From NCBI RefSeq assembly GCF_025905425.1, contig NZ_CP109603.1:3012001-3076000 (forward strand): a stretch of 64,000 nucleotides of DNA. Direction: 5' to 3'. The notes below the pieces were generated by a model. That model ran no database searches, was not told the origin of the DNA, and saw nothing but the letters and a program-made list of their open reading frames with translations. A program made the position numbers and the translations under genes. The stretch is from Pseudomonas putida (GTDB lineage Bacteria > Pseudomonadota > Gammaproteobacteria > Pseudomonadales > Pseudomonadaceae). Shown piece after piece: positions 1 to 64,000 of this stretch; within the stretch, counting starts at the first letter, position 1, and the number at the start of each line of letters is the position of its first letter.

Positions 1-1122
1 GCCGATATGCAACGTAGCCTGCTGGCGGTGCAGGCCCTGCTGCCCCATGCCAGCGACATCCTTGGCCACTTCGCGACCAGCGAGAAACCCACTACCGGCT
101 TCTACTTGCAGCAGGTCAGTGAAGAGCAGCTTAAAGCCGAGCTGCTACTCGCCCACAGCGGGTGGCGCGCACTGATCGAGCGCGCAGAAAAACATGGCTA
201 CTTCAAAGGGCAAATCGAGTTTCTGCTTGAGTTCAGTGGCGTTCTGGACAAGCGCCGTAAGGCGGCACTGCCGCAATGGACAGCCAGCCAACATGTTGCG
301 CTGCAGAAGCGTTTTTCCGAATACCTGAGCAAGGCGGAAAAGATGTTCAATGCGCGCGGCCTCGATAGCCGACCGGACTACCGCTGGGAACGCGCATTGC
401 TGACATTGGGCGACTACCTGTTGCCAAGTGGCTACAACTATTCGTTCCTCGTCAACTCGGCGTCGGAGCAAGCCAGTTGGAAGCGGCTGTTGCGCGGCGG
501 TGTTGGGGAGAACGTTCAGGAAGCGCGCGCGCTGTTACATAAGCTGCTGGATCAAATCGACCTTGACGCTTCGCTCGATGACCAACTCGATGAGTTGATA
601 GCCAGCGCCAAAGGCCTGGAACCTTGGCGCCAGATCATGGTGCAAACGCCGGCGATCTTCCGCTACTGCGGTGAACATGCACTGCGCTGGGAGGGAAACT
701 ACATCTACATGCTCACCAAAAGCCGCATGAGTGGCATGCATGCCGAGCTGTTCAGCTATCACCTGCACCTTCAGCTTGCTGAGGAAACTGTCCAGAAATC
801 CCTCTTGCCGCTACGAGCAGATACCTATGAGGCCGCCAGTGGCTCGGAGTTTGAACCGTTCCTGTACATCGCACTCCCCTTCCAGAACCACACCGTGTAC
901 CCCTGGATTTTTTCACGCGCAGGCGCCTTCAGAATCGAGGTAGATCGAAAAGCGTTGAAGCCTGTGCCTGACCTGGAAAAAATGCTGATCAATACCTTTG
1001 AGTTTGAGGTGCAGAAAGAAGTGCTGAAGCTAGACGTCACACAAGCCGCCATTCATTCCAAACTGCGCGCCATGGCTAAAGCGGTCAAAACCCTGGATAA
1101 ACAGATGACTGCTACCTTGTAA
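1..1122 (+). CDS. DUF262-like protein, C-terminal part (5' end outside window)
   Basis: The reading frame is open to the left edge of the window, so this is the 3' part of a longer gene; the first ATG inside the window is at 7. The stretch WERALLTLGDYLLPSGYNYSF near residue 127 and the following WKRLLRGG resemble the C-terminal region of large DUF262 proteins, the family that includes GmrS/GmrD-like modification-dependent nucleases and other putative defence proteins. The N-terminal ParB-like nuclease half would lie outside the window, so catalytic residues cannot be checked. Codon use looks ordinary for a Pseudomonas gene. The family assignment is from memory of related sequences and is moderate. 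Confidence 0.55.
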   Translation, partial: ADMQRSLLAVQALLPHASDILGHFATSEKPTTGFYLQQVSEEQLKAELLLAHSGWRALIERAEKHGYFKGQIEFLLEFSGVLDKRRKAALPQWTASQHVALQKRFSEYLSKAEKMFNARGLDSRPDYRWERALLTLGDYLLPSGYNYSFLVNSASEQASWKRLLRGGVGENVQEARALLHKLLDQIDLDASLDDQLDELIASAKGLEPWRQIMVQTPAIFRYCGEHALRWEGNYIYMLTKSRMSGMHAELFSYHLHLQLAEETVQKSLLPLRADTYEAASGSEFEPFLYIALPFQNHTVYPWIFSRAGAFRIEVDRKALKPVPDLEKMLINTFEFEVQKEVLKLDVTQAAIHSKLRAMAKAVKTLDKQMTATL

Positions 1123-1141
1123 GGTTAAATGATCGAGGGAA

Positions 1142-1171
1142 AGCGGGCACAACTTCGCGACTGTGCCTGCT
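1142..1171. terminator. Hairpin after the DUF262-like gene
   Basis: Arms AGCGGGCACA and TGTGCCTGCT pair with one mismatch around a 10-base loop, 20 bases after the stop codon of the upstream gene. There is no T tract on the plus strand, so it is a weak terminator candidate. The rest of 1123-1282 shows no gene. Confidence 0.35.
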
Positions 1172-1282
1172 TGACCCGAAACACGTATTCGGTTTGATCC
1201 CGGTCGCGACAGCCACCAGTATCAGGTCCACCCCCGCCTTCCTGCAGTTGGGCAGTTCAAACACTTTTACGGACCGAGCCGA

Positions 1283-1756
1283 TCACCCCTGGGCAGTGAT
1301 GACCGGCTCGCAGCTCACAGGGAAGTTCACCGAGTTGGCGATAAAGCACTCATGGTGCGCCTGCTCATGCAGGCGCACGGCGAAGTCCACGTCCGAGCCT
1401 GCGCTCACGGTGATATGTGGGCGCAGCACCACTGAAATGAAATGCCCTTTGCGCTCGCCATCCCCCTCGACCATCACACCCTGTGCCTGGTCGATATAAG
1501 CCAGTACCGTCACTTTGTTGACCGCACACAAGTGCAGGTACCAGAGCTTGTGGCACGCCGACAACGAGGCCAGCAGGAGGTCTTCCGGGTTCCAGCGTTG
1601 CGGGTCACCGCGAAAGGCAGGGTCCGCCGAACCAAGCAGCGCCGGCTTGCCAGAGGCCTCGATTGCGTAGTCACGGGTGTAGGCCGTATAGCTGGAGGTG
1701 CCTGTGCCCTGATTGCCTGTCCAGGTTACCGATACTTCGTATGTGTGCTTGCTCAT
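1283..1756 (-). CDS. OsmC family protein (organic hydroperoxide/redox)
   Basis: This 157-residue protein has the OsmC/Ohr fold signature. An N-terminal strand region (VSVTWTGNQGTGTSSYTAYTRDY) is followed by NPEDLLLASLSACHKLWYLHL near residue 60-75 and by HHECFIANSVNFPV near residue 135-148. The Cys in SACH is in the position of the peroxidatic cysteine. The second cysteine of the family is not in its usual place: Cys residues lie in HHEC and VSCEP close to the C-terminus, so the resolving residue is uncertain. Family members reduce organic hydroperoxides in the cytoplasm. The start at 1756 has a GAGG-type ribosome site six bases upstream. It is probably monocistronic. Confidence 0.88.
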   Translation of the reverse strand: MSKHTYEVSVTWTGNQGTGTSSYTAYTRDYAIEASGKPALLGSADPAFRGDPQRWNPEDLLLASLSACHKLWYLHLCAVNKVTVLAYIDQAQGVMVEGDGERKGHFISVVLRPHITVSAGSDVDFAVRLHEQAHHECFIANSVNFPVSCEPVITAQG

Positions 1757-1821
1757 CCTTTACCTCATCTTCATTCATGGCACCGTTCAGGGTGCTTTCC
1801 ATTGCCGGTTAATGCGTGACT

Positions 1822-2538
1822 TCATGGCCGCATCAAAGGCTCGATACCGATCCATTTCTTCACGGGCTGGTAGCAGAGTTGGAGCGGTGGAATTGGCAAT
1901 TTCTGGCCTTGGACCTCCAGTGCGCCCAGGTGGATGGTCCACTGGGAATCGGCATCGAACTTATCGGTCTGGAAGATCACATAGGCCGAGCCGTAGCGCT
2001 TGTTGTTGGTGATCCTGGGGATGTTGCGGTGCACTTCGTCGCTGTTGATGTCGTAGGGCGATGGGCGCGCGGAAGGCGGGTAAACGAGCGGATAGTCGTA
2101 GGTTTTGTTGATGCCCAGGTAAAGCTCGGGCCGCGCCTGCAGGCGTGAGCCGTCTTCGAAGGTGATATAGGCCTGGCGGCTGTCGTAGAGGATCGGGATC
2201 GGTGGCTCGCCATGGTTAGAGCCGGTCGATGGACGCTGGCGGTTTTTGTTGTAGGCAATCAGTTGCACATAGAACTCACGTCGCGCGTATTTCTCGCCCG
2301 GGTACTCGACGTGCAGGGCTTGCTCGACTGGCCGGTCGCTCCATTGGGCAGCGTGGTCGTAGAGGTAGGTTTCCAGGTACAGGGTGCTCTCGCCCTGTGG
2401 ACCTGGCACTTTGAACTGAAACTCGGATTGGCAGAGGTCTGCGTAGGCGGGGCGTTCGCGCTGCCAGGGGACGCAGGCGGTGAGGGAGGCGGCGGCCAGC
2501 AATAGCAGCAGGGAGCTTGTGCACTTGAGGTTAGTCAT
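1822..2538 (-). CDS. Putative lipoprotein of unknown function
   Basis: I chose the ATG at 2538 because it begins a classic lipoprotein signal peptide: MTNLK, a leucine/alanine core, and the lipobox SLTAC with the lipidated Cys at about residue 20. An open frame runs on upstream to 2907, but that extension crosses the TonB-receptor start and lacks a signal sequence. The mature part (about 218 residues) contains several aromatic-rich strands and no motif I recognise. It is divergent from the receptor at 2794, so it may share iron control through the box between them. Function unknown. Confidence 0.75.
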   Translation of the reverse strand: MTNLKCTSSLLLLLAAASLTACVPWQRERPAYADLCQSEFQFKVPGPQGESTLYLETYLYDHAAQWSDRPVEQALHVEYPGEKYARREFYVQLIAYNKNRQRPSTGSNHGEPPIPILYDSRQAYITFEDGSRLQARPELYLGINKTYDYPLVYPPSARPSPYDINSDEVHRNIPRITNNKRYGSAYVIFQTDKFDADSQWTIHLGALEVQGQKLPIPPLQLCYQPVKKWIGIEPLMRP

Positions 2539-2710
2539 GGCCTTCCTTGGGGTTTTGCCAGACGGGCTAGTTTCGAGCCCTGAAGGGAGAAAGTCCATGG
2601 TGAGGAACGCGGCTAGCCGCCCAAGCAGCCCTGGCCGCAAGCCTGGAATGCCCATTCGCCGGGTCATTTTTTTGTAAATTCTAGGTAAATTATTTTTCAC
2701 ATTTTCTTTT

Positions 2711-2730
2711 AAACAATTCTCATTTGCGTT
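2711..2730. promoter_or_regulatory. Fur box in the divergent receptor/lipoprotein promoter region
   Basis: The stretch AACAATTCTCATTTGCGTT (reverse complement AACGCAAATGAGAATTGTT) is a typical pseudomonad Fur box. It sits about 65-80 bases before the receptor ATG in an AT-rich stretch that stands out from its GC-rich surroundings, where the promoter should be. This predicts iron repression of the receptor at 2794 and possibly of the lipoprotein gene on the other strand. Confidence 0.75.
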
Positions 2731-2793
2731 ACTGTCCCGCCCCGATTGCATTCTGCCCCTGGAATCCAACCGATCGACAAGGACTGTTCCACA

Positions 2794-4839
2794 ATGCCAT
2801 ACCCACCTTTTTCCCGTGCCCTGCTCACCGTCGCACTGCTCGCCGCGACTGCGGTCCAGGCCGAGGAAATTCACGAGCTTGAACCGCTCCCCGCCACAGA
2901 ACTGCAAGCCTCGTTCGTCACCGCCACTGGCGGCGGCACGGATGTGCGAGATGCGCCGGCCAGCGTCAGCGTCATCACCCGGGAAGAGATCGAGCGCCAG
3001 CCGGTCTACGACCTAAACAGCCTGCTACGCCGCATCCCCGGCGTCACAGGGGGTTACGGCCCCGTGGGCGAGCAGTCGAAGATCAAACTGCGCGGCCTTG
3101 ACGACAAATACACCTTGATCCTGGTGGACGGTAAACGCATCGGCAGTTCCGCCGACACTAACTACCGCCGTGATCTGGGTCGCCAGGACATCAACTGGAT
3201 CTCGCCAAACATGATTGAGCGGATCGAGATCGTGCGCGGGCCGATGTCGTCGTTGTATGGCTCGGACGCCATGGGCGGCGTGATCAACATCATCACCCGC
3301 AAGGTATCCCGTGAGTGGAGCGGCTCGCTAAACGTCAATACCACGATCCCAGAAGACTCCGATCGTGGTCAGACCAACCAAACCAGCGTTAACCTCTCTG
3401 GCCCTGTCACCGACGCCCTGGGGCTGCGCCTGGGCGCCAACATGACCCGGCGCGCTGCCGACGAAGCCGCGCCGCGCCTCGACGCACTAGGTGACTTCGT
3501 TTACAACGACGGCGCCGGCGGCTCCAAAGACCACAGCGTCAACGCCTTGCTTAATTGGCAGATCAACGACAACCATGAGTTGTCCTTCGAGGCTGTCCAA
3601 GGCGTGGAGCGTTCGTGGTCGTCGAAGAAAACCTTCGGTGACTGGGGTGACACGGTCGGTGAGGGCTTCGGTGCCGGGCGCCTGACCCGTGATAGCTTCG
3701 TGGTCTCTCACCACGGCGACTGGGGCTTTGGTACCTCGCGTATCGACGCTTACCTGAACAAGTTCAACAACGAACTCAGCGAGGGCAAGGCCAACTCGGA
3801 AGAAAAAATCGTCGAGGGTAGCCTTAACATCCCGTTTGACCTGCTGGTAAACCAGCGCCTCACCGTTGGCGGCCAGTGGAAACGTGAGCAACTGACCAAT
3901 ACCGACACCCTGGGCACCGTACCGGTTGATTACCAAGGGGCAGTGGTGGGCGGCGCGGAGCTTGAGGGCGACTATTCTGCGCTGTTCATCGAGGACGAGC
4001 TGTTTCTGCTCGACAACCTATCGCTAACGTTGGGCAACCGCTTCGACCACAGCGACGAATATGGCAACCACAACAGCCCACGTGCTTACGTGGTCTATCA
4101 CCCTCACCCTGACTGGACCGTACGCGGTGGTGTGTCACGAGGCTTCCGCGCCCCCAGCCTGAAAGAAGGCAGTGCTGGCGCGGCGACCAACTCTGGCGGT
4201 CGCGGTTGTACATCGCTACGCCCGCTGGGTTACGTGACCGGCAGTTGCTGGATGGCAGGCAACCCGAACCTGCGTCCGGAAATCAGCACCAACAAAGAGA
4301 TTGGCGTCTCCTTCGACCACGACGGTTGGGAGGCCAGCCTCACTTACTTCCACACCGACTTCAAAGACAAAATCGAGTATGCGCCGCTGGGGTACTTCCA
4401 GGGCCGCTGGTGGACTATGCTGGAAAATGCTGACAAAGCCCGCACCCGCGGCTGGGAAGGCAGCACCAAAGTGCCGTTGTGGGAAAACGCCAGCTGGCGC
4501 ACCAACGCCACCTACATGCTCGAAAGCCGCAACCTGTCGACCGGTCGCGACCTGATCAGCTCGCCGAAGCTGTCGTTGTTCAGCGCCATCGACTGGCAGA
4601 TCACCGAACGGATCGGCACCGAGTTGTCAGCTCAGCACGTGGGCAAGCAACGCGGCCTGGGTACCGACTTCGTCAAGCCGTACACCACGTACGACCTGAC
4701 CGCCAACTGGGCAGCCACCCGCTGGCTCACCGTAAACGTCGGCGTGCAGAACCTGTTGGATGAAGACCCCCGTGATGACTCGACCAGCTATTACGTACCC
4801 GGGCGGGCGTATTTTGCTGGGATAACCACCTACTTCTAA
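2794..4839 (+). CDS. TonB-dependent siderophore receptor, CirA-like
   Basis: This outer-membrane receptor takes up ferric siderophore using TonB energy. The ATG at 2794 is preceded by AAGGA and starts a clear signal peptide (MPYPPFSRALLTVALLAATAVQA). A plug domain follows at about residues 50-165, with SVSVITREEIERQPVYDLNSL, IKLRGLDDKYTLILVDGKR and the plug end SSLYGSDAMGGVINIITRK. The rest is a 22-strand barrel ending in the terminal aromatic residue (ITTYF). Plug sequences closely resemble E. coli CirA, which takes catecholate monomers, so a catecholate substrate is likely but not shown. The full mature length (about 681 residues with signal) fits the family. No TonB anti-sigma or sigma genes adjoin it; control is probably by Fur directly. 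Confidence 0.95.
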   Translation: MPYPPFSRALLTVALLAATAVQAEEIHELEPLPATELQASFVTATGGGTDVRDAPASVSVITREEIERQPVYDLNSLLRRIPGVTGGYGPVGEQSKIKLRGLDDKYTLILVDGKRIGSSADTNYRRDLGRQDINWISPNMIERIEIVRGPMSSLYGSDAMGGVINIITRKVSREWSGSLNVNTTIPEDSDRGQTNQTSVNLSGPVTDALGLRLGANMTRRAADEAAPRLDALGDFVYNDGAGGSKDHSVNALLNWQINDNHELSFEAVQGVERSWSSKKTFGDWGDTVGEGFGAGRLTRDSFVVSHHGDWGFGTSRIDAYLNKFNNELSEGKANSEEKIVEGSLNIPFDLLVNQRLTVGGQWKREQLTNTDTLGTVPVDYQGAVVGGAELEGDYSALFIEDELFLLDNLSLTLGNRFDHSDEYGNHNSPRAYVVYHPHPDWTVRGGVSRGFRAPSLKEGSAGAATNSGGRGCTSLRPLGYVTGSCWMAGNPNLRPEISTNKEIGVSFDHDGWEASLTYFHTDFKDKIEYAPLGYFQGRWWTMLENADKARTRGWEGSTKVPLWENASWRTNATYMLESRNLSTGRDLISSPKLSLFSAIDWQITERIGTELSAQHVGKQRGLGTDFVKPYTTYDLTANWAATRWLTVNVGVQNLLDEDPRDDSTSYYVPGRAYFAGITTYF

Positions 4840-4851
4840 TTGGCAGCGGAC

Positions 4852-4887
4852 AACCCAGAATTCGCGCTTCTACGCGAATTCTGGGTT
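4852..4887. terminator. Perfect hairpin between convergent genes
   Basis: Two 15-base arms (AACCCAGAATTCGCG and its exact complement) flank a 6-base loop, 12 bases after the receptor stop codon and 30 bases beyond the HNH remnant on the other strand. It is symmetric and can serve both strands, although neither side has a long T tract. Confidence 0.65.
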
Positions 4888-4918
4888 AGGTGGATAGCCA
4901 CTCGCTGGCGCATGGCGC

Positions 4919-5137
4919 TCAGCCGAAATGCGCCTGACGATGGCAGTTGGGGCAAACTACACAGACGTTATCCAAATCATCCATGCCGCCATCCGACAGC
5001 CTGACGATGTGATGGACTTCAAGATAAGGGGTCCCGTCTGATTTCCTTTTGAAGGGCGCAGGCTTTTGGCAAACCTCGCATGAACCGTCAGCCCTGTGAA
5101 GAGCCTCGGCCACTACATCGGGATCCCTGAGCTGCAT
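4919..5137 (-). pseudogene. Orphan HNH-nuclease domain, probable remnant
   Basis: These 72 residues are an almost bare HNH domain: VAEALHRADGSCEVCQKPAPF, then EVHHIVRLSDGG, then VCVVCPNCHRQAHFG at a natural C-terminus. The zinc cysteines (CEVC, CPNC) and the catalytic HH are present. The frame stays open for some codons above the ATG into the GNAT gene, and there is no ribosome site before the ATG, which suggests that the N-terminal target-recognition part has been lost. The same domain closes the intact nuclease at 7181-8266, so this looks like what is left of a paralogue. A functional mini-HNH protein cannot be excluded. Confidence 0.55.
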
Positions 5138-5147
5138 CAGGCCTGCA

Positions 5148-5654
5148 TTATCCGGGGCGCTTCAAGTGCAGTTCCATGGGTTGCGACGTCAAAGCGGAAC
5201 CTGGCCGCAAAGGCTCCGGCTCCCCGACAGGGCGGAAGCCACTTGATTGGTACAGATGCATTGCCGGGCTGTCTGCGAGGGTAACGCCCAAGCAGACACG
5301 CTCTGCATCGCGCGTTACAGCCCAGGCGATGGCTGCATCGAGTAAAGCTCTTCCGGCGCCTGTTCCGCGAGACGACGGGGCTACCCACATCTGGAAAAGC
5401 TCAACGACAAGGGGGTCAGCGTCTAAGGATTTACACCACACCAAGCCACAGGGTTCAGTCTGCTGAAAGGCAATCAATACTTGGGCGCTTGCGGAACTGG
5501 CAACTGCAGAGACGCGTGTTGCCCACGCTGAATCGTCTCTGGCAGCCTCATCTTCGTATCGGCTTGCGAAGGCATCGGGTGAGTCGATCAGGGCCTGTAA
5601 ACGTAGGTCTCGGTAGACTCGCCATTCACTCGCCGCCAATGGGTGTATGGACAC
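5148..5654 (-). CDS. GNAT family N-acetyltransferase
   Basis: The GTG at 5654 is preferred as the start because GGAGG lies seven bases upstream, giving 168 residues; the frame continues to 5813 but without a better signal. The acetyl-CoA pyrophosphate loop is seen as VAPSSRGTGAGRALLDAAIAWA near residue 90-110 (consensus Q/RxxGxG/A), followed by the GNAT C-terminal strand with LYQSSGFRPVGE. It transfers acetyl from acetyl-CoA to an unknown amine. The upstream divergent region carries no recognisable operator. Confidence 0.88.
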   Translation of the reverse strand: MSIHPLAASEWRVYRDLRLQALIDSPDAFASRYEDEAARDDSAWATRVSAVASSASAQVLIAFQQTEPCGLVWCKSLDADPLVVELFQMWVAPSSRGTGAGRALLDAAIAWAVTRDAERVCLGVTLADSPAMHLYQSSGFRPVGEPEPLRPGSALTSQPMELHLKRPG

Positions 5655-5904
5655 TATGCTTCCTCCGGGTGATTTCCATATGCAATGACTGACGTGTACA
5701 TGAGAACCGGCGAGCTTGTCGAAGTGTGTGAGCTGATTGCCGGATTTCGCGCGACACATACAGTTACGCGTAATGGCAGAAAAATCAGATTTAGCCCCTT
5801 TCCTGTAGGGCATTTCCCAAAGATACTCCCGGCGCCTGTTTTTCGTTGCGGTCGATTTTTCAGCGTTCTAGTCTCGGCGGGTCGTTGCACATAAACGACT
5901 AGCT

Positions 5905-6002
5905 TTGACAGGCTGATGACGACCAAACACGCGGCTTTGCCCTATGGCAGTTGTGTGTGGGGCACCCTGTGTGCGCCGGTTTGGTCTTCACCGGTCTGTC
6001 AA
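5905..6002 (+). promoter_or_regulatory. Structured leader ahead of the DUF6124/DUF3077 pair
   Basis: The 412 bases from 5655 to 6066 hold no convincing gene but do hold a nested fold. TTGACAG (5905-5911) pairs with CTGTCAA (5996-6002), and inside it GACCAAAC (5921-5928) pairs with GTTTGGTC (5979-5986). This encloses two small hairpins, TGCC/GGCA (5938-5949) and GCAC/GTGC (5962-5974). A further hairpin, GTCGTT/AACGAC, lies just before (5881-5899). A TTCTAGTCT-like -10 sits at about 5866. The element ends 65 bases before the start codon. From memory, similar leaders precede other genes of this family in Pseudomonas; whether it is a cis regulator or an independent RNA is unknown. Confidence 0.5.
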
Positions 6003-6066
6003 CCCATGCACAGCTGCCACCACTTGTTTGACAGCAAGCGCTGGTCGCTCTACTGAGGACCAAAAA

Positions 6067-6309
6067 ATGCTGAAGATAGTCCCCGACCCACCCCACAACT
6101 TCCACTCCCTGGAAGACACGCTGATGATGGCCGCAGACTACGCACTCTGTGCCGAAGCCGTTGCCCAGCAGGCGATGTTGATGCAACCCAGGTCGCCCTC
6201 CTCCTTGTTGATCATGACCTCAGTGCATGAGCTAGAAGCCCTGCGCAGAATACTTGAAGTGGCATTGGCGCAGCTGCAAATGCCGTCGGATCCGACGAGC
6301 CAGCACTGA
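6067..6309 (+). CDS. Small DUF6124-type protein
   Basis: The ATG at 6067 is chosen because GAGGA stands eight bases upstream; a longer open frame from 5944 runs through the structured leader. The 80-residue product begins MLKIVPDPP and is mostly helical (MMAADYALCAEAVAQQ). This is the pattern of the small pseudomonad proteins that I recall as DUF6124, usually found directly ahead of a DUF3077 gene as here. There is no signal peptide or membrane segment. Function is unknown. Confidence 0.7.
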   Translation: MLKIVPDPPHNFHSLEDTLMMAADYALCAEAVAQQAMLMQPRSPSSLLIMTSVHELEALRRILEVALAQLQMPSDPTSQH

Positions 6310-6323
6310 AGGGAGATCAAACA

Positions 6324-6593
6324 ATGGCCACCGAAGAAACCAAATTCACTGTCGGCAAAACTACCTTCTACCAAGGTGAAAACCAGACCCACCCCTTGTT
6401 CCGCATCGAACCCGGCATCCCCTGCCAGAGCGCCCGCGAACAAGCCTCGGAACTGATGGGCTACGCCCGCGACCTGTCCATCGACGGCCTCATGGAAGAC
6501 AAACCCCAACTGCTCTGGGCCTCGCACTACCTCTGCGCCCTGGCCAAGGCACTGCTAGACGATGCCGAACTGGGCATGCTTACAACTTCTTGA
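6324..6593 (+). CDS. DUF3077 family protein
   Basis: This 89-residue protein follows the DUF6124-type gene by 14 bases and has a GGGAG ribosome site. The family pattern is clear: TTFYQGENQTHPLFRIEPGIPCQSAREQASELM, then LLWASHYLCALAKALLDD. DUF3077 proteins are short, soluble and nearly restricted to Pseudomonas; I know of no established function. The pair is probably cotranscribed from the structured leader at 5905. Confidence 0.85.
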   Translation: MATEETKFTVGKTTFYQGENQTHPLFRIEPGIPCQSAREQASELMGYARDLSIDGLMEDKPQLLWASHYLCALAKALLDDAELGMLTTS

Positions 6594-6623
6594 ATACAAC
6601 CCCTCTACACGCCCAACGCCGCC

Positions 6624-6670
6624 CCCTGTAGGAGCGGCCTTGTGTCGCGAAAGGGCCGCATAGCGGCCCC
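6624..6670. repeat. Pseudomonas intergenic repeat (GTAGGAGCGGCC type)
   Basis: The sequence CCTGTAGGAGCGGCCTTGTG followed by TCGCGAAAGGGCCGC and GCGGCCCC is the second common intergenic repeat class of P. putida-like genomes. It can form a stem through its GGCC/GCGGCC segments. It separates the intact DUF3077 gene from the decayed copy. Confidence 0.75.
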
Positions 6671-6713
6671 AGCGATCCATGCCCTTCGTAGACGACTTCC
6701 AAGAGCCCCGTTA

Positions 6714-6887
6714 ATGCCGAAAGACGGCATCACAACCGTCGCTCGTGAATGCAATCCATATTCCTCCTACGGCCTACCTCAACAGCTCTTCACCGCCGCC
6801 CCCCCCGGAACCACCCAGCATGCCAAAAACCAAGCCTCCAAACTGATGGACTGCGCCTGCTCGCCGAAATTGCCCAGGGCGGCGTGA
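6714..6887 (+). pseudogene. Decayed second DUF3077 copy
   Basis: The frame beginning MPKDGITTVARECNPY continues to QQLFTAAPPGTTQHAKNQASKLMDCAC, which lines up with the LFRIEPGIPCQSAREQASELMGYA segment of the intact gene at 6324. After about 6863 the family pattern stops, and the C-terminal WASHYL/AKALLDD part is missing in all frames. From there to 7180 I see no recognisable gene; an open stretch to 7024 has no family resemblance. Confidence 0.45.
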
Positions 6888-7180
6888 TCGAAGCGCTCGC
6901 CCGCGAAGGCGGATTGGATTCGACCTGGTGGGCCGGGCCAGAGATGAGCGCACGCATGAAGCGCGGTGAAGTGCCCATCAAAGACCATCATCCTTGCAGG
7001 TTGAGCCGGGCAACACCGCGCTGAGGACTCCTGCATGCCTTTGAGCCCGCCGGTCAAAGCAATCAGCACACCCTCGGGCTCTTCGGTGGTGGCTCTTCGC
7101 CTGTTAAACGTTGAATCCCTTTGCTACTTTGGTGACGATAGGACATTTCCTACAACACTCGTCGACAAAGGGCGGCAATC

Positions 7181-8266
7181 GTGGCGATCAAAGCGGTATC
7201 GAAGGAACGAATTCATGAAGCCTTGCGAGAATTTGACCGTGAGCTGAGGAGCAAGCAAGAGTGGCTGGGCTGGGAAGTAAACTCGGCACACCGTTACTCC
7301 ATCGACCTAGAGGGGGTTCAGTACCCAGCCAAACAAATTGTATCTCTCGCTACCGGCGTACCCGTTAGTGAGTTCTCAGGTGGTGCGACTAACAGCTACT
7401 TAGAGAAAAGAGGCTTCAAGGTTGTTCTACTGCGGGTGGATAGCGAAGTTGCTTTGCAATTCACCCCTGGAGCTGTTTATGACCGTAAGACAGAGATAAA
7501 TGGCCCGTTCGGTGGCAGCCGGCAAAGCGGTATCTCCGCATCCGCTACACATCCTGCAATTTTCATTTTCACAGGGGACAGCGGCGAGCAATACGGTTAT
7601 GCCGATGATTGGGAGGACGGTGCTTACCTTTACACAGGGGAAGGCCAGCGCGGTGATATGACACTGACCCGTGGCAATCGAGCGTTAGCGGAACATGCGG
7701 AAAACGGCAAAGCAATCTATCTGTTTGAATCGCTAGGTAAAGGCAACGGCAATCGCTACAAAGGCGAGTTTTCTTGTGCCGATATCCTTGAGCGTATCCA
7801 GCCAGACGTGGATGGACACGACCGTACGGCGTTCGTATTTCGCTTGGTACCAGTAGAGAATGCCGAGCAATTTATTGGGAAGGATTCGCAGGGTGAGGCT
7901 GAGCTTCCGCTCTCACTGGCGGCGGCTAGGGAGGCAGCGCTAGCGGCCTGTAAGCCCGTCACCGACAATTTGGGCCAATCCGCCCCACGTAAAATTTACT
8001 TACGTAGCCGAAAGATTGCTCACTATGTATTGATGCGAGCAGATGGCACATGTGAGAGCTGCGAAAAGCCGGCGCCCTTCAAAAAGAAGGATGGCTCACA
8101 CTATCTAGAGCCGCACCATGTTAATCGGCTTTCTGATGGAGGCTTAGATCATCCACGCTATGTGGGAGCGGTATGTCCGAATTGCCATCGGGAGATTCAC
8201 TCTGGGGTGCACGGCGCAGCGGTTAACGATCGCTTGAAACAGCGGATATATGCCATTGAAAATTAA
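7181..8266 (+). CDS. McrA-like modification-dependent endonuclease (SRA plus HNH)
   Basis: The 361-residue protein starts at GTG 7181. Residues 1-85 (RIHEALREFDRE through YLEKRGFKVVLLR) resemble the N-terminal head of ScoMcrA-type enzymes. Residues about 90-235 are SRA/YDG-like: FTPGAVYDRKTEINGPFGGSRQ, then GYADDWEDGAYLYTGEGQRGDM, then YLFESLGKG. Residues about 270-345 form an HNH zinc nuclease: CESCEKPAPF, EPHHVNRLSDGG, CPNCHREIH. SRA domains flip out modified cytosine, so the protein should cut methylated or hydroxymethylated DNA as a type IV restriction enzyme. The sulphur-binding domain that I recall in ScoMcrA is not evident. No methylase neighbours it, consistent with type IV. It lies on the 3' side of tRNA-Pro, a common island site. 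Confidence 0.82.
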   Translation: MAIKAVSKERIHEALREFDRELRSKQEWLGWEVNSAHRYSIDLEGVQYPAKQIVSLATGVPVSEFSGGATNSYLEKRGFKVVLLRVDSEVALQFTPGAVYDRKTEINGPFGGSRQSGISASATHPAIFIFTGDSGEQYGYADDWEDGAYLYTGEGQRGDMTLTRGNRALAEHAENGKAIYLFESLGKGNGNRYKGEFSCADILERIQPDVDGHDRTAFVFRLVPVENAEQFIGKDSQGEAELPLSLAAAREAALAACKPVTDNLGQSAPRKIYLRSRKIAHYVLMRADGTCESCEKPAPFKKKDGSHYLEPHHVNRLSDGGLDHPRYVGAVCPNCHREIHSGVHGAAVNDRLKQRIYAIEN

Positions 8267-8421
8267 GGGCTGATTTGAGCGCCCTGTATGCTAGTGCGGG
8301 CGTCAACGAGCAGGGAACTGAACGTTAGAGACCTATCGAACAAGCGTTCAGCCCAGGGGCGGATGCCACCAGAACGGCACTAGATTGGATTCTGCATACC
8401 TGATTTACAGATTTCAGCCAT

Positions 8422-8457
8422 AAAAAAACCCAGCAATGATTAGTTGCTGGGTTTTTT
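8422..8457. terminator. Rho-independent terminator, usable on both strands
   Basis: Arms AACCCAGCAA and TTGCTGGGTT flank a 7-base loop, with seven A on one side and six T on the other. It ends the minus-strand transcript carrying tRNA-Pro and faces the McrA-like gene on the plus strand. Confidence 0.85.
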
Positions 8458-8467
8458 AGGGATTTTT

Positions 8468-8544
8468 TGGTCGGGACGGAGTGATTCGAACACTCGACCC
8501 CTTGCACCCCATGCAAGTGCGCTACCGGGCTGCGCTACGCCCCG
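8468..8544 (-). tRNA. tRNA-Pro (GGG anticodon)
   Basis: A complete 77-base cloverleaf is encoded, including CCA. The acceptor arm CGGGGCG pairs with CGTCCCG, the anticodon stem is CTTGC/GCAAG with loop ATGGGGT (anticodon GGG), and the T arm contains GTTCGAATC. It lies 98 bases downstream of merR on the same strand and before the terminator at 8422. No strong promoter is seen directly upstream, so it may be processed from the ihfA-merR transcript. Confidence 0.97.
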
Positions 8545-8642
8545 ACTCTATTCTCGATACCGCTGAGAACGATGAAGAATCTACCCTAACCTTTTGATAA
8601 ATGGAAGCTTTTTCTCAAAAATTTTCCATCCGTCAGAGCAAA

Positions 8643-8999
8643 TCACTTCTTCAACACCACCAACACATCTTCCAACTCAACAATCATCTGCCGAATCAGC
8701 TGCTTGTACTGGCTTGACTCATCCTTCACCTCATCACTGGAGAGCCGCAACCGCGCCCCGCCAATGGTGAACCCTTGGTCATAAAGCAGCGCCCGAATCT
8801 GGCGGATCATCAGCACGTCCTGGCGCTGGTAATACCGCCGATTCCCCCGCCGCTTCACGGGGTTCAACTGAGGGAACTCCTGCTCCCAATACCGCAGCAC
8901 GTGCGGCTTTACCGCACAAAGCTCGCTCACTTCACCAATGGTGAAGTAGCGTTTGCCCGGTATGGGGGGCAGTTCGTCGTTATGGCTTGGTTCCAGCAT
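8643..8999 (-). CDS. MerR family transcriptional regulator
   Basis: This is a 118-residue protein. [20 protein letters not shown] is followed by a MerR winged helix, [25 protein letters not shown] then [19 protein letters not shown]. The C-terminus is a short coiled coil ([19 protein letters not shown]) with no cysteine-rich metal site, so the effector is unknown. It overlaps the end of ihfA by 20 bases and is always found there in pseudomonads, but its targets are not known to me. The ATG at 8999 gives the conserved N-terminus; a second ATG lies at 9008. Confidence 0.9.
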
Positions 9000-9282
9000 A
9001 GGCCTCAACCCGGGCCTTCAACTTCTGCCCTGGACGAAAGGTGACGACGCGGCGAGCGGTGATCGGGATCTCTTCCCCTGTCTTGGGGTTGCGGCCCGGC
9101 CGCTGGCGTTTGTCGCGAAGGTCGAAGTTGCCGAAACCGGACAGCTTGACCTGCTCGTTCTCTTCAAGTGCGTGCCGAATTTCTTCGAAAAACAGCTCGA
9201 CCAACTCCTTGGCCTCACGCTTGTTAAGCCCCAGCTCCTCGTACAGCCTTTCGGCCATCTCAGCTTTCGTCAGAGCACCCAT
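8980..9282 (-). CDS. ihfA: Integration host factor subunit alpha
   Basis: This is the DNA-bending IHF alpha subunit, 100 residues. The HU/IHF signature runs through [30 protein letters not shown] at about residues 44-73, including the proline-tipped arm that inserts into the minor groove. It starts four bases after the pheT stop, the arrangement usual in gammaproteobacteria. IHF with its beta partner is needed for sigma-54 promoters such as the one predicted here at 25030. Confidence 0.98.
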
Positions 9283-9286
9283 GCCG

Positions 9287-11668
9287 TTATTTCCTTAACG
9301 TGGTGTTCAACCTTTGTTCGAGCGAGGTGAGGATATTTTGCAGGGTTACGTTCACCTCATCGTCGTTAAGAGTGCGCGATGGATGCTGCCAGGTCAAGCC
9401 GACGGCCAGGCTTTTTCTATCAGGATCAATGCCTTTACCTTGGTAGACATCAAACAGCCTGAGGTCTGTAAGCCATTCGCCTGCATTGTCACGAATTAAT
9501 TCAAGCACCGCGTTAGAAGCTACATCACGTCCTGCAATCAAAGCCAGGTCACGACGGGTTTCTGGGAACTTGGACAGTTCGCTGAACTTCGGCAGGCGGC
9601 CTTCGACCACGTCACCCAACACCAGCTCGAACAGGAACACCGGGCGGTCCAAGCCCAGGGCTTTGGCAAGCTCGGGGTGGATGGCGCCAAGGTGGCCGAC
9701 TGGCTTGCCGTCGCGCTCGATGAGGGCGGTCTGGCCGGGGTGCAGCGCGGGGTGTTTACCCGCGCTGAAGGTGAAGTCGCTCAGGGCGCCGGAGTAGCCC
9801 AGCAGGGCTTCAACGTCGGCTTTTACATCGAAGAAGTCGATGCCGTCGCGGCCGTTCGCCCAGCCTTCTGGCAGGCGGCTGCCGGTGACGACGCCGGCGA
9901 TCATCGGTTGCTGCTCAAGGTTACCGAGCTGGCCGACGAAGCGCAGGCCGCTTTCGAACAGGCGTACGCGATCTTGCTGGCGGTTGAGGTTGTGCTGCAG
10001 TGCCTTGACCAGGCCCGGCCACAGGGACGCGCGCATGGCGGCCATGTCGCTGGAGATCGGGTTGGCCAGCAGCAGTGGCTCGACGCCAGGGGTGAACAGT
10101 TCGAACAGCTTCGGGTCGATGAAGCTGTAGGTAATGGCTTCCTGGTAGCCGCGGGCGACCAGCAGGCGGCGCAGGTTCGGCAGGTCACCGCGGGTTTCCG
10201 GCTTGCCCTGGGGCGCGAGGCGCGCCTGTGGGTAGCGGACCGGCAAGTTGTTGTAGCCGTACAGGCGGGCCAGTTCTTCGATCAGGTCGACTTCCAGGCT
10301 GATGTCGAAGCGGTGGCTCGGGACGTTGACGGTCCACTGCCCTGCCCCGTTTGCCGTGGTGGTCAGCTCCAGGGCGTTGAGCAGTTGCTCCACCTGGGCG
10401 GCTTCCAGCTCCATGCCGAGCATCTGGGTGATACGTTCGGCGCGCAGGGTTACCGGGGCGACGTTCGGCAGGTGCTGTTCGCTGACGGCTTCGATGATCG
10501 GGCCGGCTTCGCCGCCGACGATTTCCAGCAGCAACGCAGTGGCGCGTTCCATGGCTTCGCGGGCCAGCTGCGAGTCGACGCCGCGCTCGTAGCGGTGCGA
10601 GGCATCGGTGTGCAGGCCATAGGAACGGGCCTTGCCAGCGACCGAGATTGGCTCGAAGAAGGCGCTTTCGAGGAACAGGTCGCGGGTTTTTTCGGTGTTG
10701 ACGCCGCTGTGCTCGCCACCCATGACGCCAGCAATGGCCAAGGCGCGGGTGTGGTCGGCGATGACCAAGGTGTCGGCGCGCAGGGCGACTTCCTGGCCGT
10801 CGAGCAGGACGAGTTTTTCGCCCTCTTCGGCCATGCGTACGCGGATGCCACCGTTGATTTCGGCGAGGTCGAAGGCGTGCATCGGCTGGCCGAGTTCGAG
10901 CATCACGTAGTTGGTGATGTCGACGGCGGCGTCGATGCTGCGCACGTCACTGCGGCGCAGACGTTCAACCATCCACAGCGGGGTCGGTTTGGACAGGTCG
11001 ACGTTGCGGATGACGCGGCCCAGGTAGCGTGGGCAGGCAGCCGGGGCAGAAACCTCGACCGGGCGCACTTCGTCGTGGGCAGGCGGTACAGCCGGGACGA
11101 CTGGGCGGGTGACCGGTACGTTGTACAGGGCGCTGACGTCGCGGGCCAGGCCGGCCAGGGACAAGCAGTCACCGCGATTCGGGGTCAGGCCGATCTCGAT
11201 GCTGGCGTCGTCAAGGCTCAGGTACTGGCGAATGTCTTCGCCAACCGGGGCGTCAGCCGCCAGTTCCAGCAGGCCGTCGTTCTCTTCGCTGATCTGCAGC
11301 TCGGCAGCCGAGCACAGCATGCCGAACGACTCGACGCCGCGCAGCTTGGCTTTCTTGATCTTGAAGTCGTCCGACAGTTCGGCGCCGATCATGGCGAACG
11401 GGATCTTGATGCCCGGGCGCGCATTGGGGGCGCCGCAGACCACCTGGAAGGTTTCCTGGCCGTTGCTGACCTGGCAGACGCGCAACTTGTCGGCGTCCGG
11501 GTGTTGCTCGGTGGCGAGGATTTCGCCCACGACGATGCCGCTGAACTGGCCGGCAGCGGGGGTCACGCTGTCGACTTCGAGGCCGGCCATGGACAGGCGG
11601 GCGACCAGTTCGTCACGGGAGACTTGCGGGTTTACCCAACCGCGCAGCCACTGTTCACTGAATTTCAT
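9287..11668 (-). CDS. pheT: Phenylalanyl-tRNA synthetase beta subunit
   Basis: The 793-residue subunit has the standard order: a tRNA-binding EMAP-like domain (about 40-150, with [16 protein letters not shown]), a B3/B4 editing domain (about 210-385) that removes tyrosine mis-attached to tRNA-Phe, B5 domains, a catalytic-like core and a C-terminal ferredoxin-fold anticodon-binding domain. It works as an alpha2-beta2 tetramer with PheS, 31 bases upstream. Length is normal and no disruption is seen. A second, stand-alone B3/B4 protein is encoded at 50044. Confidence 0.99.
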
Positions 11669-11699
11669 GCTGTTCTCCTAGAAGTTGCGTCGATTGGGC

Positions 11700-12779
<1,080 letters not shown>

Positions 12780-12825
12780 TCAATGCCCGACGGCGCACGC
12801 GCCGCCGGGTGATTGTCGCGGGTAC

Positions 12826-13182
12826 TTAAGCCAGAACGGCTTTAGCTTTCTCGACAATCGCAGCAAACGCCGCTTTTTCGTTCACTGCCAGATCGGCCAG
12901 AACCTTACGGTCGATTTCGATCGACGCCTTTTTCAGGCCAGCAATCAGACGGCTGTAAGACAGACCGTTGTTGCGGGCACCGGCGTTGATACGAGCGATC
13001 CACAGTGCGCGGAACTGACGTTTTTTCTGGCGACGGTCGCGGTAGGCGTATTGGCCTGCCTTGATGACAGCCTGCTTGGCAACGCGGAATACGCGCGAGC
13101 GTGCACCGTAGTAGCCTTTAGCCAGTTTCAGAATTTTTTTGTGACGCTTACGAGCGATAACGCCGCGCTTTACACGAGCCAT
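12826..13182 (-). CDS. rplT: 50S ribosomal protein L20
   Basis: The 118-residue protein begins [30 protein letters not shown], the basic N-terminal tail of L20, with the globular RNA-binding part after residue 60. It is required for early 50S assembly and in E. coli represses its own operon through rpmI. It lies 28 bases after rpmI. Normal length. Confidence 0.99.
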
Positions 13183-13210
13183 GAGTAACTTCCTCTATCT
13201 TTGACCAGAA

Positions 13211-13405
13211 TTAACGAACGCGCAGCATGCGCGCGACTTTCGCGACGTCAGACGGGTGCAGCATGCTGCTACCACGCAGTTGACGCTTACGCTTGGTCGA
13301 CATTTTGGTCAGGATGTGGCTCTTGAAAGCGTGCTTGTGCTTGAAGCCGGTAGCCGTTTTCAGGAAACGCTTCGCAGCACCGCTCTTGGTTTTCATTTTT
13401 GGCAT
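13211..13405 (-). CDS. rpmI: 50S ribosomal protein L35
   Basis: The start at 13405 gives the standard 64-residue L35 ([20 protein letters not shown] and so on to ARMLRVR). A five-residue longer frame to 13420 is not conserved. It is the usual infC-rpmI-rplT neighbour, in the same transcript. Confidence 0.98.
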
Positions 13406-13465
13406 GTTGGAACTCCGCATTCGATAAAATTACACATAATCATCAGGCCTGCCGTGCCCGGGAGA

Positions 13466-14011
13466 TTACTTCTTTTTCTTGGGGGCGATGACCATCATAA
13501 GCTGGCGTCCTTCCATCTTAGGATGCTGCTCAACGGTGCCGTATTCGGCGAGGTCAGCTTCGACCCGCTTCAACAGCTCCATGCCCAGCTCCTGGTGGGC
13601 CATCTCACGACCACGGAATCTCAGAGAGATCTTGGCCTTGTCCCCATCGGTAAGGAAACGTACCAGGTTGCGTAGTTTTACCTGGTAATCCCCATCCTCC
13701 GTCCCTGGACGAAACTTGATTTCTTTGATCTGGATGATCTTCTGGTTCTTCTTCGCTGCAGCCTGCTGCTTTTTCTTCTCGAAGAGGCTTTTGCCGTAGT
13801 CGAGGACCTTGCAGACAGGTGGTACGGCGTCGGCAGAAATTTCTACCAGATCCAGCTTCGCTTCTTCAGCGATACGAAGCGCTTCGTGGATCGAGACGAT
13901 GCCCAGCTGCTCACCGTCAGCACCGATTAACCGAACCTCTTGAGCCGAGATATTCTCGTTGATCGGGGCCTTCGGTGCAGCACGTTTATCGTTTCTCATA
14001 TCACGCTTAAT
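13466..14011 (-). CDS. infC: Translation initiation factor IF-3, AUU start
   Basis: IF-3 discriminates against wrong start codons on the 30S subunit. The protein has the N domain ([23 protein letters not shown]), a lysine-rich linker ([15 protein letters not shown]) and the C domain ([25 protein letters not shown]). I place the start at the ATT at 14011: the GGAG of the ribosome site is eight bases before it, whereas the in-frame ATG at 14017 is only two bases from that site and overlaps the thrS stop. An AUU start is the known self-regulating device of E. coli infC. Expected length is 181 residues. If the ATG is used, the end is 14017 and the length 183. Confidence 0.95.
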
Positions 14012-14016
14012 AGTCA

Positions 14017-15939
14017 TTACTCCGATTCTTGGCGACCACGCCGGGAAACCGCTTGTGTCAGAAGCTCAGCGAATTGGGCGACGGGCATGGAGCCCAGGTC
14101 TGCGCCTTCGCGAGTACGCACAGCGACGGTTTGCGTTTCGACTTCGCGATCCCCTATAACCAAAAGGTACGGGACCTTGAGCAAAGTATGCTCGCGGATT
14201 TTAAAGCCGATCTTCTCATTTCTCAAGTCCGACTTGGCACGGAAACCACTACCGTTCAGAGATTTCTCAACCTCAAGGGCAAAATCGGCCTGTTTGTCGG
14301 TGATGTTCATGATCACCGCCTGGGTCGGTGCGAGCCATGCCGGGAACACGCCAGCGTAATGCTCGATGAGCATGCCGATGAAGCGTTCGAACGAACCGAG
14401 GATGGCGCGGTGCAGCATTACCGGGCGCTTACGGCTGTTATCTTCGGCGATGTAGCTGGCATCCAGGCGCTCTGGCAGGTTCGGATCGTACTGCAGGGTA
14501 CCACACTGCCAGTTACGGCCGAGGCAGTCGCGCAGGGTGAATTCGATCTTCGGACCGTAGAACGCGCCCTCACCCGGCTGGTATTCCCACTCCAGGCCCG
14601 ACTCGTTCAGAGCGTCGGCCAACGCACCTTCGGCGCGATCCCACAGCTCTTCAGAGCCCACACGCTTGGCCGGACGGGTCGACAGCTTCATGGCGATGTC
14701 GCTGAAACCGAAGTCCTTGTAGACGTCCAGGGTCAGCTTGATGAAGTCGGCAGCCTCTTTTTTCACCTGATCTTCGGTGCAGAAGATGTGCGCGTCATCC
14801 TGAGTGAAGCCACGCACACGCATGATGCCGTGCAGGGCGCCAGACGGCTCGTTACGGTGGCAGGCACCGAACTCGGCCAGACGCATCGGCAGGTCGCGGT
14901 ACGACTTCAGGCCCTGGTTGAACACCTGCACGTGGCACGGGCAGTTCATCGGCTTGACCGCGTAGTCACGGTTTTCCGACGACGTGGTGAACATGTTCTC
15001 GGCGTAGTTGGACCAGTGGCCGGAGCGTTCCCAGAGAATACGGTCAACAACCTGCGGGGTTTTGATCTCGAGGTAGTTGTTGTCGCGCTGGACCTTGCGC
15101 ATGTACTGCTCAAGCACCTGATAGACGGTCCAGCCGTCCGGGTGCCAGAACACCATGCCCGGGGCTTCTTCCTGCAAGTGGAAGAGGTCGAGCTGCTTGC
15201 CGATCTTGCGGTGGTCGCGTTTTTCGGCTTCTTCGATGCGCTGGATATAGGCGGCCAGCTGCTTCTTGTCAGCCCAGGCGGTGCCATAGACCCGTTGCAG
15301 CTGCTCGTTCTTGGCATCGCCGCGCCAGTAGGCACCGGACAGCTTGGTCAGCTTGAATGCCTTGAGGAAGCGCGTATTCGGCACGTGCGGACCGCGGCAC
15401 ATGTCGACGTATTCTTCGTGGTAGTACAGGCCCATGGCCTGTTCATCCGGCATCTCTTCGACCAGGCGCAGCTTGTAGTCTTCGCCACGGGTCTTGAATA
15501 CGTCGATGACTTCGGCGCGCGGGGTCATCTTTTTGACGACGTCGTAGTCCTTCTCGATCAGCTGCAGCATGCGCTTTTCGATGGCGGCCATGTCTTCTGG
15601 GGTGAAGGGGCGCTCATAGGCGATGTCGTAATAGAAGCCTTCGTCGATCACCGGGCCGATCACCATTTTGGCGGTCGGGTACAGCTGTTTCACTGCGTGG
15701 CCAATCAGGTGGGCGCACGAGTGACGGATGATCTCCAGTCCCTCTTCATCTTTAGGGGTGATGATCTGCAGGGTGGCGTCGTGAGTGATCAGGTCGCAGG
15801 CGTCGACCAGCTTGCCGTCGACCTTGCCGGCCAGGGTGGCCTTGGCCAGGCCCGCACCAATGGAGGCTGCGACTTCGGCTACGGATACGGCGTGATCAAA
15901 CGAGCGTTGACTGCCATCGGGAAGAGTAATAGTGGGCAT
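14017..15939 (-). CDS. thrS: Threonyl-tRNA synthetase
   Basis: The 640-residue enzyme charges tRNA-Thr. It has a TGS domain (residues 1-62), an editing domain with HSCAH at 73-77 that clears Ser-tRNA-Thr, a class II core with the zinc-binding MNCPCH, and a C-terminal anticodon domain. The ATG at 15939 has GAGAGGAGG upstream; the frame is open to 15972 but that part is leader. Its TAA overlaps the ATG-like triplet before infC by one base, so the two are translationally close. It heads the operon thrS-infC-rpmI-rplT-pheST-ihfA-merR. Confidence 0.99.
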
Positions 15940-15996
15940 GGCGCCTCCTCTCCTAGTGGTGACCCCTACCAAAGGTCACGTGGGTTGGGATGAGCC

Positions 15997-16031
15997 AGTA
16001 CAAGATCCGCGCTGTCTTTCTCAAGAGAAAG
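15997..16031 (-). promoter_or_regulatory. Candidate thrS operon promoter and inverted repeat
   Basis: In the 334-base gap 15940-16273 the best minus-strand promoter is TTGAGA (16019-16024), 16 bases, TGTACT (15997-16002), 58 bases from the thrS ATG. The -35 lies inside the inverted repeat CTTTCTC-AA-GAGAAAG (16016-16031). A GGTGACC/GGTCAC hairpin (about 15958-15979) falls in the short untranslated leader. The remaining gap contains degenerate AGCTGC-type repeats and no gene. Confidence 0.4.
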
Positions 16032-16273
16032 CCTGCCTCACAGTGGCAGAAGCCTTTCGGCTTACCAGGGGCGAACCAGAGTGACTGGAAGGTAAAAAAG
16101 CTGCGAGCTGCGCATTGTCAGCTACAAGCCGAGCATGCTAGCACGCGGGGTTGGGCGCTATGCAGAAATATTTGGAAATTACGCCACCAGGGTGAACTAA
16201 CTCAGAAAAATCCCTATCAGACCTTGGGAAGCATCCTACTCTTGATGAGACCTAAACCAAGGAGTGTCTGGTT

Positions 16274-16576
16274 ATGAGATTTCCGTCTCTTCTGGCCCTG
16301 AGCGTTGCTGGCGCCCTGCTGCTACCGATTGCGGCCAACGCGGGGTCATTCCCGGCGGGCGCCAAACAAACGTACATGAGCCAGTGTATCGAGGCCGCCA
16401 CCGGCCAGGGTCTGGACGCCAAGTCGGCGCAGCAGCACTGCACCTGCGGCGCAACGGCCATCGAAAAGAACTTCAGCGATGAGCAGATCAAGGACCTGGA
16501 CAGCAAGGATGGCGTTGATGCCGCACTGATGCAGAAGGCACAAAAGGTCGTGCAGCAAGCGTGCACGAAGGGCTGA
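16274..16576 (+). CDS. Small exported protein with four cysteines
   Basis: The start has AAGGAG ten bases upstream. A signal peptide (MRFPSLLALSVAGALLLPIAANA, cleaved before GSFPAG) is followed by about 77 helical residues with Cys in SQC, HCTC and QACTKG, so two disulphides in the periplasm are likely. No family is recognised. It lies alone between the thrS promoter region and the cold-shock gene. Confidence 0.8.
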   Translation: MRFPSLLALSVAGALLLPIAANAGSFPAGAKQTYMSQCIEAATGQGLDAKSAQQHCTCGATAIEKNFSDEQIKDLDSKDGVDAALMQKAQKVVQQACTKG

Positions 16577-16737
16577 AACCATAAAGCCGGGATTCGCCAC
16601 CCATTGTTTGCGCTGGATCAACATCCTGCGAAGGTAAAAGGCGCTAGATGCGCAGAATTAGACTATGATGTGGCCGGTGCGTCGTAGCCTCGGCAACATC
16701 GCACCACTGAAAAATTAAATGTTCTGGAGATTCACCC

Positions 16738-16950
16738 ATGTCCAATCGCCAACAAGGCACCGTCAAATGGTTCAATGATGAAAAAGGCTACGGTTTCATC
16801 ACCCCACAAAGCGGCGGCGACGACCTGTTCGTACACTTCAAGGCCATCGAATCTGACGGCTTCAAGAGCCTGAAAGAAGGCCAGACTGTTTCCTTCGTGG
16901 CCGAAAAAGGCCAGAAAGGCATGCAGGCTGCACAGGTTCGTCCGGAGTAA
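16738..16950 (+). CDS. Cold-shock domain protein, CspA family
   Basis: The 70-residue protein is a single cold-shock domain with both RNP motifs, KGYGFITP (about 16-23) and DLFVHF (about 29-34). It binds single-stranded RNA or DNA and melts mRNA structure. The start is preceded by CTGGAG. About 160 untranslated-looking bases precede it, compatible with the long leader of csp genes. A strong terminator follows at once, so it is monocistronic. The paralogue (CspA, CspD and so on) cannot be assigned. Confidence 0.97.
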
Positions 16951-16963
16951 TTCGGACAGCTGT

Positions 16964-16994
16964 AAAAAAACCCGCCCTTGTGGCGGGTTTTTTT
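16964..16994 (+). terminator. Rho-independent terminator of the csp gene
   Basis: Stem CCCGCC/GGCGGG with loop CTTGT is followed by seven T, and preceded by seven A, so it may also serve the convergent lipoprotein gene ending at 17012. Confidence 0.9.
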
Positions 16995-17011
16995 ATGGGC
17001 TTTACGCAGGC

Positions 17012-17329
17012 TTAGCCGCAGTTGACGCGGGTAACCACACCCTGCTCGTCCACATTCAGGTTGAGGCGCTCGGAGCGGTACTCAAGGGTCACCACATCGT
17101 GCGGCTTGAGGATACGTGCCATCTGCGAGCCACTGGCCTTGCGCGCCTGCTCCAGCAGGTCTGCACTGCCCGGCTTGCCGATGGCGAAATCAGCGCCGCT
17201 GGCTTCACAGCGACCATCGTTGCCTGCCGACGCGCCAGGTGCACTGCCGGCGGAATTGCCGCCTGTACTGCAACCAGCCAGGACAGCAGCCACCGCCAGG
17301 GTCGCCAGGTAAGCACGGGTACGGAACAT
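17012..17329 (-). CDS. Lipoprotein with I78-type peptidase inhibitor domain
   Basis: The ATG at 17329 follows TAGGAGG and begins a lipoprotein signal (MFRTRAYLATLAVAAVLAGC, Cys 20). After a Gly/Ser/Ala linker the C-terminal 65 residues match the I78 inhibitor pattern: CEASGADFAIGKPGSADLLEQARKASG, then ARILKPHDVVTLEYRSERLNLNVDEQGVVTRVNCG. This domain resembles potato inhibitor I and in characterised members inhibits serine proteases. It probably sits in the envelope. The frame extends to 17626 but without signal features. The gap to 17614 shows nothing else. Confidence 0.75.
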   Translation of the reverse strand: MFRTRAYLATLAVAAVLAGCSTGGNSAGSAPGASAGNDGRCEASGADFAIGKPGSADLLEQARKASGSQMARILKPHDVVTLEYRSERLNLNVDEQGVVTRVNCG

Positions 17330-17614
17330 GAATCCTCCTAAAATCGATCTGGGCACTGTCTGATCCGACAGCTGCACGCATAGTTTGTTGCAAAACCGCA
17401 CAAGTCTGCCTGAACAGGGCCTAGGAGGCGAAAGGCAATCGTGACTGGATTTTGCACAAGAGGCTTGGTTTGCCGCGCAAAGCTTTTTATCCTTAAGCCG
17501 CAGAGTCATTGACGCAAAGGCATGACTTACTGCAAAAAGTGGGCGCGCCGTGCGCCCATCGAACACTAGGATCCGGTGTTCGCCCCTCCGTCCCAGCCCC
17601 CAGTGAGACCGTTC

Positions 17615-17827
17615 ATGAGCAGCCACAGCATCGACGCCGATATCAAGGTCAAATGGGCCGAGGGCCAGAGCGCCTACAGCCCCAGCACACCGGAAGAGTT
17701 GCTACTGATTGCGATCGACCTGCTGGTGCGCGATCGCGGCAGTGAAGCGGCGCGCAGCTTCATCGACCAGGTGTTCGAACGCTTCGCACCGCACACGGCT
17801 ATTGCAATCGAGCCAGGCGCGCGCTGA
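17615..17827 (+). CDS. Small conserved-looking protein of unknown function
   Basis: This 70-residue reading frame (MSSHSIDADIKVKWAEGQSAYSPSTPEELLLIAIDLLVRDRG and so on) has an acidic, helical composition and ordinary codon use. It lacks a strong ribosome site. Its last 29 bases overlap the convergent nucleoside hydrolase gene. No domain is recognised. I keep it because its residue composition looks like a real soluble protein, but it could be spurious. Confidence 0.55.
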   Translation: MSSHSIDADIKVKWAEGQSAYSPSTPEELLLIAIDLLVRDRGSEAARSFIDQVFERFAPHTAIAIEPGAR

Positions 17828-18806
17828 GCAAGTCGAAGAAACCCTGGGCGTCCCCCTCCCCCACCCACATCACATTGGCGGGCTGCTTGAGCACGCCGTA
17901 CCAGTCGGCGATGGTCTGACCGAAGGTCGGGCCTTCGCGGCTGTCGACGCCCATGTGAATACGCCGGCCAGTGAACAGCTCGGGCTTGAGCAGATAGGCG
18001 ATGACGCTGGCGTCATGTACCGGGCCACCTGGCATGCCATACAGGTCCATGTCGTGGGTGATGTAGGCATTGAGAATGTCCACGACACGCTGGCTGGCCT
18101 GGTTGTTCACCGCCGCGATCTGCTTCAGGCGTGCCTCGCTGGTGAGTAGTTTGTGGGTGACATCCAGCGGCAGGTAGGTCAGCGGCACGCCACTGGCCAA
18201 CACCACCTCGGCGGCATGCGGGTCGGCGTACAGGTTAAATTCTGCTGCGGGCGTGATGTTGCCGCCATTGAAGTGGGCACCGCCCATGACCACCACCTCC
18301 TTGATACCTTTGGCGATTTCTGGGCGCTGAATTAACGCCAGGGCCAAGTTGGTCTGCGGGCCGAGCATGGCGATGGTGATGCTGTTGGGCTTGGCGGCAC
18401 CGAGGGTATCGACCAGGTACTGCACGGCATTGCCTTTGGCCAGCGGCTTTTTCGGCTCATGCACCGGGACGCCGGTCAGGCCTTCTTCGCCATGGACGTC
18501 GGCAGCATAGATGGGGGCGCGCACCAATGGCCGCCCTGCACCGGCGTACACCGGGATGTCTTCGCGGCCAGCCCATTCGCGGGCCAGGCGGGCGTTGCGC
18601 GACGTTTTATCGAGGCGCACGTTGCCTGCCACAGTGGTGATGGCGCGGATGTTCAGCTCCTCGGGCGAGGCCATGGCCAGGAACAGCGCGACCACGTCGT
18701 CGGCACCGGGGTCGGTGTCGATGATCAGGTCACGCGGGGCGGCCTGGAGGGTGGTGGTGGCAGCTGCAGCCATGAGGGTGAGTCCTTGTAGCAGGGGTTC
18801 GAACAT
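17799..18806 (-). CDS. Periplasmic-type nucleoside hydrolase (inosine/uridine family)
   Basis: The start at 18806 has CAGGAG upstream. The N-terminus MFEPLLQGLTLMAAAATTTLQAAPR looks like an export signal. The calcium-binding IUNH motif IIDTDPGADDVVAL follows at about residues 28-41, then VVVMGGAHFNGGN and NLYADPHAAEVVLASG. The enzyme splits ribonucleosides into base and ribose. It lies 85 bases after rbsD on the same strand, so it is probably at the end of the ribose operon and would release ribose in the periplasm for RbsB to collect. That link is inference from position and signal peptide. Confidence 0.93.
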   Translation of the reverse strand: MFEPLLQGLTLMAAAATTTLQAAPRDLIIDTDPGADDVVALFLAMASPEELNIRAITTVAGNVRLDKTSRNARLAREWAGREDIPVYAGAGRPLVRAPIYAADVHGEEGLTGVPVHEPKKPLAKGNAVQYLVDTLGAAKPNSITIAMLGPQTNLALALIQRPEIAKGIKEVVVMGGAHFNGGNITPAAEFNLYADPHAAEVVLASGVPLTYLPLDVTHKLLTSEARLKQIAAVNNQASQRVVDILNAYITHDMDLYGMPGGPVHDASVIAYLLKPELFTGRRIHMGVDSREGPTFGQTIADWYGVLKQPANVMWVGEGDAQGFFDLLSARLARLQ

Positions 18807-18854
18807 GGGGCACTCCTGTTGCCTGGGCTTAGATACCGCTGTAGCACCGCACAT

Positions 18855-18890
18855 CCTGTGGGAGCGGGTTGCATCAGGCCCGCGAATGCG
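18855..18890. repeat. Degenerate REP element
   Basis: CCTGTGGGAGCGGGTT with a partial complementary GGCCCGCGAATGCG resembles the CTGTGGGAGCGGGCTTGCCCGCGAA element found elsewhere in this window. It separates rbsD from the nucleoside hydrolase. Confidence 0.5.
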
Positions 18891-18891
18891 A

Positions 18892-19290
18892 TCAGAACGT
18901 AACGCCTGAGATCAACGCAATGTTGCTGTACGGCTGACACTCCCCCGTGCGCACCACGGCACGCGCACTGCGCGACAGCACTTTGAAATCGTCATGACTC
19001 AGCCATTCCCGCTTGCCCAGCTTGCCGCGCAAACGTTCGATCTCGACCAGCCCGGGCGGCACCACTTTTTGCATTTCCTCGGCCAGCACATGCCGCTCCA
19101 CCTGCATCTCGCTCAGCACCACCCGCAGCACGCTGGCAAAATCCGGTATGCCCGGGGTCAACGCCAGGTCGATCAACTCGACGCCAGGCGGCACCGGCAG
19201 CCCGGCATCGCCGATCACCAGGATGTCGCCATGCCCCAACCCGGCGATGGTTCGTGACAAGGCGATATTGAGCAGCGCGGTCTTCTTCAT
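18892..19290 (-). CDS. rbsD: D-ribose pyranase
   Basis: The 132-residue RbsD interconverts beta-pyran and beta-furan forms of ribose so that RbsK can use it. The signature [34 protein letters not shown] is at the N-terminus with the catalytic His near residue 20, and [15 protein letters not shown] is near the end. It overlaps the rbsK stop by four bases, so it is translationally coupled. Confidence 0.97.
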
Positions 19291-20195
19291 GGCTGCAGCT
19301 CCGAGAGGTAGGGAATTGACGGTTGCGCCCCAGCGCGGGTGACCGACAATGCTGCAGCGCGCTGGCCGAAGGCGATCGCCTCACCCTCTTCCAGGCCCCG
19401 CACCAGGGCCGCTGCAAAACCACCAATGAACGTGTCGCCTGCGGCCGTGGTGTCCAGCGGCTGCACCTTGGGCGCAGGGAAGTGCTGATGGCCCTGCGGG
19501 GTCACCCGCAAGGCGCCTTGGGCGCCGAGGGTGATGATCACCTTGCCGGCCCCCAGTTGCAGCAGCCGCTCACCGGCGCGAAGCGCACTGCCCTGGTCGC
19601 TGACGGCGATACCGGTCAGTGCTTCGGCCTCGCTTTCATTGGGGGTCAGGTAATCGATATGGGCGAACCAGGCAGCTGGCAACGGGCCTGTGGCGGGCGC
19701 CGGGTTGAGGATCACGCACTTGCCCAGTTCGCGCCCTCTGGCCAAGGCCCAGGCCACCGTCTCGGCCGGCACCTCCAGCTGGCAGATGATGACGTCGGCC
19801 GCCTGCAGCAACTTGTCGAAGCGCTGCACCGACTGCGGCGTCAGCAGGCCATTGCCGCCAGGGATGATGACAATGCAGTTCTGGCTGGCGGCATCGACGG
19901 TGATCAGCGCCACACCGCTACAAACCCCTTGGCACACGCTCACCGCCTGGCAATCGACGCCTTCGCGCTCCAGCGCCTTGCGCAGTTGCTGGCCGTAGGC
20001 GTCATCCCCGATGTTGCCGATCATCGCCACACTGCCGCCCAGCCGTGCCACCGCCACCGCCTGGTTGGCGCCCTTGCCACCGGGCACGGTGAAAAACGCC
20101 TCACCCGGCAGGGTTTCGCCGGCCCGTGGCAAGCGCTGGGCGCGGGCAACGAGGTCCATGTTTAGGCTACCGACCACCACTACCTTGGCATGCAT
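19287..20195 (-). CDS. rbsK: Ribokinase
   Basis: This is a 302-residue PfkB-family kinase that makes ribose 5-phosphate. N-terminal [48 protein letters not shown] carries the first PfkB signature, and [18 protein letters not shown] near residue 245 holds the catalytic Asp and anion hole. Normal length. It lies nine bases after rbsR and overlaps rbsD. Confidence 0.98.
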
Positions 20196-20204
20196 GGGAA
20201 TTCC

Positions 20205-21227
20205 TTAGCGGTAATCATTGAACAGGTCCGGGCGTGGCCCAGTGGACTCGCGCTGGACGATGCGCGGGGCAACGATGCGTTGTTCCGCCGAACCTTGCCG
20301 AGGCGTGGCGATGCGCGAGAGCAGCAGTGCTGCGGCGTTTTCGCCCAGCTCGCGGATCGACTGGCCCACGGTGGTCAACGGCGGGTACACGTAGCGGCTG
20401 AGCTCGATGTCGTCGAAGCCGATCACCGACAGCTCGCCCGGCACGTTGATGTTGCGCTCGGCGGCGGCACGCAGCACGCCAAAGCCGATCATGTCGTTAC
20501 CGGCGAAGATCGCCGTAGGCCGGGCGCCATCGAGCAACTGCGCCGCCGCACCATGGCCGCCTGGGCTGGTGAAGTCGCAATGCAGCACGCGGGTCGGTTG
20601 CACCGTTGCGTCTGCCTCACGCATGGCCCGACGGAAACCGGCCAGGCGCAGTTGGCTGACGCCAGTCGCGGCGGGGCCGCCGATGTAGGCGATGTCGCGA
20701 TGACCAAGCTCCAGCAGGTGCCGGGTGGCGAGGTAGGCGCCATGTTCGTGGTCGATGCGCACCAGATCGGCGTCAACCCCCTCCAGCTCGCGGTCGACAA
20801 TAACCATGGGCGTGCGCACGCAGGCCAGGCTTTGCAGCAGGTCGCTGTCTTCGCCCACGGACGCCACCACCAGGCCGTCGATGCGCTTTTCCAGCAGCAC
20901 ACGCAGGTAGCTGCGCTGCTTCTGCGGGTTGTCATCAGAGTTGCACAGGATCACGCAATAGCCGTTGCGCTCGCAGGCGTCCTCGATGCCGCGCGCCAGT
21001 TCGGCGAAGTACGGGTTGACGCTATTGGGCACCAACAAACCGATGGTGGCGGTGCTGCGCGCCTTGAGCGAGCGCGCCACCGCGCTGGGTACATAGTCGA
21101 GCTCGACAATGGCGGCCTCGACTTTGAGCCGCACCTGCTCACTGACAGGGCGGGTCTTGTTTAGTACATGGGACACGGTGGTGTAGGAAATACCCGCCAG
21201 TGCCGCGACGTCTTTGATGGTGGCCAT
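20205..21227 (-). CDS. rbsR: Ribose operon repressor, LacI family
   Basis: The start at 21227 gives the LacI-type helix-turn-helix at the very N-terminus (MATIKDVAALAGISYTTVSHVLN), followed by a periplasmic-binding-like ligand domain, 340 residues in all. It should release its operator when ribose is bound. It is encoded inside the operon, between rbsC and rbsK, and the predicted operator is the CGCAAACG/CGTTTGCG palindrome at 24792 ahead of rbsB. Confidence 0.97.
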   Translation of the reverse strand: MATIKDVAALAGISYTTVSHVLNKTRPVSEQVRLKVEAAIVELDYVPSAVARSLKARSTATIGLLVPNSVNPYFAELARGIEDACERNGYCVILCNSDDNPQKQRSYLRVLLEKRIDGLVVASVGEDSDLLQSLACVRTPMVIVDRELEGVDADLVRIDHEHGAYLATRHLLELGHRDIAYIGGPAATGVSQLRLAGFRRAMREADATVQPTRVLHCDFTSPGGHGAAAQLLDGARPTAIFAGNDMIGFGVLRAAAERNINVPGELSVIGFDDIELSRYVYPPLTTVGQSIRELGENAAALLLSRIATPRQGSAEQRIVAPRIVQRESTGPRPDLFNDYR

Positions 21228-21231
21228 GTTT

Positions 21232-22227
21232 TCAGTTCCGCCGGCCTGCACGCCGGCTACGGTAAGTGTCGAGCACCACGGCGATGACAATCACCGCCCC
21301 GGTGATGATGCGTTTCGTGGGTTCAGATGCGCCGATCTGCGCCAGCCCCGCGGCCAGCACCGAAATGATCAGCACGCCAAAGAAGGTGCTGATCACCGAG
21401 CCGCGCCCGCCCATCAGGCTGGTACCGCCAATCACCACGGCGGCGATCACCTGCAGCTCCAGGCCGGACCCAGCATTGGGGTCCGCAGCCTCCAGGCGCG
21501 AAATCTGGAACAGCGCAGCCAGCCCGGCAAGCAAGCCCATCAGGGCGAACACCAGCACTTTGTAGGGGCGCGGGTCGATGCCCGCCAGGCGCACGGCCTC
21601 TTCGTTGGTGCCGATGCCGATCAGATAGCGGCCGAACACCGTGCGGGTCAGCACCAGTTGCGCCAACACGATCACCAGCAAGGCGATGATGAACGCCGGC
21701 GAGATACCGAACGCGACCGGGTTAGAGAACCAGGCGTAGGCATCGCCGATGTACGCGGTGCGCGAGTCGGTGAACTGGTAGGCCAGGCCACGGGCCATCT
21801 CCAGCACACCGAGCGAGACAATGAATGACGGGATCCGCCAGGCCACGGTGACGCCCCCGGTGATGCTGCCAGCCAGGGCCGCAACGGCCATGCCGAGCAA
21901 CGCCGAAGGCAACACGCCCCAGCCCCAGCCGAGGATGGCCACACTGACCGTCGAGGCCGCCAGCGCCAGCACCGAGCCAACCGACAGGTCGATGCCGCCG
22001 ATGATCAGCACGAAGGTCATGCCGACTGCCAACACCATCAGGTCGGGGATCTGGTTGGCCAATGTACTGAAGGTGGCATAGGACCAGAAGTGGCTACTGA
22101 GGAACGAGAACAGCACAATCATTGCCAGCAAGGCGCCGGCCAGGCCCAGGTACGTGCCCAGACCGAAATACGTGCCACTGCGGCGCACGGGGGCGGCGCC
22201 TTGGCTGTCGAGGGGAGTGGTTTTCAT
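21232..22227 (-). CDS. rbsC: Ribose ABC transporter permease
   Basis: This 331-residue BPD_transp_2 permease has about nine membrane segments and the signature DLSVGSVLALAA near residue 80 and AVVIGGTSLMGGRGSVISTFFG near residue 265. It forms the inner-membrane channel with RbsA and RbsB. Its start overlaps the rbsA stop by four bases. Confidence 0.97.
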   Translation of the reverse strand: MKTTPLDSQGAAPVRRSGTYFGLGTYLGLAGALLAMIVLFSFLSSHFWSYATFSTLANQIPDLMVLAVGMTFVLIIGGIDLSVGSVLALAASTVSVAILGWGWGVLPSALLGMAVAALAGSITGGVTVAWRIPSFIVSLGVLEMARGLAYQFTDSRTAYIGDAYAWFSNPVAFGISPAFIIALLVIVLAQLVLTRTVFGRYLIGIGTNEEAVRLAGIDPRPYKVLVFALMGLLAGLAALFQISRLEAADPNAGSGLELQVIAAVVIGGTSLMGGRGSVISTFFGVLIISVLAAGLAQIGASEPTKRIITGAVIVIAVVLDTYRSRRAGRRN

Positions 22228-23777
22228 GCATCCGTCCTGGGCGCTGCGTCATGCAGCAGTGCGTCACGTTTCTGATAGCCGGCGAAGGCGGCGGCAAGCA
22301 GCTGGTCCTGGCTCCAGTGGTCGCGCTCGAAGGTGTCGATCAGGCGGCCGGCAGAGAGCACGGCAATGCGGTCGCAAATCAGCATCAACTCGCCCAGGTC
22401 GCTGGACACCACCACCAGGGCCTTGCCCTGGCGCGCCAGTTCGGCCAGCAAACCGTAGATGTCGAACTTGGCGCCGACGTCGATGCCACGGGTTGGCTCA
22501 TCGAACAGCAGCACCTGGCAATCACGCTCCAGCCAGCGGCCGATCACCACCTTCTGCTGGTTGCCGCCCGACAGTTCACCCACGGCCTGGTGCGGGCCGG
22601 CGCTGCGGATGCGCATGGCCTGGATCTGGCGTTCGGCCAGGGCTTTTTCAGCCTCGCCGTCGAGCACGCCGGCACGCGATACCGCCCCGAGGTTGCCCAA
22701 GGCGATGTTGGCGCTGATCGACTGGGTCAACAGCAGGCCTTCGCCTTTACGGTCTTCGGTGATCAGGGCGATACCGGCTTTAACGGCGGCTTTGGGTGAA
22801 TCGATCGTCACCGCCTGTGGCGGTTGGCCCAGCGCGATGCTGCCACTGTCGGCGCGGTCGGCACCGTAAATCAGGCGCAGCAGCTCGGTGCGGCCGGCGC
22901 CAATCAGCCCGGAAATACCGAAGATCTCCCCTGCCCTGACCTGGAACGACACCTCACGCACCTTGTCGCCACGGCTAAGCCGGTCGACCTTCAGCAACGG
23001 CGCGCCAATCTCGCGCCGGCCCAGGTCGATGTGCTCGCCCAGCTCGCGGCCGACCATCAGGTTGACCAGCTCGGCGCTGCGGTAACGCCGGATCGGCTCG
23101 TCGCACACCAGCTTGCCATCGCGCAGCACGACGATGCGCTGGGCCACGCGCTGCAGCTCTTCGAGGCGATGGGAGATGTACACGATGGCCACGCCGCGCT
23201 GACGCAGGCGCTCGATCTGGGTGAACAGCAGCTCTACCTCACGGGCGGTAAGCATCGCCGTGGGTTCGTCGAAGATCAGCACATGGCAATCGCCGATCAG
23301 GTTGCGGGCGATCTCGACCATCTGCTGATGGCCGATGCCCAACTCGCCGACCGGGGTGTCCGGGTCAATGGCGTCCAAACCGACCTGGGCCATGGCGGCG
23401 GTGGCCAGTTGGCGCAGGCGTTTGTGGTTGATCCAGCCAAAGCGGCTGGGCAGGTTGTCGAGGAACAGGTTTTCGGCCACGGTCAGGGTCGGTAGCAGGT
23501 TGAGCTCCTGCATGACCATGCGCACCCCGAGGCGCTCGGCCTCGCTACGGCTGCCGGGCGCGTAGGCCTGGCCGCGGTAGGTCATGTGCCCGGTGGTGGG
23601 CACCTCCAGGCCACTGATGAGCTTGGACAACGTGCTCTTGCCGGCGCCGTTTTCACCCGTCAGGGCCAGCACCTCACCGGCGCGCAGGCTCAGGCCGACA
23701 TCACCGAGCACCGGCTGGGCGTAGGTCTTGCCTAGCCCACTGGCGGCGAACACCACTTCATTGGCCGTTGCAGGCAT
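22224..23777 (-). CDS. rbsA: Ribose ABC transporter ATP-binding protein
   Basis: This is a 517-residue fused double ATPase. The first half has a full Walker A (GENGAGKS at 41-48) with Q-loop and LGIGHQQMVEIARNL signature; the second half has the degenerate GLIGAGRTELL loop usual in RbsA-type proteins and the signature LSGGNQQKVVIGRWL with LLFDEPTRGIDVG. It powers ribose uptake. Order rbsB-rbsA-rbsC-rbsR-rbsK-rbsD with short or overlapping junctions. Confidence 0.98.
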   Translation of the reverse strand: MPATANEVVFAASGLGKTYAQPVLGDVGLSLRAGEVLALTGENGAGKSTLSKLISGLEVPTTGHMTYRGQAYAPGSRSEAERLGVRMVMQELNLLPTLTVAENLFLDNLPSRFGWINHKRLRQLATAAMAQVGLDAIDPDTPVGELGIGHQQMVEIARNLIGDCHVLIFDEPTAMLTAREVELLFTQIERLRQRGVAIVYISHRLEELQRVAQRIVVLRDGKLVCDEPIRRYRSAELVNLMVGRELGEHIDLGRREIGAPLLKVDRLSRGDKVREVSFQVRAGEIFGISGLIGAGRTELLRLIYGADRADSGSIALGQPPQAVTIDSPKAAVKAGIALITEDRKGEGLLLTQSISANIALGNLGAVSRAGVLDGEAEKALAERQIQAMRIRSAGPHQAVGELSGGNQQKVVIGRWLERDCQVLLFDEPTRGIDVGAKFDIYGLLAELARQGKALVVVSSDLGELMLICDRIAVLSAGRLIDTFERDHWSQDQLLAAAFAGYQKRDALLHDAAPRTDA

Positions 23778-23798
23778 GGCCCTCTCTCCTGGCGGCTA

Positions 23799-24755
23799 TC
23801 AGGGCTGGGTGATGAGCTGGACCGGGGTCTGGATGACGTTGTCGGCATCCACATCGGGCTTCTCGCCGTTGATCATCTTCAGCGCCGCCTGGATACCGTA
23901 CACCGCCTGCTGGCTGGCGGCCTGATCGAGGGTGGCGAGCACGCGGCCATCCTTGAGCATTGGTTTGATGGCATTGATGTTGTCGTAACCGACCACTTGC
24001 ACCTGGCCGGCCTTGCCTGCCGCGCGCACAGCCGACACGGCGCCCAGGGCCATGCTGTCGTTACCGGCCAGCAGGGCTTTGAGCTCGGGGTATTCGTTGA
24101 GCATGGAAGCGGCGACAGCGTTGCCTTTGTCGATTTCCCAATTGCCGGACTGCACCGAAACGATCTTCATCTGCGCGGCCTCCATGGCGTCCTTGAAGCC
24201 GGCGGTGCGCTGCTGGGCGTTGGTGGTGGTCGGCACGCCTTCAATGATGCCGACCTGGTCACCGGCCTTGAGTTTTTCATTGGCCAGGTAGTCGCCCACC
24301 AGGCGTGCGCCTTTGCGGTTGTCGGGGCCTACGAAGGGTACGCTGATGCCTTTGCTCTTGAGCAGCGCTGGGTCCAGGCGGTTGTCGATGTTGATCACCA
24401 CCACGCCTTGGTCCATGGCTTTTTTAACGGCTGAAACCAGGGCCTTGGAGTCCGCCGGCGCAATCACCAGGGCCTTGGCCCCGGCGTTGACCATCTGCTC
24501 GACAATGCGAATCTGCTCGCCGGTGTCGGTTTCGTTCTTGATGCCGTTGGCGATCAGGTCGAAATCATTGGCGTGGCTTTTTTGGTAATCCTTGGCGCCA
24601 TCTTCCATGGTGCGGAAGAATTCGTTGGCCAGGGACTTCATCACCAGGGCGACTTTGGGCTTTTCTTCAGCGTGCGCAGCACTGAGCGGTAGGGCCAGGG
24701 AAAGTGACGAGACGACAGCGAGGGCCAGCAGACGACCGGGGAACGGCAGTTTCAT
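23799..24755 (-). CDS. rbsB: Ribose-binding periplasmic protein
   Basis: The 318-residue protein has a signal peptide (MKLPFPGRLLALAVVSSLSLALPLSAAHA) and the peripla_BP_4 fold: VALVMKSLANEFFRTMEDGAKDYQ, ALVIAPADSKALV, ALLAGNDSMALGAV. It captures ribose in the periplasm and hands it to RbsC. It is the first gene of the operon, behind the RbsR operator and promoter at 24792-24841. Confidence 0.97.
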   Translation of the reverse strand: MKLPFPGRLLALAVVSSLSLALPLSAAHAEEKPKVALVMKSLANEFFRTMEDGAKDYQKSHANDFDLIANGIKNETDTGEQIRIVEQMVNAGAKALVIAPADSKALVSAVKKAMDQGVVVINIDNRLDPALLKSKGISVPFVGPDNRKGARLVGDYLANEKLKAGDQVGIIEGVPTTTNAQQRTAGFKDAMEAAQMKIVSVQSGNWEIDKGNAVAASMLNEYPELKALLAGNDSMALGAVSAVRAAGKAGQVQVVGYDNINAIKPMLKDGRVLATLDQAASQQAVYGIQAALKMINGEKPDVDADNVIQTPVQLITQP

Positions 24756-24791
24756 GGACGATGACTCCGAATCTTGTGTTTTTTATCGGAT

Positions 24792-24841
24792 CGCAAACGT
24801 TTGCGTTGACTCACTATGGAAACAGGACCTGGTTTTGTCAA
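24792..24841 (-). promoter_or_regulatory. rbs promoter and RbsR operator
   Basis: On the minus strand TTGACA (24836-24841) is followed after 17 bases by CATAGT (24813-24818). Just downstream lies the perfect 14-base palindrome CGCAAACGTTTGCG (24792-24805), which has the form of a LacI-family operator. A repressor there would block the start of transcription of rbsB. The wider gap 24756-25098 also holds the ansB control region listed below. Confidence 0.85.
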
Positions 24842-24927
24842 ATCCGTTTGGCTGTTAAGGGCGAGTCACGCCTAGCGCAGATTATCCGGAATTTTTCCGA
24901 AAAACCGAACAGGTTTTCCTATGCTTG

Positions 24928-24941
24928 TTCGGGATTCCGAA
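24928..24941 (+). promoter_or_regulatory. AauR-type activator site upstream of ansB
   Basis: TTCGG-GATT-CCGAA is an exact match to the TTCGG-N4-CCGAA consensus I recall for AauR, the response regulator that controls acidic amino acid uptake and periplasmic glutaminase in P. putida. A second, imperfect copy (TTCCGAAAAACCGAA) lies about 30 bases upstream. The site is about 100 bases before the sigma-54 promoter at 25030, a normal enhancer distance. Confidence 0.75.
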
Positions 24942-24950
24942 TGAATAGGG

Positions 24951-24989
24951 CCGCTGCGCGCCCCATCGCGGGCAAGCCCGCTCCCACAG
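24951..24989. repeat. REP element between activator site and promoter
   Basis: GCGGGCAAGCCCGCTCCCACAG is the common pseudomonad REP in its reverse orientation (the 3' end at 24989). It lies between the AauR-type site and the sigma-54 promoter of ansB. Confidence 0.75.
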
Positions 24990-25029
24990 ATGCAGGGTTG
25001 CGCAGGCAAATACTGGCTCTAGCCAGGGA

Positions 25030-25045
25030 TGGTACGAAACATGCG
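25030..25045 (+). promoter_or_regulatory. Sigma-54 promoter of ansB
   Basis: TGGTACGAAACATGCG has the diagnostic GG-N10-GC spacing (GG 25031-25032, GC 25043-25044) and differs little from TGGCACG-N4-TTGCA. It stands about 55 bases before the ansB ATG. Together with the AauR-type site it predicts RpoN-dependent induction by glutamate or aspartate. Confidence 0.72.
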
Positions 25046-25080
25046 TTGTTTCTTGTGCGATACAGCAATCGCCTCAATAA

Positions 25081-26187
<1,107 letters not shown>

Positions 26188-26197
26188 GTAACGCCAA

Positions 26198-26222
26198 GGC
26201 CGGTGCAGCCGCTGCACCGGCC
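26198..26222. terminator. Hairpin after ansB
   Basis: GGCCGGTGCAG and CTGCACCGGCC form a perfect 11-base stem with loop CCG, 11 bases past the stop. No T run follows on the plus strand. It separates ansB from the convergent hpaR-like gene. Confidence 0.5.
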
Positions 26223-26239
26223 CTCCCCTTCAGCCAGGC

Positions 26240-26662
26240 CTACGGCGCGATGCGCTTGAGCTCATTCAACAAGCCCATCAGTTGCTCCAGCTTGGCTTCG
26301 CCGAACTGGGCCTGGATCTTGCGGTAGTTGGCCTCCATCCCCTCGCGCATCGACTCGAAACAAGCCTCGCCGCGCTCGGTGAGGGTGACGAAAACGCGCC
26401 GCGCGTCCTGCGCGGCCTTCTGCCGGCGCACCAGGCCGTCGCGTTCCAGACGGCTCAACACCCCGGTCATGCTCGGCTTGAGGATGCAGGCCAGGTGCGC
26501 GAGCTGGTAGCTTTCCAACTCACCCTGCTGGCTAAGAATACGGATGACGCGCCACTGTTGCTCGGTCAGGTCATGTTCGTTCAGCAACGGCCGGAAAAAT
26601 GCCATCGCGGCCTCTCTGGCCTGCAGCAGGCTCAGCGTCAGCGAGGGTTGCGTCTTGGTCAT
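26240..26662 (-). CDS. hpaR: MarR family regulator, HpaR paralogue 1
   Basis: This 140-residue winged-helix repressor of the HpaR type contains SLTLSLLQAREAAMAFFRPLLNEHDLTEQQWRVIRIL, a recognition helix in YQLAHLACILKPSMTGVLSRLERDGLV and a wing with DARRVFVTLTERG. E. coli HpaR represses the homoprotocatechuate operon and is released by 4-HPA or its dihydroxy derivative. The ATG at 26662 gives the same length as a second copy at 37793-38215, to which it is about 70% identical by hand alignment. The gene order is hpaA then hpaR on the minus strand. Which copy controls which promoter is unknown. Confidence 0.85.
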   Translation of the reverse strand: MTKTQPSLTLSLLQAREAAMAFFRPLLNEHDLTEQQWRVIRILSQQGELESYQLAHLACILKPSMTGVLSRLERDGLVRRQKAAQDARRVFVTLTERGEACFESMREGMEANYRKIQAQFGEAKLEQLMGLLNELKRIAP

Positions 26663-26728
26663 GGTGGCGCCTGTGTCAGGGATACAGCGGGCAAGATTAG
26701 GGGCATAGGCGAAAAGGGACAAGTCGCC

Positions 26729-26763
26729 TGGAAAGTGCAAGCTCTTCCATGGAAAACGCATTC
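26729..26763. promoter_or_regulatory. Candidate AraC-type (HpaA) tandem site
   Basis: AAAGTGCAA and AAACGCATT repeat the core GCA exactly 21 bases apart, two helical turns, as expected for an AraC-family dimer. TGGAAAGTGCAA at its left end recurs exactly in the promoter region of the 4-HPA hydroxylase (37767-37778, other strand). Here it lies 67-101 bases above the hpaR start. Confidence 0.4.
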
Positions 26764-26837
26764 AAGGCCAATGGGCAAGCTGCGACCATCCGGATCAAAC
26801 AACAACGACGCGATCCGGGCGACCCCACGTGGCCACA

Positions 26838-27743
26838 TCATTGCAACTGCGCTTGCCGCTGCCGGTATTCGCCCGGCGTGAGCTTGGCGTAACGGTTGAA
26901 GAACCGACTGAAATAGGCCGGGTCCTTGAAGCCAAGCTGGTAGCAGATTTCATTGGCCGTACTGCCGGAAAACAACAGCAGACGCTTGGCTTCCTGCATC
27001 AACCGTTCAAGCACCAGGCGCTTGGAAGGCAAATCGGCGATGCGCCGACAAACATCGTTGAGCCGCGCCTCGGTCACGCCGATCTGCTGCGCGTAGCGCG
27101 CCAGGGGCCAGTGCTCAAGGTAGTGCGCCTCGATCAGTGCGTTGAAGCGATGGAAAATCTTCAGGTCTTCATGCCTTGCGGGCGTGGATTCCAGCGAGTT
27201 GGGGCACAGCCGCAGCAAGCTGATCATGATCAGCCGGGTCAACGACTGCAGCGCCGCATCCCGCCCCGGATGGGGGGTGGCAAATTCATCGCTAAGCGCG
27301 TCCAGCCAGCGTTCGAGGCGGCGCGCCTCGGCCTTGTACTCAGCCGGCACATTGGCCAGGGCAACGCAGGCAGGCCGCACCTGCACTCCCACCGGCAGCA
27401 GGCTGGCGTCCGCTTCGATCAGTTGCCAGACCAGTTGCTGGCGCACCGTCAGCACATGGCCGTCGCTGTCCGCTTCGGTGACGAAGGCATGTGCCACCGT
27501 CGGCGGCGTCAAGAAAAACATCGGCCCGGACTCGATGTACTGCTGATCATCGAGGTACACCCGCACCGTGCCGGATTTGACGTAATGCACCTGAAAAAAC
27601 CGGTCGTGCCGGTGCACGGGCATGTTGCGCCCGAAAAACCCGGCAAGGTTGCCCAGGCGGTCGTAATGCACCTCGCTGTCACTGTAGCGCTGGTCGTAGA
27701 CCTGGCCGATGTTGATGTTCGGAATGGGATGCCGATCGCTCAT
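26838..27743 (-). CDS. hpaA: AraC family activator of 4-HPA catabolism
   Basis: The 301-residue protein has an N-terminal cupin-like effector domain (PVHRHDRFFQVHYVKSGTVRVYLDDQQYIESGPMFFLTPPTVAHAF) and a C-terminal AraC double helix-turn-helix (ARYAQQIGVTEARLNDVCRRIADLPSKRLVLERLMQEAKRLLLFSGSTANEICYQLGFKDPAYFSRFFNRYAKLTPGEYR). This is the pattern of HpaA, which in E. coli activates the 4-HPA hydroxylase operon in response to 4-HPA. It is divergent from hpaG1, 172 bases away, and upstream of hpaR1 on its own strand. Confidence 0.9.
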   Translation of the reverse strand: MSDRHPIPNINIGQVYDQRYSDSEVHYDRLGNLAGFFGRNMPVHRHDRFFQVHYVKSGTVRVYLDDQQYIESGPMFFLTPPTVAHAFVTEADSDGHVLTVRQQLVWQLIEADASLLPVGVQVRPACVALANVPAEYKAEARRLERWLDALSDEFATPHPGRDAALQSLTRLIMISLLRLCPNSLESTPARHEDLKIFHRFNALIEAHYLEHWPLARYAQQIGVTEARLNDVCRRIADLPSKRLVLERLMQEAKRLLLFSGSTANEICYQLGFKDPAYFSRFFNRYAKLTPGEYRQRQAQLQ

Positions 27744-27827
27744 GGCTGCTTACCCGCAAATCGCTTGACCGTGTTGACGTTCACCCATGGTGCCCCGGCT
27801 GTCCGGCAGATACCACTGGCTGAAGCC

Positions 27828-27870
27828 TTGACCTTCGTTAACATATTAACTATAACATTAACACGTTAAC
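27828..27870 (+). promoter_or_regulatory. hpaG promoter with two HpaR-like operators
   Basis: TTGACC (27828-27833), exactly 17 bases, TATAAC (27851-27856) is a strong sigma-70 promoter. Two copies of a (G/A)TTAACAYRTTAAC element overlap it: GTTAACATATTAAC (27837-27850) between -35 and -10, and ATTAACACGTTAAC (27857-27870) across the start point, centres 20 bases apart. A MarR-type repressor bound there would block RNA polymerase. A similar element precedes the second hpaR copy at 38271. Confidence 0.75.
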
Positions 27871-27915
27871 AATCTCGGCAGAGCGACCACCGCCCTGCAC
27901 CGCCTGGAGAAAAGC

Positions 27916-28575
27916 ATGAGCCATGCCCTGCATGACGTTGCGACCGGCACCCTGTTCGGCGTTGCGCTGAACTACCAGGGTCTGCTGCAGCAGCACGAAG
28001 CGGCGTTTCACGAAGCGCCCTACAAGCAACCGCCCGTCAAGCCGGTGCTGTTCGTCAAGACGCCCAACACCCGCAACCACCATGAGGGCAACGTGGTGTT
28101 CCCGGCCGGTGTCGAGCGCCTGCAACCGGGCCCAGCCCTGGGTGTGGTGATCGGCAAGGACGCCAGCCGGGTCAGGGCCGAAGACGCGCTGGACTACGTG
28201 GCGGGCTACACCATCGTCAACGAAGTCAGCCTGCCCGAGGCCAGCTACTACCGCCCTGCGGTCAAGGCCAAGTGCCGCGATGGCTTCTGCCCGGTCGGCC
28301 CCGAACTGGTACCGGCCGCCAAGGTGGCAAACCCGGACGCCCTGGGCCTGCGCCTGTGGGTCAACGGTGAACTGCGCCAGCAAAACACCACCGCCAACTG
28401 CGTGCGCACGGTTGCCCAGCTGATCGCCGAAATCAGCGAATTCATGACCCTGCATGCAGGCGACATTCTGATCACCGGCACCCCCGAGGGGCGCGTCGAT
28501 GTCCAGCCTGGGGATCGCGTCGAGGTCGAGATCGACGGCCTGGGCAAACTGACCAACCACATCGTCGCCGAATGA
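27916..28575 (+). CDS. hpaG1: Homoprotocatechuate pathway isomerase/decarboxylase, subunit 1
   Basis: This 219-residue fumarylacetoacetase-fold protein corresponds to the N-terminal half of the fused E. coli HpaG/HpcE. TLFGVALNYQGLL is at the N-terminus; ALGVVIGKDASRV, YTIVNEVSLPE and GDILITGTPEGRVDVQPGDRVEVEIDGLG follow. With HpaG2 it decarboxylates 5-oxopent-3-ene-1,2,5-tricarboxylate and isomerises the product. It is the first gene of the operon, with GGAG eight bases before the ATG, and overlaps or abuts hpaG2. Confidence 0.93.
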   Translation: MSHALHDVATGTLFGVALNYQGLLQQHEAAFHEAPYKQPPVKPVLFVKTPNTRNHHEGNVVFPAGVERLQPGPALGVVIGKDASRVRAEDALDYVAGYTIVNEVSLPEASYYRPAVKAKCRDGFCPVGPELVPAAKVANPDALGLRLWVNGELRQQNTTANCVRTVAQLIAEISEFMTLHAGDILITGTPEGRVDVQPGDRVEVEIDGLGKLTNHIVAE

Positions 28576-28586
28576 GGATTGCACCC

Positions 28587-29351
28587 GTGAAACACGCCCG
28601 TATCCAGTTCGACGGCCAGGTCCACAACGTCACCGTCGAAGACGATCACCTGCGCCTGGCCGACGGCCGCCTGGTGCATGAAGACCAGGTGACCTGGCTG
28701 CCACCGGCCACCGGCAGCATGTTCGCCCTGGGCCTGAACTACGCCGACCACGCCGCAGAGCTTGCCTTCTCGCCGCCCACCGAGCCGCTGGCGTTCATCA
28801 AGTCGCCGGGCACCTACACCGGCCACAAGCAAGTCACCTGGCGCCCGGACAACGTTGCCTACATGCACTACGAGTGCGAGCTGGTAGCGGTGATCGGCAA
28901 GCAGGCGCGCAACGTCAAGCGCGAGGATGCCCTTAAGTACCTGGCCGGCTACACCGTGTGCAACGACTACGCCATCCGCGACTACCTGGAAAACTACTAC
29001 CGCCCCAACCTGCGGGTGAAAAACCGCGACGCCACCACCCCGGTCGGCCCGTGGATCGTCGATGCGGCCGACGTGCCAGACCCGTCCAACCTGAAGCTGC
29101 GCACCTGGATCAACGGTGAGCTGAAGCAGGAAGGCAGCACCTCGGACATGATCTTCGACATCCCCTACCTGATCGAATACTTCTCCAGCTTCATGACCCT
29201 GCAACCGGGCGACATGATCGCCACCGGCACCCCAGAAGGCCTGGCCGACGTGGTGCCGGGCGATGAAGTGGTGGTGGAAGTCGAAGGCGTCGGCCGCCTG
29301 GTCAACCGCATCGTCAGCGAAGCTGACTTCTTCAAGAACAACAAGGCATGA
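28587..29351 (+). CDS. hpaG2: Homoprotocatechuate pathway isomerase/decarboxylase, subunit 2
   Basis: This is the second FAH-fold subunit, equivalent to the C-terminal half of HpaG. MFALGLNYADHAAELAFSPPTEPLAFIKSPGTYTG, the metal-binding YECELVAVIGK and the C-terminal LQPGDMIATGTPEGLADVVPGDEVVVEVEGVGRL are clear. I prefer the GTG at 28587 because GAGG stands nine bases ahead; an ATG at 28572 that overlaps the hpaG1 stop would add five residues. Product 254 residues. Its stop overlaps the hpaE start (ATGA). Confidence 0.93.
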   Translation: MKHARIQFDGQVHNVTVEDDHLRLADGRLVHEDQVTWLPPATGSMFALGLNYADHAAELAFSPPTEPLAFIKSPGTYTGHKQVTWRPDNVAYMHYECELVAVIGKQARNVKREDALKYLAGYTVCNDYAIRDYLENYYRPNLRVKNRDATTPVGPWIVDAADVPDPSNLKLRTWINGELKQEGSTSDMIFDIPYLIEYFSSFMTLQPGDMIATGTPEGLADVVPGDEVVVEVEGVGRLVNRIVSEADFFKNNKA

Positions 29352-30817
29352 GCAGCATGATCAAGCACTGGATCAACGGCCGTGAGGTCGAGAGCAAAGA
29401 CACCTTCGTCAACTACAACCCGGCCACCGGCGATGCCATTTGCGAAGTCGCCAGCGGCGGTGCCGAGGAAGTCGCCCAGGCCGTTGCGGCGGCCAAGGAA
29501 GCCTTCCCCAAATGGGCCAACACCCCAGCCAAGGAGCGTGCCCGCCTGATGCGCAAGCTGGGCGAGTTGATCGACCAGAACGTGCCGAAACTGGCCGAGC
29601 TGGAAACCCTCGACACCGGGCTGCCGATCCACCAGACCAAGAACGTGCTGATCCCACGTGCCTCGCACAACTTCGACTTCTTCGCCGAAGTGTGCACACG
29701 CATGGACGGCCACACCTACCCGGTCGATGACCAGATGCTCAACTACACCCTGTACCAGCCGGTCGGTGTATGCGGCCTGGTCTCGCCGTGGAACGTGCCG
29801 TTCATGACCGCCACCTGGAAGACCGCACCGTGCCTGGCGCTGGGCAATACTGCGGTGCTGAAGATGAGCGAACTGTCGCCGTTGACCGCCAATGAACTGG
29901 GGCGCCTTGCCGTTGAAGCCGGCATCCCCAATGGCGTGCTCAACGTGATCCAGGGCTATGGCGCCACCGCCGGCGATGCGCTGGTACGTCACCCCGATGT
30001 GCGCGCGATTTCGTTTACCGGCGGCACCGCCACCGGCAAGAAAATCATGCAGACCGCAGGCCTTAAAAAGTACTCGATGGAACTGGGCGGCAAGTCGCCG
30101 GTCGTGATCTTCGAGGATGCCGACCTTGAGCGCGCCCTGGACGCGGCCTTGTTCACCATCTTCTCGCTCAACGGCGAACGCTGCACCGCCGGCAGCCGCA
30201 TCTTCATCCAGGAAAGCGTGTACCCGCAGTTCGTGGCCGAGTTCGCCGCACGTGCCAAACGCCTGATCGTCGGTGACCCGACCGACCCGAAAACGCAAGT
30301 CGGCTCGATGATCACCCAGCAGCACTACGACAAGGTCACCGGCTACATCCGCATCGGCATCGAAGAAGGTGCGCGCCTGGTCGCAGGCGGCCTGGAGCGC
30401 CCAGCCAACCTGCCTGCGCACCTCGCCAAAGGGCAGTTCATCCAGCCCACTGTGTTCGCCGACGTCAACAACAGCATGCGCATCGCCCAGGAAGAAATCT
30501 TCGGCCCCGTGGCGTGCCTGATCCCGTTCAAGGACGAGGCCCAAGCGCTGCAACTGGCCAACGACACCGAATACGGCCTGGCCTCGTACATCTGGACCCA
30601 GGACATCGGCAAGGCCCACCGCCTGGCACGCGGCATCGAAGCCGGCATGGTCTTCATCAACAGCCAGAACGTGCGTGACTTGCGCCAGCCCTTCGGCGGC
30701 GTCAAAGGCTCCGGCACCGGGCGCGAAGGCGGGCAATACAGCTTCGAAGTGTTCGCCGAGATCAAGAACGTGTGCATTTCCATGGGCAGCCACCACATAC
30801 CGCGCTGGGGTGTATAA
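29348..30817 (+). CDS. hpaE: 5-carboxymethyl-2-hydroxymuconate semialdehyde dehydrogenase
   Basis: This 489-residue NAD-dependent aldehyde dehydrogenase oxidises the ring-cleavage product of homoprotocatechuate. The conserved blocks are the LVSPWNVPFMTATWKTAPCLALGNTAVLK cofactor region, SMELGGKSPVVIFEDADLE with the catalytic Glu (about residue 255) and FSLNGERCTAGSRIF with the catalytic Cys (about residue 288). It overlaps hpaG2 by four bases. A REP pair then separates it from hpaD. Confidence 0.96.
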   Translation: MSSMIKHWINGREVESKDTFVNYNPATGDAICEVASGGAEEVAQAVAAAKEAFPKWANTPAKERARLMRKLGELIDQNVPKLAELETLDTGLPIHQTKNVLIPRASHNFDFFAEVCTRMDGHTYPVDDQMLNYTLYQPVGVCGLVSPWNVPFMTATWKTAPCLALGNTAVLKMSELSPLTANELGRLAVEAGIPNGVLNVIQGYGATAGDALVRHPDVRAISFTGGTATGKKIMQTAGLKKYSMELGGKSPVVIFEDADLERALDAALFTIFSLNGERCTAGSRIFIQESVYPQFVAEFAARAKRLIVGDPTDPKTQVGSMITQQHYDKVTGYIRIGIEEGARLVAGGLERPANLPAHLAKGQFIQPTVFADVNNSMRIAQEEIFGPVACLIPFKDEAQALQLANDTEYGLASYIWTQDIGKAHRLARGIEAGMVFINSQNVRDLRQPFGGVKGSGTGREGGQYSFEVFAEIKNVCISMGSHHIPRWGV

Positions 30818-30840
30818 AGCCGTCTCGATCGAGCGGGTAA

Positions 30841-30933
30841 CCCTGTGGGAGCGGGCTTGCCCGCGAAGCAGGCACCACGGTGAATGGCACGGGCTTCGCC
30901 CGTGTTCGCGGGGCAAGGCCGCTCCCACAGGGG
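30841..30933. repeat. Inverted pair of REP elements inside the hpa operon
   Basis: CCTGTGGGAGCGGGCTTGCC (30842 onward) and its reverse-complement partner ending CGCTCCCACAGG (to 30932) face each other around a short spacer with the secondary repeat ACGGGCTTCGCCCGT. The pair occupies the 190-base gap between hpaE and hpaD on the coding strand of the operon, so the transcript would carry a large stem-loop. Confidence 0.85.
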
Positions 30934-31007
30934 TTGCGCAGGCTTCGAAGTCTTGAGCAAGTCGTTTGCTCCTACACCATAACAACATCCTCTTACCGGA
31001 GATTTCC

Positions 31008-31931
31008 ATGGGCAAACTCGCTCTCGCTGCCAAGATTACCCATGTACCGTCCATGTACCTGTCCGAGCTGCCTGGCCCGCGCCAGGGCTTTCGGCAAGCT
31101 GCCATCGACGGGCACTACGAGATCAGCCGACGCTGCCGTGAGCTCGGCGTCGACACCATTGTCGTGTTCGACACTCACTGGTTGGTCAACGCCAACTACC
31201 ACGTGCTCTGCGGCCCGCATTTCAAGGGCGTCTACACCAGCAACGAACTGCCGCACTTCATCAGCAACATGGAATACGAGTTCCCGGGCAACACCGCGCT
31301 CGGGCAGTTGCTGGCAGCAGAGTGCAACCGCTTCAACGTCGAGACCATGGCCCACCACGCCACCACCCTGGGCCCGGAATACGGCACCCTGGTACCGATG
31401 CGCTACATGAACCAGGACCAGCACTTCAAAGTGGTCTCGGTCTCGGCGCTGTGCACCTCCCACTACCTGGCCGACAGCGCCCGCCTCGGCTGGGCCATGC
31501 GCAAGGCGGTGGAAGATCACTACGACGGCACCGTGGCGTTCCTGGCCAGCGGCTCGCTGTCACACCGCTTCGCCCAGAACGGCCAGGCGCCGGAATTCGC
31601 CACCAAGGTGTGGAGCCCGTTCCTGGAAACCCTGGACCACCGCGTGGTGCAGATGTGGGAGAACGGGGAATGGGAGGCGTTCTGCGGCATGCTCCCGGAA
31701 TACGCCGCCAAGGGCCACGGCGAGGGGTTCATGCATGACACCGCGATGCTGCTCGGTGCCCTGGGCTGGTCGAAGTATGACGGCAAGGCCGACGTGGTAA
31801 CGCCGTACTTCGGCTCGTCGGGCACCGGCCAGATCAACGCGATCTTCCCGGTCACCCCGCAGGATGGCGCTGCCATTCCCGCTGCGCAGGCCGCCAACCC
31901 GGCAGCCGTGGTGTCCACCAGCCGCCTGTGA
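31008..31931 (+). CDS. hpaD: 3,4-dihydroxyphenylacetate 2,3-dioxygenase
   Basis: The 307-residue extradiol (LigB-type, non-heme iron) dioxygenase opens the ring of homoprotocatechuate. Conserved features are TIVVFDTHWLVNANYHVLCG, YGTLVPMRYMN, VSVSALCTSHYLADS, VAFLASGSLSHRFAQN and GEGFMHDTAMLLGALGW, supplying the His/Glu iron ligands. The ATG at 31008 follows CGGAG. Downstream of the REP pair it begins the hpaDFXHI part. Confidence 0.95.
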   Translation: MGKLALAAKITHVPSMYLSELPGPRQGFRQAAIDGHYEISRRCRELGVDTIVVFDTHWLVNANYHVLCGPHFKGVYTSNELPHFISNMEYEFPGNTALGQLLAAECNRFNVETMAHHATTLGPEYGTLVPMRYMNQDQHFKVVSVSALCTSHYLADSARLGWAMRKAVEDHYDGTVAFLASGSLSHRFAQNGQAPEFATKVWSPFLETLDHRVVQMWENGEWEAFCGMLPEYAAKGHGEGFMHDTAMLLGALGWSKYDGKADVVTPYFGSSGTGQINAIFPVTPQDGAAIPAAQAANPAAVVSTSRL

Positions 31932-31990
31932 TCCCGCTGCCTGGCCGCTCTGCCGGGCGGCCAGGCGCTTCAGCTACGAGGATGCCCTTC

Positions 31991-32401
31991 ATGCCACACC
32001 TGGTTCTGCTCTACACCCCAGACCTTGAAACCGACGCCGACATCCCAGGCCTGTGCCGCGCCCTGGCCGACACCATGCTCGAACAGCGCGATGCCGCCGG
32101 CAAAGCGGTGTTCCCCACCGGCGGTACCCGTGTGCTGGCCTACCCCGCCGCGCACTGCGCGGTGGCCGATGGCAACGGCGACTACGGCTTTTTGTACGCC
32201 AACCTGCGCATGGGCAGTGGCCGCCCCGCTGACGTTCACAAGGCAGTCGGCGACAGCCTGTTGCACGTGCTCAAGCAGCACCTGGACGCGCTGCTCCAGC
32301 AACGCCCGATCGGCATCACCCTGCAGATCGACGAGAGCAACGCGCAGGTCTACGACGCCAAGCACAGCACCCTGCACCCGCTGTTCAACAAGCCGGCCTG
32401 A
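31991..32401 (+). CDS. hpaF: 5-carboxymethyl-2-hydroxymuconate delta-isomerase
   Basis: This 136-residue member of the 4-oxalocrotonate-tautomerase-like HpaF/HpcD family has MPHLVLLYTPDLE at the N-terminus (catalytic Pro-2 after Met removal), FPTGGTRVLAYPAAHCAVADG and FLYANLRMGSGRP. The ATG at 31991 is preferred over that at 31982 because GAGG is then eight bases upstream and Pro follows Met. It isomerises the muconate before HpaG acts. Confidence 0.93.
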   Translation: MPHLVLLYTPDLETDADIPGLCRALADTMLEQRDAAGKAVFPTGGTRVLAYPAAHCAVADGNGDYGFLYANLRMGSGRPADVHKAVGDSLLHVLKQHLDALLQQRPIGITLQIDESNAQVYDAKHSTLHPLFNKPA

Positions 32402-32445
32402 GGCCGGCACCTTTCACCGCCTCATCCCACAATAAGTACAAGAAT

Positions 32446-33753
32446 ATGAGCACACTAGAGCATGCCTCGCGCACCACGGCGCAAGCCACACTCCTCGACA
32501 GTACACACCGGGCCGTCACCTGGCGGCTGATGCCGTTGCTGCTGGTGTGTTACCTGTTCGCCCACCTGGACCGCATCAACATCGGCTTCGCCAAGATGCA
32601 GATGAGCCAGGACCTGCACCTGTCCGATACGGTCTACGGGCTGGGCGCCGGGCTGTTCTTCATTGCCTACGCGCTGTTCGGCGTGCCGAGCAACCTGATG
32701 CTCGACCGCTTCGGCCCACGCCGCTGGATCGCCAGCCTGATGGTGGTGTGGGGTGCACTGTCGACCAGCATGCTGCTGATCGAGAGCAGCAGCGCGTTCT
32801 ACCTGCTGCGCTTCGCACTGGGCGCGGCCGAGGCCGGGTTCTTCCCAGGCATTCTGGTGTACCTCAATCGCTGGTACCCGGCAGGCCGCCGGGCGCAGAT
32901 CACTGCATTGTTCGCCATTGCCGTGCCGCTGGCAGGCGTGGTTGGCGGGCCGCTGTCGGGCGGCATTCTGGCCTTCATGCATGACGCCGCGGGCTTGCGT
33001 GGCTGGCAGTGGATGTTCCTGATCGAAGGCGCACCGGTCATCGTGCTCGGCTTGATCGTGCTGGCCGTCCTGCCGGAACGCTTCGAGCAGGTTGCCTGGC
33101 TCGATGCGCAACAAAAAGCCGCCCTGCGCGCCCAGTTCGGCCAGGAAGAACAACGCAAATCGGTCACGTCGTTCGCCGGTATCGTTGCAAGCCCTGCGGT
33201 GTGGCTGCTGGTGGCGGTGTACTGCGCGGTGATGCTGGCGGTGAACACCTTGGCGTTCTGGATGCCCAGCCTGATCCATACCGCCGGCATCGGCAGCGAC
33301 GCCAGTGTCGGCCTGCTCAGCGCGGTGCCGTACTTGGCCGGCTGCGTGTTCATGCTCGCCTGCGGACGCTCGTCCGATCGCCATCGCGAACGCCGTTGGC
33401 ACCTCTGCGTGCCGCTGTTGATGGCGGCGGCCGGGATCGCGATCGCCGCCCTTGCGCCCCACCAGGCGCTGCCCGTGCTGGCCGGCCTGGTGCTGGCAGG
33501 TATGGGCGCAAGCGCTGCCTTGCCGATGTTTTGGCAACTGCCACCGGCCTTTCTCAATGGCCGTACCCAGGCAGCCGGCATCGCCCTGATCAGCTCGCTG
33601 GGCAGCATCGCCTCGTTCGCCACGCCCTACTTCATCGGCTGGGTCCGCGACACCACCCAAAGTGCCAGCCTTGCGCTGTATGTGCTCGCCGCGCTCATCA
33701 CCCTCGGCGGCCTGCTGGTGCTGCGCACTCGCGCCGCCATCGTCAACCCTTGA
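32446..33753 (+). CDS. hpaX: 4-hydroxyphenylacetate permease, MFS
   Basis: This 435-residue transporter has 12 predicted membrane helices of the anion:cation symporter branch: [26 protein letters not shown] in helix 1-loop, [18 protein letters not shown] for the loop 2-3 signature, and [22 protein letters not shown]. Position between hpaF and hpaH matches HpaX of enterobacteria, which imports 4-HPA. Substrate is inferred from the operon. Confidence 0.92.
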
Positions 33754-33770
33754 ACCCTGAGACTCTGACC

Positions 33771-34574
33771 ATGCTTGATAACGCTTTCATCCAACAGGCT
33801 GCCGAGCGGCTCGACCAGGCCGAGCGCACCCGCGAACAGGTGCGCCAGTTTTCGCTCGACCAACCGGCTATCACCATCGAAGATGCCTACGCCATCCAGC
33901 GCGCCTGGGTCGCCAAGAAGATTGCAGCCGGGCGCAAGCTGGTCGGCCACAAGATCGGCCTCACCTCCCGCGCCATGCAGGTGTCTTCGAACATCACCGA
34001 GCCAGACTACGGCGCGCTCCTGGACGACATGCTGTTCGATGAAGGCAGCGACATTCCCTTCGAGCGGTTTATCGTGCCGCGCGTCGAAGTGGAGTTGGCC
34101 TTTATTCTCGGCAAGCCGCTCAAAGGCCCCAATGTCACGGTGTTCGATGTGCTGGACGCCACCGAATGGGTCATCCCTGCGCTGGAAATCATCGACGCAC
34201 GCATTCAGCAGGTCGACCCGCAGACTCAGGCCACGCGCAAGGTGTTCGACACCATTTCCGACAACGCCGCCAACGCGGGCGTGGTCATGGGCGGGCGCGC
34301 CGTGCGCCCCACCGAGATCGACCTGCGCAAGGTACCGGCCGTGCTCTACCGCAACGGCGTGATCGAAGAGTCCGGGGTCAGCGCCGCGGTGCTCAACCAC
34401 CCGGCCAAGGGTGTCGCCTGGCTGGCCAACAAGCTGGCCGCGTATGACGTCACACTGCAGCCGGGCCAGATCATCCTTGGCGGCTCCTTCACGCGCCCGG
34501 TGGCCGCACGGCCTGGCGACACCTTCCACGTCGACTACGACCTGCTCGGCTCGATTGCCTGCCGTTTCGTTTGA
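33771..34574 (+). CDS. hpaH: 2-oxo-hept-4-ene-1,7-dioate hydratase
   Basis: This 267-residue hydratase of the FAH superfamily resembles E. coli HpaH closely: [64 protein letters not shown], and the metal-binding [14 protein letters not shown]. It adds water to the oxo-enoate to give the substrate of HpaI. It is 17 bases after hpaX and 10 bases before hpaI. Confidence 0.96.
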
Positions 34575-34584
34575 GGACTTGCCC

Positions 34585-35388
34585 ATGGACATGCCCGTCA
34601 ACCACTTCAAACAACGCCTGCGCAGTGGCGAGCCGCAGATCGGCCTGTGGCTCGGCCTGGCCGATGCGTACTGCGCGGAGCTGGCCGCCAATGCCGGCTT
34701 CGACTGGCTGCTGATCGATGGTGAGCACGCGCCTAACGACCTGCGCGGCATGCTCGCGCAGCTGCAGGCGGTGGCTCCCTACCCTAGCCAGGCGGTGATT
34801 CGCCCGGTGATTGGCGATACCGCGCTGATCAAGCAAGTGCTGGATATCGGCGCGCAAACCCTGCTGGTGCCCATGGTGGAAAGCGCCGAGCAAGCGCACC
34901 AGCTGGTGCAGGCCATGCACTACCCACCCAAGGGCATACGCGGCGTAGGCAGCGCACTGGCGCGCGCATCACGCTGGAACAGCATTCCCGGCTACCTCGA
35001 CCAGGCCGACGCGCAGATGTGCTTGCTGGTGCAGATCGAGAACAGGCAAGGGCTGGCCAACCTGGATGAAATCGTTGCCGTCGAGGGGGTCGATGGCGTG
35101 TTCATCGGCCCGGCCGACCTGAGCGCCGCCATGGGCCATCGTGGTAACCCTGGGCACCCTGAGGTGCAGGCGGCCATCGAGGACGCCATCGTGCGTATCG
35201 GCAAGGCGGGCAAGGCTGCGGGGATTCTCAGCGCGGACGAGAAGCTGGCACGGCGCTACATTGAACTGGGCGCGGCATTTGTGGCGGTTGGGGTGGATAC
35301 CACGGTGTTGATGCGTGGGCTGCAGGATCTGGCGGGGAAGTTCAAAGGTACTTCGGCGTCGGTCAGTGAGGGGGGCGGCGTTTACTGA
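34585..35388 (+). CDS. hpaI: 4-hydroxy-2-oxo-heptanedioate aldolase
   Basis: This class II metal aldolase, 267 residues, gives pyruvate and succinate semialdehyde, ending the pathway. [59 protein letters not shown]-like [10 protein letters not shown] and [15 protein letters not shown] hold the metal ligands and catalytic residues and match HpaI closely. It is the last gene of the operon; a short GC hairpin follows. Confidence 0.97.
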
Positions 35389-35395
35389 ACATCCT

Positions 35396-35416
35396 TGGGG
35401 CTGCTCTGCAGCCCCA
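35396..35416. terminator. GC hairpin between convergent hpaI and hydroxylase reductase
   Basis: TGGGGCTGC and GCAGCCCCA form a 9-base stem with loop TCT in the 40-base convergent gap. It lacks T runs but could serve both directions. Confidence 0.5.
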
Positions 35417-35428
35417 GCTATCAATGGC

Positions 35429-36367
35429 TCACATCTGAATAATCGCCTTCAGCACCGTCTTGAAGGTATCCAACTGCTCATCACTGAACTGCCCAAACAC
35501 CTGGTCCTGCTGCTCCCTGGCAATGGTCCACAGCGCCTCGGTCTCATCCACCCCCTTCACCGACAGCCGCACCCGCCCCTCGTCATCAGCAATCAGGCCC
35601 TTGCGCTTGAGGTTGGCAACGGCCTCCTCGATTTCACGCGCAGGCATCGCCACTTCACGCTGCAGGTCGTTCATCCCAAGCCCAGCATCGTTCTCCAGCA
35701 CCATCAACATGCGCGCCTCGCTGGTACGCAGCCCGGTACTCAGTTGGCGTGGCTGATAGTCGCCCTGATAAGCACGCAACGCCTGGGTCATCAGGTAGTA
35801 CAGGTTGTGTTGCAGGCGGCCCTGGAAGTGGCTGCTCGGCGACTGGCCCTCCGCCCGCTGGGTCATGCGCGTGTGTGGCAGCACCATCGAGTAGGCGCCC
35901 TGGTGGTACAGCAGTGGAGAACGGCCAAAGTCATCGAACGCCACCACCTTGCCGACCAGAATCCAGTGGTCGCCACCGTCGAGTTGCTGAAACTTCTCAC
36001 ACTGAAAGCGCGCCGAGCAATCGGCCAGGAGCGGTGCGCCCCCCGCCCCTTCCTGGTAATCGATCCCTGCAAACCGATCATCCTTGGGCCGCGCGAAATT
36101 GTTGGACAGCTCAATCTGGTCCGCCGCCAGAATGTTCACGGCGAAGTGCGACGCTTCTTCGAATACTTCATGGCTGGTGGAGCGTTTGTCGATGCTCCAC
36201 AAGATCAGTGCAGGCTCCAGCGAGACCGAGTTGAAGCTGTTGGCGGTGACGCCGACCTTGCGCCCGCTGGGGCCAGCGGCGGTGACAACGGTTACGCCGG
36301 TGGCGAAGTTGCCCAGCGCGCGGCGGAAGGCTCGGCTATCGAAGGCAGTGGCGGTTTCATTGGACAT
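35429..36367 (-). CDS. hpaC: 4-HPA 3-hydroxylase reductase component (C1 type)
   Basis: This 312-residue flavin reductase has an N-terminal FMN-binding split-barrel (FRRALGNFATGVTVVTA, TANSFNSVSLEPALILWSID, GRSPLLYHQGAYS; about 1-180) fused to a C-terminal MarR-like winged helix (about 185-310, STGLRTSEARMLMVLENDA and AREIEEAVANLKRKGLIADDEGRVRLSVKG). This two-domain build is that of the Acinetobacter baumannii C1 component, where the C-terminal domain senses 4-HPA and relieves inhibition of FMNH2 production. It is unlike the 170-residue HpaC of E. coli. It follows the oxygenase gene on the same strand, separated by 75 bases with a hairpin. Confidence 0.92.
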   Translation of the reverse strand: MSNETATAFDSRAFRRALGNFATGVTVVTAAGPSGRKVGVTANSFNSVSLEPALILWSIDKRSTSHEVFEEASHFAVNILAADQIELSNNFARPKDDRFAGIDYQEGAGGAPLLADCSARFQCEKFQQLDGGDHWILVGKVVAFDDFGRSPLLYHQGAYSMVLPHTRMTQRAEGQSPSSHFQGRLQHNLYYLMTQALRAYQGDYQPRQLSTGLRTSEARMLMVLENDAGLGMNDLQREVAMPAREIEEAVANLKRKGLIADDEGRVRLSVKGVDETEALWTIAREQQDQVFGQFSDEQLDTFKTVLKAIIQM

Positions 36368-36378
36368 GCAAGACTCCC

Positions 36379-36399
36379 GGGCAGGCCAAGGGCCTGCCC
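36379..36399. other. Hairpin between oxygenase and reductase genes
   Basis: GGGCAGGCC and GGCCTGCCC form a perfect 9-base stem with loop AAG just upstream of the reductase ribosome site on the minus strand. It may set the ratio of the two subunits by partial termination or mRNA processing; there is no T run after it in the direction of transcription. Confidence 0.45.
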
Positions 36400-36442
36400 T
36401 GTTTGTTGTTGTGTTTGTAAGGGGGAACGGCCAGCCGGCGGC

Positions 36443-37612
36443 TCAGACCATCGCCGGATCAGGCTCCAGGCCCATCAGCTCGCGGCCGAGGATCTGCGCG
36501 CAAACGTCATAGTCGGTGTAGGCGTGGGCACCGGTCAGGTGCGCATCACGGAACAGGCGCTGCATCTCGTTGCTTTCAAACCAGGCGCCGCCACCGGCCG
36601 CTTCCATCAGCCGGTCCACCGCCTGGATGCACATCTTCACGGCATAGCCCTGGTTGGTCCGCCAGAACGCCAGCGTGGCGCGTGTCGGGTATTCATGGCG
36701 CTCGCTGTACTCGGCGATTTCATCCCAGCTTTTTTCCAGCAGGGCACGCGCGGCTGCCACCTGGTGAGTGGACTCGGCCAAGCGCATGAGTGCAGGCGTT
36801 GCCGCCCCCACTGCCGCGCCGGTGTAGGCACGCACGCGGTTGCGGGTTTTCTCGCGGAACACTTCCAGCATGCGCTCGGCGACACCGAGGCTGACGGTGG
36901 AGAAACCACTGGCGAAATACGGGCGGTATGGGGCGAAGAAGATCTTGCTGTCCGGGTACAACCCAAAGCCTGCCGACTTGCCTTCCATCATGTCCTTGGC
37001 CTTCTGGATGCGGTGCTCAGGCACGAAGGCGTCACGCACGATCAAGGTCTTGCTGCCGCTGCCGCGCATGCCAACGGCGTACCAGTCATCACGGATTTCA
37101 TAGTCACTGCGCGGCAGGACGGCAAAGCAGTAGTCCTGCGTGCCTTCGGCATTCTTGCGACGGAAGCCCATGATCGCCCACTCGGCATGGTCACAGCCGG
37201 AACTCCAGCCCATCTCGCCGCTGAACGTCACGCCGCCTTCGACTTCTTCGGTACGGCCAAAGGGCGCAATGCTGCTGCTGGCCGTCGCATCCGGGTTGGT
37301 TTGCCAGACCTCCTGCTGAAGCGTGGCCGAGAACATCGCCATCTGATGGCTGTGGGTGCACAACAGGCTCATGGCCCACGCGGTACTGGCACAGGCGCCC
37401 GCCAGCAAGGCAATGCACTGGGCAAACTGCGGCAGCGAAATCTCCATGCCGCCATAGTGCTTGGGCAAAAAGGCACGGTGCATGCCGATGCTCTTGAGCA
37501 GCGCGATATTCTCTGCCGGGACACTGCGATCCTGCTCCGCACGGACGGCATTGGCGGCAATCGTCGGCAGGATCGACTTGAGGTCTTCGAGCAGGGGATT
37601 TGGCTTTTTCAT
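36443..37612 (-). CDS. hpaB: 4-HPA 3-hydroxylase oxygenase component (C2 type)
   Basis: The 389-residue flavin monooxygenase has the acyl-CoA dehydrogenase fold and turns 4-HPA into 3,4-dihydroxyphenylacetate with FMNH2 from the C1 partner. It closely follows the A. baumannii C2 sequence, including LLCTHSHQMAMFS with the catalytic His (here residue 87, His120 there) and TASSSIAPFG with the Ser (here 113, Ser146 there), and ends ILGRELMGLEPDPAMV as that protein does. It is shorter at the N-terminus by about 33 residues. Not related to the E. coli HpaB fold subgroup. The promoter region 37613-37792 carries a putative HpaA tandem site. The symbol is functional, not phylogenetic. Confidence 0.93.
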   Translation of the reverse strand: MKKPNPLLEDLKSILPTIAANAVRAEQDRSVPAENIALLKSIGMHRAFLPKHYGGMEISLPQFAQCIALLAGACASTAWAMSLLCTHSHQMAMFSATLQQEVWQTNPDATASSSIAPFGRTEEVEGGVTFSGEMGWSSGCDHAEWAIMGFRRKNAEGTQDYCFAVLPRSDYEIRDDWYAVGMRGSGSKTLIVRDAFVPEHRIQKAKDMMEGKSAGFGLYPDSKIFFAPYRPYFASGFSTVSLGVAERMLEVFREKTRNRVRAYTGAAVGAATPALMRLAESTHQVAAARALLEKSWDEIAEYSERHEYPTRATLAFWRTNQGYAVKMCIQAVDRLMEAAGGGAWFESNEMQRLFRDAHLTGAHAYTDYDVCAQILGRELMGLEPDPAMV

Positions 37613-37743
37613 GAACGGTCTCTTTATTATTGGAGAGTCGACTTCGGCTGCACCAAGCCCTGTCGTGCGGGCGTTGCGGTGCGATGGAGCAGCCGGAAAG
37701 TCTGTAAAGACACGTTCAGTATGTGAGGTAGGGCTAAACCTCG

Positions 37744-37778
37744 AAATGCACGTTACGGCGGGAAAATTGCACTTTCCA
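37744..37778 (-). promoter_or_regulatory. Candidate AraC-type (HpaA) tandem site of the hydroxylase promoter
   Basis: On the minus strand GTGCAATTT and GTGCATTTC are direct repeats with starts exactly 21 bases apart. The upstream end TGGAAAGTGCAA is shared exactly with 26729-26740. The site is about 130-165 bases above the C2 start codon, ahead of a possible CATACTGAA -10. Binding by HpaA is inference. Confidence 0.45.
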
Positions 37779-37792
37779 TGGCCGCTGGCGCG

Positions 37793-38215
37793 TCACGGTT
37801 TGATCTTTTTCATTTCGTTGAGCAGCTGCATCAGTTGCTGCAGTTTGTCTTCGCCGAACTGGCTGAGGATCCTTTCATAGTTGCGGGCCATTTCCTCGCT
37901 CATTGCCAGAAACGCCTGCTGCCCTTTGTCCGTCAGGCTGATGAACACCCGTCGCTGGTCTTCCGGCGACTTTCGCCGTGCAACCACCCCATCACGTTCG
38001 AGCCGCTTGAGCACACCGCTCATGCTGGGTTTGAGAATGCAGGCAAGCTCGGCGAGCTGATGGCTTTCCAGCTCGCCCTGCTGGCGCAAAATACGAATGA
38101 CCCGCCATTGCTGTTCGGTCAGGTCATGGGCATTCAAGGCCGGTCGAAAGAACGCCATCGTGGCTTCGCGAGCCTGCAGCAGGGTAAGGGTCAAAGAGGG
38201 TCTTGGTGTGGTCAT
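37793..38215 (-). CDS. hpaR: MarR family regulator, HpaR paralogue 2
   Basis: This is a 140-residue HpaR-type repressor: SLTLTLLQAREATMAFFRPALNAHDLTEQQWRVIRILRQQGELES, recognition region LAELACILKPSMSGVLKRLERDGVV and wing DQRRVFISLTDKG. About 98 of 140 residues agree with the copy at 26240, with most changes in the C-terminal effector/dimer part, so the two may read different ligands. It precedes the hydroxylase genes on the same strand. An ATTAATACATTAAC element lies 56 bases above its ATG, like the operators at hpaG, suggesting autoregulation. Confidence 0.87.
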   Translation of the reverse strand: MTTPRPSLTLTLLQAREATMAFFRPALNAHDLTEQQWRVIRILRQQGELESHQLAELACILKPSMSGVLKRLERDGVVARRKSPEDQRRVFISLTDKGQQAFLAMSEEMARNYERILSQFGEDKLQQLMQLLNEMKKIKP

Positions 38216-38270
38216 GCGTGCCCGGGCATCATGGAAAGTGGCGAGCAGGCCAGTATGCCAGCACGGGCTC

Positions 38271-38284
38271 ATTAATACATTAAC
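38271..38284. promoter_or_regulatory. HpaR-like operator ahead of hpaR copy 2
   Basis: ATTAATACATTAAC agrees with the two elements in the hpaG promoter (GTTAACATATTAAC, ATTAACACGTTAAC) in the core TTAAYAYRTTAAC form. It lies in the divergent region between hpaR copy 2 and the FAD oxidoreductase gene. Confidence 0.55.
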
Positions 38285-38326
38285 CAATCAGCCGATGACA
38301 GGCTCGGTCAACCGCTGCCAGCGGCA

Positions 38327-38356
38327 CTGGCAGGCTGGTTACACTCGCTGGCAGGC
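38327..38356 (+). promoter_or_regulatory. Candidate FeaR-type tandem site
   Basis: CTGGCAGGC occurs twice as direct repeats with starts exactly 21 bases apart (38327 and 38348), the geometry of AraC/XylS-family sites. It lies about 100-130 bases before the ATG at 38458. Similar CTGGCAC-type repeats occur upstream of 43709 and 46971. Confidence 0.5.
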
Positions 38357-38457
38357 AAGCACAAGACACCTGACGACAGCCAGGCGCTCAATGACCCCAT
38401 GTGCCAGTGCGCTTGCGAAACGGCCCTATCACAACTCCAAATCAGCAGGCTGCGCCA

Positions 38458-39755
38458 TGATCACCCTCGAAAGCCCGACCTATTACTGCGCGACCAAAAA
38501 GTACAACCTGAACTTCCCCACGCTGGAAAGTGACATCGAGGCGGATATCGTGGTCATCGGTGGTGGGTTTTCGGGGATCAACACTGCGCTGGAACTGGCA
38601 GAAAAAGGCGTGACCAACATCGTCGTGCTCGAAGCCCGCTACCTGGGTTTCGGCGGCACCGGGCGCAATGGCGGGCAGATCATGGCCGGTATCGGCCATG
38701 ATCTGGAAAAGATCAGACACAGCGTCGGCGACAAGGGCTTGAAAGAGATCTTCAAGATCAGCGAACTGGGCGCCGGCATCATCAAGGCGCGCATCGCCCG
38801 CTACAACATCGATGCCGACTTCTGCCACGGTTACGGTTACATGGGTTTCAACAGCCGCCAGGCAAAAACCCTGCGCGCCTGGGAAAAGCAGTTCAAAGCC
38901 ATCAATGCGCATGACGAGATCCGCTACCTGGAGGGCTCGCAAGTGCGCCAGATCATCGGCAGCAACGCCTACAGCAGCGCCCTGCTGCACATGGGCGGTG
39001 GCCACGTGCATTCGCTCAACCTGCTGCTCGGCGAAGCCCAGGCCCTGGTCGGCCACGGTGCGCGCATTTTCGAGCACAGCCCGGCGCTGGAAGTGACCTA
39101 CGGTGAGCGCATCAAGGTGCGTACCGGGCGCGGCTCGGTGCGTGCGAGCAAACTGCTGTGGGCCTGCGACAGCTTCCTCAACAAGCTGGAGCCCGAGCTG
39201 CACGCGCGCACCATCAACACCTACGCCTTCCAGATGATGACCGAGCCGCTGCCAGACCCACTGATCGAGCGGATCAGCCCGATCCGTGGCGCCTACAGCG
39301 ATATCCGCCCGGTAATCGACTACTACCGGGTCACCCGCGAGAACCGCCTGCTGTTCGGCGCCGCCACCTCCTGCATCGAGCACATCCCGCTGGACCTCAA
39401 GGCGTGGAACCGCGCCCTGATGCTGAAGATTTTCCCGTACCTCAAGGACGTGCGCATTGACCTGGCCTGGGGCGGCCCGATGGCCACCAGCGCCAACCTG
39501 TTCCCACAGATCGGCACGCTGAGCAATCGCCCCAACGCGTTCTATGTGCAGGGCTATTCAGGCTTTGGCGTCACGCCCAGCCACATCATTTGCAAGATCC
39601 TCGCTGAAGGCATGCTTGAAGGGTCGGCACGCTATGAGCTGCTGCGTTCGATCAAGCATGCACAGATCCTCGGCAAGGACCATTTTCGCCCACTGCTGCT
39701 CACGGCCGGCAAGGCCGTGCACCAGCTGTCGGGCTACTTCAACGGCCGCCGTTGA
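38458..39755 (+). CDS. FAD-dependent amine oxidoreductase (DAO/PuuB family)
   Basis: This 432-residue flavoprotein has an N-terminal dinucleotide fold (ADIVVIGGGFSGINTALELAEKG) and the PuuB-like block GRNGGQIMAGIGHDLEKI, then MGGGHVHSLNLLLGEAQAL and a C-terminal flavin contact GYSGFGVTPSHIICKILAEGML. Relatives oxidise primary or gamma-glutamylated amines to aldehydes, giving H2O2 or passing electrons on. The neighbours (cupin, FeaR-type regulator, amine transporter, aldehyde dehydrogenase) suggest an aromatic amine substrate. I chose the ATG at 38458. A second PuuB-like gene sits at 59121. Confidence 0.85.
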
Positions 39756-39784
39756 ACCTTTCCTCTCACCACTGGAGAACTGCC

Positions 39785-40150
39785 ATGACCCTTACCGCTG
39801 TCAAGCGAGGCGTACAACTGTCCGAACTGGACCCCTGGGGCACCGTTGCCGATCTGGGCTCGGAGATTCTCGAAGGCGAGGTCAACGCCTTTGGCAAGAT
39901 GACCCACGGCGCCCCGACCGACCCGGTCAGCAGCGCCTACTTCGGCACCACCCGCGGCAAGTTCCGCATGGTCTATCCCTTCGACGAGCAGGCGGTGATC
40001 GTGACCGGCGAAATTCAGCTGACCGATGAGTCCACGGGGCAGGTCACCCGCTTCAAGGCCGGTGATGCGTGGTTTGTCAGCAAAGGTACGCCGGTACTCT
40101 GGGAGGTGCTGAGCGAATCGTTCGTCAAGCATTACCTGGCGGTGGCCTGA
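39785..40150 (+). CDS. Cupin-domain protein
   Basis: This 121-residue protein is a single small cupin barrel of the ethanolamine-utilisation-like (EutQ-type, DUF861) kind: GKFRMVYPFDEQAVIVTGEIQLTDESTGQVTRFKAGDAWFVSKGTPVLWEVLSESFVKHYLAVA. It follows the FAD enzyme by 29 bases and is probably cotranscribed. Such cupins often accompany amine oxidases of this family but their activity is unknown. Metal-ligand His residues of classical cupins are not obvious. Confidence 0.8.
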   Translation: MTLTAVKRGVQLSELDPWGTVADLGSEILEGEVNAFGKMTHGAPTDPVSSAYFGTTRGKFRMVYPFDEQAVIVTGEIQLTDESTGQVTRFKAGDAWFVSKGTPVLWEVLSESFVKHYLAVA

Positions 40151-40196
40151 GGCTTGGCTCTCATAGAACAACACTTAACTTAATCAAACAGACGCC

Positions 40197-40285
40197 CCCT
40201 GTGGGAGCGGGCTTGCCCGCGAACACCGGCGAAGCCGGTGCCCGTTACCGCGTCGCTTTCTTCGCCGGCAAGCCCGCTCCCACAG
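40197..40285. repeat. Inverted pair of REP elements
   Basis: CCTGTGGGAGCGGGCTTGCC and the facing GGCAAGCCCGCTCCCACAGG enclose the small ACACCGGCGAAGCCGGTG repeat. The pair lies between the convergent cupin and FeaR-type genes, where it may act as a bidirectional transcript end. Confidence 0.88.
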
Positions 40286-40313
40286 GATTGGTGACGTGCT
40301 ACAAAATCGCCGA

Positions 40314-41255
40314 TCAGGCCATGGCCTGTGCGCGGAAATCCTTGGGCGATTGCTCGAACTGCTTCTTGAACGACCGGCTGAAATGCGCCGAGTCGGTGAA
40401 GCCCCACTTGTAGGCGATCGAGGTGATCGAATCGCGCTTGAAGAACGGGTTGGCCAGGTCGTCCGCGCTGCGCTTAAGACGCGCCCGCTGGATATAGCGG
40501 CAGACGCTGTCGCCCTCCTCCTCGAACAAGCGGTAAAGGTGGCGAACCGAAATATTCAGCCGGCCGGCCAGGTTGGCCGGGGTCAGCCCGGGCTGTGACA
40601 GGGAGTCGTCGATCACCTGTTGCACATAGCTGCGCAGGTTGGCGCCACTGAGCGGGCCAAGTGCATGCGGCTGGTCGCCATTGCGTTCGAAACCCGGTTC
40701 GAGCAACGCAATGAAGGCAGTCTGCAGCGCATCACCTTGCGCCCCGTCACCGCTGGCATGGTCTTCTTTGCACAGTTGGTCCATCAGCACATGCAGCATG
40801 CGCCCACAGGCATTGGTCGAGGAAATCTTGCCGAACATCGCCCCGGAGCCTTGCACATGCTTGCGCACCTGCTCGCGGGAAAGGGCCAGCGAGACATGCT
40901 CGATCAGGCCGTTGGGGGTGATCTCGCAACGCCCGACAGAATCCATCAGCAACAACTCGCCCGGCGCCAGGCTGACACGCATGCCGCCCTGCGCCACCGT
41001 CGAATACCCCATGCGCTGGCTGACCAGAAAGCAATGCTGATCATCGTCCAAGGTCGGGTTTTCACCCAGCCGGCGGATGTTACCGGCATTGGTGCGCAGA
41101 TTGGCCAGGGGCAGGCCCGCACGGGAAAACGTAGAAACCTCGCCGATGAACAAGGAATGGTTGGAGGCAAGCGCTGTCTCGAAACGGCCGCAGATCTGCT
41201 GCATGGCCGTGGTCCAGCGTTCCAGCCCCTGACGGTTGGGTTGTTGAGTGTGCAT
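40314..41255 (-). CDS. feaR: AraC family regulator, FeaR type
   Basis: The 313-residue protein has an AraC_binding_2-like N-terminal domain (GRFETALASNHSLFIGEVSTFSRAGLPLANLRTNAGNIRR, then SLAPGELLLMDSVGRCE) and a C-terminal HTH (LTPANLAGRLNISVRHLYRLFEEEGDSVCRYIQRARLKRSADDL then SITSIAYKWGFTDSAHFSRSFKKQFEQSPKDFRAQ). This is the layout of FeaR, activator of amine oxidase and phenylacetaldehyde dehydrogenase genes in E. coli. It lies downstream of the transporter and DUF3156-like genes on the same strand, with its own palindrome upstream. Equivalent to the regulator of the tyramine cluster of P. putida U as I recall it. Confidence 0.82.
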   Translation of the reverse strand: MHTQQPNRQGLERWTTAMQQICGRFETALASNHSLFIGEVSTFSRAGLPLANLRTNAGNIRRLGENPTLDDDQHCFLVSQRMGYSTVAQGGMRVSLAPGELLLMDSVGRCEITPNGLIEHVSLALSREQVRKHVQGSGAMFGKISSTNACGRMLHVLMDQLCKEDHASGDGAQGDALQTAFIALLEPGFERNGDQPHALGPLSGANLRSYVQQVIDDSLSQPGLTPANLAGRLNISVRHLYRLFEEEGDSVCRYIQRARLKRSADDLANPFFKRDSITSIAYKWGFTDSAHFSRSFKKQFEQSPKDFRAQAMA

Positions 41256-41290
41256 GGATGCCCTCGACGCAGAATTTGTTGTTATGCGGC

Positions 41291-41312
41291 CATTGTTAAC
41301 ATGTTATCAATG
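41291..41312. promoter_or_regulatory. 22-base near-perfect palindrome upstream of feaR
   Basis: CATTG-T-TAACATGTTA-T-CAATG is symmetric except for one base pair. Its core TAACATGTTA resembles the HpaR-like elements (TAACATATTA) at hpaG. It lies 36 bases above the feaR ATG, over a possible TTGTGC-N17-TAACAA promoter, so it is probably a repressor operator. Confidence 0.55.
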
Positions 41313-41369
41313 GTCGCACAACTGTGATCTTTCGCCTGGAACATGAGCAAGGCACGTGCCAAAAAGGGG

Positions 41370-41954
41370 TCAGAGACGGGGCAGTGATTGCCCGAACAGG
41401 GCAAGGCAGGCCATCAGGTGCGCCCGTTGCGGCGGGCTGATCTGAATGTAGCGACGAAACGCCGGCATGCGGTTGACCACTTCGCTGCCGCCCATGTGCT
41501 CCAGGGTCAGCCACCAGTGGCCTGCGCGACACTCCAGGGTCAGGCGCTTGAAATCCAGCGGCATGAGCGCGGCGGTCAGTTGCGCATCGCTCAATAGCCG
41601 ATCACGTACCTGGGTAAAGCGCGCCTTGTCGCCGCCGCGGTACACGCAGGCAAGGCCAGTACGGCGGATTGCACCCGTATGACGCATTTCAAGGGTAACC
41701 CCGCCCTCTTGCAGGGCAGGCATGCACAACTGGAATTCACAGGTCACCACGTGCATCAGCAGGTGTGCCTCGACGCACTCGCGCACCTCGGCATGCCAGC
41801 CTTGCGCCGGGTTGTCGATCACCCCGTGGGCCGGTTCCAGCAGGTGCATCTGCACCTGCCCCAGGTTACGCGACAGCAGCCCCAGCGTGGCCCCAGGCCG
41901 GTAACCGGCCGGGGCACGCGGTGCCAGCAGGCGCTCACGCAAACGTCTGATCAT
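41370..41954 (-). CDS. Conserved protein of unknown function (possibly DUF3156)
   Basis: I take the ATG at 41954, which has GGAG eleven bases upstream and overlaps the end of the transporter gene by 20 bases; the frame is open further up inside that gene. The 194-residue product begins MIRRLRERLLAPRAPAGYRPGATLGLLSRNLGQVQ and contains LLMHVVTCEFQLCMPALQEG, RFTQVRDRLLSD and TLECRAGHWWLTLEHMGGSEVVNRMPAFRRYIQIS. It has no signal peptide or membrane helix. I recall a family called DUF3156 beside amine permeases but cannot confirm the match. Coupling to the transporter suggests a linked role. Confidence 0.6.
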   Translation of the reverse strand: MIRRLRERLLAPRAPAGYRPGATLGLLSRNLGQVQMHLLEPAHGVIDNPAQGWHAEVRECVEAHLLMHVVTCEFQLCMPALQEGGVTLEMRHTGAIRRTGLACVYRGGDKARFTQVRDRLLSDAQLTAALMPLDFKRLTLECRAGHWWLTLEHMGGSEVVNRMPAFRRYIQISPPQRAHLMACLALFGQSLPRL

Positions 41955-43431
41955 GATGCCGGTGCTCCACTGCATGGCCTGGCTCTGCCGCGAACTCTTT
42001 CTCCAGCACATCCTCCACCCGCGCAGGCTTGAACGGGTTGACCTTCTGCACGCACAGCGTCCAGAACAGCGCATAGGTTGCGGTACAGGCCAGCATGATG
42101 GCGAACGGTACGTAGATATCGGCGGGGTTCATGCCCGGTGGGGTGATGAACGCCATGCCGATGACGATACCGCCGCTGGAAATGATCTGCGGCAGCGGGA
42201 ACAGCGGCGAGCGGTAGGCACGCGGCAGGTCGGGGCGGCGGATGCGCAGGATCACCACCGACAGCGTGACCAGCAGGTAGGCGGTGCTCCAGGCACACAC
42301 TGCCGCGAGTACCAGGTGCAGGATGTTGTCCGGGTTGCCGCCCAGGTACCAGGCGTGCAGGCAAGGGATCAGGGCAACCACCAGAATGCACAGCAACGGC
42401 GTCTTGAAACGTGGATGCAGGTAGGCAAAGGCCTTGGGCAGCGCACCATCCACCGCCATGCCGTAGAGGATGCGCGGCACCCCGGCCATCAAGGTGTTGA
42501 TGGTGGCGGCGCCGGCAAACAGAAAGCCGATACCCAGCCACACGGGGCCGATATCGCCCATCACCTGCTCGGCGAAACGCGGGATGGCCATGGGCGTGTC
42601 GAGCAAGTGCACACCGCTGGCGGCATCGAGCACGACGTTTTCCACCTGGCGCTTCATGGCCGCACCGTAGATGAACATGCAACTGGCCACGCCAAACAGG
42701 CCCAACGCCATGGCCCGCGGCAGCACCCAGGCCGAACGGCGCAACTCCGGCGCCAGCGGCGTGACGAACTCACAGCCGACGAACATGAACATGGCCATGC
42801 CGATCAGCGAGAGGATGGTCATCAGGTCGGTCCCGACCAGCGACGCCCCGAACGGCCCTTCCAGCTCAACCGCCGGCGCGGCAATCAGGCCCAGCACGCC
42901 AAACACCATCAACGTGGTCCACATGCCGAAGGTGAGGATCACTTCGGCCCGGCTGAACGCACTGACCCCAAAGGCATTGAGCACCGCGAACGACAACACG
43001 AAGCAGACACCCAGCAGCCACGAACCGCCTGCGGACTCAGCCAGGGTATTGAGGTGCTCGAAGTTCACCAGTGCCATGACCCCGGACAGGATGGTTTCGG
43101 CGGTACCGGCGAACACATGCACGATCAGGTAGGCCGACAACGTGCCGGTAATGGCGAAGAACCGGCCCATGCCACAGTTGATGTAGTCGTACACCGAACC
43201 TGTGGTCGGCAGGATCGAGGCCGCCTCGGCAAAGGTGGTCGACTGCGCCAGCATCATCAATGCCGCGATGACCATGGCCAAGGCGAAGGCACTGCCGCCA
43301 ATGCCAAACCCCATGGTCGCGGTGAGGATCACCGGGCTGGCCATGATCAGCCCGACGGTGCTGGCCAGCGCCGTGGGGAACCCGACACTGCCCCGGTTGA
43401 GATGCTCGGTGAGCTTGTTGTTGAGTGACAT
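41935..43431 (-). CDS. APC-family amine/amino acid transporter
   Basis: The 498-residue permease has 12 predicted helices. The APC core is seen in FPTALASTVGLIMASPVILTATMGFGIGGSAFALAMVIAALMML and in FAEAASILPTTGSVYDYINCGMGRFFAITG. The ATG at 43431 gives the usual short cytoplasmic N-terminus; the longer frame to 43599 crosses the promoter region. It is divergent from the aldehyde dehydrogenase gene and shares a 277-base control region with it. Tyramine, dopamine or phenylethylamine are the likely substrates from context. Confidence 0.88.
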   Translation of the reverse strand: MSLNNKLTEHLNRGSVGFPTALASTVGLIMASPVILTATMGFGIGGSAFALAMVIAALMMLAQSTTFAEAASILPTTGSVYDYINCGMGRFFAITGTLSAYLIVHVFAGTAETILSGVMALVNFEHLNTLAESAGGSWLLGVCFVLSFAVLNAFGVSAFSRAEVILTFGMWTTLMVFGVLGLIAAPAVELEGPFGASLVGTDLMTILSLIGMAMFMFVGCEFVTPLAPELRRSAWVLPRAMALGLFGVASCMFIYGAAMKRQVENVVLDAASGVHLLDTPMAIPRFAEQVMGDIGPVWLGIGFLFAGAATINTLMAGVPRILYGMAVDGALPKAFAYLHPRFKTPLLCILVVALIPCLHAWYLGGNPDNILHLVLAAVCAWSTAYLLVTLSVVILRIRRPDLPRAYRSPLFPLPQIISSGGIVIGMAFITPPGMNPADIYVPFAIMLACTATYALFWTLCVQKVNPFKPARVEDVLEKEFAAEPGHAVEHRHHDQTFA

Positions 43432-43594
43432 CGTTATGCCCCGGCTTGTTTTTGTGGCGTTGAACGCGGCAAGCGAACCTGCACGCACGGCTGTTGGTTG
43501 CCTCCCTGCGTAATCACTGTGCGCCGCCACTGGCGGGGCGTCTTGCCCATGGCTGCCGTGGCCCTTGTTGCTGCCTGCCAGCACCAGCATGCCT

Positions 43595-43624
43595 GGCACG
43601 CAGCGTCATGCCGCCGTCACGCAG
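43595..43624 (+). promoter_or_regulatory. Candidate FeaR-type tandem site in the feaB/transporter divergent region
   Basis: GGCACGCAG (from 43595) and GTCACGCAG (from 43616) are direct repeats with CACGCAG starts exactly 21 bases apart. They end 26 bases before an ACTATGCT -10-like sequence facing the aldehyde dehydrogenase gene, so an activator there would touch the -35 region. The same CTGGCA core appears at 38327 and 46839. Confidence 0.5.
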
Positions 43625-43708
43625 ATGCAAGATCAACACCGTGCCCGCTCACTATGCTCGACGCTTTGGCGGCCTGCCAGGCCGCGCCCTTCTGCCTTCG
43701 GAGTCAGC

Positions 43709-45196
43709 ATGAGCGACATTACCCTTCTTCCCGCCGTCACGGCATTCATGGCCCGACAACATGGCGTGTTCATTCACGGCCAGCACATCGCCAGCCAGTC
43801 GTCCTCGACCTTCGGCGTAGTCAACCCGGCCAATGGCGAAACCATCGCCCACATCGCCGACGCCAACCAGGCCGACGTGGACCATGCCGTGCGCTCAGCC
43901 CGCCAGGGCTTCACGACGTGGTCACGCACCAGCCCTGCCGCACGCGCCGCCGTGCTGTTCAAGCTGGCGGACCTGCTGGAAGCCAACCGCGAGGAACTGG
44001 CCCAGCTCGAAACCTTGCAGTCGGGCAAGCTGATCGGCATCGCGCGGGCGTTCGAAGTCGAGCAGGCCGCGCACTTTTTGCGCTACTACGCAGGCTGGGC
44101 CACCAAGATCACCGGCCAGACCATCACCCCATCCCTGCCCTCGTTTGCCGGCGAGCGCTACAGCGCCTTCACCCTGCGCGAACCGATTGGCGTGGTCGTG
44201 GGCATCGTGCCGTGGAACTTCGCCACCATGATCGCCATCTGGAAGCTGGCCTCGGCCCTCACCACCGGCTGCAGCATCATTCTCAAACCCAGCGAGTTCA
44301 CCCCGCTGACGTTGCTGCGCATTGCCGAGCTGGCCAGCGAGGCCGGCCTACCGCCGGGCGCACTCAACGTGTTGACCGGTGGCGGCCTGGTGGGCAAGGC
44401 GCTGATCGAGCACCCCGGCACCGACAAGGTTTCGTTCACAGGTTCCGTGCCTACCGGCATCGCCGTCGGCCAGGCCGCCATGGGCGCGAAGCTGACCCGG
44501 GCAACGCTGGAGCTGGGCGGCAAGAACTCGGTAGCGTTCCTGCCGGATGTGGCGCTCGACAAGGCCGTCGACGGCATCATCGAAGCGGGCTTCCTGCACT
44601 CGGGGCAGATTTGCGCCGCAGGTGAGCGCTTCTTCGTCCACCGCTCGCGCATCGACCCGCTGCTCGACGCGCTGTCCCAGCGCCTGGGCCAACTGAAAAT
44701 CGGTTCGCCGCTGGATGAGTCGACCCAGTTCGGCCCCGTGGCCAACAAGCCACACCAGCAAAAACTGGCCGAACTGTTCGCCACCGCGCGCAGCGAAGGC
44801 AGCCAGATCATCCATGGTGGGCACATTGGCGATGGCCCAGGCTGCTTTGTCGAGCCGACGGTGATACTCGCCAAGTCGGCAAGCGACACCCTGCTCAATC
44901 AGGAAACCTTTGGCCCGGTGGCCACCTTCCTGCCTTACGATGACGAAGACGAACTGCTGCACCTGATGAACGCTACGCCCTACGGCCTCAGTGCCAGCCT
45001 GTGGACCAACGACCTGGGCAAGGCCATGCGGCTTGTCCCAGAAATCCAGGCCGGCACCCTGTGGGTCAACATGCACACCTTGCTCGACCCGGCCGTGCCT
45101 TTCGGCGGTATCAAGGCGTCCGGCATCGGCCGCGAGTTCGGCTCGGCGTTCATTGATGATTTCACCGAGCTCAAGTCGGTGATGATCCGCTACTAA
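43709..45196 (+). CDS. feaB: Phenylacetaldehyde-type dehydrogenase, FeaB-like
   Basis: This 495-residue NAD-dependent aldehyde dehydrogenase starts at ATG 43709 with CGGAG ahead. It resembles FeaB along its length: RQHGVFIHGQHIASQSSSTFGVVNPANGE, GVVVGIVPWNFATMIAIWKLASALTTGCSIILKPSEFTPLT, TLELGGKNSVAFLPD with the general base Glu, GFLHSGQICAAGERFFV with the nucleophile Cys, and LWVNMHTLLDPAVPFGGIKASGIGREFG. It would oxidise (hydroxy)phenylacetaldehyde from amine oxidation, or from the TPP decarboxylase route, to 4-HPA or 3,4-dihydroxyphenylacetate for the hpa enzymes. Confidence 0.9.
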   Translation: MSDITLLPAVTAFMARQHGVFIHGQHIASQSSSTFGVVNPANGETIAHIADANQADVDHAVRSARQGFTTWSRTSPAARAAVLFKLADLLEANREELAQLETLQSGKLIGIARAFEVEQAAHFLRYYAGWATKITGQTITPSLPSFAGERYSAFTLREPIGVVVGIVPWNFATMIAIWKLASALTTGCSIILKPSEFTPLTLLRIAELASEAGLPPGALNVLTGGGLVGKALIEHPGTDKVSFTGSVPTGIAVGQAAMGAKLTRATLELGGKNSVAFLPDVALDKAVDGIIEAGFLHSGQICAAGERFFVHRSRIDPLLDALSQRLGQLKIGSPLDESTQFGPVANKPHQQKLAELFATARSEGSQIIHGGHIGDGPGCFVEPTVILAKSASDTLLNQETFGPVATFLPYDDEDELLHLMNATPYGLSASLWTNDLGKAMRLVPEIQAGTLWVNMHTLLDPAVPFGGIKASGIGREFGSAFIDDFTELKSVMIRY

Positions 45197-45219
45197 AAGC
45201 AGCCCACTGAGTAGACCTG

Positions 45220-45243
45220 GCCAAGGCGTGCAAGCGCCTTGGC
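45220..45243. terminator. Hairpin after feaB
   Basis: GCCAAGGCG and CGCCTTGGC form a 9-base stem with loop TGCAAG, 23 bases after the feaB stop. No T run follows. It separates feaB from the porin gene. Confidence 0.5.
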
Positions 45244-45385
45244 AGCCACGAACAAGACCCCACCCAGCCATCCACGCGCTAATAGGCCGTCGCAGCCAAC
45301 CGCGATGGCACCTCGCCCCCACGAGGATGCCCCCGAACAACAAAGGCTGCCTTGCAAGGTGCCGAGAACAATCGAGGGAAGTGCT

Positions 45386-46696
45386 ATGTTCAAACCGCAA
45401 CGGCTGTCCGCCCTGGCCCTGGCCACTCTTCTGGCCAGCCAGGCAGCGCCGGCCTACGAGCTTTACGCCGACGACGACAGCCACTTGAATGCCGACATGC
45501 TCGCGGTGTGGGGCATGTTCAACAGCCGCAAGAACTATGACGGCACCACCGGTGGCTCGACCTGGCGTGAGGGCTTCATCAAGTACGGCCTGAGCGGCGA
45601 TCAGGGCCTGGCGGGCAATGGCACCCTCTATGGCGCATTGAACTGGGTGAGCTCCGCCACCTGGGGCGATGGCGATGCCGCTGGCAATACCGATGGCTCC
45701 GAACGCACCACCAAGATCGAGGACGCCTACCTGGGCTGGCGTTCAGGCGATCTGTTGCCCTGGTTGGGCAAGGACGGTGTGGATATTTCCGCAGGGCGGC
45801 AGGTGATCCGTCTGGGCAGCGGCTTCCTGATCAACGACGACGGCCCCAACCTGGGCAACGGCGTGGCGGACGGCACCCTGGACCGCGGCGGCGCCTACTA
45901 CCTGGCTGCGCGCCATGCGTTCGACCGCACGGCGATCCTGCGCCTGGGCGGGCAAGATGGGCTGCATGGCAGCCTGTTGTGGCTCAAGTCCGATAACCGT
46001 GCCCAAGCCGAGACCGAACTGGCCGCAGGCACCCTGGACTACACCCATGCCCTGGGCACCTTGGGGCTGACCTGGGTGCATGGCATCGACGTCACCGACC
46101 AATGGGCCAGCGCGTTCCAAAAAGCGCGGGAAGGCATGGACGTCTATAGCCTGCGGGGCGAAGGCAGCGCCGGTATCGACAATGCCAGTTTCGCCTTCGA
46201 ATACGCCTGGCAAGACAAGCAAGGCGGCCCGGAAAAAGCCTGGTACCTGCAGGCTGGCTACACCTTCGCCGACCTGCCATGGGCGCCTCAGGTGACCTAT
46301 CGCTACACCCGCTACTCGGCCGGCTGGGACTCGCTATTCAGTGGCCTGTCCAGTGGCTACGGCACTTGGTTCCAGGGTGAAGTCGCCGCCAACTACGCAG
46401 GCCCATTCAACAGCAATACCGGCATCCACCATGTTGGCGTGAAGGCTACTGCGCTGGAAAACCTAACGGTCGGCGTGCTGTATTTCGACTTCGATACCGT
46501 GCGTACTCGCGACAGCCTCAACCTAGACGCCCGGGAACTTGATGTCTACCTAGAATGGGCGGTCAACGACCACCTGATCATCAGCCCGCTGGTGGGCCTG
46601 TATCAGCCTCGCAAGGATGAGCGCAGCGGCGGCAACCAGGTGGGTGGTAACGGCACCAACGTCTACAGCCAGTTGACTGTCGCGGTACCGTTCTAA
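45386..46696 (+). CDS. Outer-membrane channel protein (porin-like)
   Basis: The ATG at 45386 has CGAGGGAAG upstream and starts a signal peptide (MFKPQRLSALALATLLASQAAPA). The 413-residue mature part is rich in alternating aromatic strands (TLYGALNWVSSATWGDG, WYLQAGYTFADLPWAPQVTYRYTRYSAGWD) and ends in Phe (QLTVAVPF), as outer-membrane barrels do. No OprD or OmpW motif is obvious; it may belong with alginate-export-like or aromatic-compound porins. From its position it probably admits the amine or aromatic acid. Confidence 0.82.
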   Translation: MFKPQRLSALALATLLASQAAPAYELYADDDSHLNADMLAVWGMFNSRKNYDGTTGGSTWREGFIKYGLSGDQGLAGNGTLYGALNWVSSATWGDGDAAGNTDGSERTTKIEDAYLGWRSGDLLPWLGKDGVDISAGRQVIRLGSGFLINDDGPNLGNGVADGTLDRGGAYYLAARHAFDRTAILRLGGQDGLHGSLLWLKSDNRAQAETELAAGTLDYTHALGTLGLTWVHGIDVTDQWASAFQKAREGMDVYSLRGEGSAGIDNASFAFEYAWQDKQGGPEKAWYLQAGYTFADLPWAPQVTYRYTRYSAGWDSLFSGLSSGYGTWFQGEVAANYAGPFNSNTGIHHVGVKATALENLTVGVLYFDFDTVRTRDSLNLDARELDVYLEWAVNDHLIISPLVGLYQPRKDERSGGNQVGGNGTNVYSQLTVAVPF

Positions 46697-46707
46697 ACCA
46701 CCTGCGA

Positions 46708-46772
46708 ATGGGGCTACGGGGTGCATGGCACCGGCTTCGCCGGTGTTCGCGGGGCAAGCCCGCTCCCACAGG
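46708..46772. repeat. REP element downstream of the porin gene
   Basis: GGCACCGGCTTCGCCGGTG is followed by TTCGCGGGGCAAGCCCGCTC and CCACAGG, the reverse orientation of the standard REP, 12-75 bases after the porin stop. Confidence 0.85.
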
Positions 46773-46838
46773 TATTGCGTCAATTTTTAGAACTTGAACA
46801 AGACAGTGCTCCCACATTTTGAGATCGCTCATCCCACC

Positions 46839-46868
46839 CTGGCACAACGGGTCAAATCGCCTGGCACG
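46839..46868 (+). promoter_or_regulatory. Repeated CTGGCAC motif upstream of tynB-like gene
   Basis: CTGGCACAA (46839) and CTGGCACGC (46861) are direct repeats 22 bases apart, about 105-130 bases before the ATG at 46971. The second copy agrees with CTGGCACGC ahead of feaB. Spacing is one base more than in the other two sites, so the match is weaker. Confidence 0.35.
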
Positions 46869-46970
46869 CTGACGCAAGACGGCCTGCCGGTCGTTAGCGA
46901 AACTGACTGCACGAATCACACCCCAGCCATAACAACAACACCTGACAACGGCCGCCCTGCGAGACTCGCC

Positions 46971-48110
46971 ATGACCCTCGATACCCGAATTGACTTCATC
47001 TACCTGTCTGAACAGGACATGATCCGCGCCGGCGTCACCGACATGCCCGCCTGTGTCGACACCATGGAAGAAATGTTCGACCTGCTCTACCAGGGCGATT
47101 ACCGCATGGCCGGCCCGAACAACGACTCCCACGGCGCGATGATCACCTTCCCCGAGCAATCGCCGTTCCCGCACATGCCCAAGCCGACCGCAGACCGTCG
47201 CATGATGGCCATGCCCGCCTACCTGGGCGGCAACTTCCGTACCGCAGGCGCCAAATGGTACGGCTCGAACATCGCCAACCGGGAAAAGGGCCTGCCGCGC
47301 TCGATCCTGATGTTCACCCTCAACGACGCCGACACCGGCGCGCCCCTGGCGCACATGTCGGCCAACCTGCTGTCGGCGTACCGCACCGGCGCCATCCCCG
47401 GTGTCGGCGCGCGCCACCTGGCCCGTAAGGACGCCAAGGTCATCGGCCTGGCCGGGCCCGGTGTGATGGGCAAGACCACGGTGGCCGCGTTCATGGCCGT
47501 GTGCCCGCAGGTGGACACGATCAAGATCAAGGGCCGTGGCCAGAAGAACCTTGATGAATTCGTTGCCTGGGTCAAGGCGAGCTTCCCGCAGATCACCACC
47601 CTCCGCGTCGTGCAGACCCTGGAAGAGGTAGTGCGTGACGCCGACCTGGTCAGCTATTGCAGCTCGGGCGAAGTCGGCGACCCCTCCACCTATCCGCTGG
47701 TGCGGCGCGAGTGGGTCAAGCCCGGCGCGTTTCTGGCAATGCCCGCCCCCTGCAGCATCGATGAAGGCATGGAGCGTTCGGATGTGCGCAAAGTGGTGGA
47801 CAACACCGGGCTGTACGAAGCGTGGTTCGAGGAACTGCCCAAGCCTGCGCACAACCATGTGCCGCTGGTAGGCGTGCGCTTCATGGACATGATCGCCGAA
47901 GGCAAGCTCGACGCCGCGCACGTCGAAGACATCGGCAAGATCATCAGCGGTGATGCACCCGGGCGCCTGAACGACGACGAAATCATCCTCATGTCAGTCG
48001 GCGGCATGCCCGTCGAAGACGTCGCCTGGGGCACCGTCGTGTACCGCAACGCGGTCGAGAAAGGCATCGGTGTGAAGCTCAACCTCTGGGAAAAACCCGT
48101 CCTCAGCTGA
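46971..48110 (+). CDS. tynB: Ornithine cyclodeaminase/mu-crystallin family protein, tyramine oxidase subunit B-like
   Basis: This 379-residue protein has the OCD/mu-crystallin fold with an NAD(P) Rossmann motif (KVIGLAGPGVMGKTTVAAFMAV, about 152-173), PAYLGGNFRTAGAKWYGSN and LMFTLNDADTGAPLAHMSANLLSAYRTGA for the substrate lysine/arginine region. It matches the protein annotated in Pseudomonas as tyramine oxidase subunit B, part of the tyn cluster of P. putida U. Its real chemistry is uncertain; the family reduces ketimines or deaminates amino acids. RidA and FAD oxidase genes follow closely, so imine handling is plausible. Confidence 0.82.
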   Translation: MTLDTRIDFIYLSEQDMIRAGVTDMPACVDTMEEMFDLLYQGDYRMAGPNNDSHGAMITFPEQSPFPHMPKPTADRRMMAMPAYLGGNFRTAGAKWYGSNIANREKGLPRSILMFTLNDADTGAPLAHMSANLLSAYRTGAIPGVGARHLARKDAKVIGLAGPGVMGKTTVAAFMAVCPQVDTIKIKGRGQKNLDEFVAWVKASFPQITTLRVVQTLEEVVRDADLVSYCSSGEVGDPSTYPLVRREWVKPGAFLAMPAPCSIDEGMERSDVRKVVDNTGLYEAWFEELPKPAHNHVPLVGVRFMDMIAEGKLDAAHVEDIGKIISGDAPGRLNDDEIILMSVGGMPVEDVAWGTVVYRNAVEKGIGVKLNLWEKPVLS

Positions 48111-48138
48111 TCCCCCTCAACTCAAAAAGGTTACCCCC

Positions 48139-48561
48139 ATGACTCAAATCACCAAACTGAAAACCGGCTCCAAATTCGAAGACATGGCCAGCTACTCCCG
48201 CCTGGTGGCGGTGGACAACTGGATCTACGTGTCCAACACCGCCGGGCGCAACCCGCAAACCCAAGTCATCCCCGAAGACGTGATCGAACAGACCCACCAG
48301 GTGTTCGCCAACATCGAAAGCGCACTGGCGGCAGTCGATTCAGGGCTGGGCGATGTCATCAGCTCGCGCGTGTTCATCCAGGACCCGGCCGATGTGCCCA
48401 AGGTGATGGAGGTGATCGGCGAGAAATTCAGAGGCATTGACCCGTCCACCACCGTCACCTGCCCACCCTTGGGCTCGACCGTCTACAAGGTCGAGCTGGA
48501 AGTGACGGCGTACCGGGGTGCCTCGCGCGCGCAGGTCACGCTGATCCGGCTGGGCGAGTGA
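48139..48561 (+). CDS. RidA family protein lacking the catalytic arginine
   Basis: The 140-residue Rid-fold protein starts 28 bases after the tynB-like gene with an AAAAAGG site. YVSNTAGRNPQTQ, NIESALAAVDSGLGDVISSRVFIQDPADVPKVMEVIGEKF and KVELEVTAYRG show the fold. In true RidA the imine/enamine-hydrolysing Arg105 stands 9-10 residues before the final IEIEAIA strand; the aligned segment here is CPPLGSTVYKVELEV, with Leu or Pro and no Arg. It is therefore one of the Rid4-7-type subgroups that lack deaminase activity in vitro. These are often next to FAD amine oxidases. Confidence 0.88.
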   Translation: MTQITKLKTGSKFEDMASYSRLVAVDNWIYVSNTAGRNPQTQVIPEDVIEQTHQVFANIESALAAVDSGLGDVISSRVFIQDPADVPKVMEVIGEKFRGIDPSTTVTCPPLGSTVYKVELEVTAYRGASRAQVTLIRLGE

Positions 48562-48614
48562 TACACCAGCCTTGAACCCGCAACGTTCCGTTCACACTGC
48601 CGCCGAGTGAAGCC

Positions 48615-49910
48615 ATGTCCCCCGTCATTGATCCTGTGCACACCCCGACCACCCACCCTCAGGCCACGAGCGTGGTGATCATCGGGGGAGGCATCATCGG
48701 CCTTACCGCAGCCCTGACCCTGGCCGAGCGCAACATCCCCGTGGTGGTGCTGGAGAAAGGCCGCCTTGCGGGCGAGCAGTCTTCGCGCAACCTTGGCTGG
48801 GTGCGCAAGACCAACCGCCATGCGCACGACATTCCGTTGGCCCTGGCGGCCGATCAATTGTGGGCGAAGATGGCAGAACGGGTGGGCTGCGATGTGGGCT
48901 ACCGGCAAGCAGGTATCATGTTCGTCGGCCGTAACGACACGCAGATGGGCATGCACGAGAGCTGGCTCAAGAGCATCGAGCACCTGGGGCTGGACTCTCG
49001 CCTGCTCAGCAACAAGGAGATTGCCAACAAGGTGCCAGGTGGCCGCGCCGACTGGGCCGGCGGTATTTACACCGCCTCGGACGCCCGCGCGGAACCGACC
49101 CTGGCGGCCAGTGCCATCGCCCGTGCAGCAATCGCCAAAGGCGCGGTAATCGTGGAGAACTGCGCCGTGCGCACACTGGTCACCGCCGCCGGCAGGGTCA
49201 GCGGCGTCGTCACCGAGCAAGGCGAAATCCGCTGCGAGCAGGTGTTGCTGGCCGGTGGTTTGTGGTCTCGCAAGTTTCTCGGCAACCTCAACATCGACCT
49301 GCCCACCCTGCCGCTGACCTGTTCTGTGCTGCGTACCCACCCACTGGAAGGCCCGACCGACATTGCCGTGGGCGCACCGGACTTTTCCTTCCGCAAGCAC
49401 AAGGATGGCGGCTACATCATTACCCAGCGCGGGGCGCTCGATGCGTTCCTGACCCTGGACCACCTGTTGCTGGGCAGGCGCTACCTGCCGCAACTCAAAG
49501 CACAGCGTGACTTCTTGCGCATCAGCTTCGGCAAGTACTTTTTCAAGGACCTGGCCCTGGCCCGGCGCTGGGGCGCCTCGCAGGTCACGCCCTTCGAGCG
49601 CGTCAGGGTTCAGGACCCGCAGGCCAACACGGCACTCAACGACGAAGCCCTGCGCAACCTCAAGGCCGCATGGCCCGTGTTCGAGCAGGCACGGATCGCC
49701 TCTGCCTGGGCGGGCACGATCGACGTCACCCCGGACTCCAACCCGGTAATCGGCCCGGTGCAAGCCATTCCCGGCCTGACGCTGGCGACCGGGTTTTCCG
49801 GCCATGGCTTTGGCACCTCGCCGGCGGCGGGCCAACTGGCGGCCGACCTGGTTTCGCAGGCGCCACCGCTGATCGATCCAAGCCCCTACCGGTTCGAACG
49901 CTTCGCTTAA
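48615..49910 (+). CDS. FAD-dependent oxidoreductase (DAO family), probable amine oxidase
   Basis: The 431-residue flavoprotein has TSVVIIGGGIIGLTAALTLAERNIPVVVLEKGRLAGEQSSRNLGWVRKTNR at its N-terminus (FAD fold plus the DAO segment) and TIDVTPDSNPVIGPVQAIPGLTLATGFSGHGFGTSPAAGQLAADLV near the C-terminus. Together with the OCD and RidA-like proteins it forms a three-gene unit that resembles the tyramine oxidase (tynA/tynB) arrangement; it is the best candidate for the oxidase itself. Substrate not shown by sequence. Confidence 0.85.
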   Translation: MSPVIDPVHTPTTHPQATSVVIIGGGIIGLTAALTLAERNIPVVVLEKGRLAGEQSSRNLGWVRKTNRHAHDIPLALAADQLWAKMAERVGCDVGYRQAGIMFVGRNDTQMGMHESWLKSIEHLGLDSRLLSNKEIANKVPGGRADWAGGIYTASDARAEPTLAASAIARAAIAKGAVIVENCAVRTLVTAAGRVSGVVTEQGEIRCEQVLLAGGLWSRKFLGNLNIDLPTLPLTCSVLRTHPLEGPTDIAVGAPDFSFRKHKDGGYIITQRGALDAFLTLDHLLLGRRYLPQLKAQRDFLRISFGKYFFKDLALARRWGASQVTPFERVRVQDPQANTALNDEALRNLKAAWPVFEQARIASAWAGTIDVTPDSNPVIGPVQAIPGLTLATGFSGHGFGTSPAAGQLAADLVSQAPPLIDPSPYRFERFA

Positions 49911-49931
49911 GCCCGGCGTTGGAGCGATTCA

Positions 49932-49952
49932 ACTATCCACCTTGTGCATAGT
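49932..49952. promoter_or_regulatory. LysR-type operator, copy 1 (B3/4-lysR operon)
   Basis: ACTATCCA-N5-TGCATAGT lies inside the longer inverted repeat GATTCAACTAT/ATAGTTGAATC (49926-49958), about 95 bases before the GTG start at 50044. The same pattern with the same spacer length occurs at 51716-51736. Its partial dyad (CTAT...ATAG) is typical of LysR regulators. Confidence 0.65.
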
Positions 49953-50043
49953 TGAATCCCGGCTTGCGCTACCGGCAGCGCGCTGCCCCGGTGCTATATT
50001 CGGGGCCTCTGCACAGCGGTCCATGTCCCGAACAGGAGCAAGC

Positions 50044-50763
50044 GTGAGTTCTTTCACCTACACGATAAACCCAGACATTTTTGCCGATCACCCGCAGTAC
50101 CGGCGCGGCGTGATCGTCTTCAAGGCATTGGACAACAGCCGCCCCGACGCGGCGCTGACTGCACTGCTCAGGCAAGCCGAGGTCGAGCTTCGCCAGCGGA
50201 TCGAGAGCAACCCGGCCGACTATCCGCCAATCGCAGCGTGGCGGGACGCCTACCGGCTGTTCGGCGCCAAACCTTCGGAGCATCGCAGTTCGATCGAAGC
50301 GCTCAGCCGCCGCGTGCTCAAGCCAGATAGCCTGCCGGACATCAACCCACTGGTCGATATCGGCAACCTGGTGTCCCTGCGCCATGTGCTGCCAGCCGGT
50401 GTGCACCCTGTCGGCCCCGAGTCCAAACACCTGACCTTGCGCAAGACGGTTGCCGAAGACCGCTTTCTCGCAGGCCCAGGCGACGCACTGGAAACCCCTT
50501 CCCCAGGTGAAGTCGTACTGGCTGCCGGCAATCGGGTACTGACCCGGCGCTGGACCTGGCGCCAAGCGGGCGACACCCGCACCCTCGCCGACACAGACTG
50601 CGTCTTTTTCGACATCGATGGCCTGCCTCCAATCAGCCGAGAAAACGTACTGGCTGCGATATTCGACATCGTCTCGCTGGTCGAGCGTTACTGCGGCGGC
50701 CTCTGCGTTGGGCATGCCGTGCTGGATGCCGACCACCCCACGTTCACTGTCAGCCTCGACTGA
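50044..50763 (+). CDS. Stand-alone B3/4-domain protein (PheT editing-domain fold)
   Basis: The GTG at 50044 is chosen for the CAGGAG site five to eight bases upstream; product 239 residues. It contains the B3/B4 fold seen in PheT: YPPIAAWRDAYRLFGAKPSEHRSSIEALSRRVLKP, LPDINPLVDIGNLVSLRHVLPAGVHPVGP and GEVVLAAGNRVLTRRWTWRQAGDTR through DTDCVFFDIDGLPPISRENVLAAIFDIVSLVERYCGG. In PheRS this domain hydrolyses Tyr-tRNA-Phe. It is cotranscribed with a lysR gene and faces an aromatic amino acid uptake and transamination operon. A role in editing or in ligand sensing is inference. Confidence 0.87.
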   Translation: MSSFTYTINPDIFADHPQYRRGVIVFKALDNSRPDAALTALLRQAEVELRQRIESNPADYPPIAAWRDAYRLFGAKPSEHRSSIEALSRRVLKPDSLPDINPLVDIGNLVSLRHVLPAGVHPVGPESKHLTLRKTVAEDRFLAGPGDALETPSPGEVVLAAGNRVLTRRWTWRQAGDTRTLADTDCVFFDIDGLPPISRENVLAAIFDIVSLVERYCGGLCVGHAVLDADHPTFTVSLD

Positions 50764-50768
50764 GGGCA

Positions 50769-51701
50769 ATGATGAACAGTGCCTTCAGCCATTTGAGCAT
50801 TGCGCAACTGACGGCACTGTTGACGATTCTTGAACTGCGCAACCTGAGCCAGGCGGCCCTGCGCCTGGGCACCAGCCAGTCCGGTGTCAGCCGCCATCTG
50901 GCGCAGTTGCGCGAAGCCTTTGCCGACCCGCTGATGATCAGGCAACAGCGTGAGTATGTGCTGACCGAGCGCGGGGAAGCGTTGATCGAACCGATCAAGA
51001 CCATCCTGGAAAAACTCCAGGAAATGAGCACACCCACAGCATTCACCCCCCTCACCTGCGCCCGGCGTTTTCGCCTGGCAGGTTCGGACTATGTCGCACA
51101 GCACATCCTGCCGGGCTTGCTTGCACAGATGGCAGACCTCGCCCCAGGGGCCGATATCGATTTTCGGCTGTGGCAGCCCGACCGTTTCGAGTGGTTGGCA
51201 ACGGGTGAACTGGATGTCGTCACCAGCATGCTGGAAGGCACTCCTGCCGCCTATCACGGCAGGATCATCGGTGAAGACCGCGCCGTGTGCTGCATGCGTG
51301 ACGACCACCCACTGGCGTCCCTTTCAACGTTGGATATCACCGCCTACCTGGCGTGGCGCCACGTCAAGATCACCACCGGCGGCGACAAGGACGGCTTCCT
51401 CGAAGCCTACCTGCGAAGGCACAGCCTGCAGCGCGACCTGAAGCTCAGCGTCCCCTTCTACTCTGCAGCCCTGAGCGTGATTCGCGACAGCGACCTGTTG
51501 TTGATGCTGCCCGAGCACATCGCACGAAAATGGTCGGAACAAGGGGGTGTCTGCTATCGCCCCCTGGACTTCATGGCGCATCAATTCCGCTACTGGGTGG
51601 TGTGGCACAGCCGCACCCACAGCTCACCTGAACATGCCTGGTTCCGGCGCCTTGTTCATACCCATTGCCAGCAATCGCACTCCCTTAGCCCGGGCACTTG
51701 A
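50769..51701 (+). CDS. LysR family transcriptional regulator
   Basis: This 310-residue LTTR has an N-terminal winged helix (HLSIAQLTALLTILELRNLSQAALRLGTSQSGVSRHLAQLREAFADPLMIRQ) and a C-terminal periplasmic-binding-like domain (FRLAGSDYVAQHILPGLLAQMADLAPGADIDFRLWQPDRFEWL). It follows the B3/4 gene by five bases. Two identical-spacing motifs at 49932 and 51716 flank it and probably are its binding sites, for its own operon and for the permease operon. The inducer is likely an aromatic amino acid or keto acid. Confidence 0.93.
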   Translation: MMNSAFSHLSIAQLTALLTILELRNLSQAALRLGTSQSGVSRHLAQLREAFADPLMIRQQREYVLTERGEALIEPIKTILEKLQEMSTPTAFTPLTCARRFRLAGSDYVAQHILPGLLAQMADLAPGADIDFRLWQPDRFEWLATGELDVVTSMLEGTPAAYHGRIIGEDRAVCCMRDDHPLASLSTLDITAYLAWRHVKITTGGDKDGFLEAYLRRHSLQRDLKLSVPFYSAALSVIRDSDLLLMLPEHIARKWSEQGGVCYRPLDFMAHQFRYWVVWHSRTHSSPEHAWFRRLVHTHCQQSHSLSPGT

Positions 51702-51715
51702 ACACGTTGAAGCTG

Positions 51716-51736
51716 ACTATCCAGTATCTGCATAGT
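51716..51736. promoter_or_regulatory. LysR-type operator, copy 2 (permease operon)
   Basis: ACTATCCA-GTATC-TGCATAGT repeats the site at 49932 with the same 5-base spacer. It starts 15 bases after the lysR stop and 185 bases before the permease start. The rest of 51737-51920 is AT-richer and should contain the promoter, but I cannot fix the hexamers. Confidence 0.65.
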
Positions 51737-51920
51737 CCGCATTTAATAACTGAAACTTCGTTGGAAACTTTTGGTGTTAACGTAGTTGCCAGCCAGGTGA
51801 CACGTTAAACCCGTTGCGCCTCGCTTAACCCACTACCGAGCACGTCCCTTATTACTCTGCCAAATCATTCAGGTTCGCGGGCAGGCGCCCGTGCACCTGA
51901 AAACAATCGAGAATAAAACG

Positions 51921-53333
51921 ATGAGCAGAACCAACGTTTCACAACCCGCGTTCGAGCGAAACCTTTCAAACCGGCATATTCAAATGATCGGGCTGGGCGG
52001 GGCCATTGGCACTGGCCTGTTCCTGGGCAGTGCCGGTGTTATCAAGTCGGCGGGGCCAAGCCTGCTGATTGGCTACATGATTGCAGGGCTCATCGCTTTT
52101 CTGATCATGCGCCAACTGGGCGAGATGCTGGTGGATGAACCCGTCTCCGGATCGCTTAGCCATTTTGGCAATAAATACGGCGGTGGCTTCATGGGCTACC
52201 TCACCGGCTGGAACTATACCGTCACTTACTTTCTGGTGGGCATGGCCGAACTTACCGCACTCGGTAAATACATGCAGTTCTGGTGGCCCGAACTTCCAAC
52301 CTGGGCAACGGCCGGGTTCTTTCTGGTATTGATCAGCGGCATCAATACCCTCAACGTCAAGGTTTATGGTGAGTCGGAGTTCTGGTTCGCAATCATCAAA
52401 GTAGGCGCAGTCGTGATGATGATCGCGATGGGCAGCTGGTTCATTTTCGGCCCCAACACGCCGCCGCAGGCAGCGGTCAGCAACCTGTGGAGCCACGGTG
52501 GTTTCATGCCCCATGGCTGGCATGGGCTGATCATGGCGCTGCCGTTGATCATGTTCGCCTTCGGCGGCCTGGAGTTCATCGGTTTCACCGCGGGCGAAGC
52601 CAAGCACCCAAGCAAGACCATCCCCCGCGCCATCAACGCCGTGCTGTATCGCATCGGCTTGTTTTATGTCCTGGCGTTGGCCGTGCTGTTGGCACTGCCC
52701 CCGTGGGACAACCTGGTCGCTTCGCTGACTGCATCGGGTGACCCCTACAGCGCCAGCCCGTTCGTCAAGATTCTGAGCCTGCTGAACATTGATTACGCGG
52801 CCCACGTACTCAACTTCGTGGTGTTGACGGCTGCCCTGTCGGTTTACAACGCGGTGGTGTACTGCAACTCACGCCAACTGCATGCCATGGCGCACCAGGG
52901 CCATGCCCCCCGTGCGTTGATCAAGTTGAGCGAGCGGCGTATCCCGATCAATGCACTTCTGCTCACCGGCCTGGTGACGGCAAGTTCGGTTGTTATCAAC
53001 TACCTGTCGCCGGAAGGTGCACTGGAAACACTGATGTCGCTGGTGGTTGCCACCACGATGATGAACTGGGCGCTGACCAGCTTCATCCACTTGAAGTTCC
53101 GCAAGGCCAAGCGTGAAACAGGCCAGCTCACCGCCTACCGCTCCCCGCTGTACCCGTTCACCAATTACCTGTGCATGGCCTTTATTGTCGGGTTACTGCT
53201 GATCATTGCCTTTATCCCAGGCATGCGTATTTCGGTACTGCTGATGCCGTGCTGGTTATTGGTCATGTTCCTCAGTTACCGAAAGTTGAAAAGCAACCCG
53301 GCCGCTACTCACATTGTTTCCAGCCCTTCCTGA
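51921..53333 (+). CDS. Amino acid permease, AroP-like (AAT family)
   Basis: This 470-residue inner-membrane transporter has 12 helices and the AAT signature near the start: LSNRHIQMIGLGGAIGTGLFLGSAGVIKSAGPSLLIGYMIAGLIAFLIMRQLGEML. FGGLEFIGFTAGEAKHPSKTIPRAINAVLYRI is the second conserved block. Members include AroP, PheP, CycA and ProY; the aromatic aminotransferase in the same operon favours an aromatic amino acid. The ATG at 51921 gives the conserved N-terminus. Confidence 0.9.
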   Translation: MSRTNVSQPAFERNLSNRHIQMIGLGGAIGTGLFLGSAGVIKSAGPSLLIGYMIAGLIAFLIMRQLGEMLVDEPVSGSLSHFGNKYGGGFMGYLTGWNYTVTYFLVGMAELTALGKYMQFWWPELPTWATAGFFLVLISGINTLNVKVYGESEFWFAIIKVGAVVMMIAMGSWFIFGPNTPPQAAVSNLWSHGGFMPHGWHGLIMALPLIMFAFGGLEFIGFTAGEAKHPSKTIPRAINAVLYRIGLFYVLALAVLLALPPWDNLVASLTASGDPYSASPFVKILSLLNIDYAAHVLNFVVLTAALSVYNAVVYCNSRQLHAMAHQGHAPRALIKLSERRIPINALLLTGLVTASSVVINYLSPEGALETLMSLVVATTMMNWALTSFIHLKFRKAKRETGQLTAYRSPLYPFTNYLCMAFIVGLLLIIAFIPGMRISVLLMPCWLLVMFLSYRKLKSNPAATHIVSSPS

Positions 53334-53344
53334 TAGGTACCCCG

Positions 53345-54991
53345 ATGAAAACTGATCAAGCGAACGTGCAGACTCTTACCGGGGGCGATGCCATCGTCGA
53401 GAGCCTCAAAGCCCATGGCGTGGATACTGTGTTCGCGCTGCCGGGCGCGCAGATCTATGGCCTGACCGATGCCCTGGCCCGTAATAGTGACAGCCTGCGT
53501 ATCTACGGCGCGCGTCACGAGCAAACCAGTGCCTACATGGCATTCGGTTATGCCCGCTCCACCGGGCGCCCAGGGGTCTTCACCGTTGTGCCCGGCCCGG
53601 GCATCCTCAACGCCAGCGCGGCGATGCTGACCGCGCAGGGTTGCAACGCCCCGGTGCTGGCCCTGACCGGCGACGTCATGAGCCCCTTCAAGGACCGCGG
53701 GCGCGGCCAGTTGCATGAACTGCCACGACAGCTCGAAGTGCTGCAAAGCATTGGCAAGTGGGCGGCCCATATCGAGCAACCTGCCGAGACCTCTTGGCGC
53801 GTCGCCCAGGCCTTCCAGGCGATGCAATCGGGCCGGCCAGGCGTGGTGTCACTGCAAGCCTCGTGGGACTTTTTCACCCAGCGCGCTGCGGTGCAGATCC
53901 AGCAACCTCTCGCGCTGCAGCCAAAGCCTCCAGTCGACACCGATGCCGTGGACGTCGCAGCGAAGCTGCTGAGCCAAGCCTCGAACGCGATGATCTTCGT
54001 CGGTTCGGGCGCTTTGGACGCCAGTGCTGAAGTCAATCAACTGGCCGAGGTATTGGGTGCACCCGTCGTAAGCTTCCGAGGCGGGCGCGGTGTCGTCTCC
54101 GACGACCATCCCCTGGGCTTTACCGTCGCAGCAGGTGCACGGATCTGGGCACAGACCGATGTCGCCGTGGTCATCGGCTCACGCTTCGAGCTGCTGGATA
54201 TTCGCTGGCGCCACCGCCCTGCAGGGCTGAAGCTGATTCGTATCGATATCGACCCGGCTGAAGTGCGCCGCATTGCAGCGGACGTCAACCTGGTGGCCGA
54301 CGCAGCCGATGGCGCTGCGGCCCTGGCCCAGGCAGTGCTCAAGCACGGCGCTCCCAAACGGCGTGATGCGCAGCTGGCTGAAACCAAGGCCGCCGCCGAG
54401 CAGGCCATCCAGTGCGTGCAACCGCAACTGGACTACCTGCGCGTGATCCGTGATGTCTTGCCACGAGACGGCTTCTTCATCGAGGAAATTTCCCAGGTGG
54501 GCTTCACCTCGATCTTTGGCTTCCCAGTGTACAAACCGCGCACCCTGGTCACCTCGGGCCACCAAGGCACCCTGGGCTTCGGCTTCCCGACTGCACTGGG
54601 GGTAAAGGCAGCCCACCCGGACAAAGCCGTGGTCTCGATCTGCGGTGACGGCGGCTTCATGTTCGCTGCCCAGGAGTTGGCAACGGCAGTGCAGTACAAG
54701 CTCAACCTGGTCACCTTGGTGTTCAACAACAACGCATTCGGCAACGTCTATCGCGACCAGCAGGAAAGCTTCGGTGGGCGCCTGCTGGGCTCGGAGCTGG
54801 TCAACCCGGACTTCGTCAAATTCGCCGAAGCCTTCGGCGTCGAGGCACACCGTGTAGACAGCCCGGCACGCCTGCGCCCGGTGCTGGAACGTGCCTTCGC
54901 AGCCGACAAACCCGTGCTGATCGAAATCACGGTCCCGCGCGGCAGCGACTCAAGCCCGTGGCAGTTCCTGCACCCAAGCTTCTCTCACTAA
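53345..54991 (+). CDS. Thiamine-pyrophosphate enzyme, acetolactate synthase-like
   Basis: The 548-residue protein has the three TPP-enzyme domains: an N-terminal PYR domain with ARHEQTSAYMAFGYARSTGRPGV (cofactor-activating Glu near residue 54), a middle domain (about 190-330) and a PP domain with the TPP motif GDGGFMFAAQELATAVQYKLNLVTLVFNNNAFG. It is annotated by similarity as acetolactate synthase-like, but it lies between an aromatic permease and an aromatic aminotransferase with no ilvN partner. A 2-oxo acid decarboxylase acting on (hydroxy)phenylpyruvate is therefore likely; the His-His motif of classical pyruvate decarboxylases is not evident, so this is inference. Confidence 0.85.
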   Translation: MKTDQANVQTLTGGDAIVESLKAHGVDTVFALPGAQIYGLTDALARNSDSLRIYGARHEQTSAYMAFGYARSTGRPGVFTVVPGPGILNASAAMLTAQGCNAPVLALTGDVMSPFKDRGRGQLHELPRQLEVLQSIGKWAAHIEQPAETSWRVAQAFQAMQSGRPGVVSLQASWDFFTQRAAVQIQQPLALQPKPPVDTDAVDVAAKLLSQASNAMIFVGSGALDASAEVNQLAEVLGAPVVSFRGGRGVVSDDHPLGFTVAAGARIWAQTDVAVVIGSRFELLDIRWRHRPAGLKLIRIDIDPAEVRRIAADVNLVADAADGAAALAQAVLKHGAPKRRDAQLAETKAAAEQAIQCVQPQLDYLRVIRDVLPRDGFFIEEISQVGFTSIFGFPVYKPRTLVTSGHQGTLGFGFPTALGVKAAHPDKAVVSICGDGGFMFAAQELATAVQYKLNLVTLVFNNNAFGNVYRDQQESFGGRLLGSELVNPDFVKFAEAFGVEAHRVDSPARLRPVLERAFAADKPVLIEITVPRGSDSSPWQFLHPSFSH

Positions 54992-55008
54992 AATTGGAGG
55001 TAACCCAG

Positions 55009-56205
55009 ATGTTCGAGCAGGTCGAAGCCTACCCAGGCGACCCCATTCTGTCCCTGATGGACGACTTCCACGGCGACAACCGCGCCGAGAAGGTCAACCT
55101 GAGCATTGGCTTCTATTACGATGAAGCAGGACAGGTACCGGTGCTGGACACGGTCAAGGCAGCCAAGGCGAAACTCGATGGCGTCGCCCCCGCAGCCAAC
55201 CTGTACCTGCCCATGGATGGCCACCCAGCTTTTCGCAACGCGGTTCAAGCCTATTTGTTCGGCGAGATCGCCCCGCAAACAAGCGATCGCATCGTCACCC
55301 TGCAATCGGTAGGTGGCTCCGGGGCCTTGCGCGTGGGGACCGATTTCCTCAAGCGTTACTACCCCGAGGCGGGCGTGTGGGTCAGCGACCCAACCTGGGA
55401 CAACCACCTCGCAATCTTCAGCGGCGCCGGCTTCCCGGTTAACCGCTACCCGTACCTGGACGAGACGGGTAGCCACGTCGCGTTCGAGCGCATGCTGGCC
55501 TGTTTCGAGCAACTGCCCGCGCACGCCATCGTGCTGCTGCATGCCTGTTGCCATAACCCGACCGGCATCGACCTGACCCCGCAGCAGTGGGACGCGGTAT
55601 TCGACCTGTGCCGCCAACGCAGCCTGATTCCGTTCCTGGATGCGGCCTATCTGGGCATGGGCGACGGTGTCGACCAGGACGCCTACGCCATCCGCGCGCT
55701 GGCCAAGGCTGGCATTACCGGGCTGGTGGCGAACTCGTTCTCCAAGGTGTTCTCCTTGTACGGCGAGCGCGTGGGTTCGTTGTCGGTGGTCTGTGAAAAT
55801 GAAGCGATTGCCGCGCGGGTTGCCGGCCAGCTCAAGGGGACGGTGCGGACCAACTACTCCAACCCGCCAAGGCACGGGGCCGAACTGGTTGCCACCATCC
55901 TGACCGACGATGACCTGCGCCAGGCATGGCGCGCCGAGCTTGAGGCGATGCGCCTGCGCATGGTCGACATGCGCCATGCACTGCATGCCAAGTTCAAGGG
56001 CATCGACGCTTCACTGAATGTGAACTACCTGCTCGATCAGAAAGGCATGTTCAGTTACACAGGCCTTAGCGCGGATGCCGTGGACAGCATCCGCGAGCAG
56101 CATGCGGTGTACCTGATTCGAAGCGGCCGTATCTGCATCGCGGGCCTCAACGAGGCCAACCTGGACGCTGTCGCCAACGCTCTGGCAAGCCACTCGGCAG
56201 GTTGA
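55009..56205 (+). CDS. Aromatic amino acid aminotransferase, TyrB family
   Basis: This 398-residue class I PLP enzyme has the family blocks: VNLSIGFYYDEAGQVPVL, LYLPMDGHPAFRNAVQAYLFG, HACCHNPTGIDLTPQQW, and the PLP lysine in ANSFSKVFSLYGERVGSLSVV near residue 247, with the substrate Arg in LIRSGRICIAGLN near residue 375. The usual PxWxNH segment appears as DPTWDNHLAIF. It exchanges the amino group of Tyr or Phe with 2-oxoglutarate. GGAGG precedes the ATG at 55009, 17 bases after the TPP gene. Confidence 0.93.
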   Translation: MFEQVEAYPGDPILSLMDDFHGDNRAEKVNLSIGFYYDEAGQVPVLDTVKAAKAKLDGVAPAANLYLPMDGHPAFRNAVQAYLFGEIAPQTSDRIVTLQSVGGSGALRVGTDFLKRYYPEAGVWVSDPTWDNHLAIFSGAGFPVNRYPYLDETGSHVAFERMLACFEQLPAHAIVLLHACCHNPTGIDLTPQQWDAVFDLCRQRSLIPFLDAAYLGMGDGVDQDAYAIRALAKAGITGLVANSFSKVFSLYGERVGSLSVVCENEAIAARVAGQLKGTVRTNYSNPPRHGAELVATILTDDDLRQAWRAELEAMRLRMVDMRHALHAKFKGIDASLNVNYLLDQKGMFSYTGLSADAVDSIREQHAVYLIRSGRICIAGLNEANLDAVANALASHSAG

Positions 56206-56213
56206 TTTACGCT

Positions 56214-56231
56214 GGCGCCCGCAAGGGCGCC
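56214..56231 (+). terminator. GC hairpin ending the permease operon
   Basis: GGCGCCC and GGGCGCC pair with loop GCAA, nine bases after the aminotransferase stop, followed by TT only. A reasonable but weak terminator. Confidence 0.5.
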
Positions 56232-56320
56232 TTCAGCGGCGCGGCGCATCAGCGAAAATGCGCGTAGCTCTCACACTCTTTCGCCTCACAGGCAGTTGCG
56301 AATTTGCTTACAGTGAAATA

Positions 56321-56336
56321 CTGTATGCACATACAG
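56321..56336 (+). promoter_or_regulatory. LexA (SOS) box over the DUF1654-endA promoter
   Basis: CTGTATGCACATACAG fits the CTG-N10-CAG LexA consensus with the symmetric TATGCACATA core. It overlaps the -10 of a TTGCGA-N17-TACTGT promoter and lies 14 bases before the DUF1654 ATG. DNA damage should induce the two genes that follow. Confidence 0.8.
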
Positions 56337-56349
56337 CAAAAACAAGGAA

Positions 56350-56598
56350 ATGCCTGTGGCCAGCACCTCCTCAGCAACGCCGAGTAGCTATGAGCAACTG
56401 GGTGTTCGTATCCAGAAGATCATCAACAGCCCCACCGCCCAGCGCAGCCGTGCCGCGCTCATCTTCCGCCTGGAGCAGGAGTCCCCGGATGATTGGGAAA
56501 CCCTGCTCGAAGAAATCGCCGAAAACGACAACGTCACCCTTGCCCATCGCGACGATGGTGGCGTGCAGATTTTCTGGACCGTACCCAAGGAAGACTGA
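56350..56598 (+). CDS. DUF1654 family protein, LexA-controlled
   Basis: This 82-residue protein has the DUF1654 pattern: SSYEQLGVRIQKIINSPTAQRSRAALIFRLEQESPDDWETLLEEIAENDNVTLAHRDDGGVQIFW. The family is small, pseudomonad-centred and unassigned. AAGGA lies just ahead of the ATG. The gene stands directly behind an SOS box and six bases before the endonuclease gene, so the two form an operon. It has no signal peptide, while its partner is exported. Confidence 0.88.
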   Translation: MPVASTSSATPSSYEQLGVRIQKIINSPTAQRSRAALIFRLEQESPDDWETLLEEIAENDNVTLAHRDDGGVQIFWTVPKED

Positions 56599-56604
56599 CC
56601 ACGC

Positions 56605-57297
56605 ATGAGAGTTTCGTTTTTCGCTGCCGCCTGCCTGCTAGTGTCCATCCCGTTCGCCCATGCCGATGCTCCACGCACCTTCCAGGAGGCCAAGAAGGTC
56701 GCCTGGAAGTTGTACGCGCCACAGTCGACGGAGTTCTATTGCGGCTGCAAGTACAAAGGCAACAAGGTCGACCTGGCCTCTTGCGGCTATACACCGCGCA
56801 AGAATGCCCAACGGGCTTCGCGCATCGAATGGGAGCACATCGTGCCAGCCTGGCAGATCGGCCACCAACGCCAGTGCTGGCAGGACGGCGGGCGCAAACA
56901 GTGCTCGCAACACGATGAGGTGTACAAGCGCGCCGAGGCTGACCTGCACAACCTGGTGCCCAGCATCGGCGAGGTCAACGGCGACCGCAGCAACTTCAGT
57001 TTCGGTTGGCTGCCCGAGCAGCGGGGCCAATATGGCAGTTGCCTGACCCAGGTCGACTTCAAGGCCAAGAAGGTCATGCCACGCCCATCTATCCGGGGCA
57101 TGATCGCACGCACGTACTTCTACATGAGCAAGCAGTACAACCTGCGCTTGTCGAAGCAGGACCGCCAGCTGTTCGAGGCCTGGAACAAGACGTATCCGCC
57201 GCAGGTTTGGGAACTGCAGCGCAACCAGCAGGTGGCCTGCGTGATGGGGCGCGGTAACGCGTTTGTCGGGCCGGTCAACCTCAAGGCCTGCGGCTGA
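56605..57297 (+). CDS. endA: Endonuclease I (exported DNase)
   Basis: This 230-residue protein has a signal peptide (MRVSFFAAACLLVSIPFAHA) and the EndA/Vvn-type beta-beta-alpha-metal nuclease core: RASRIEWEHIVPAWQIG with the catalytic His near residue 80 and DLHNLVPSIGEVNGDRSNFSFG with the metal-binding Asn/Glu near residue 115-137. Eight cysteines suggest a disulphide-stabilised periplasmic or secreted enzyme that degrades free DNA. It is transcribed with DUF1654 under the LexA box. Its stop is only three bases from that of the convergent HD gene. Confidence 0.95.
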   Translation: MRVSFFAAACLLVSIPFAHADAPRTFQEAKKVAWKLYAPQSTEFYCGCKYKGNKVDLASCGYTPRKNAQRASRIEWEHIVPAWQIGHQRQCWQDGGRKQCSQHDEVYKRAEADLHNLVPSIGEVNGDRSNFSFGWLPEQRGQYGSCLTQVDFKAKKVMPRPSIRGMIARTYFYMSKQYNLRLSKQDRQLFEAWNKTYPPQVWELQRNQQVACVMGRGNAFVGPVNLKACG

Positions 57298-57300
57298 GGT

Positions 57301-57726
57301 TCACGCCAGTGTCTGCAGGTAGGCGCTGGCTTCCCGGTAACGGGCCAGCCGCGCAAGGTCAGCGGGGCCTGGGCAGGGGATGCGCGAAAGGTCGCTGTTG
57401 TCGGCCAGGTCGGCCAGTTTGACGGTGCGCGCCAACGGGTCTACCCCGAGGCGTACGACGAAGTCCTGGTAGGCCTCGCCGTCACGTCGGCTCAGTGCCA
57501 GCAAGGCGGCGAGAATCTTCAGTGCAAAACCTTCACGCGCCAGATCAGACAACGTCAGCGGCGTGTCTTCGATAACATCGTGAAGCACCGCGACGATCCG
57601 CTGCTCGGGTGTGGCGACCCGCATCATCACGCGTAACGGGTGGAGGATATACGCCGCCCCACCCTTGTCGTATTGCCCTTCATGCGCCCTGGCAGCCACA
57701 GCAATGGCCCGCTCCAGTGTAGACAT
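57301..57726 (-). CDS. HD-domain hydrolase resembling the SpoT ppGpp hydrolase
   Basis: The ATG at 57726 gives 141 residues made up of one HD domain: AIAVAARAHEGQYDKGGAAYILHPLRVMM (first His ligands), RIVAVLHDVIEDTPLTLSDL (the HD pair) and ARTVKLADLADNSDLSRI (C-terminal Asp ligand). These are the metal ligands of RelA/SpoT-type (p)ppGpp hydrolases, and the product has no synthetase, TGS or ACT part, so it fits the small alarmone hydrolase group. Activity on ppGpp is predicted, not shown. The function may be another pyrophosphate nucleotide. Confidence 0.85.
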   Translation of the reverse strand: MSTLERAIAVAARAHEGQYDKGGAAYILHPLRVMMRVATPEQRIVAVLHDVIEDTPLTLSDLAREGFALKILAALLALSRRDGEAYQDFVVRLGVDPLARTVKLADLADNSDLSRIPCPGPADLARLARYREASAYLQTLA

Positions 57727-57856
57727 GAGGCCCTCCCCGTTCAGCTCTCCCAGTGCAAGCATAGCCCGCACGGGGGTATCACGCCCACCCTTTGCAGAAG
57801 CAGCCTTGTGCTGCAAAGAGGCCGGCGCAGACGCCCTGGCGGATCGCGTTGCGGAG

Positions 57857-58426
57857 TTAACGCTGGGCGCCGTGCTGGATAACCACCGAGTCAGTCCCCA
57901 GTTTGGCCATCACTTCGGCCTTGCGCGCCTCGGCCTCTTCCTTGGTCGGGAACGGCCCCATCAGCACAACCGGCTTACCGTTGCGGTACTCGACAGAAGA
58001 CGGAATGCCCTTCTCGATCAGGCGCGCGGTCATGTCGCTCAATGCGCCCATGTTCGCGCCCTGCACCACTTCGACATCCCAGCCTTCAGGCGCCGGCTCA
58101 CCGGCCAGCGCCTCGGCGCGGCGCTGCAGGTCGGCGCCACCGCACAGCTCGCGGATGCGCAGGTTGTTGCCGCTGTCGTCGACGATGATCTCGTATTGGC
58201 CATCACGCTTGATTGCCACATAGCTGCGGTAGGCTTCGTACTGCCCGGCGTCGTCCTTGCCGCGGACCTGGCCGCAGAGGGTGCCTTGCGTGTCGATCCG
58301 CACGTTGCCGAACTTGGCGGTCTTGGGGTTGTGCAGGTGCTCGGCCACCTGCTTGTGCACGCCTTCGACCTCGTTCTCACAGCCCGCCAGGGCGAGCACT
58401 GCCATTACCACAGCCAGTTTGCGCAC
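57857..58426 (-). CDS. SPOR-domain lipoprotein
   Basis: This 189-residue protein has a lipoprotein signal (MRKLAVVMAVLALAGC, lipidated Cys 16). An N-terminal part (about 20-85) resembles small envelope proteins of unknown role; it ends in a C-terminal SPOR fold (about 110-185: GWDVEVVQGANMGALSDMTARLIEKGIPSSVEYRNGKPVVLMGPFPTKEEAEARKAEVMAKLG). SPOR domains bind peptidoglycan stripped of stem peptides at septa. Probably a periplasmic envelope or division-site protein. Confidence 0.85.
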   Translation of the reverse strand: MRKLAVVMAVLALAGCENEVEGVHKQVAEHLHNPKTAKFGNVRIDTQGTLCGQVRGKDDAGQYEAYRSYVAIKRDGQYEIIVDDSGNNLRIRELCGGADLQRRAEALAGEPAPEGWDVEVVQGANMGALSDMTARLIEKGIPSSVEYRNGKPVVLMGPFPTKEEAEARKAEVMAKLGTDSVVIQHGAQR

Positions 58427-58537
58427 GCGTGTACCTCCAGATTCGAAGGGGCGGAGTCTAACATGGCGGCACTCGGCCGCCGACGTCCACGCTGATACAG
58501 CGCGTTACACGCCGGTAAGGCTTTTTCAGGCACAAAC

Positions 58538-58568
58538 AAAAAGGGCGACCCTTTCGGATCGCCCTTTT
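58538..58568 (-). terminator. Terminator of the distal tRNA-Val
   Basis: On the minus strand GGGCGA pairs with TCGCCC around a 10-base loop, followed by five T (58542-58538). It lies 26 bases after the tRNA at 58595. Confidence 0.88.
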
Positions 58569-58594
58569 CATTGCCCGAAGATCGGGACTTTGTT

Positions 58595-58671
58595 TGGTAG
58601 GCACAATTGGACTCGAACCAACGACCCCCACCATGTCAAGGTGGTGCTCTAACCAACTGAGCTATGTGCCT
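58595..58671 (-). tRNA. tRNA-Val (GAC anticodon), copy 1
   Basis: A 77-base cloverleaf with encoded CCA: acceptor AGGCACA pairs with TGTGCCT, anticodon stem CCACC/GGTGG with loop TTGACAT (anticodon GAC), T arm with GTTCGAGTC. It is identical in the aligned bases to the copy 248 bases away at 58843. It has its own promoter (58686-58714) and terminator. Confidence 0.97.
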
Positions 58672-58685
58672 GTCGTGTGGTGCGC

Positions 58686-58714
58686 ATATTAGACATCGAA
58701 TGCGTACCTGTAAA
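58686..58714 (-). promoter_or_regulatory. Promoter of tRNA-Val copy 1
   Basis: TTTACA (58709-58714), 17 bases, TAATAT (58686-58691) on the minus strand, 15 bases before the tRNA 5' end. A GC-rich run (GCGCACCACACGAC) follows the -10, as in the promoter of copy 2. Confidence 0.78.
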
Positions 58715-58804
58715 GCTTTTTTTTCAGAAAAATCAAAAACTTTGGTAATTGACCCTGGGGGCTGCTTCACACCCCTTCCCGACCGGCAAAACCGTACCAG
58801 AATG

Positions 58805-58833
58805 AAAAAAGGGTGACCCTTGCGGATCACCCC
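58805..58833 (-). terminator. Terminator of tRNA-Val copy 2
   Basis: On the minus strand GGGTGA pairs with TCACCC around a 10-base loop, followed by six T (58810-58805). It lies 9 bases after the tRNA at 58843 and ends this separate unit. Confidence 0.85.
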
Positions 58834-58842
58834 TTTTCGATT

Positions 58843-58919
58843 TGGTAGGCACAATTGGACTCGAACCAACGACCCCCACCATGTCAAGGTGGTGCTCTAA
58901 CCAACTGAGCTATGTGCCT
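58843..58919 (-). tRNA. tRNA-Val (GAC anticodon), copy 2
   Basis: The same 77-base tRNA-Val(GAC) as at 58595, offset by 248 bases, with anticodon loop TTGACAT. It has its own TTGACA/TAGAAT promoter and terminator, so the two tRNAs are separate tandem transcription units that arose by duplication. Confidence 0.97.
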
Positions 58920-58933
58920 GTCGTGTGGTGCGC

Positions 58934-58961
58934 ATTCTACGCATTCCAAAAACCATGTCAA
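58934..58961 (-). promoter_or_regulatory. Promoter of tRNA-Val copy 2
   Basis: TTGACA (58956-58961), 16 bases, TAGAAT (58934-58939) on the minus strand, followed by a GC-rich GCGCACC discriminator, the pattern of stringently controlled stable-RNA promoters. Confidence 0.82.
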
Positions 58962-59120
58962 CACTTTTTTTCGCGCTAACTTACTGAATCTTAACCTCTT
59001 TATAGAGAAGCCTCGGCGACGGCCGGGTAAAGGATTTTTAACGGACGACTAGCGGGTGTTTATTATTATTGATAGCATCGCTACATTCGTTAAAAATATA
59101 AAACACGAGGTTCCTCGAGC

Positions 59121-60404
59121 ATGGCCAACACCCCCTACCCCCAGTCCTACTACGCCGCCTCGGCTAACCCGGTGCCGCCACGTCCGGCGCTGCAGGGTGA
59201 GGTGGAAACCGATGTGTGCATCATTGGCGCCGGCTACACCGGCCTGTCCAGTGCACTGTTCCTGCTGGAAAACGGCTTCAAGGTCAGCATTGTCGAAGCG
59301 GCCAAGGTCGGTTTCGGCGCATCTGGCCGCAACGGTGGCCAGATCGTCAACAGCTACAGCCGCGACATCGACGTGATCGAGCGCACGGTTGGCCCTAAAC
59401 AGGCACAACTGCTGGGCCAGATGGCGTTCGAAGGTGGCCGCATCATTCGTGAGCGCGTCGCCAAGTACAACATCCAGTGCGACCTTAAAGACGGTGGCGT
59501 GTTCGCTGCCATCACCTCTAAACAGATGGGCCACCTGGAATCGCAAAAGCGCCTGTGGGAACGCTTCGGCCACAATCAGCTTGAGCTGATGGACCAGAAG
59601 CGCATCCGTGAAGTGGTCGCGTGCGACAGCTACATCGGCGGCATGCTGGACATGAGCGGCGGCCACATCCACCCGCTGAACCTGGCCCTGGGCGAAGCTG
59701 CAGCGGTCGAATCGCTGGGCGGCATCATCTATGAGCAAACCCCGGCCGTTCGCATCGAGCGTGGCGCCAACCCGGTCGTTCATACACCACAGGGTAAAGT
59801 GCGCGCTAAGTTCATCATCGTCGCCGGTAACGCCTACCTGGGCAACCTGGTGCCGGAGCTTGCCGCCAAGTCCATGCCGTGCGGTACTCAGGTGATCACC
59901 ACCGAGCCACTGAGCGAAGAACTGGCGCGTACCCTGCTGCCGCAGGATTACTGTGTCGAGGACTGCAACTACCTGCTCGACTACTACCGCCTGACCAGCG
60001 ACAAGCGCCTGATCTTCGGCGGTGGCGTGGTTTACGGCGCGCGCGACCCGGCAAACATCGAGGCGATCATCCGTCCGAAGATGCTCAAGGCCTTCCCGCA
60101 GTTGCAGAACGTGAAGATCGATTACGCCTGGACCGGCAACTTCCTGCTGACCCTGTCGCGCCTGCCTCAGGTCGGCCGCATCGGCGACAACATCTATTAC
60201 TCCCAGGGCTGCTCGGGCCACGGCGTGACCTACACGCACCTGGCAGGCAAGGTGCTGGCCGAAGCGCTGCGTGGCCAGGCAGAGCGCTTCGATGCGTTCG
60301 CCGGCCTGCCGCACTACCCGTTCCCGGGTGGGCAGATGCTGCGTGTACCGTTCAGCGCCATTGGTGCCTGGTACTACAGCCTGCGTGACCGTCTGGGCTT
60401 CTGA
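59121..60404 (+). CDS. puuB: Gamma-glutamylputrescine oxidase-like FAD enzyme
   Basis: This 427-residue flavoprotein has TDVCIIGAGYTGLSSALFLLENGFKVSIVEAAKVGFGASGRNGGQIVNSYSRDIDVIE at the N-terminus, MSGGHIHPLNLALGEAAAVES in the middle and YSQGCSGHGVTYTHLAGKVLAEAL near the C-terminus. This is the PuuB/PauB pattern: oxidation of gamma-glutamylputrescine in polyamine catabolism. No other puu/pau genes adjoin it, which is common for scattered pauB copies in Pseudomonas. It shares blocks with the enzyme at 38458 but is clearly diverged. Confidence 0.9.
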   Translation: MANTPYPQSYYAASANPVPPRPALQGEVETDVCIIGAGYTGLSSALFLLENGFKVSIVEAAKVGFGASGRNGGQIVNSYSRDIDVIERTVGPKQAQLLGQMAFEGGRIIRERVAKYNIQCDLKDGGVFAAITSKQMGHLESQKRLWERFGHNQLELMDQKRIREVVACDSYIGGMLDMSGGHIHPLNLALGEAAAVESLGGIIYEQTPAVRIERGANPVVHTPQGKVRAKFIIVAGNAYLGNLVPELAAKSMPCGTQVITTEPLSEELARTLLPQDYCVEDCNYLLDYYRLTSDKRLIFGGGVVYGARDPANIEAIIRPKMLKAFPQLQNVKIDYAWTGNFLLTLSRLPQVGRIGDNIYYSQGCSGHGVTYTHLAGKVLAEALRGQAERFDAFAGLPHYPFPGGQMLRVPFSAIGAWYYSLRDRLGF

Positions 60405-60420
60405 TGCCTCAGTAACATCG

Positions 60421-60448
60421 CACCGGCCTCTTGGCAAAGAGGCCGGTG
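60421..60448. terminator. Bidirectional terminator between convergent genes
   Basis: CACCGGCCTCTT and AAGAGGCCGGTG form a perfect 12-base stem with loop GGCA in the 50-base gap between the convergent puuB and C39-like genes. Confidence 0.75.
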
Positions 60449-60454
60449 TACTGC

Positions 60455-61141
60455 TTACCGCCCCAGGCTGTTCACCGCCTGCTTCGCGGCGATTTCCTGC
60501 CCTGCGCGGGCCAGTTCATCGGCAGCCTGCAACCAACGTTGCCGGTCTACCTGGGCTGGCAATTGCCGCGGCGGCTGCACCAGCACTGCCCAACTCCCCT
60601 GCTTGGCCCAGGCCGAGGCAAAGTCGTCAAAGGCCATCAGTTGCCGACGGTGCATGCCTGAGCGCAACAGTACCCGCTGCTTGTAACGGTCATAACCGAT
60701 CAGCACTGCGTAGCGTGGCTCGCTCCACCAGGCCGAACCCTCCTCGTAACGCAGCAACACCGGATTGCCCGCCGCCACCTGCGTTAGCAACGCATCCAGT
60801 TGCTTGTCCAGCGCATACACCACCATGCCGTAGTCCCGCGCCACGCGGGGGATGCTGGTGTCCAGCGTTTCGGCGCCCTGGGGCAGGTTCAGCGGCTTGT
60901 CCAGCAAACCAGGGGTGATGGGCGCGCCCTGCTGAGAAAGCAGCGCGGCCAGGGCCATGGCCCCGCTATGGTTGGCGTTGCCACGGTAGAACGGCACGCT
61001 GCTGATCTCGACCCGTTGCGGCAGGCCTTTGAGGCTTGCGGGCGGTGCGCTGGCACATCCGGCCAGGCTGGCCGCCACCAGGCACGCCAGCAGCGCCCGG
61101 CGCGGGGCTGAGGCCAGCGATTTTAAGGAAACTTGCTGCAT
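60455..61141 (-). CDS. C39-peptidase-like lipoprotein with catalytic residues lost
   Basis: The ATG at 61141 gives 228 residues with a lipoprotein signal ending SLAGC (Cys 28). The C39-like domain is clear (VEISSVPFYRG, SIPRVARDYGMVVYALDKQLDALLTQVAAGNPVLLRY, RYAVLIGYDRYKQRVLLRSG, AWAKQGSWAVLVQPP). In active relatives the first block carries QCGPAAL and the later one HYAVVVGYD; here these read HSGAMAL and RYAVLIGYD, so the nucleophilic Cys is Ser and the catalytic His is Arg. A short C-terminal TPR-like helix pair follows. It probably binds peptides or envelope partners rather than cutting them. Confidence 0.8.
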   Translation of the reverse strand: MQQVSLKSLASAPRRALLACLVAASLAGCASAPPASLKGLPQRVEISSVPFYRGNANHSGAMALAALLSQQGAPITPGLLDKPLNLPQGAETLDTSIPRVARDYGMVVYALDKQLDALLTQVAAGNPVLLRYEEGSAWWSEPRYAVLIGYDRYKQRVLLRSGMHRRQLMAFDDFASAWAKQGSWAVLVQPPRQLPAQVDRQRWLQAADELARAGQEIAAKQAVNSLGR

Positions 61142-61364
61142 GGGCACTCGCTTGTTCCGACGCCAGGCAGGCAGCGCCCGGCTCTGGGCACCGATCATAG
61201 GGCCCCTGGGTGCGCGGGTATAGTCCGACACTGGCTTGTAGCCAATCGGACCAAGCAATAGACCTTTGGTCAATGGAACGTCACAAGGGGCGAGCTAGAC
61301 TAAAGCAGTGTCTGTAAGGCGAGCCCTGGCTCACAGCGCGCTGGCCCGAGAGAAGGAGGCACAC

Positions 61365-61544
61365 ATGAGCCTGACCGTGGCAATCCTCATGTTGGTGGGT
61401 ATGTGGCTGAGCGTCGCAGCCGCCATGCTGTGGGGTGTACTGCGTATCGTGCGGCGTCATTCCCATCAGCACCACCTGCCACCGCAGGGCCTCGCCAAAC
61501 CTCAGGTTGGGCGCAGGGCGCGGCGGCATGTGGAGGCACATTAA
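61365..61544 (+). CDS. Small single-pass membrane protein
   Basis: This 59-residue product starts at an ATG with a strong GAAGGAGG site. One N-terminal membrane helix (SLTVAILMLVGMWLSVAAAMLWGVLRIV) is followed by a basic, His/Arg-rich tail. No family recognised. It stands alone, convergent with terC. Confidence 0.7.
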   Translation: MSLTVAILMLVGMWLSVAAAMLWGVLRIVRRHSHQHHLPPQGLAKPQVGRRARRHVEAH

Positions 61545-61564
61545 ACTCAAGTATTTGATGTCTA

Positions 61565-61653
61565 CCTGTGGGAGCGGGCTTGCCCCGCGAATGGGGCCAC
61601 GCGGTGGTTGGCACCGGCTTCGCCGGTGTTCGCGGGGCAAGCCCGCTCCCACG
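61565..61653. repeat. Inverted pair of REP elements
   Basis: CTGTGGGAGCGGGCTTGCCC (61566 onward) and the facing GGGCAAGCCCGCTCCCAC enclose a GGCACCGGCTTCGCCGGTG repeat. It fills the gap between the convergent small membrane protein and terC. Confidence 0.88.
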
Positions 61654-61671
61654 TGGCCCCGCTTCCCTCAA

Positions 61672-62424
61672 TCAACCCTCAGCCGCTTCGCGCTTCAACC
61701 GCGCCCGGCGGGCCATGATGTTGAGGACCTCGATCAAGGTCGAGAAGGCCATCGCCGCATACACATACCCTTTGGGCACATGAGCCCCCATGCCTTCGGC
61801 GATCAGGGTCATGCCGATCATGATCAGGAAGCCCAGGGCCAGCATCACCACGGTCGGGTTGTCGTTGATGAACTTGGCCAGCGGGTCGGCTGCCACCAGC
61901 ATCACGATCACAGCAGCGATCACGGCAATGATCATGATCGGCAGGTGTTCGGTCATGCCCACGGCGGTGATGATGCTGTCGATCGAGAAGACGATATCCA
62001 GCAGCAGGATCTGGCCAATGGCCGCGGCAAAGCCCAAGGTGATGGTGGAACCGGCCTTGGACTCTTCCTTGGCGCCATGCGGGTCGACGTTCTCGTGGAT
62101 TTCCTTGGTCGCCTTCCACAGCAGGAACAGGCCACCGGCGATCAAAATCATGTCCTTCCACGAGAAGCTATGGCCGAACACATCGATCACCGGCTCAGTC
62201 AGCTGGACGATCCAGGCCACCGTGCTGAGCAGCGCCAGGCGCATGACCAGGGCCATGCTGATACCAATGCGCCGCGCCTTGGAGCGGTACTCCAGGGGTA
62301 GCTTGTTGGTCAGGATGGAGATGAAGATCAGGTTGTCGATACCGAGCACGATCTCCATGGCCACCAACGTGGCGAGGGCGACCCAGGCGGTCGGGCTTGC
62401 GGCGAGTTCCAGCAAATATTCCAT
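61672..62424 (-). CDS. TerC family integral membrane protein
   Basis: This 250-residue protein has about seven helices and the TerC hallmarks: [21 protein letters not shown] near residue 23-43 and [18 protein letters not shown] near residue 139-156, each with an acidic residue inside a helix. Family members (TerC, Alx, MeeY/MeeF) export metal ions such as manganese or support metalated exoenzymes. No tellurite cluster adjoins it. Confidence 0.92.
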
Positions 62425-62452
62425 TTAATCAATCCTGCATCGGGTCTTGGGG

Positions 62453-62692
62453 TCAGATGTCCTGGGTCTTTTCTTTCTTTTCAGCATCTTTTGGCGGCTG
62501 GCCTTCGCTGCCGATGGCATCGCTCAGGGCCTGCTGGGCCGCTTCGTTGGTCTTGTCGATGGCCTGCTTGGCCGATTGAGCGGCTTGGTCGAGCATCTGC
62601 TGGGCGGATTTTTCGGCCTGATCGCAGCCGGCCAGGGTGAACAAGGCCAGGGCCAACACCAAAGGCGTGCCGATGGATTTAAGCTGCAACAT
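62453..62692 (-). CDS. Small alanine-rich lipoprotein
   Basis: The ATG at 62692 starts a lipoprotein signal (MLQLKSIGTPLVLALALFTLAGC, Cys 23). The mature 57 residues form one amphipathic helix with A-A-Q/K repeats (AEKSAQQMLDQAAQSAKQAIDKTNEAAQQALSDA), like Lpp-type or LEA-like helices. Function unknown. It is divergent from nhaR. Confidence 0.78.
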   Translation of the reverse strand: MLQLKSIGTPLVLALALFTLAGCDQAEKSAQQMLDQAAQSAKQAIDKTNEAAQQALSDAIGSEGQPPKDAEKKEKTQDI

Positions 62693-62774
62693 GGGTTCCT
62701 CGCTTGTCGATATTCCGACGGCGCACACGGCGCCTGATGGAGTCGCATTCTAGAGACGGCAATACATCAGGAAA

Positions 62775-62813
62775 ATTCGTATTTTCAGCGGTTATACTTC
62801 GGTTTTTACGAAT
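62775..62813. promoter_or_regulatory. Inverted repeat over the nhaR promoter
   Basis: ATTCGTA (62775-62781) and TACGAAT (62807-62813) flank a TATACT -10 (62793-62798), 15 bases before the nhaR ATG. The placement suggests autoregulation by NhaR; this is inference. Confidence 0.45.
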
Positions 62814-62827
62814 CGAGAAACACACCG

Positions 62828-63721
62828 ATGCTCAACTACCGCCAGCTGCATTACTTCTGGGCCGTGGCCAAGACCGGCAGCATCGCGCGTGCCAGCGAGC
62901 AGCTGAACCTCACACCGCAAACCATCAGCGGGCAGATCAGCCTGTTCGAGCAGACCTATGGCCTTGAACTGTTTCAACGGGTCGGCCGGCAACTGGAGCT
63001 GACCGAGACCGGCCGCCAGACCTTGGTGTATGCCGAGCAGATGTTTCAGATCGGTGGCGAGCTGGAAGCCATGTTGCGCGCCGGCCCGCAGGAACAGATC
63101 CTGTTCCGTGTTGGCGTGGCCGATGTCGTGCCCAAATCCATCGTCTATCGCCTGCTGGCGCCGACCATGGAGCTGGACGACGTGCTGCGCATCAACTGCC
63201 GGGAAGACAAACTCGAACGGCTACTGGCGGACCTGGCGATCCAGCGCCTGGACCTGGTCATTTCCGACAGCCCGATGCCTAACCACCTGGACATCAAGGG
63301 TTACAGCCAGAAGCTGGGCGAGTGCGGCCTGAGTTTCTTTGCCACCCAGGCCTTGGCGCAGCGCCACGCTGGCCCTTTTCCTACCTGCCTGCAGGATGCG
63401 CCGCTGTTGATTCCGGGCCAGGAGACGGTGGTGCGTAGCCGTTTGTTGCGCTGGCTGGGCGAGCAACAGGTGCAGCCGCGCATCGTTGGCGAGTTCGATG
63501 ACAGCGCACTGATGCAGGCGTTTGGGCAATCGGGCAGCGGTATTTTTGTGGCGCCCAGCGTTATCGCCGAGGAGGTGTGCCGCCAGTATGGCGTGGAACT
63601 GATCGGGCAGACCGAGGCGGTACATGAGTCGTTCTATGCCATTTCGGTGGAGCGCAAGGTCAAGCACCCGGGCATCGTGGCCATTACCGAGGGGGCGCGT
63701 CGGGAGCTGTTTCACTGGTAA
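62828..63721 (+). CDS. nhaR: LysR family regulator, NhaR type
   Basis: The 297-residue regulator begins MLNYRQLHYFWAVAKTGSIARASEQLNLTPQTISGQISLFEQTYGLELFQRVGRQLELTETG, which is the NhaR N-terminus. The C-terminal domain contains QRLDLVISDSPMPNHLDIKGYSQKLGECGLSFFA. NhaR activates the Na+/H+ antiporter nhaA in E. coli; no nhaA is present here, so its target must lie elsewhere or differ. Confidence 0.93.
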   Translation: MLNYRQLHYFWAVAKTGSIARASEQLNLTPQTISGQISLFEQTYGLELFQRVGRQLELTETGRQTLVYAEQMFQIGGELEAMLRAGPQEQILFRVGVADVVPKSIVYRLLAPTMELDDVLRINCREDKLERLLADLAIQRLDLVISDSPMPNHLDIKGYSQKLGECGLSFFATQALAQRHAGPFPTCLQDAPLLIPGQETVVRSRLLRWLGEQQVQPRIVGEFDDSALMQAFGQSGSGIFVAPSVIAEEVCRQYGVELIGQTEAVHESFYAISVERKVKHPGIVAITEGARRELFHW

Positions 63722-63803
63722 CTTTTCCGACTTCATTGCCGGCAAGCCCTACAGCGGTCTGTGGTAAAGTCCCGCCCTTTCAAAAACCGAGACTGCGCTG
63801 CAC

Positions 63804-64000
63804 ATGACCCCTGTCTTCCGCCTCCTCAACCGCACCAGCCTGGTGACGCAGATCGTCATCGGCTTGCTTGCCGGCATCGCCCTGGCACTGCTGGCGCCCG
63901 ACGTCGCCCGCGACCTGGCCTTCCTCGGCAAGGTATTCGTCAGCGCCCTCAAGGCGGTGGCGCCAATCCTGGTGTTCATCCTGGTAATGGCCTCGATCGC
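63804..64000 (+). CDS. sstT: Serine/threonine:sodium symporter SstT, N-terminal part
   Basis: The frame runs off the right edge of the window. The first 65 residues ([65 protein letters not shown]) match the start of SstT, a member of the DAACS family that imports serine and threonine with Na+. No stop or frameshift is seen in the visible part. Confidence 0.88.

Follow-up and report, generated by a model that had tools for sequence, protein, structure and literature searches.

The window, by which we mean the whole 64-kb stretch of DNA from the soil bacterium Pseudomonas putida that was analysed, encodes on its plus strand a 239-aa protein (50044-50763, GTG start), a putative trans-editing deacylase built on a free-standing B3/4 domain. 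B3_4 (PF03483) is the sole Pfam domain in this ORF, matched over the full profile (1-174) at 63.1 bits against a curated cut-off of 29.3; the ORF with its full-length domain is confirmed as real, bearing out an earlier note that had seen a stand-alone PheT-type B3/4 domain here. No NCBIfam model matched the protein at E 0.001. One other B3/4 domain was found in the genome, within PheT, which is encoded on the minus strand of the same window (9287-11668, 793 aa). The 239-aa protein carries none of the further PheRS beta domains and is not a PheRS beta subunit, the chain of which runs to about 790 aa. Proteins of its family are commonly labelled ‘B3/4 domain-containing’ or ‘phenylalanine--tRNA ligase beta subunit-related’.

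Four genes follow on the plus strand. A LysR-family regulator (50769-51701; PF00126 and PF03466) starts 5 bp past the B3/4 gene, and after it comes an AroP/PheP-like amino acid permease (51921-53333; PF00324), which scores 581.6 bits against the NCBIfam AroP model and 537.6 bits against PheP, both below the equivalog cut-offs. The next gene encodes a TPP-dependent enzyme of the PRK08266 subfamily (53351-54991; NF006122, 791.7 bits, above the cut-off of 571), a putative aryl-2-oxoacid decarboxylase, and the last an aromatic amino acid aminotransferase of the TyrB/AspC type (55006-56205; NF006719, 532.3 bits, above the cut-off of 377). The permease, TPP enzyme and transaminase each belong to a broad family.

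A conserved cassette with matching palindromes

A profile scan gave 66 loci of relatives, in which neighbours were identified by tblastn with the window's proteins. The order B3/4, LysR, permease, TPP enzyme, aminotransferase is kept in six of the seven cassette loci (L030, L032, L033, L034, L036 and L038), and in the seventh, L031, the contig breaks off after LysR, with the permease, TPP enzyme and aminotransferase genes on another contig (L154). Six of the seven are labelled Pseudomonas and one, L033, is a Paucimonas MAG. Among 199 Pseudomonas genomes, the TPP enzyme (E 1e-150) and a close B3/4 protein occur in the same three (hypergeometric 8e-7), a co-occurrence that is expected for a cassette because of linkage and shared descent. 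The flanks, compared by eye, vary between lineages and are partly common to near relatives (downstream in L033/L034 and L033/L038, upstream in L032/L038), so that we describe the cassette as possibly mobile and go no further.

T-N11-A is the form of LysR boxes. Exact CTAT-N11-ATAG occurs at two sites in the 64-kb window, where 0.08 would be expected and where one of 100 shuffles contained two. Both sites match ACTAT-N11-ATAGT exactly, and they lie upstream of the B3/4-LysR pair (49932-49952) and upstream of the permease (51716-51736). The permease-side palindrome could be aligned in the window plus six cassette loci. With up to two mismatches, it is present in L030-L034, L036 and L038, and the B3/4-side palindrome in L030, L032, L033, L034, L035 and L036 (not in L031, L037 or L038), giving both in L030, L032, L033, L034 and L036 and neither in L037; in some loci, chance produces many palindromes with two mismatches (nine in L036; five in L037, none of them at B3/4). 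With no more than one mismatch allowed, two matches turn up in the 853,844 bases of the 57 remaining loci. The two transcription units, B3/4-LysR and permease-TPP enzyme-aminotransferase, thus probably form one regulon through the matching palindromes, and the B3/4 gene is apparently switched on along with genes for aromatic uptake and breakdown. A LysR partner and an aromatic permease and aminotransferase context had been pointed out before, and both hold up as parts of a conserved cassette.

LysR adjoins B3/4 in all nine of the loci L030-L038 and in none of the 57 other loci scanned, some of which are short. Two of the nine, both from Vreelandella (L035 and L037), keep the B3/4-LysR pair without the catabolic genes. 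The tight pairing (5 bp in the window), its persistence in Vreelandella and the matching palindromes would also suit a non-enzyme, that is, an accessory protein or sensor that binds an aromatic ligand and tunes the LysR protein next to it; a ligand sensor was the alternative that the earlier note had suggested. The case for such a sensor lies mainly in the pairing with LysR, and we consider it improbable: the protein has an RRW-x-WRQ core in common with the kin of the deacylase CtdA, this LysR is matched nowhere among the 57 loci outside L030-L038 (some short), and LysR has a ligand domain of its own. In both Vreelandella loci a gene for a LysE-type exporter follows the B3/4-LysR pair (L035, 11707-12372, by Pfam; L037, 11746-12372, by eye), possibly serving export of an analogue instead of its uptake and catabolism.

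A clade apart from CtdA

Free-standing B3/4 proteins had been described in the earlier note as having no settled function, a statement that is outdated. CtdA of Pseudomonas canavaninivorans is a demonstrated free-standing canavanyl-tRNA(Arg) deacylase, and a clostridial homologue at 35% identity was still able to keep canavanyl-tRNA from accumulating (PMC10018355). The best PDB matches of the 239-aa protein, by sequence and by predicted fold, are CtdA (9f7e, 9mkl), at about 27-30% identity; its structure alignments with bacterial PheT give 14-18%. Together with the activity of so distant a homologue as the clostridial one, these matches could be read as pointing to a divergent CtdA that removes canavanyl-tRNA(Arg), a reading that we think very unlikely for the reasons that follow.

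A search of the 199 Pseudomonas genomes for B3/4 (E 0.001) gave matches in 24 genomes. Close matches (72-100%) occur in three (G000, G009 and G130), and the remaining matches, among those listed, are 27-40% identical. With a score of 447 bits against 9f7e, L008 shows that the 27-40% group, of which it is a member, includes CtdA or its close kin. G130 carries both paralogues (L005 and L028), of which L028 groups with the CtdA kin in the tree. In that tree of 83 rows, for which the bootstrap had not settled, some branches are long and 9f7e is absent (L008 stands among the rows), the query clade of 62 rows (support 100/98) is set apart from the 13 rows of CtdA kin (90/88).

The two groups differ at fixed residues. 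Position 121 is His in 62/62 query-clade rows as against Glu in 13/13 rows of CtdA kin; Gly107 and Thr171 (each in 61/62 rows) correspond to Tyr and Asn in the CtdA kin; and Thr167 and Asp192 correspond to Cys and Glu, again fixed or nearly so across the 62 and 13 rows. Position 190 is Ile or Val in the 13 rows of CtdA kin and Asn in 45/45 query-clade rows outside the gamma group, and in the gamma group it is Asp in 16 of 17 rows. All cassette rows are among the 16; the odd one out is Vreelandella L037, a locus without the cassette. The setting differs too, with aromatic rather than canavanine neighbours and a LysR partner: canavanine degradation genes are absent among the annotated neighbours of 50044-50763, and an Rfam scan of 45000-57000 for a guanidine riboswitch gave nothing at gathering score. 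On these comparisons we take it that the protein is not CtdA, and canavanine was rejected as the main reading on the separate clade, the residue differences (at 107, 121, 171 and 190), the presence of both paralogues in G130, the aromatic neighbours and the lack of a riboswitch match in 45000-57000.

Two further observations concern free-standing B3/4 genes elsewhere. One Pseudomonas genome, G165, has three free-standing B3/4-type matches (L010, L027 and L029; 35-39% to the query). On a plasmid of Bosea sp. 685, from an Astragalus root nodule source (L176), a free-standing B3/4 gene adjoins a PLP enzyme annotated as of transsulfuration type, an arrangement consistent with a canavanine cassette.

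The editing pocket can be compared with that of PheT through hhalign, the one method used for this mapping (E. coli numbering for PheT). In a single profile alignment of the clade profile against the PheT B3/4 domain, Gly119 aligns with E. coli His265 and Asp190 with Glu334, two residues that we take to belong to the editing site. On this alignment the 239-aa protein would differ from the PheT editing domain in having Gly at the His265 position, and an acidic residue at the presumed phenol-sensing position in the cassette group would suit an editor of hydroxyphenylalanines. Over the residues that we take to form the editing site, the PheT of this genome can be aligned with that of E. coli.

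The link to the homoprotocatechuate pathway

A homoprotocatechuate/4-hydroxyphenylacetate cluster (26838-38287) lies upstream of the B3/4 gene, at a distance of about 12 kb, with HpaA, G1, G2, E, D, F, H and I, the reductase and oxygenase of p-HPA 3-hydroxylase, and HpaR. All of these score above their NCBIfam cut-offs except HpaF, which was recognised by Pfam CHMI. We propose this cluster as the downstream pathway of the cassette. Known hpa clusters start from 4-hydroxyphenylacetate; unlike them, the hpa genes here are accompanied by a front end for amino acid uptake, transamination and decarboxylation and by an editing protein. As in those systems, hpa genes are at hand, both in the window and beside the cassette of Pseudomonas sp. 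Kh13, and form the proposed destination of the cassette's product.

HpaD, the homoprotocatechuate dioxygenase, was found in 13 of the 16 genomes with the clade's nearest B3/4 members (72-94% identity). It is present in all seven cassette genomes (88-94%; related genomes being counted as independent) and in six of seven Burkholderiales-type genomes (72-81%), the exception being Cupriavidus amp6 with a 28% match only, and a search of the two Vreelandella genomes with a B3/4-LysR pair returned no HpaD. HpaD at 84% identity or above occurs in 24 of the 199 Pseudomonas genomes, and all three cassette genomes are among these (p 0.0016, kinship ignored). A single TGA flagged inside many second HpaD copies was considered as a defect and set aside; in the two copies that were read, it is the ordinary gene end.

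The link is closest in Pseudomonas sp. Kh13, where one contig carries the cassette preceded by an ALDH gene, HpaG1, G2, E, D, F, H, I, and regulators of the MarR and AraC types. Of the hpa products, HpaG2, E, D, H and I are above their cut-offs, HpaG1 and HpaF were recognised by eye (no model match at the limits used), the ALDH is StyD-like but below cut-off, and the MarR protein falls just under the HpaR cut-off. Searches of the Kh13 draft genome for the window's p-HPA oxygenase (E 1e-60) and for HpaB_N (E 0.001) gave no match. As read, this gene set would take dihydroxyphenylalanine to ring cleavage without a hydroxylation, and a cassette with hpa genes but without a known 4-hydroxyphenylacetate hydroxylase fits a substrate that enters already dihydroxylated, namely L-DOPA. 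A 4-HPA oxygenase is present in six of the seven cassette genomes, three of which have HpaB_N too, and tyrosine is therefore a possible nutrient.

These data bear on the target that the earlier note had put first, Tyr-tRNA(Phe). The protein could be a second PheRS editing copy that clears Tyr- or m-Tyr-tRNA(Phe) while imported tyrosine is burned via 4-hydroxyphenylacetate, and we hold this to be unlikely, though the strongest of the rivals considered. An editor of Tyr-tRNA(Phe) would be redundant, since the genome's PheT keeps what we take to be its editing residues; Gly stands at the His265 position in the one profile alignment; and Kh13 combines the cassette with the ring-cleavage set, with no known 4-HPA hydroxylase found. 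Given the genomic link between cassette and homoprotocatechuate pathway, a better guess is a hydroxylated phenylalanine, for instance L-DOPA. The interpretation given before thus stands as regards domain, LysR partner and aromatic context, and gives way on the functional precedent and on Tyr-tRNA(Phe) as substrate.

The TPP enzyme, a candidate aryl-2-oxoacid decarboxylase, belongs to a subfamily that goes by ‘hypothetical protein’, and members of it stand beside homoprotocatechuate-type genes elsewhere. A 58%-identical relative in L147 (genome G481, same phylum, another class) adjoins HpaH, HpaE and HpaD, all above cut-off by profile; L148 (G479) likewise has a TPP relative among hpa genes, by eye, as does L151.

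Genes upstream of B3/4 (43706-49910: OCD, RidA, DAO oxidoreductase, porin and ALDH, on the same strand as the cassette) were considered as part of the cassette and dropped, because L030 is the one locus of the 66 where tblastn places them beside B3/4. One of them, a phenylacetaldehyde-dehydrogenase-like ALDH (43706-45196, plus strand; NF045735 StyD, 560 bits, below the cut-off of 850), could provide the next pathway step from outside the conserved cassette; a close copy (95%) is near the cassette only in L030, and some other loci hold an ALDH at 29-34%. Separately, 46893-49910 has a row of genes for a protein of the OCD family (724 bits to the ‘tyramine oxidase subunit B’ subfamily) and for RidA-like and DAO-type proteins, possibly a tyramine or amine oxidation set that feeds the same hpa cluster.

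Proposed function

The reading that we favour, with somewhat better than even confidence, is that free-standing B3/4 proteins with a trans-editing role include a new, aromatic branch, to which this protein belongs. Its substrate would be a hydroxyphenylalanyl-tRNA, and from the gene context we infer that DOPA-tRNA is the most likely one. In outline, the AroP-like permease would import a hydroxylated phenylalanine, most likely L-3,4-dihydroxyphenylalanine, with meta-tyrosine or tyrosine next in line. The imported analogue would be degraded by transamination, TPP-dependent decarboxylation and aldehyde oxidation, and would so enter the homoprotocatechuate pathway. Meanwhile TyrRS, and PheRS to a lesser extent, would charge the analogue onto tRNA, and the B3/4 protein would hydrolyse the mischarged tRNA and keep the analogue out of protein. 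The LysR protein would control both transcription units by way of the matching palindromes.

The choice of tRNA draws on what has been published for PheRS. E. coli PheRS activates m-Tyr well and its editing guards against m-Tyr; L-DOPA was not charged by editing-dead E. coli PheRS, and the corresponding strain was inhibited by m-Tyr and not by L-DOPA; and T. thermophilus PheRS used L-DOPA 1500-fold more poorly than Phe (PMC4066437). With PheRS so poor a user of L-DOPA, DOPA-tRNA(Phe) by itself makes a weak case. We know of no editing site in TyrRS, and hence of no cis editing for DOPA-tRNA(Tyr), so a cell that imports DOPA as food would face a DOPA-tRNA(Tyr) problem. More specifically, then, and as a tentative proposal that we hold with less than even confidence, the protein may be a dedicated DOPA-tRNA deacylase, acting probably on DOPA-tRNA(Tyr), whose gene would sit in a cassette for L-DOPA utilisation that is under LysR control and possibly mobile, and it may belong to a wide B3/4 clade with further substrates yet to be discovered.

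Editing of tRNA mischarging has been studied mostly for the twenty protein amino acids. CtdA provides the known precedent, for canavanine, of a bacterium that feeds on a toxic analogue and has a proofreader of its own against it, and the cassette suggests that to eat the analogue and carry its editor may be a general arrangement, with a testable case for aromatic analogues. The proposal would also supply a function hypothesis for the ‘B3/4 domain-containing’ family and for the uncharacterised TPP subfamily PRK08266. In the literature matches listed, taken by their titles and abstract beginnings and with subscription journals mostly outside the scope, there was neither an L-DOPA/homoprotocatechuate cassette nor an aromatic free-standing B3/4 editor.

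The wider clade

In the 83-row tree the query clade reaches Chloroflexota, Actinomycetota, Desulfomonilaceae and others. An association with hpa for the whole clade was considered and rejected as unsupported outside the gamma group: HpaD (E 1e-60) was matched in 0/18 distant clade genomes (18 of the loci L045-L095), a search run without a known positive alongside. The hpa link is accordingly claimed for the gamma group. Within Burkholderiales there is a weak hint of it; in the family of a Ramlibacter MAG, three of four clade members have HpaD as against 53/200 (p about 0.06). In Cupriavidus amp6, B3/4 adjoins an aromatic aminotransferase and a TrpX-like ABC binding protein. The neighbours of the distant members were partly read by eye, with profiles run on ten plus ten proteins that are not all from the distant clade; in several loci they include IOR-alpha-like (below cut-off), class-V aminotransferase, SerC or beta-eliminating-lyase genes, with no uniform context. 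In five Chloroflexota loci (L083, L085, L089, L091 and L092) the B3/4 gene directly follows one for a large oxidoreductase of IOR-alpha-like type; profiles were run on two of these oxidoreductases, and both scored below cut-off.
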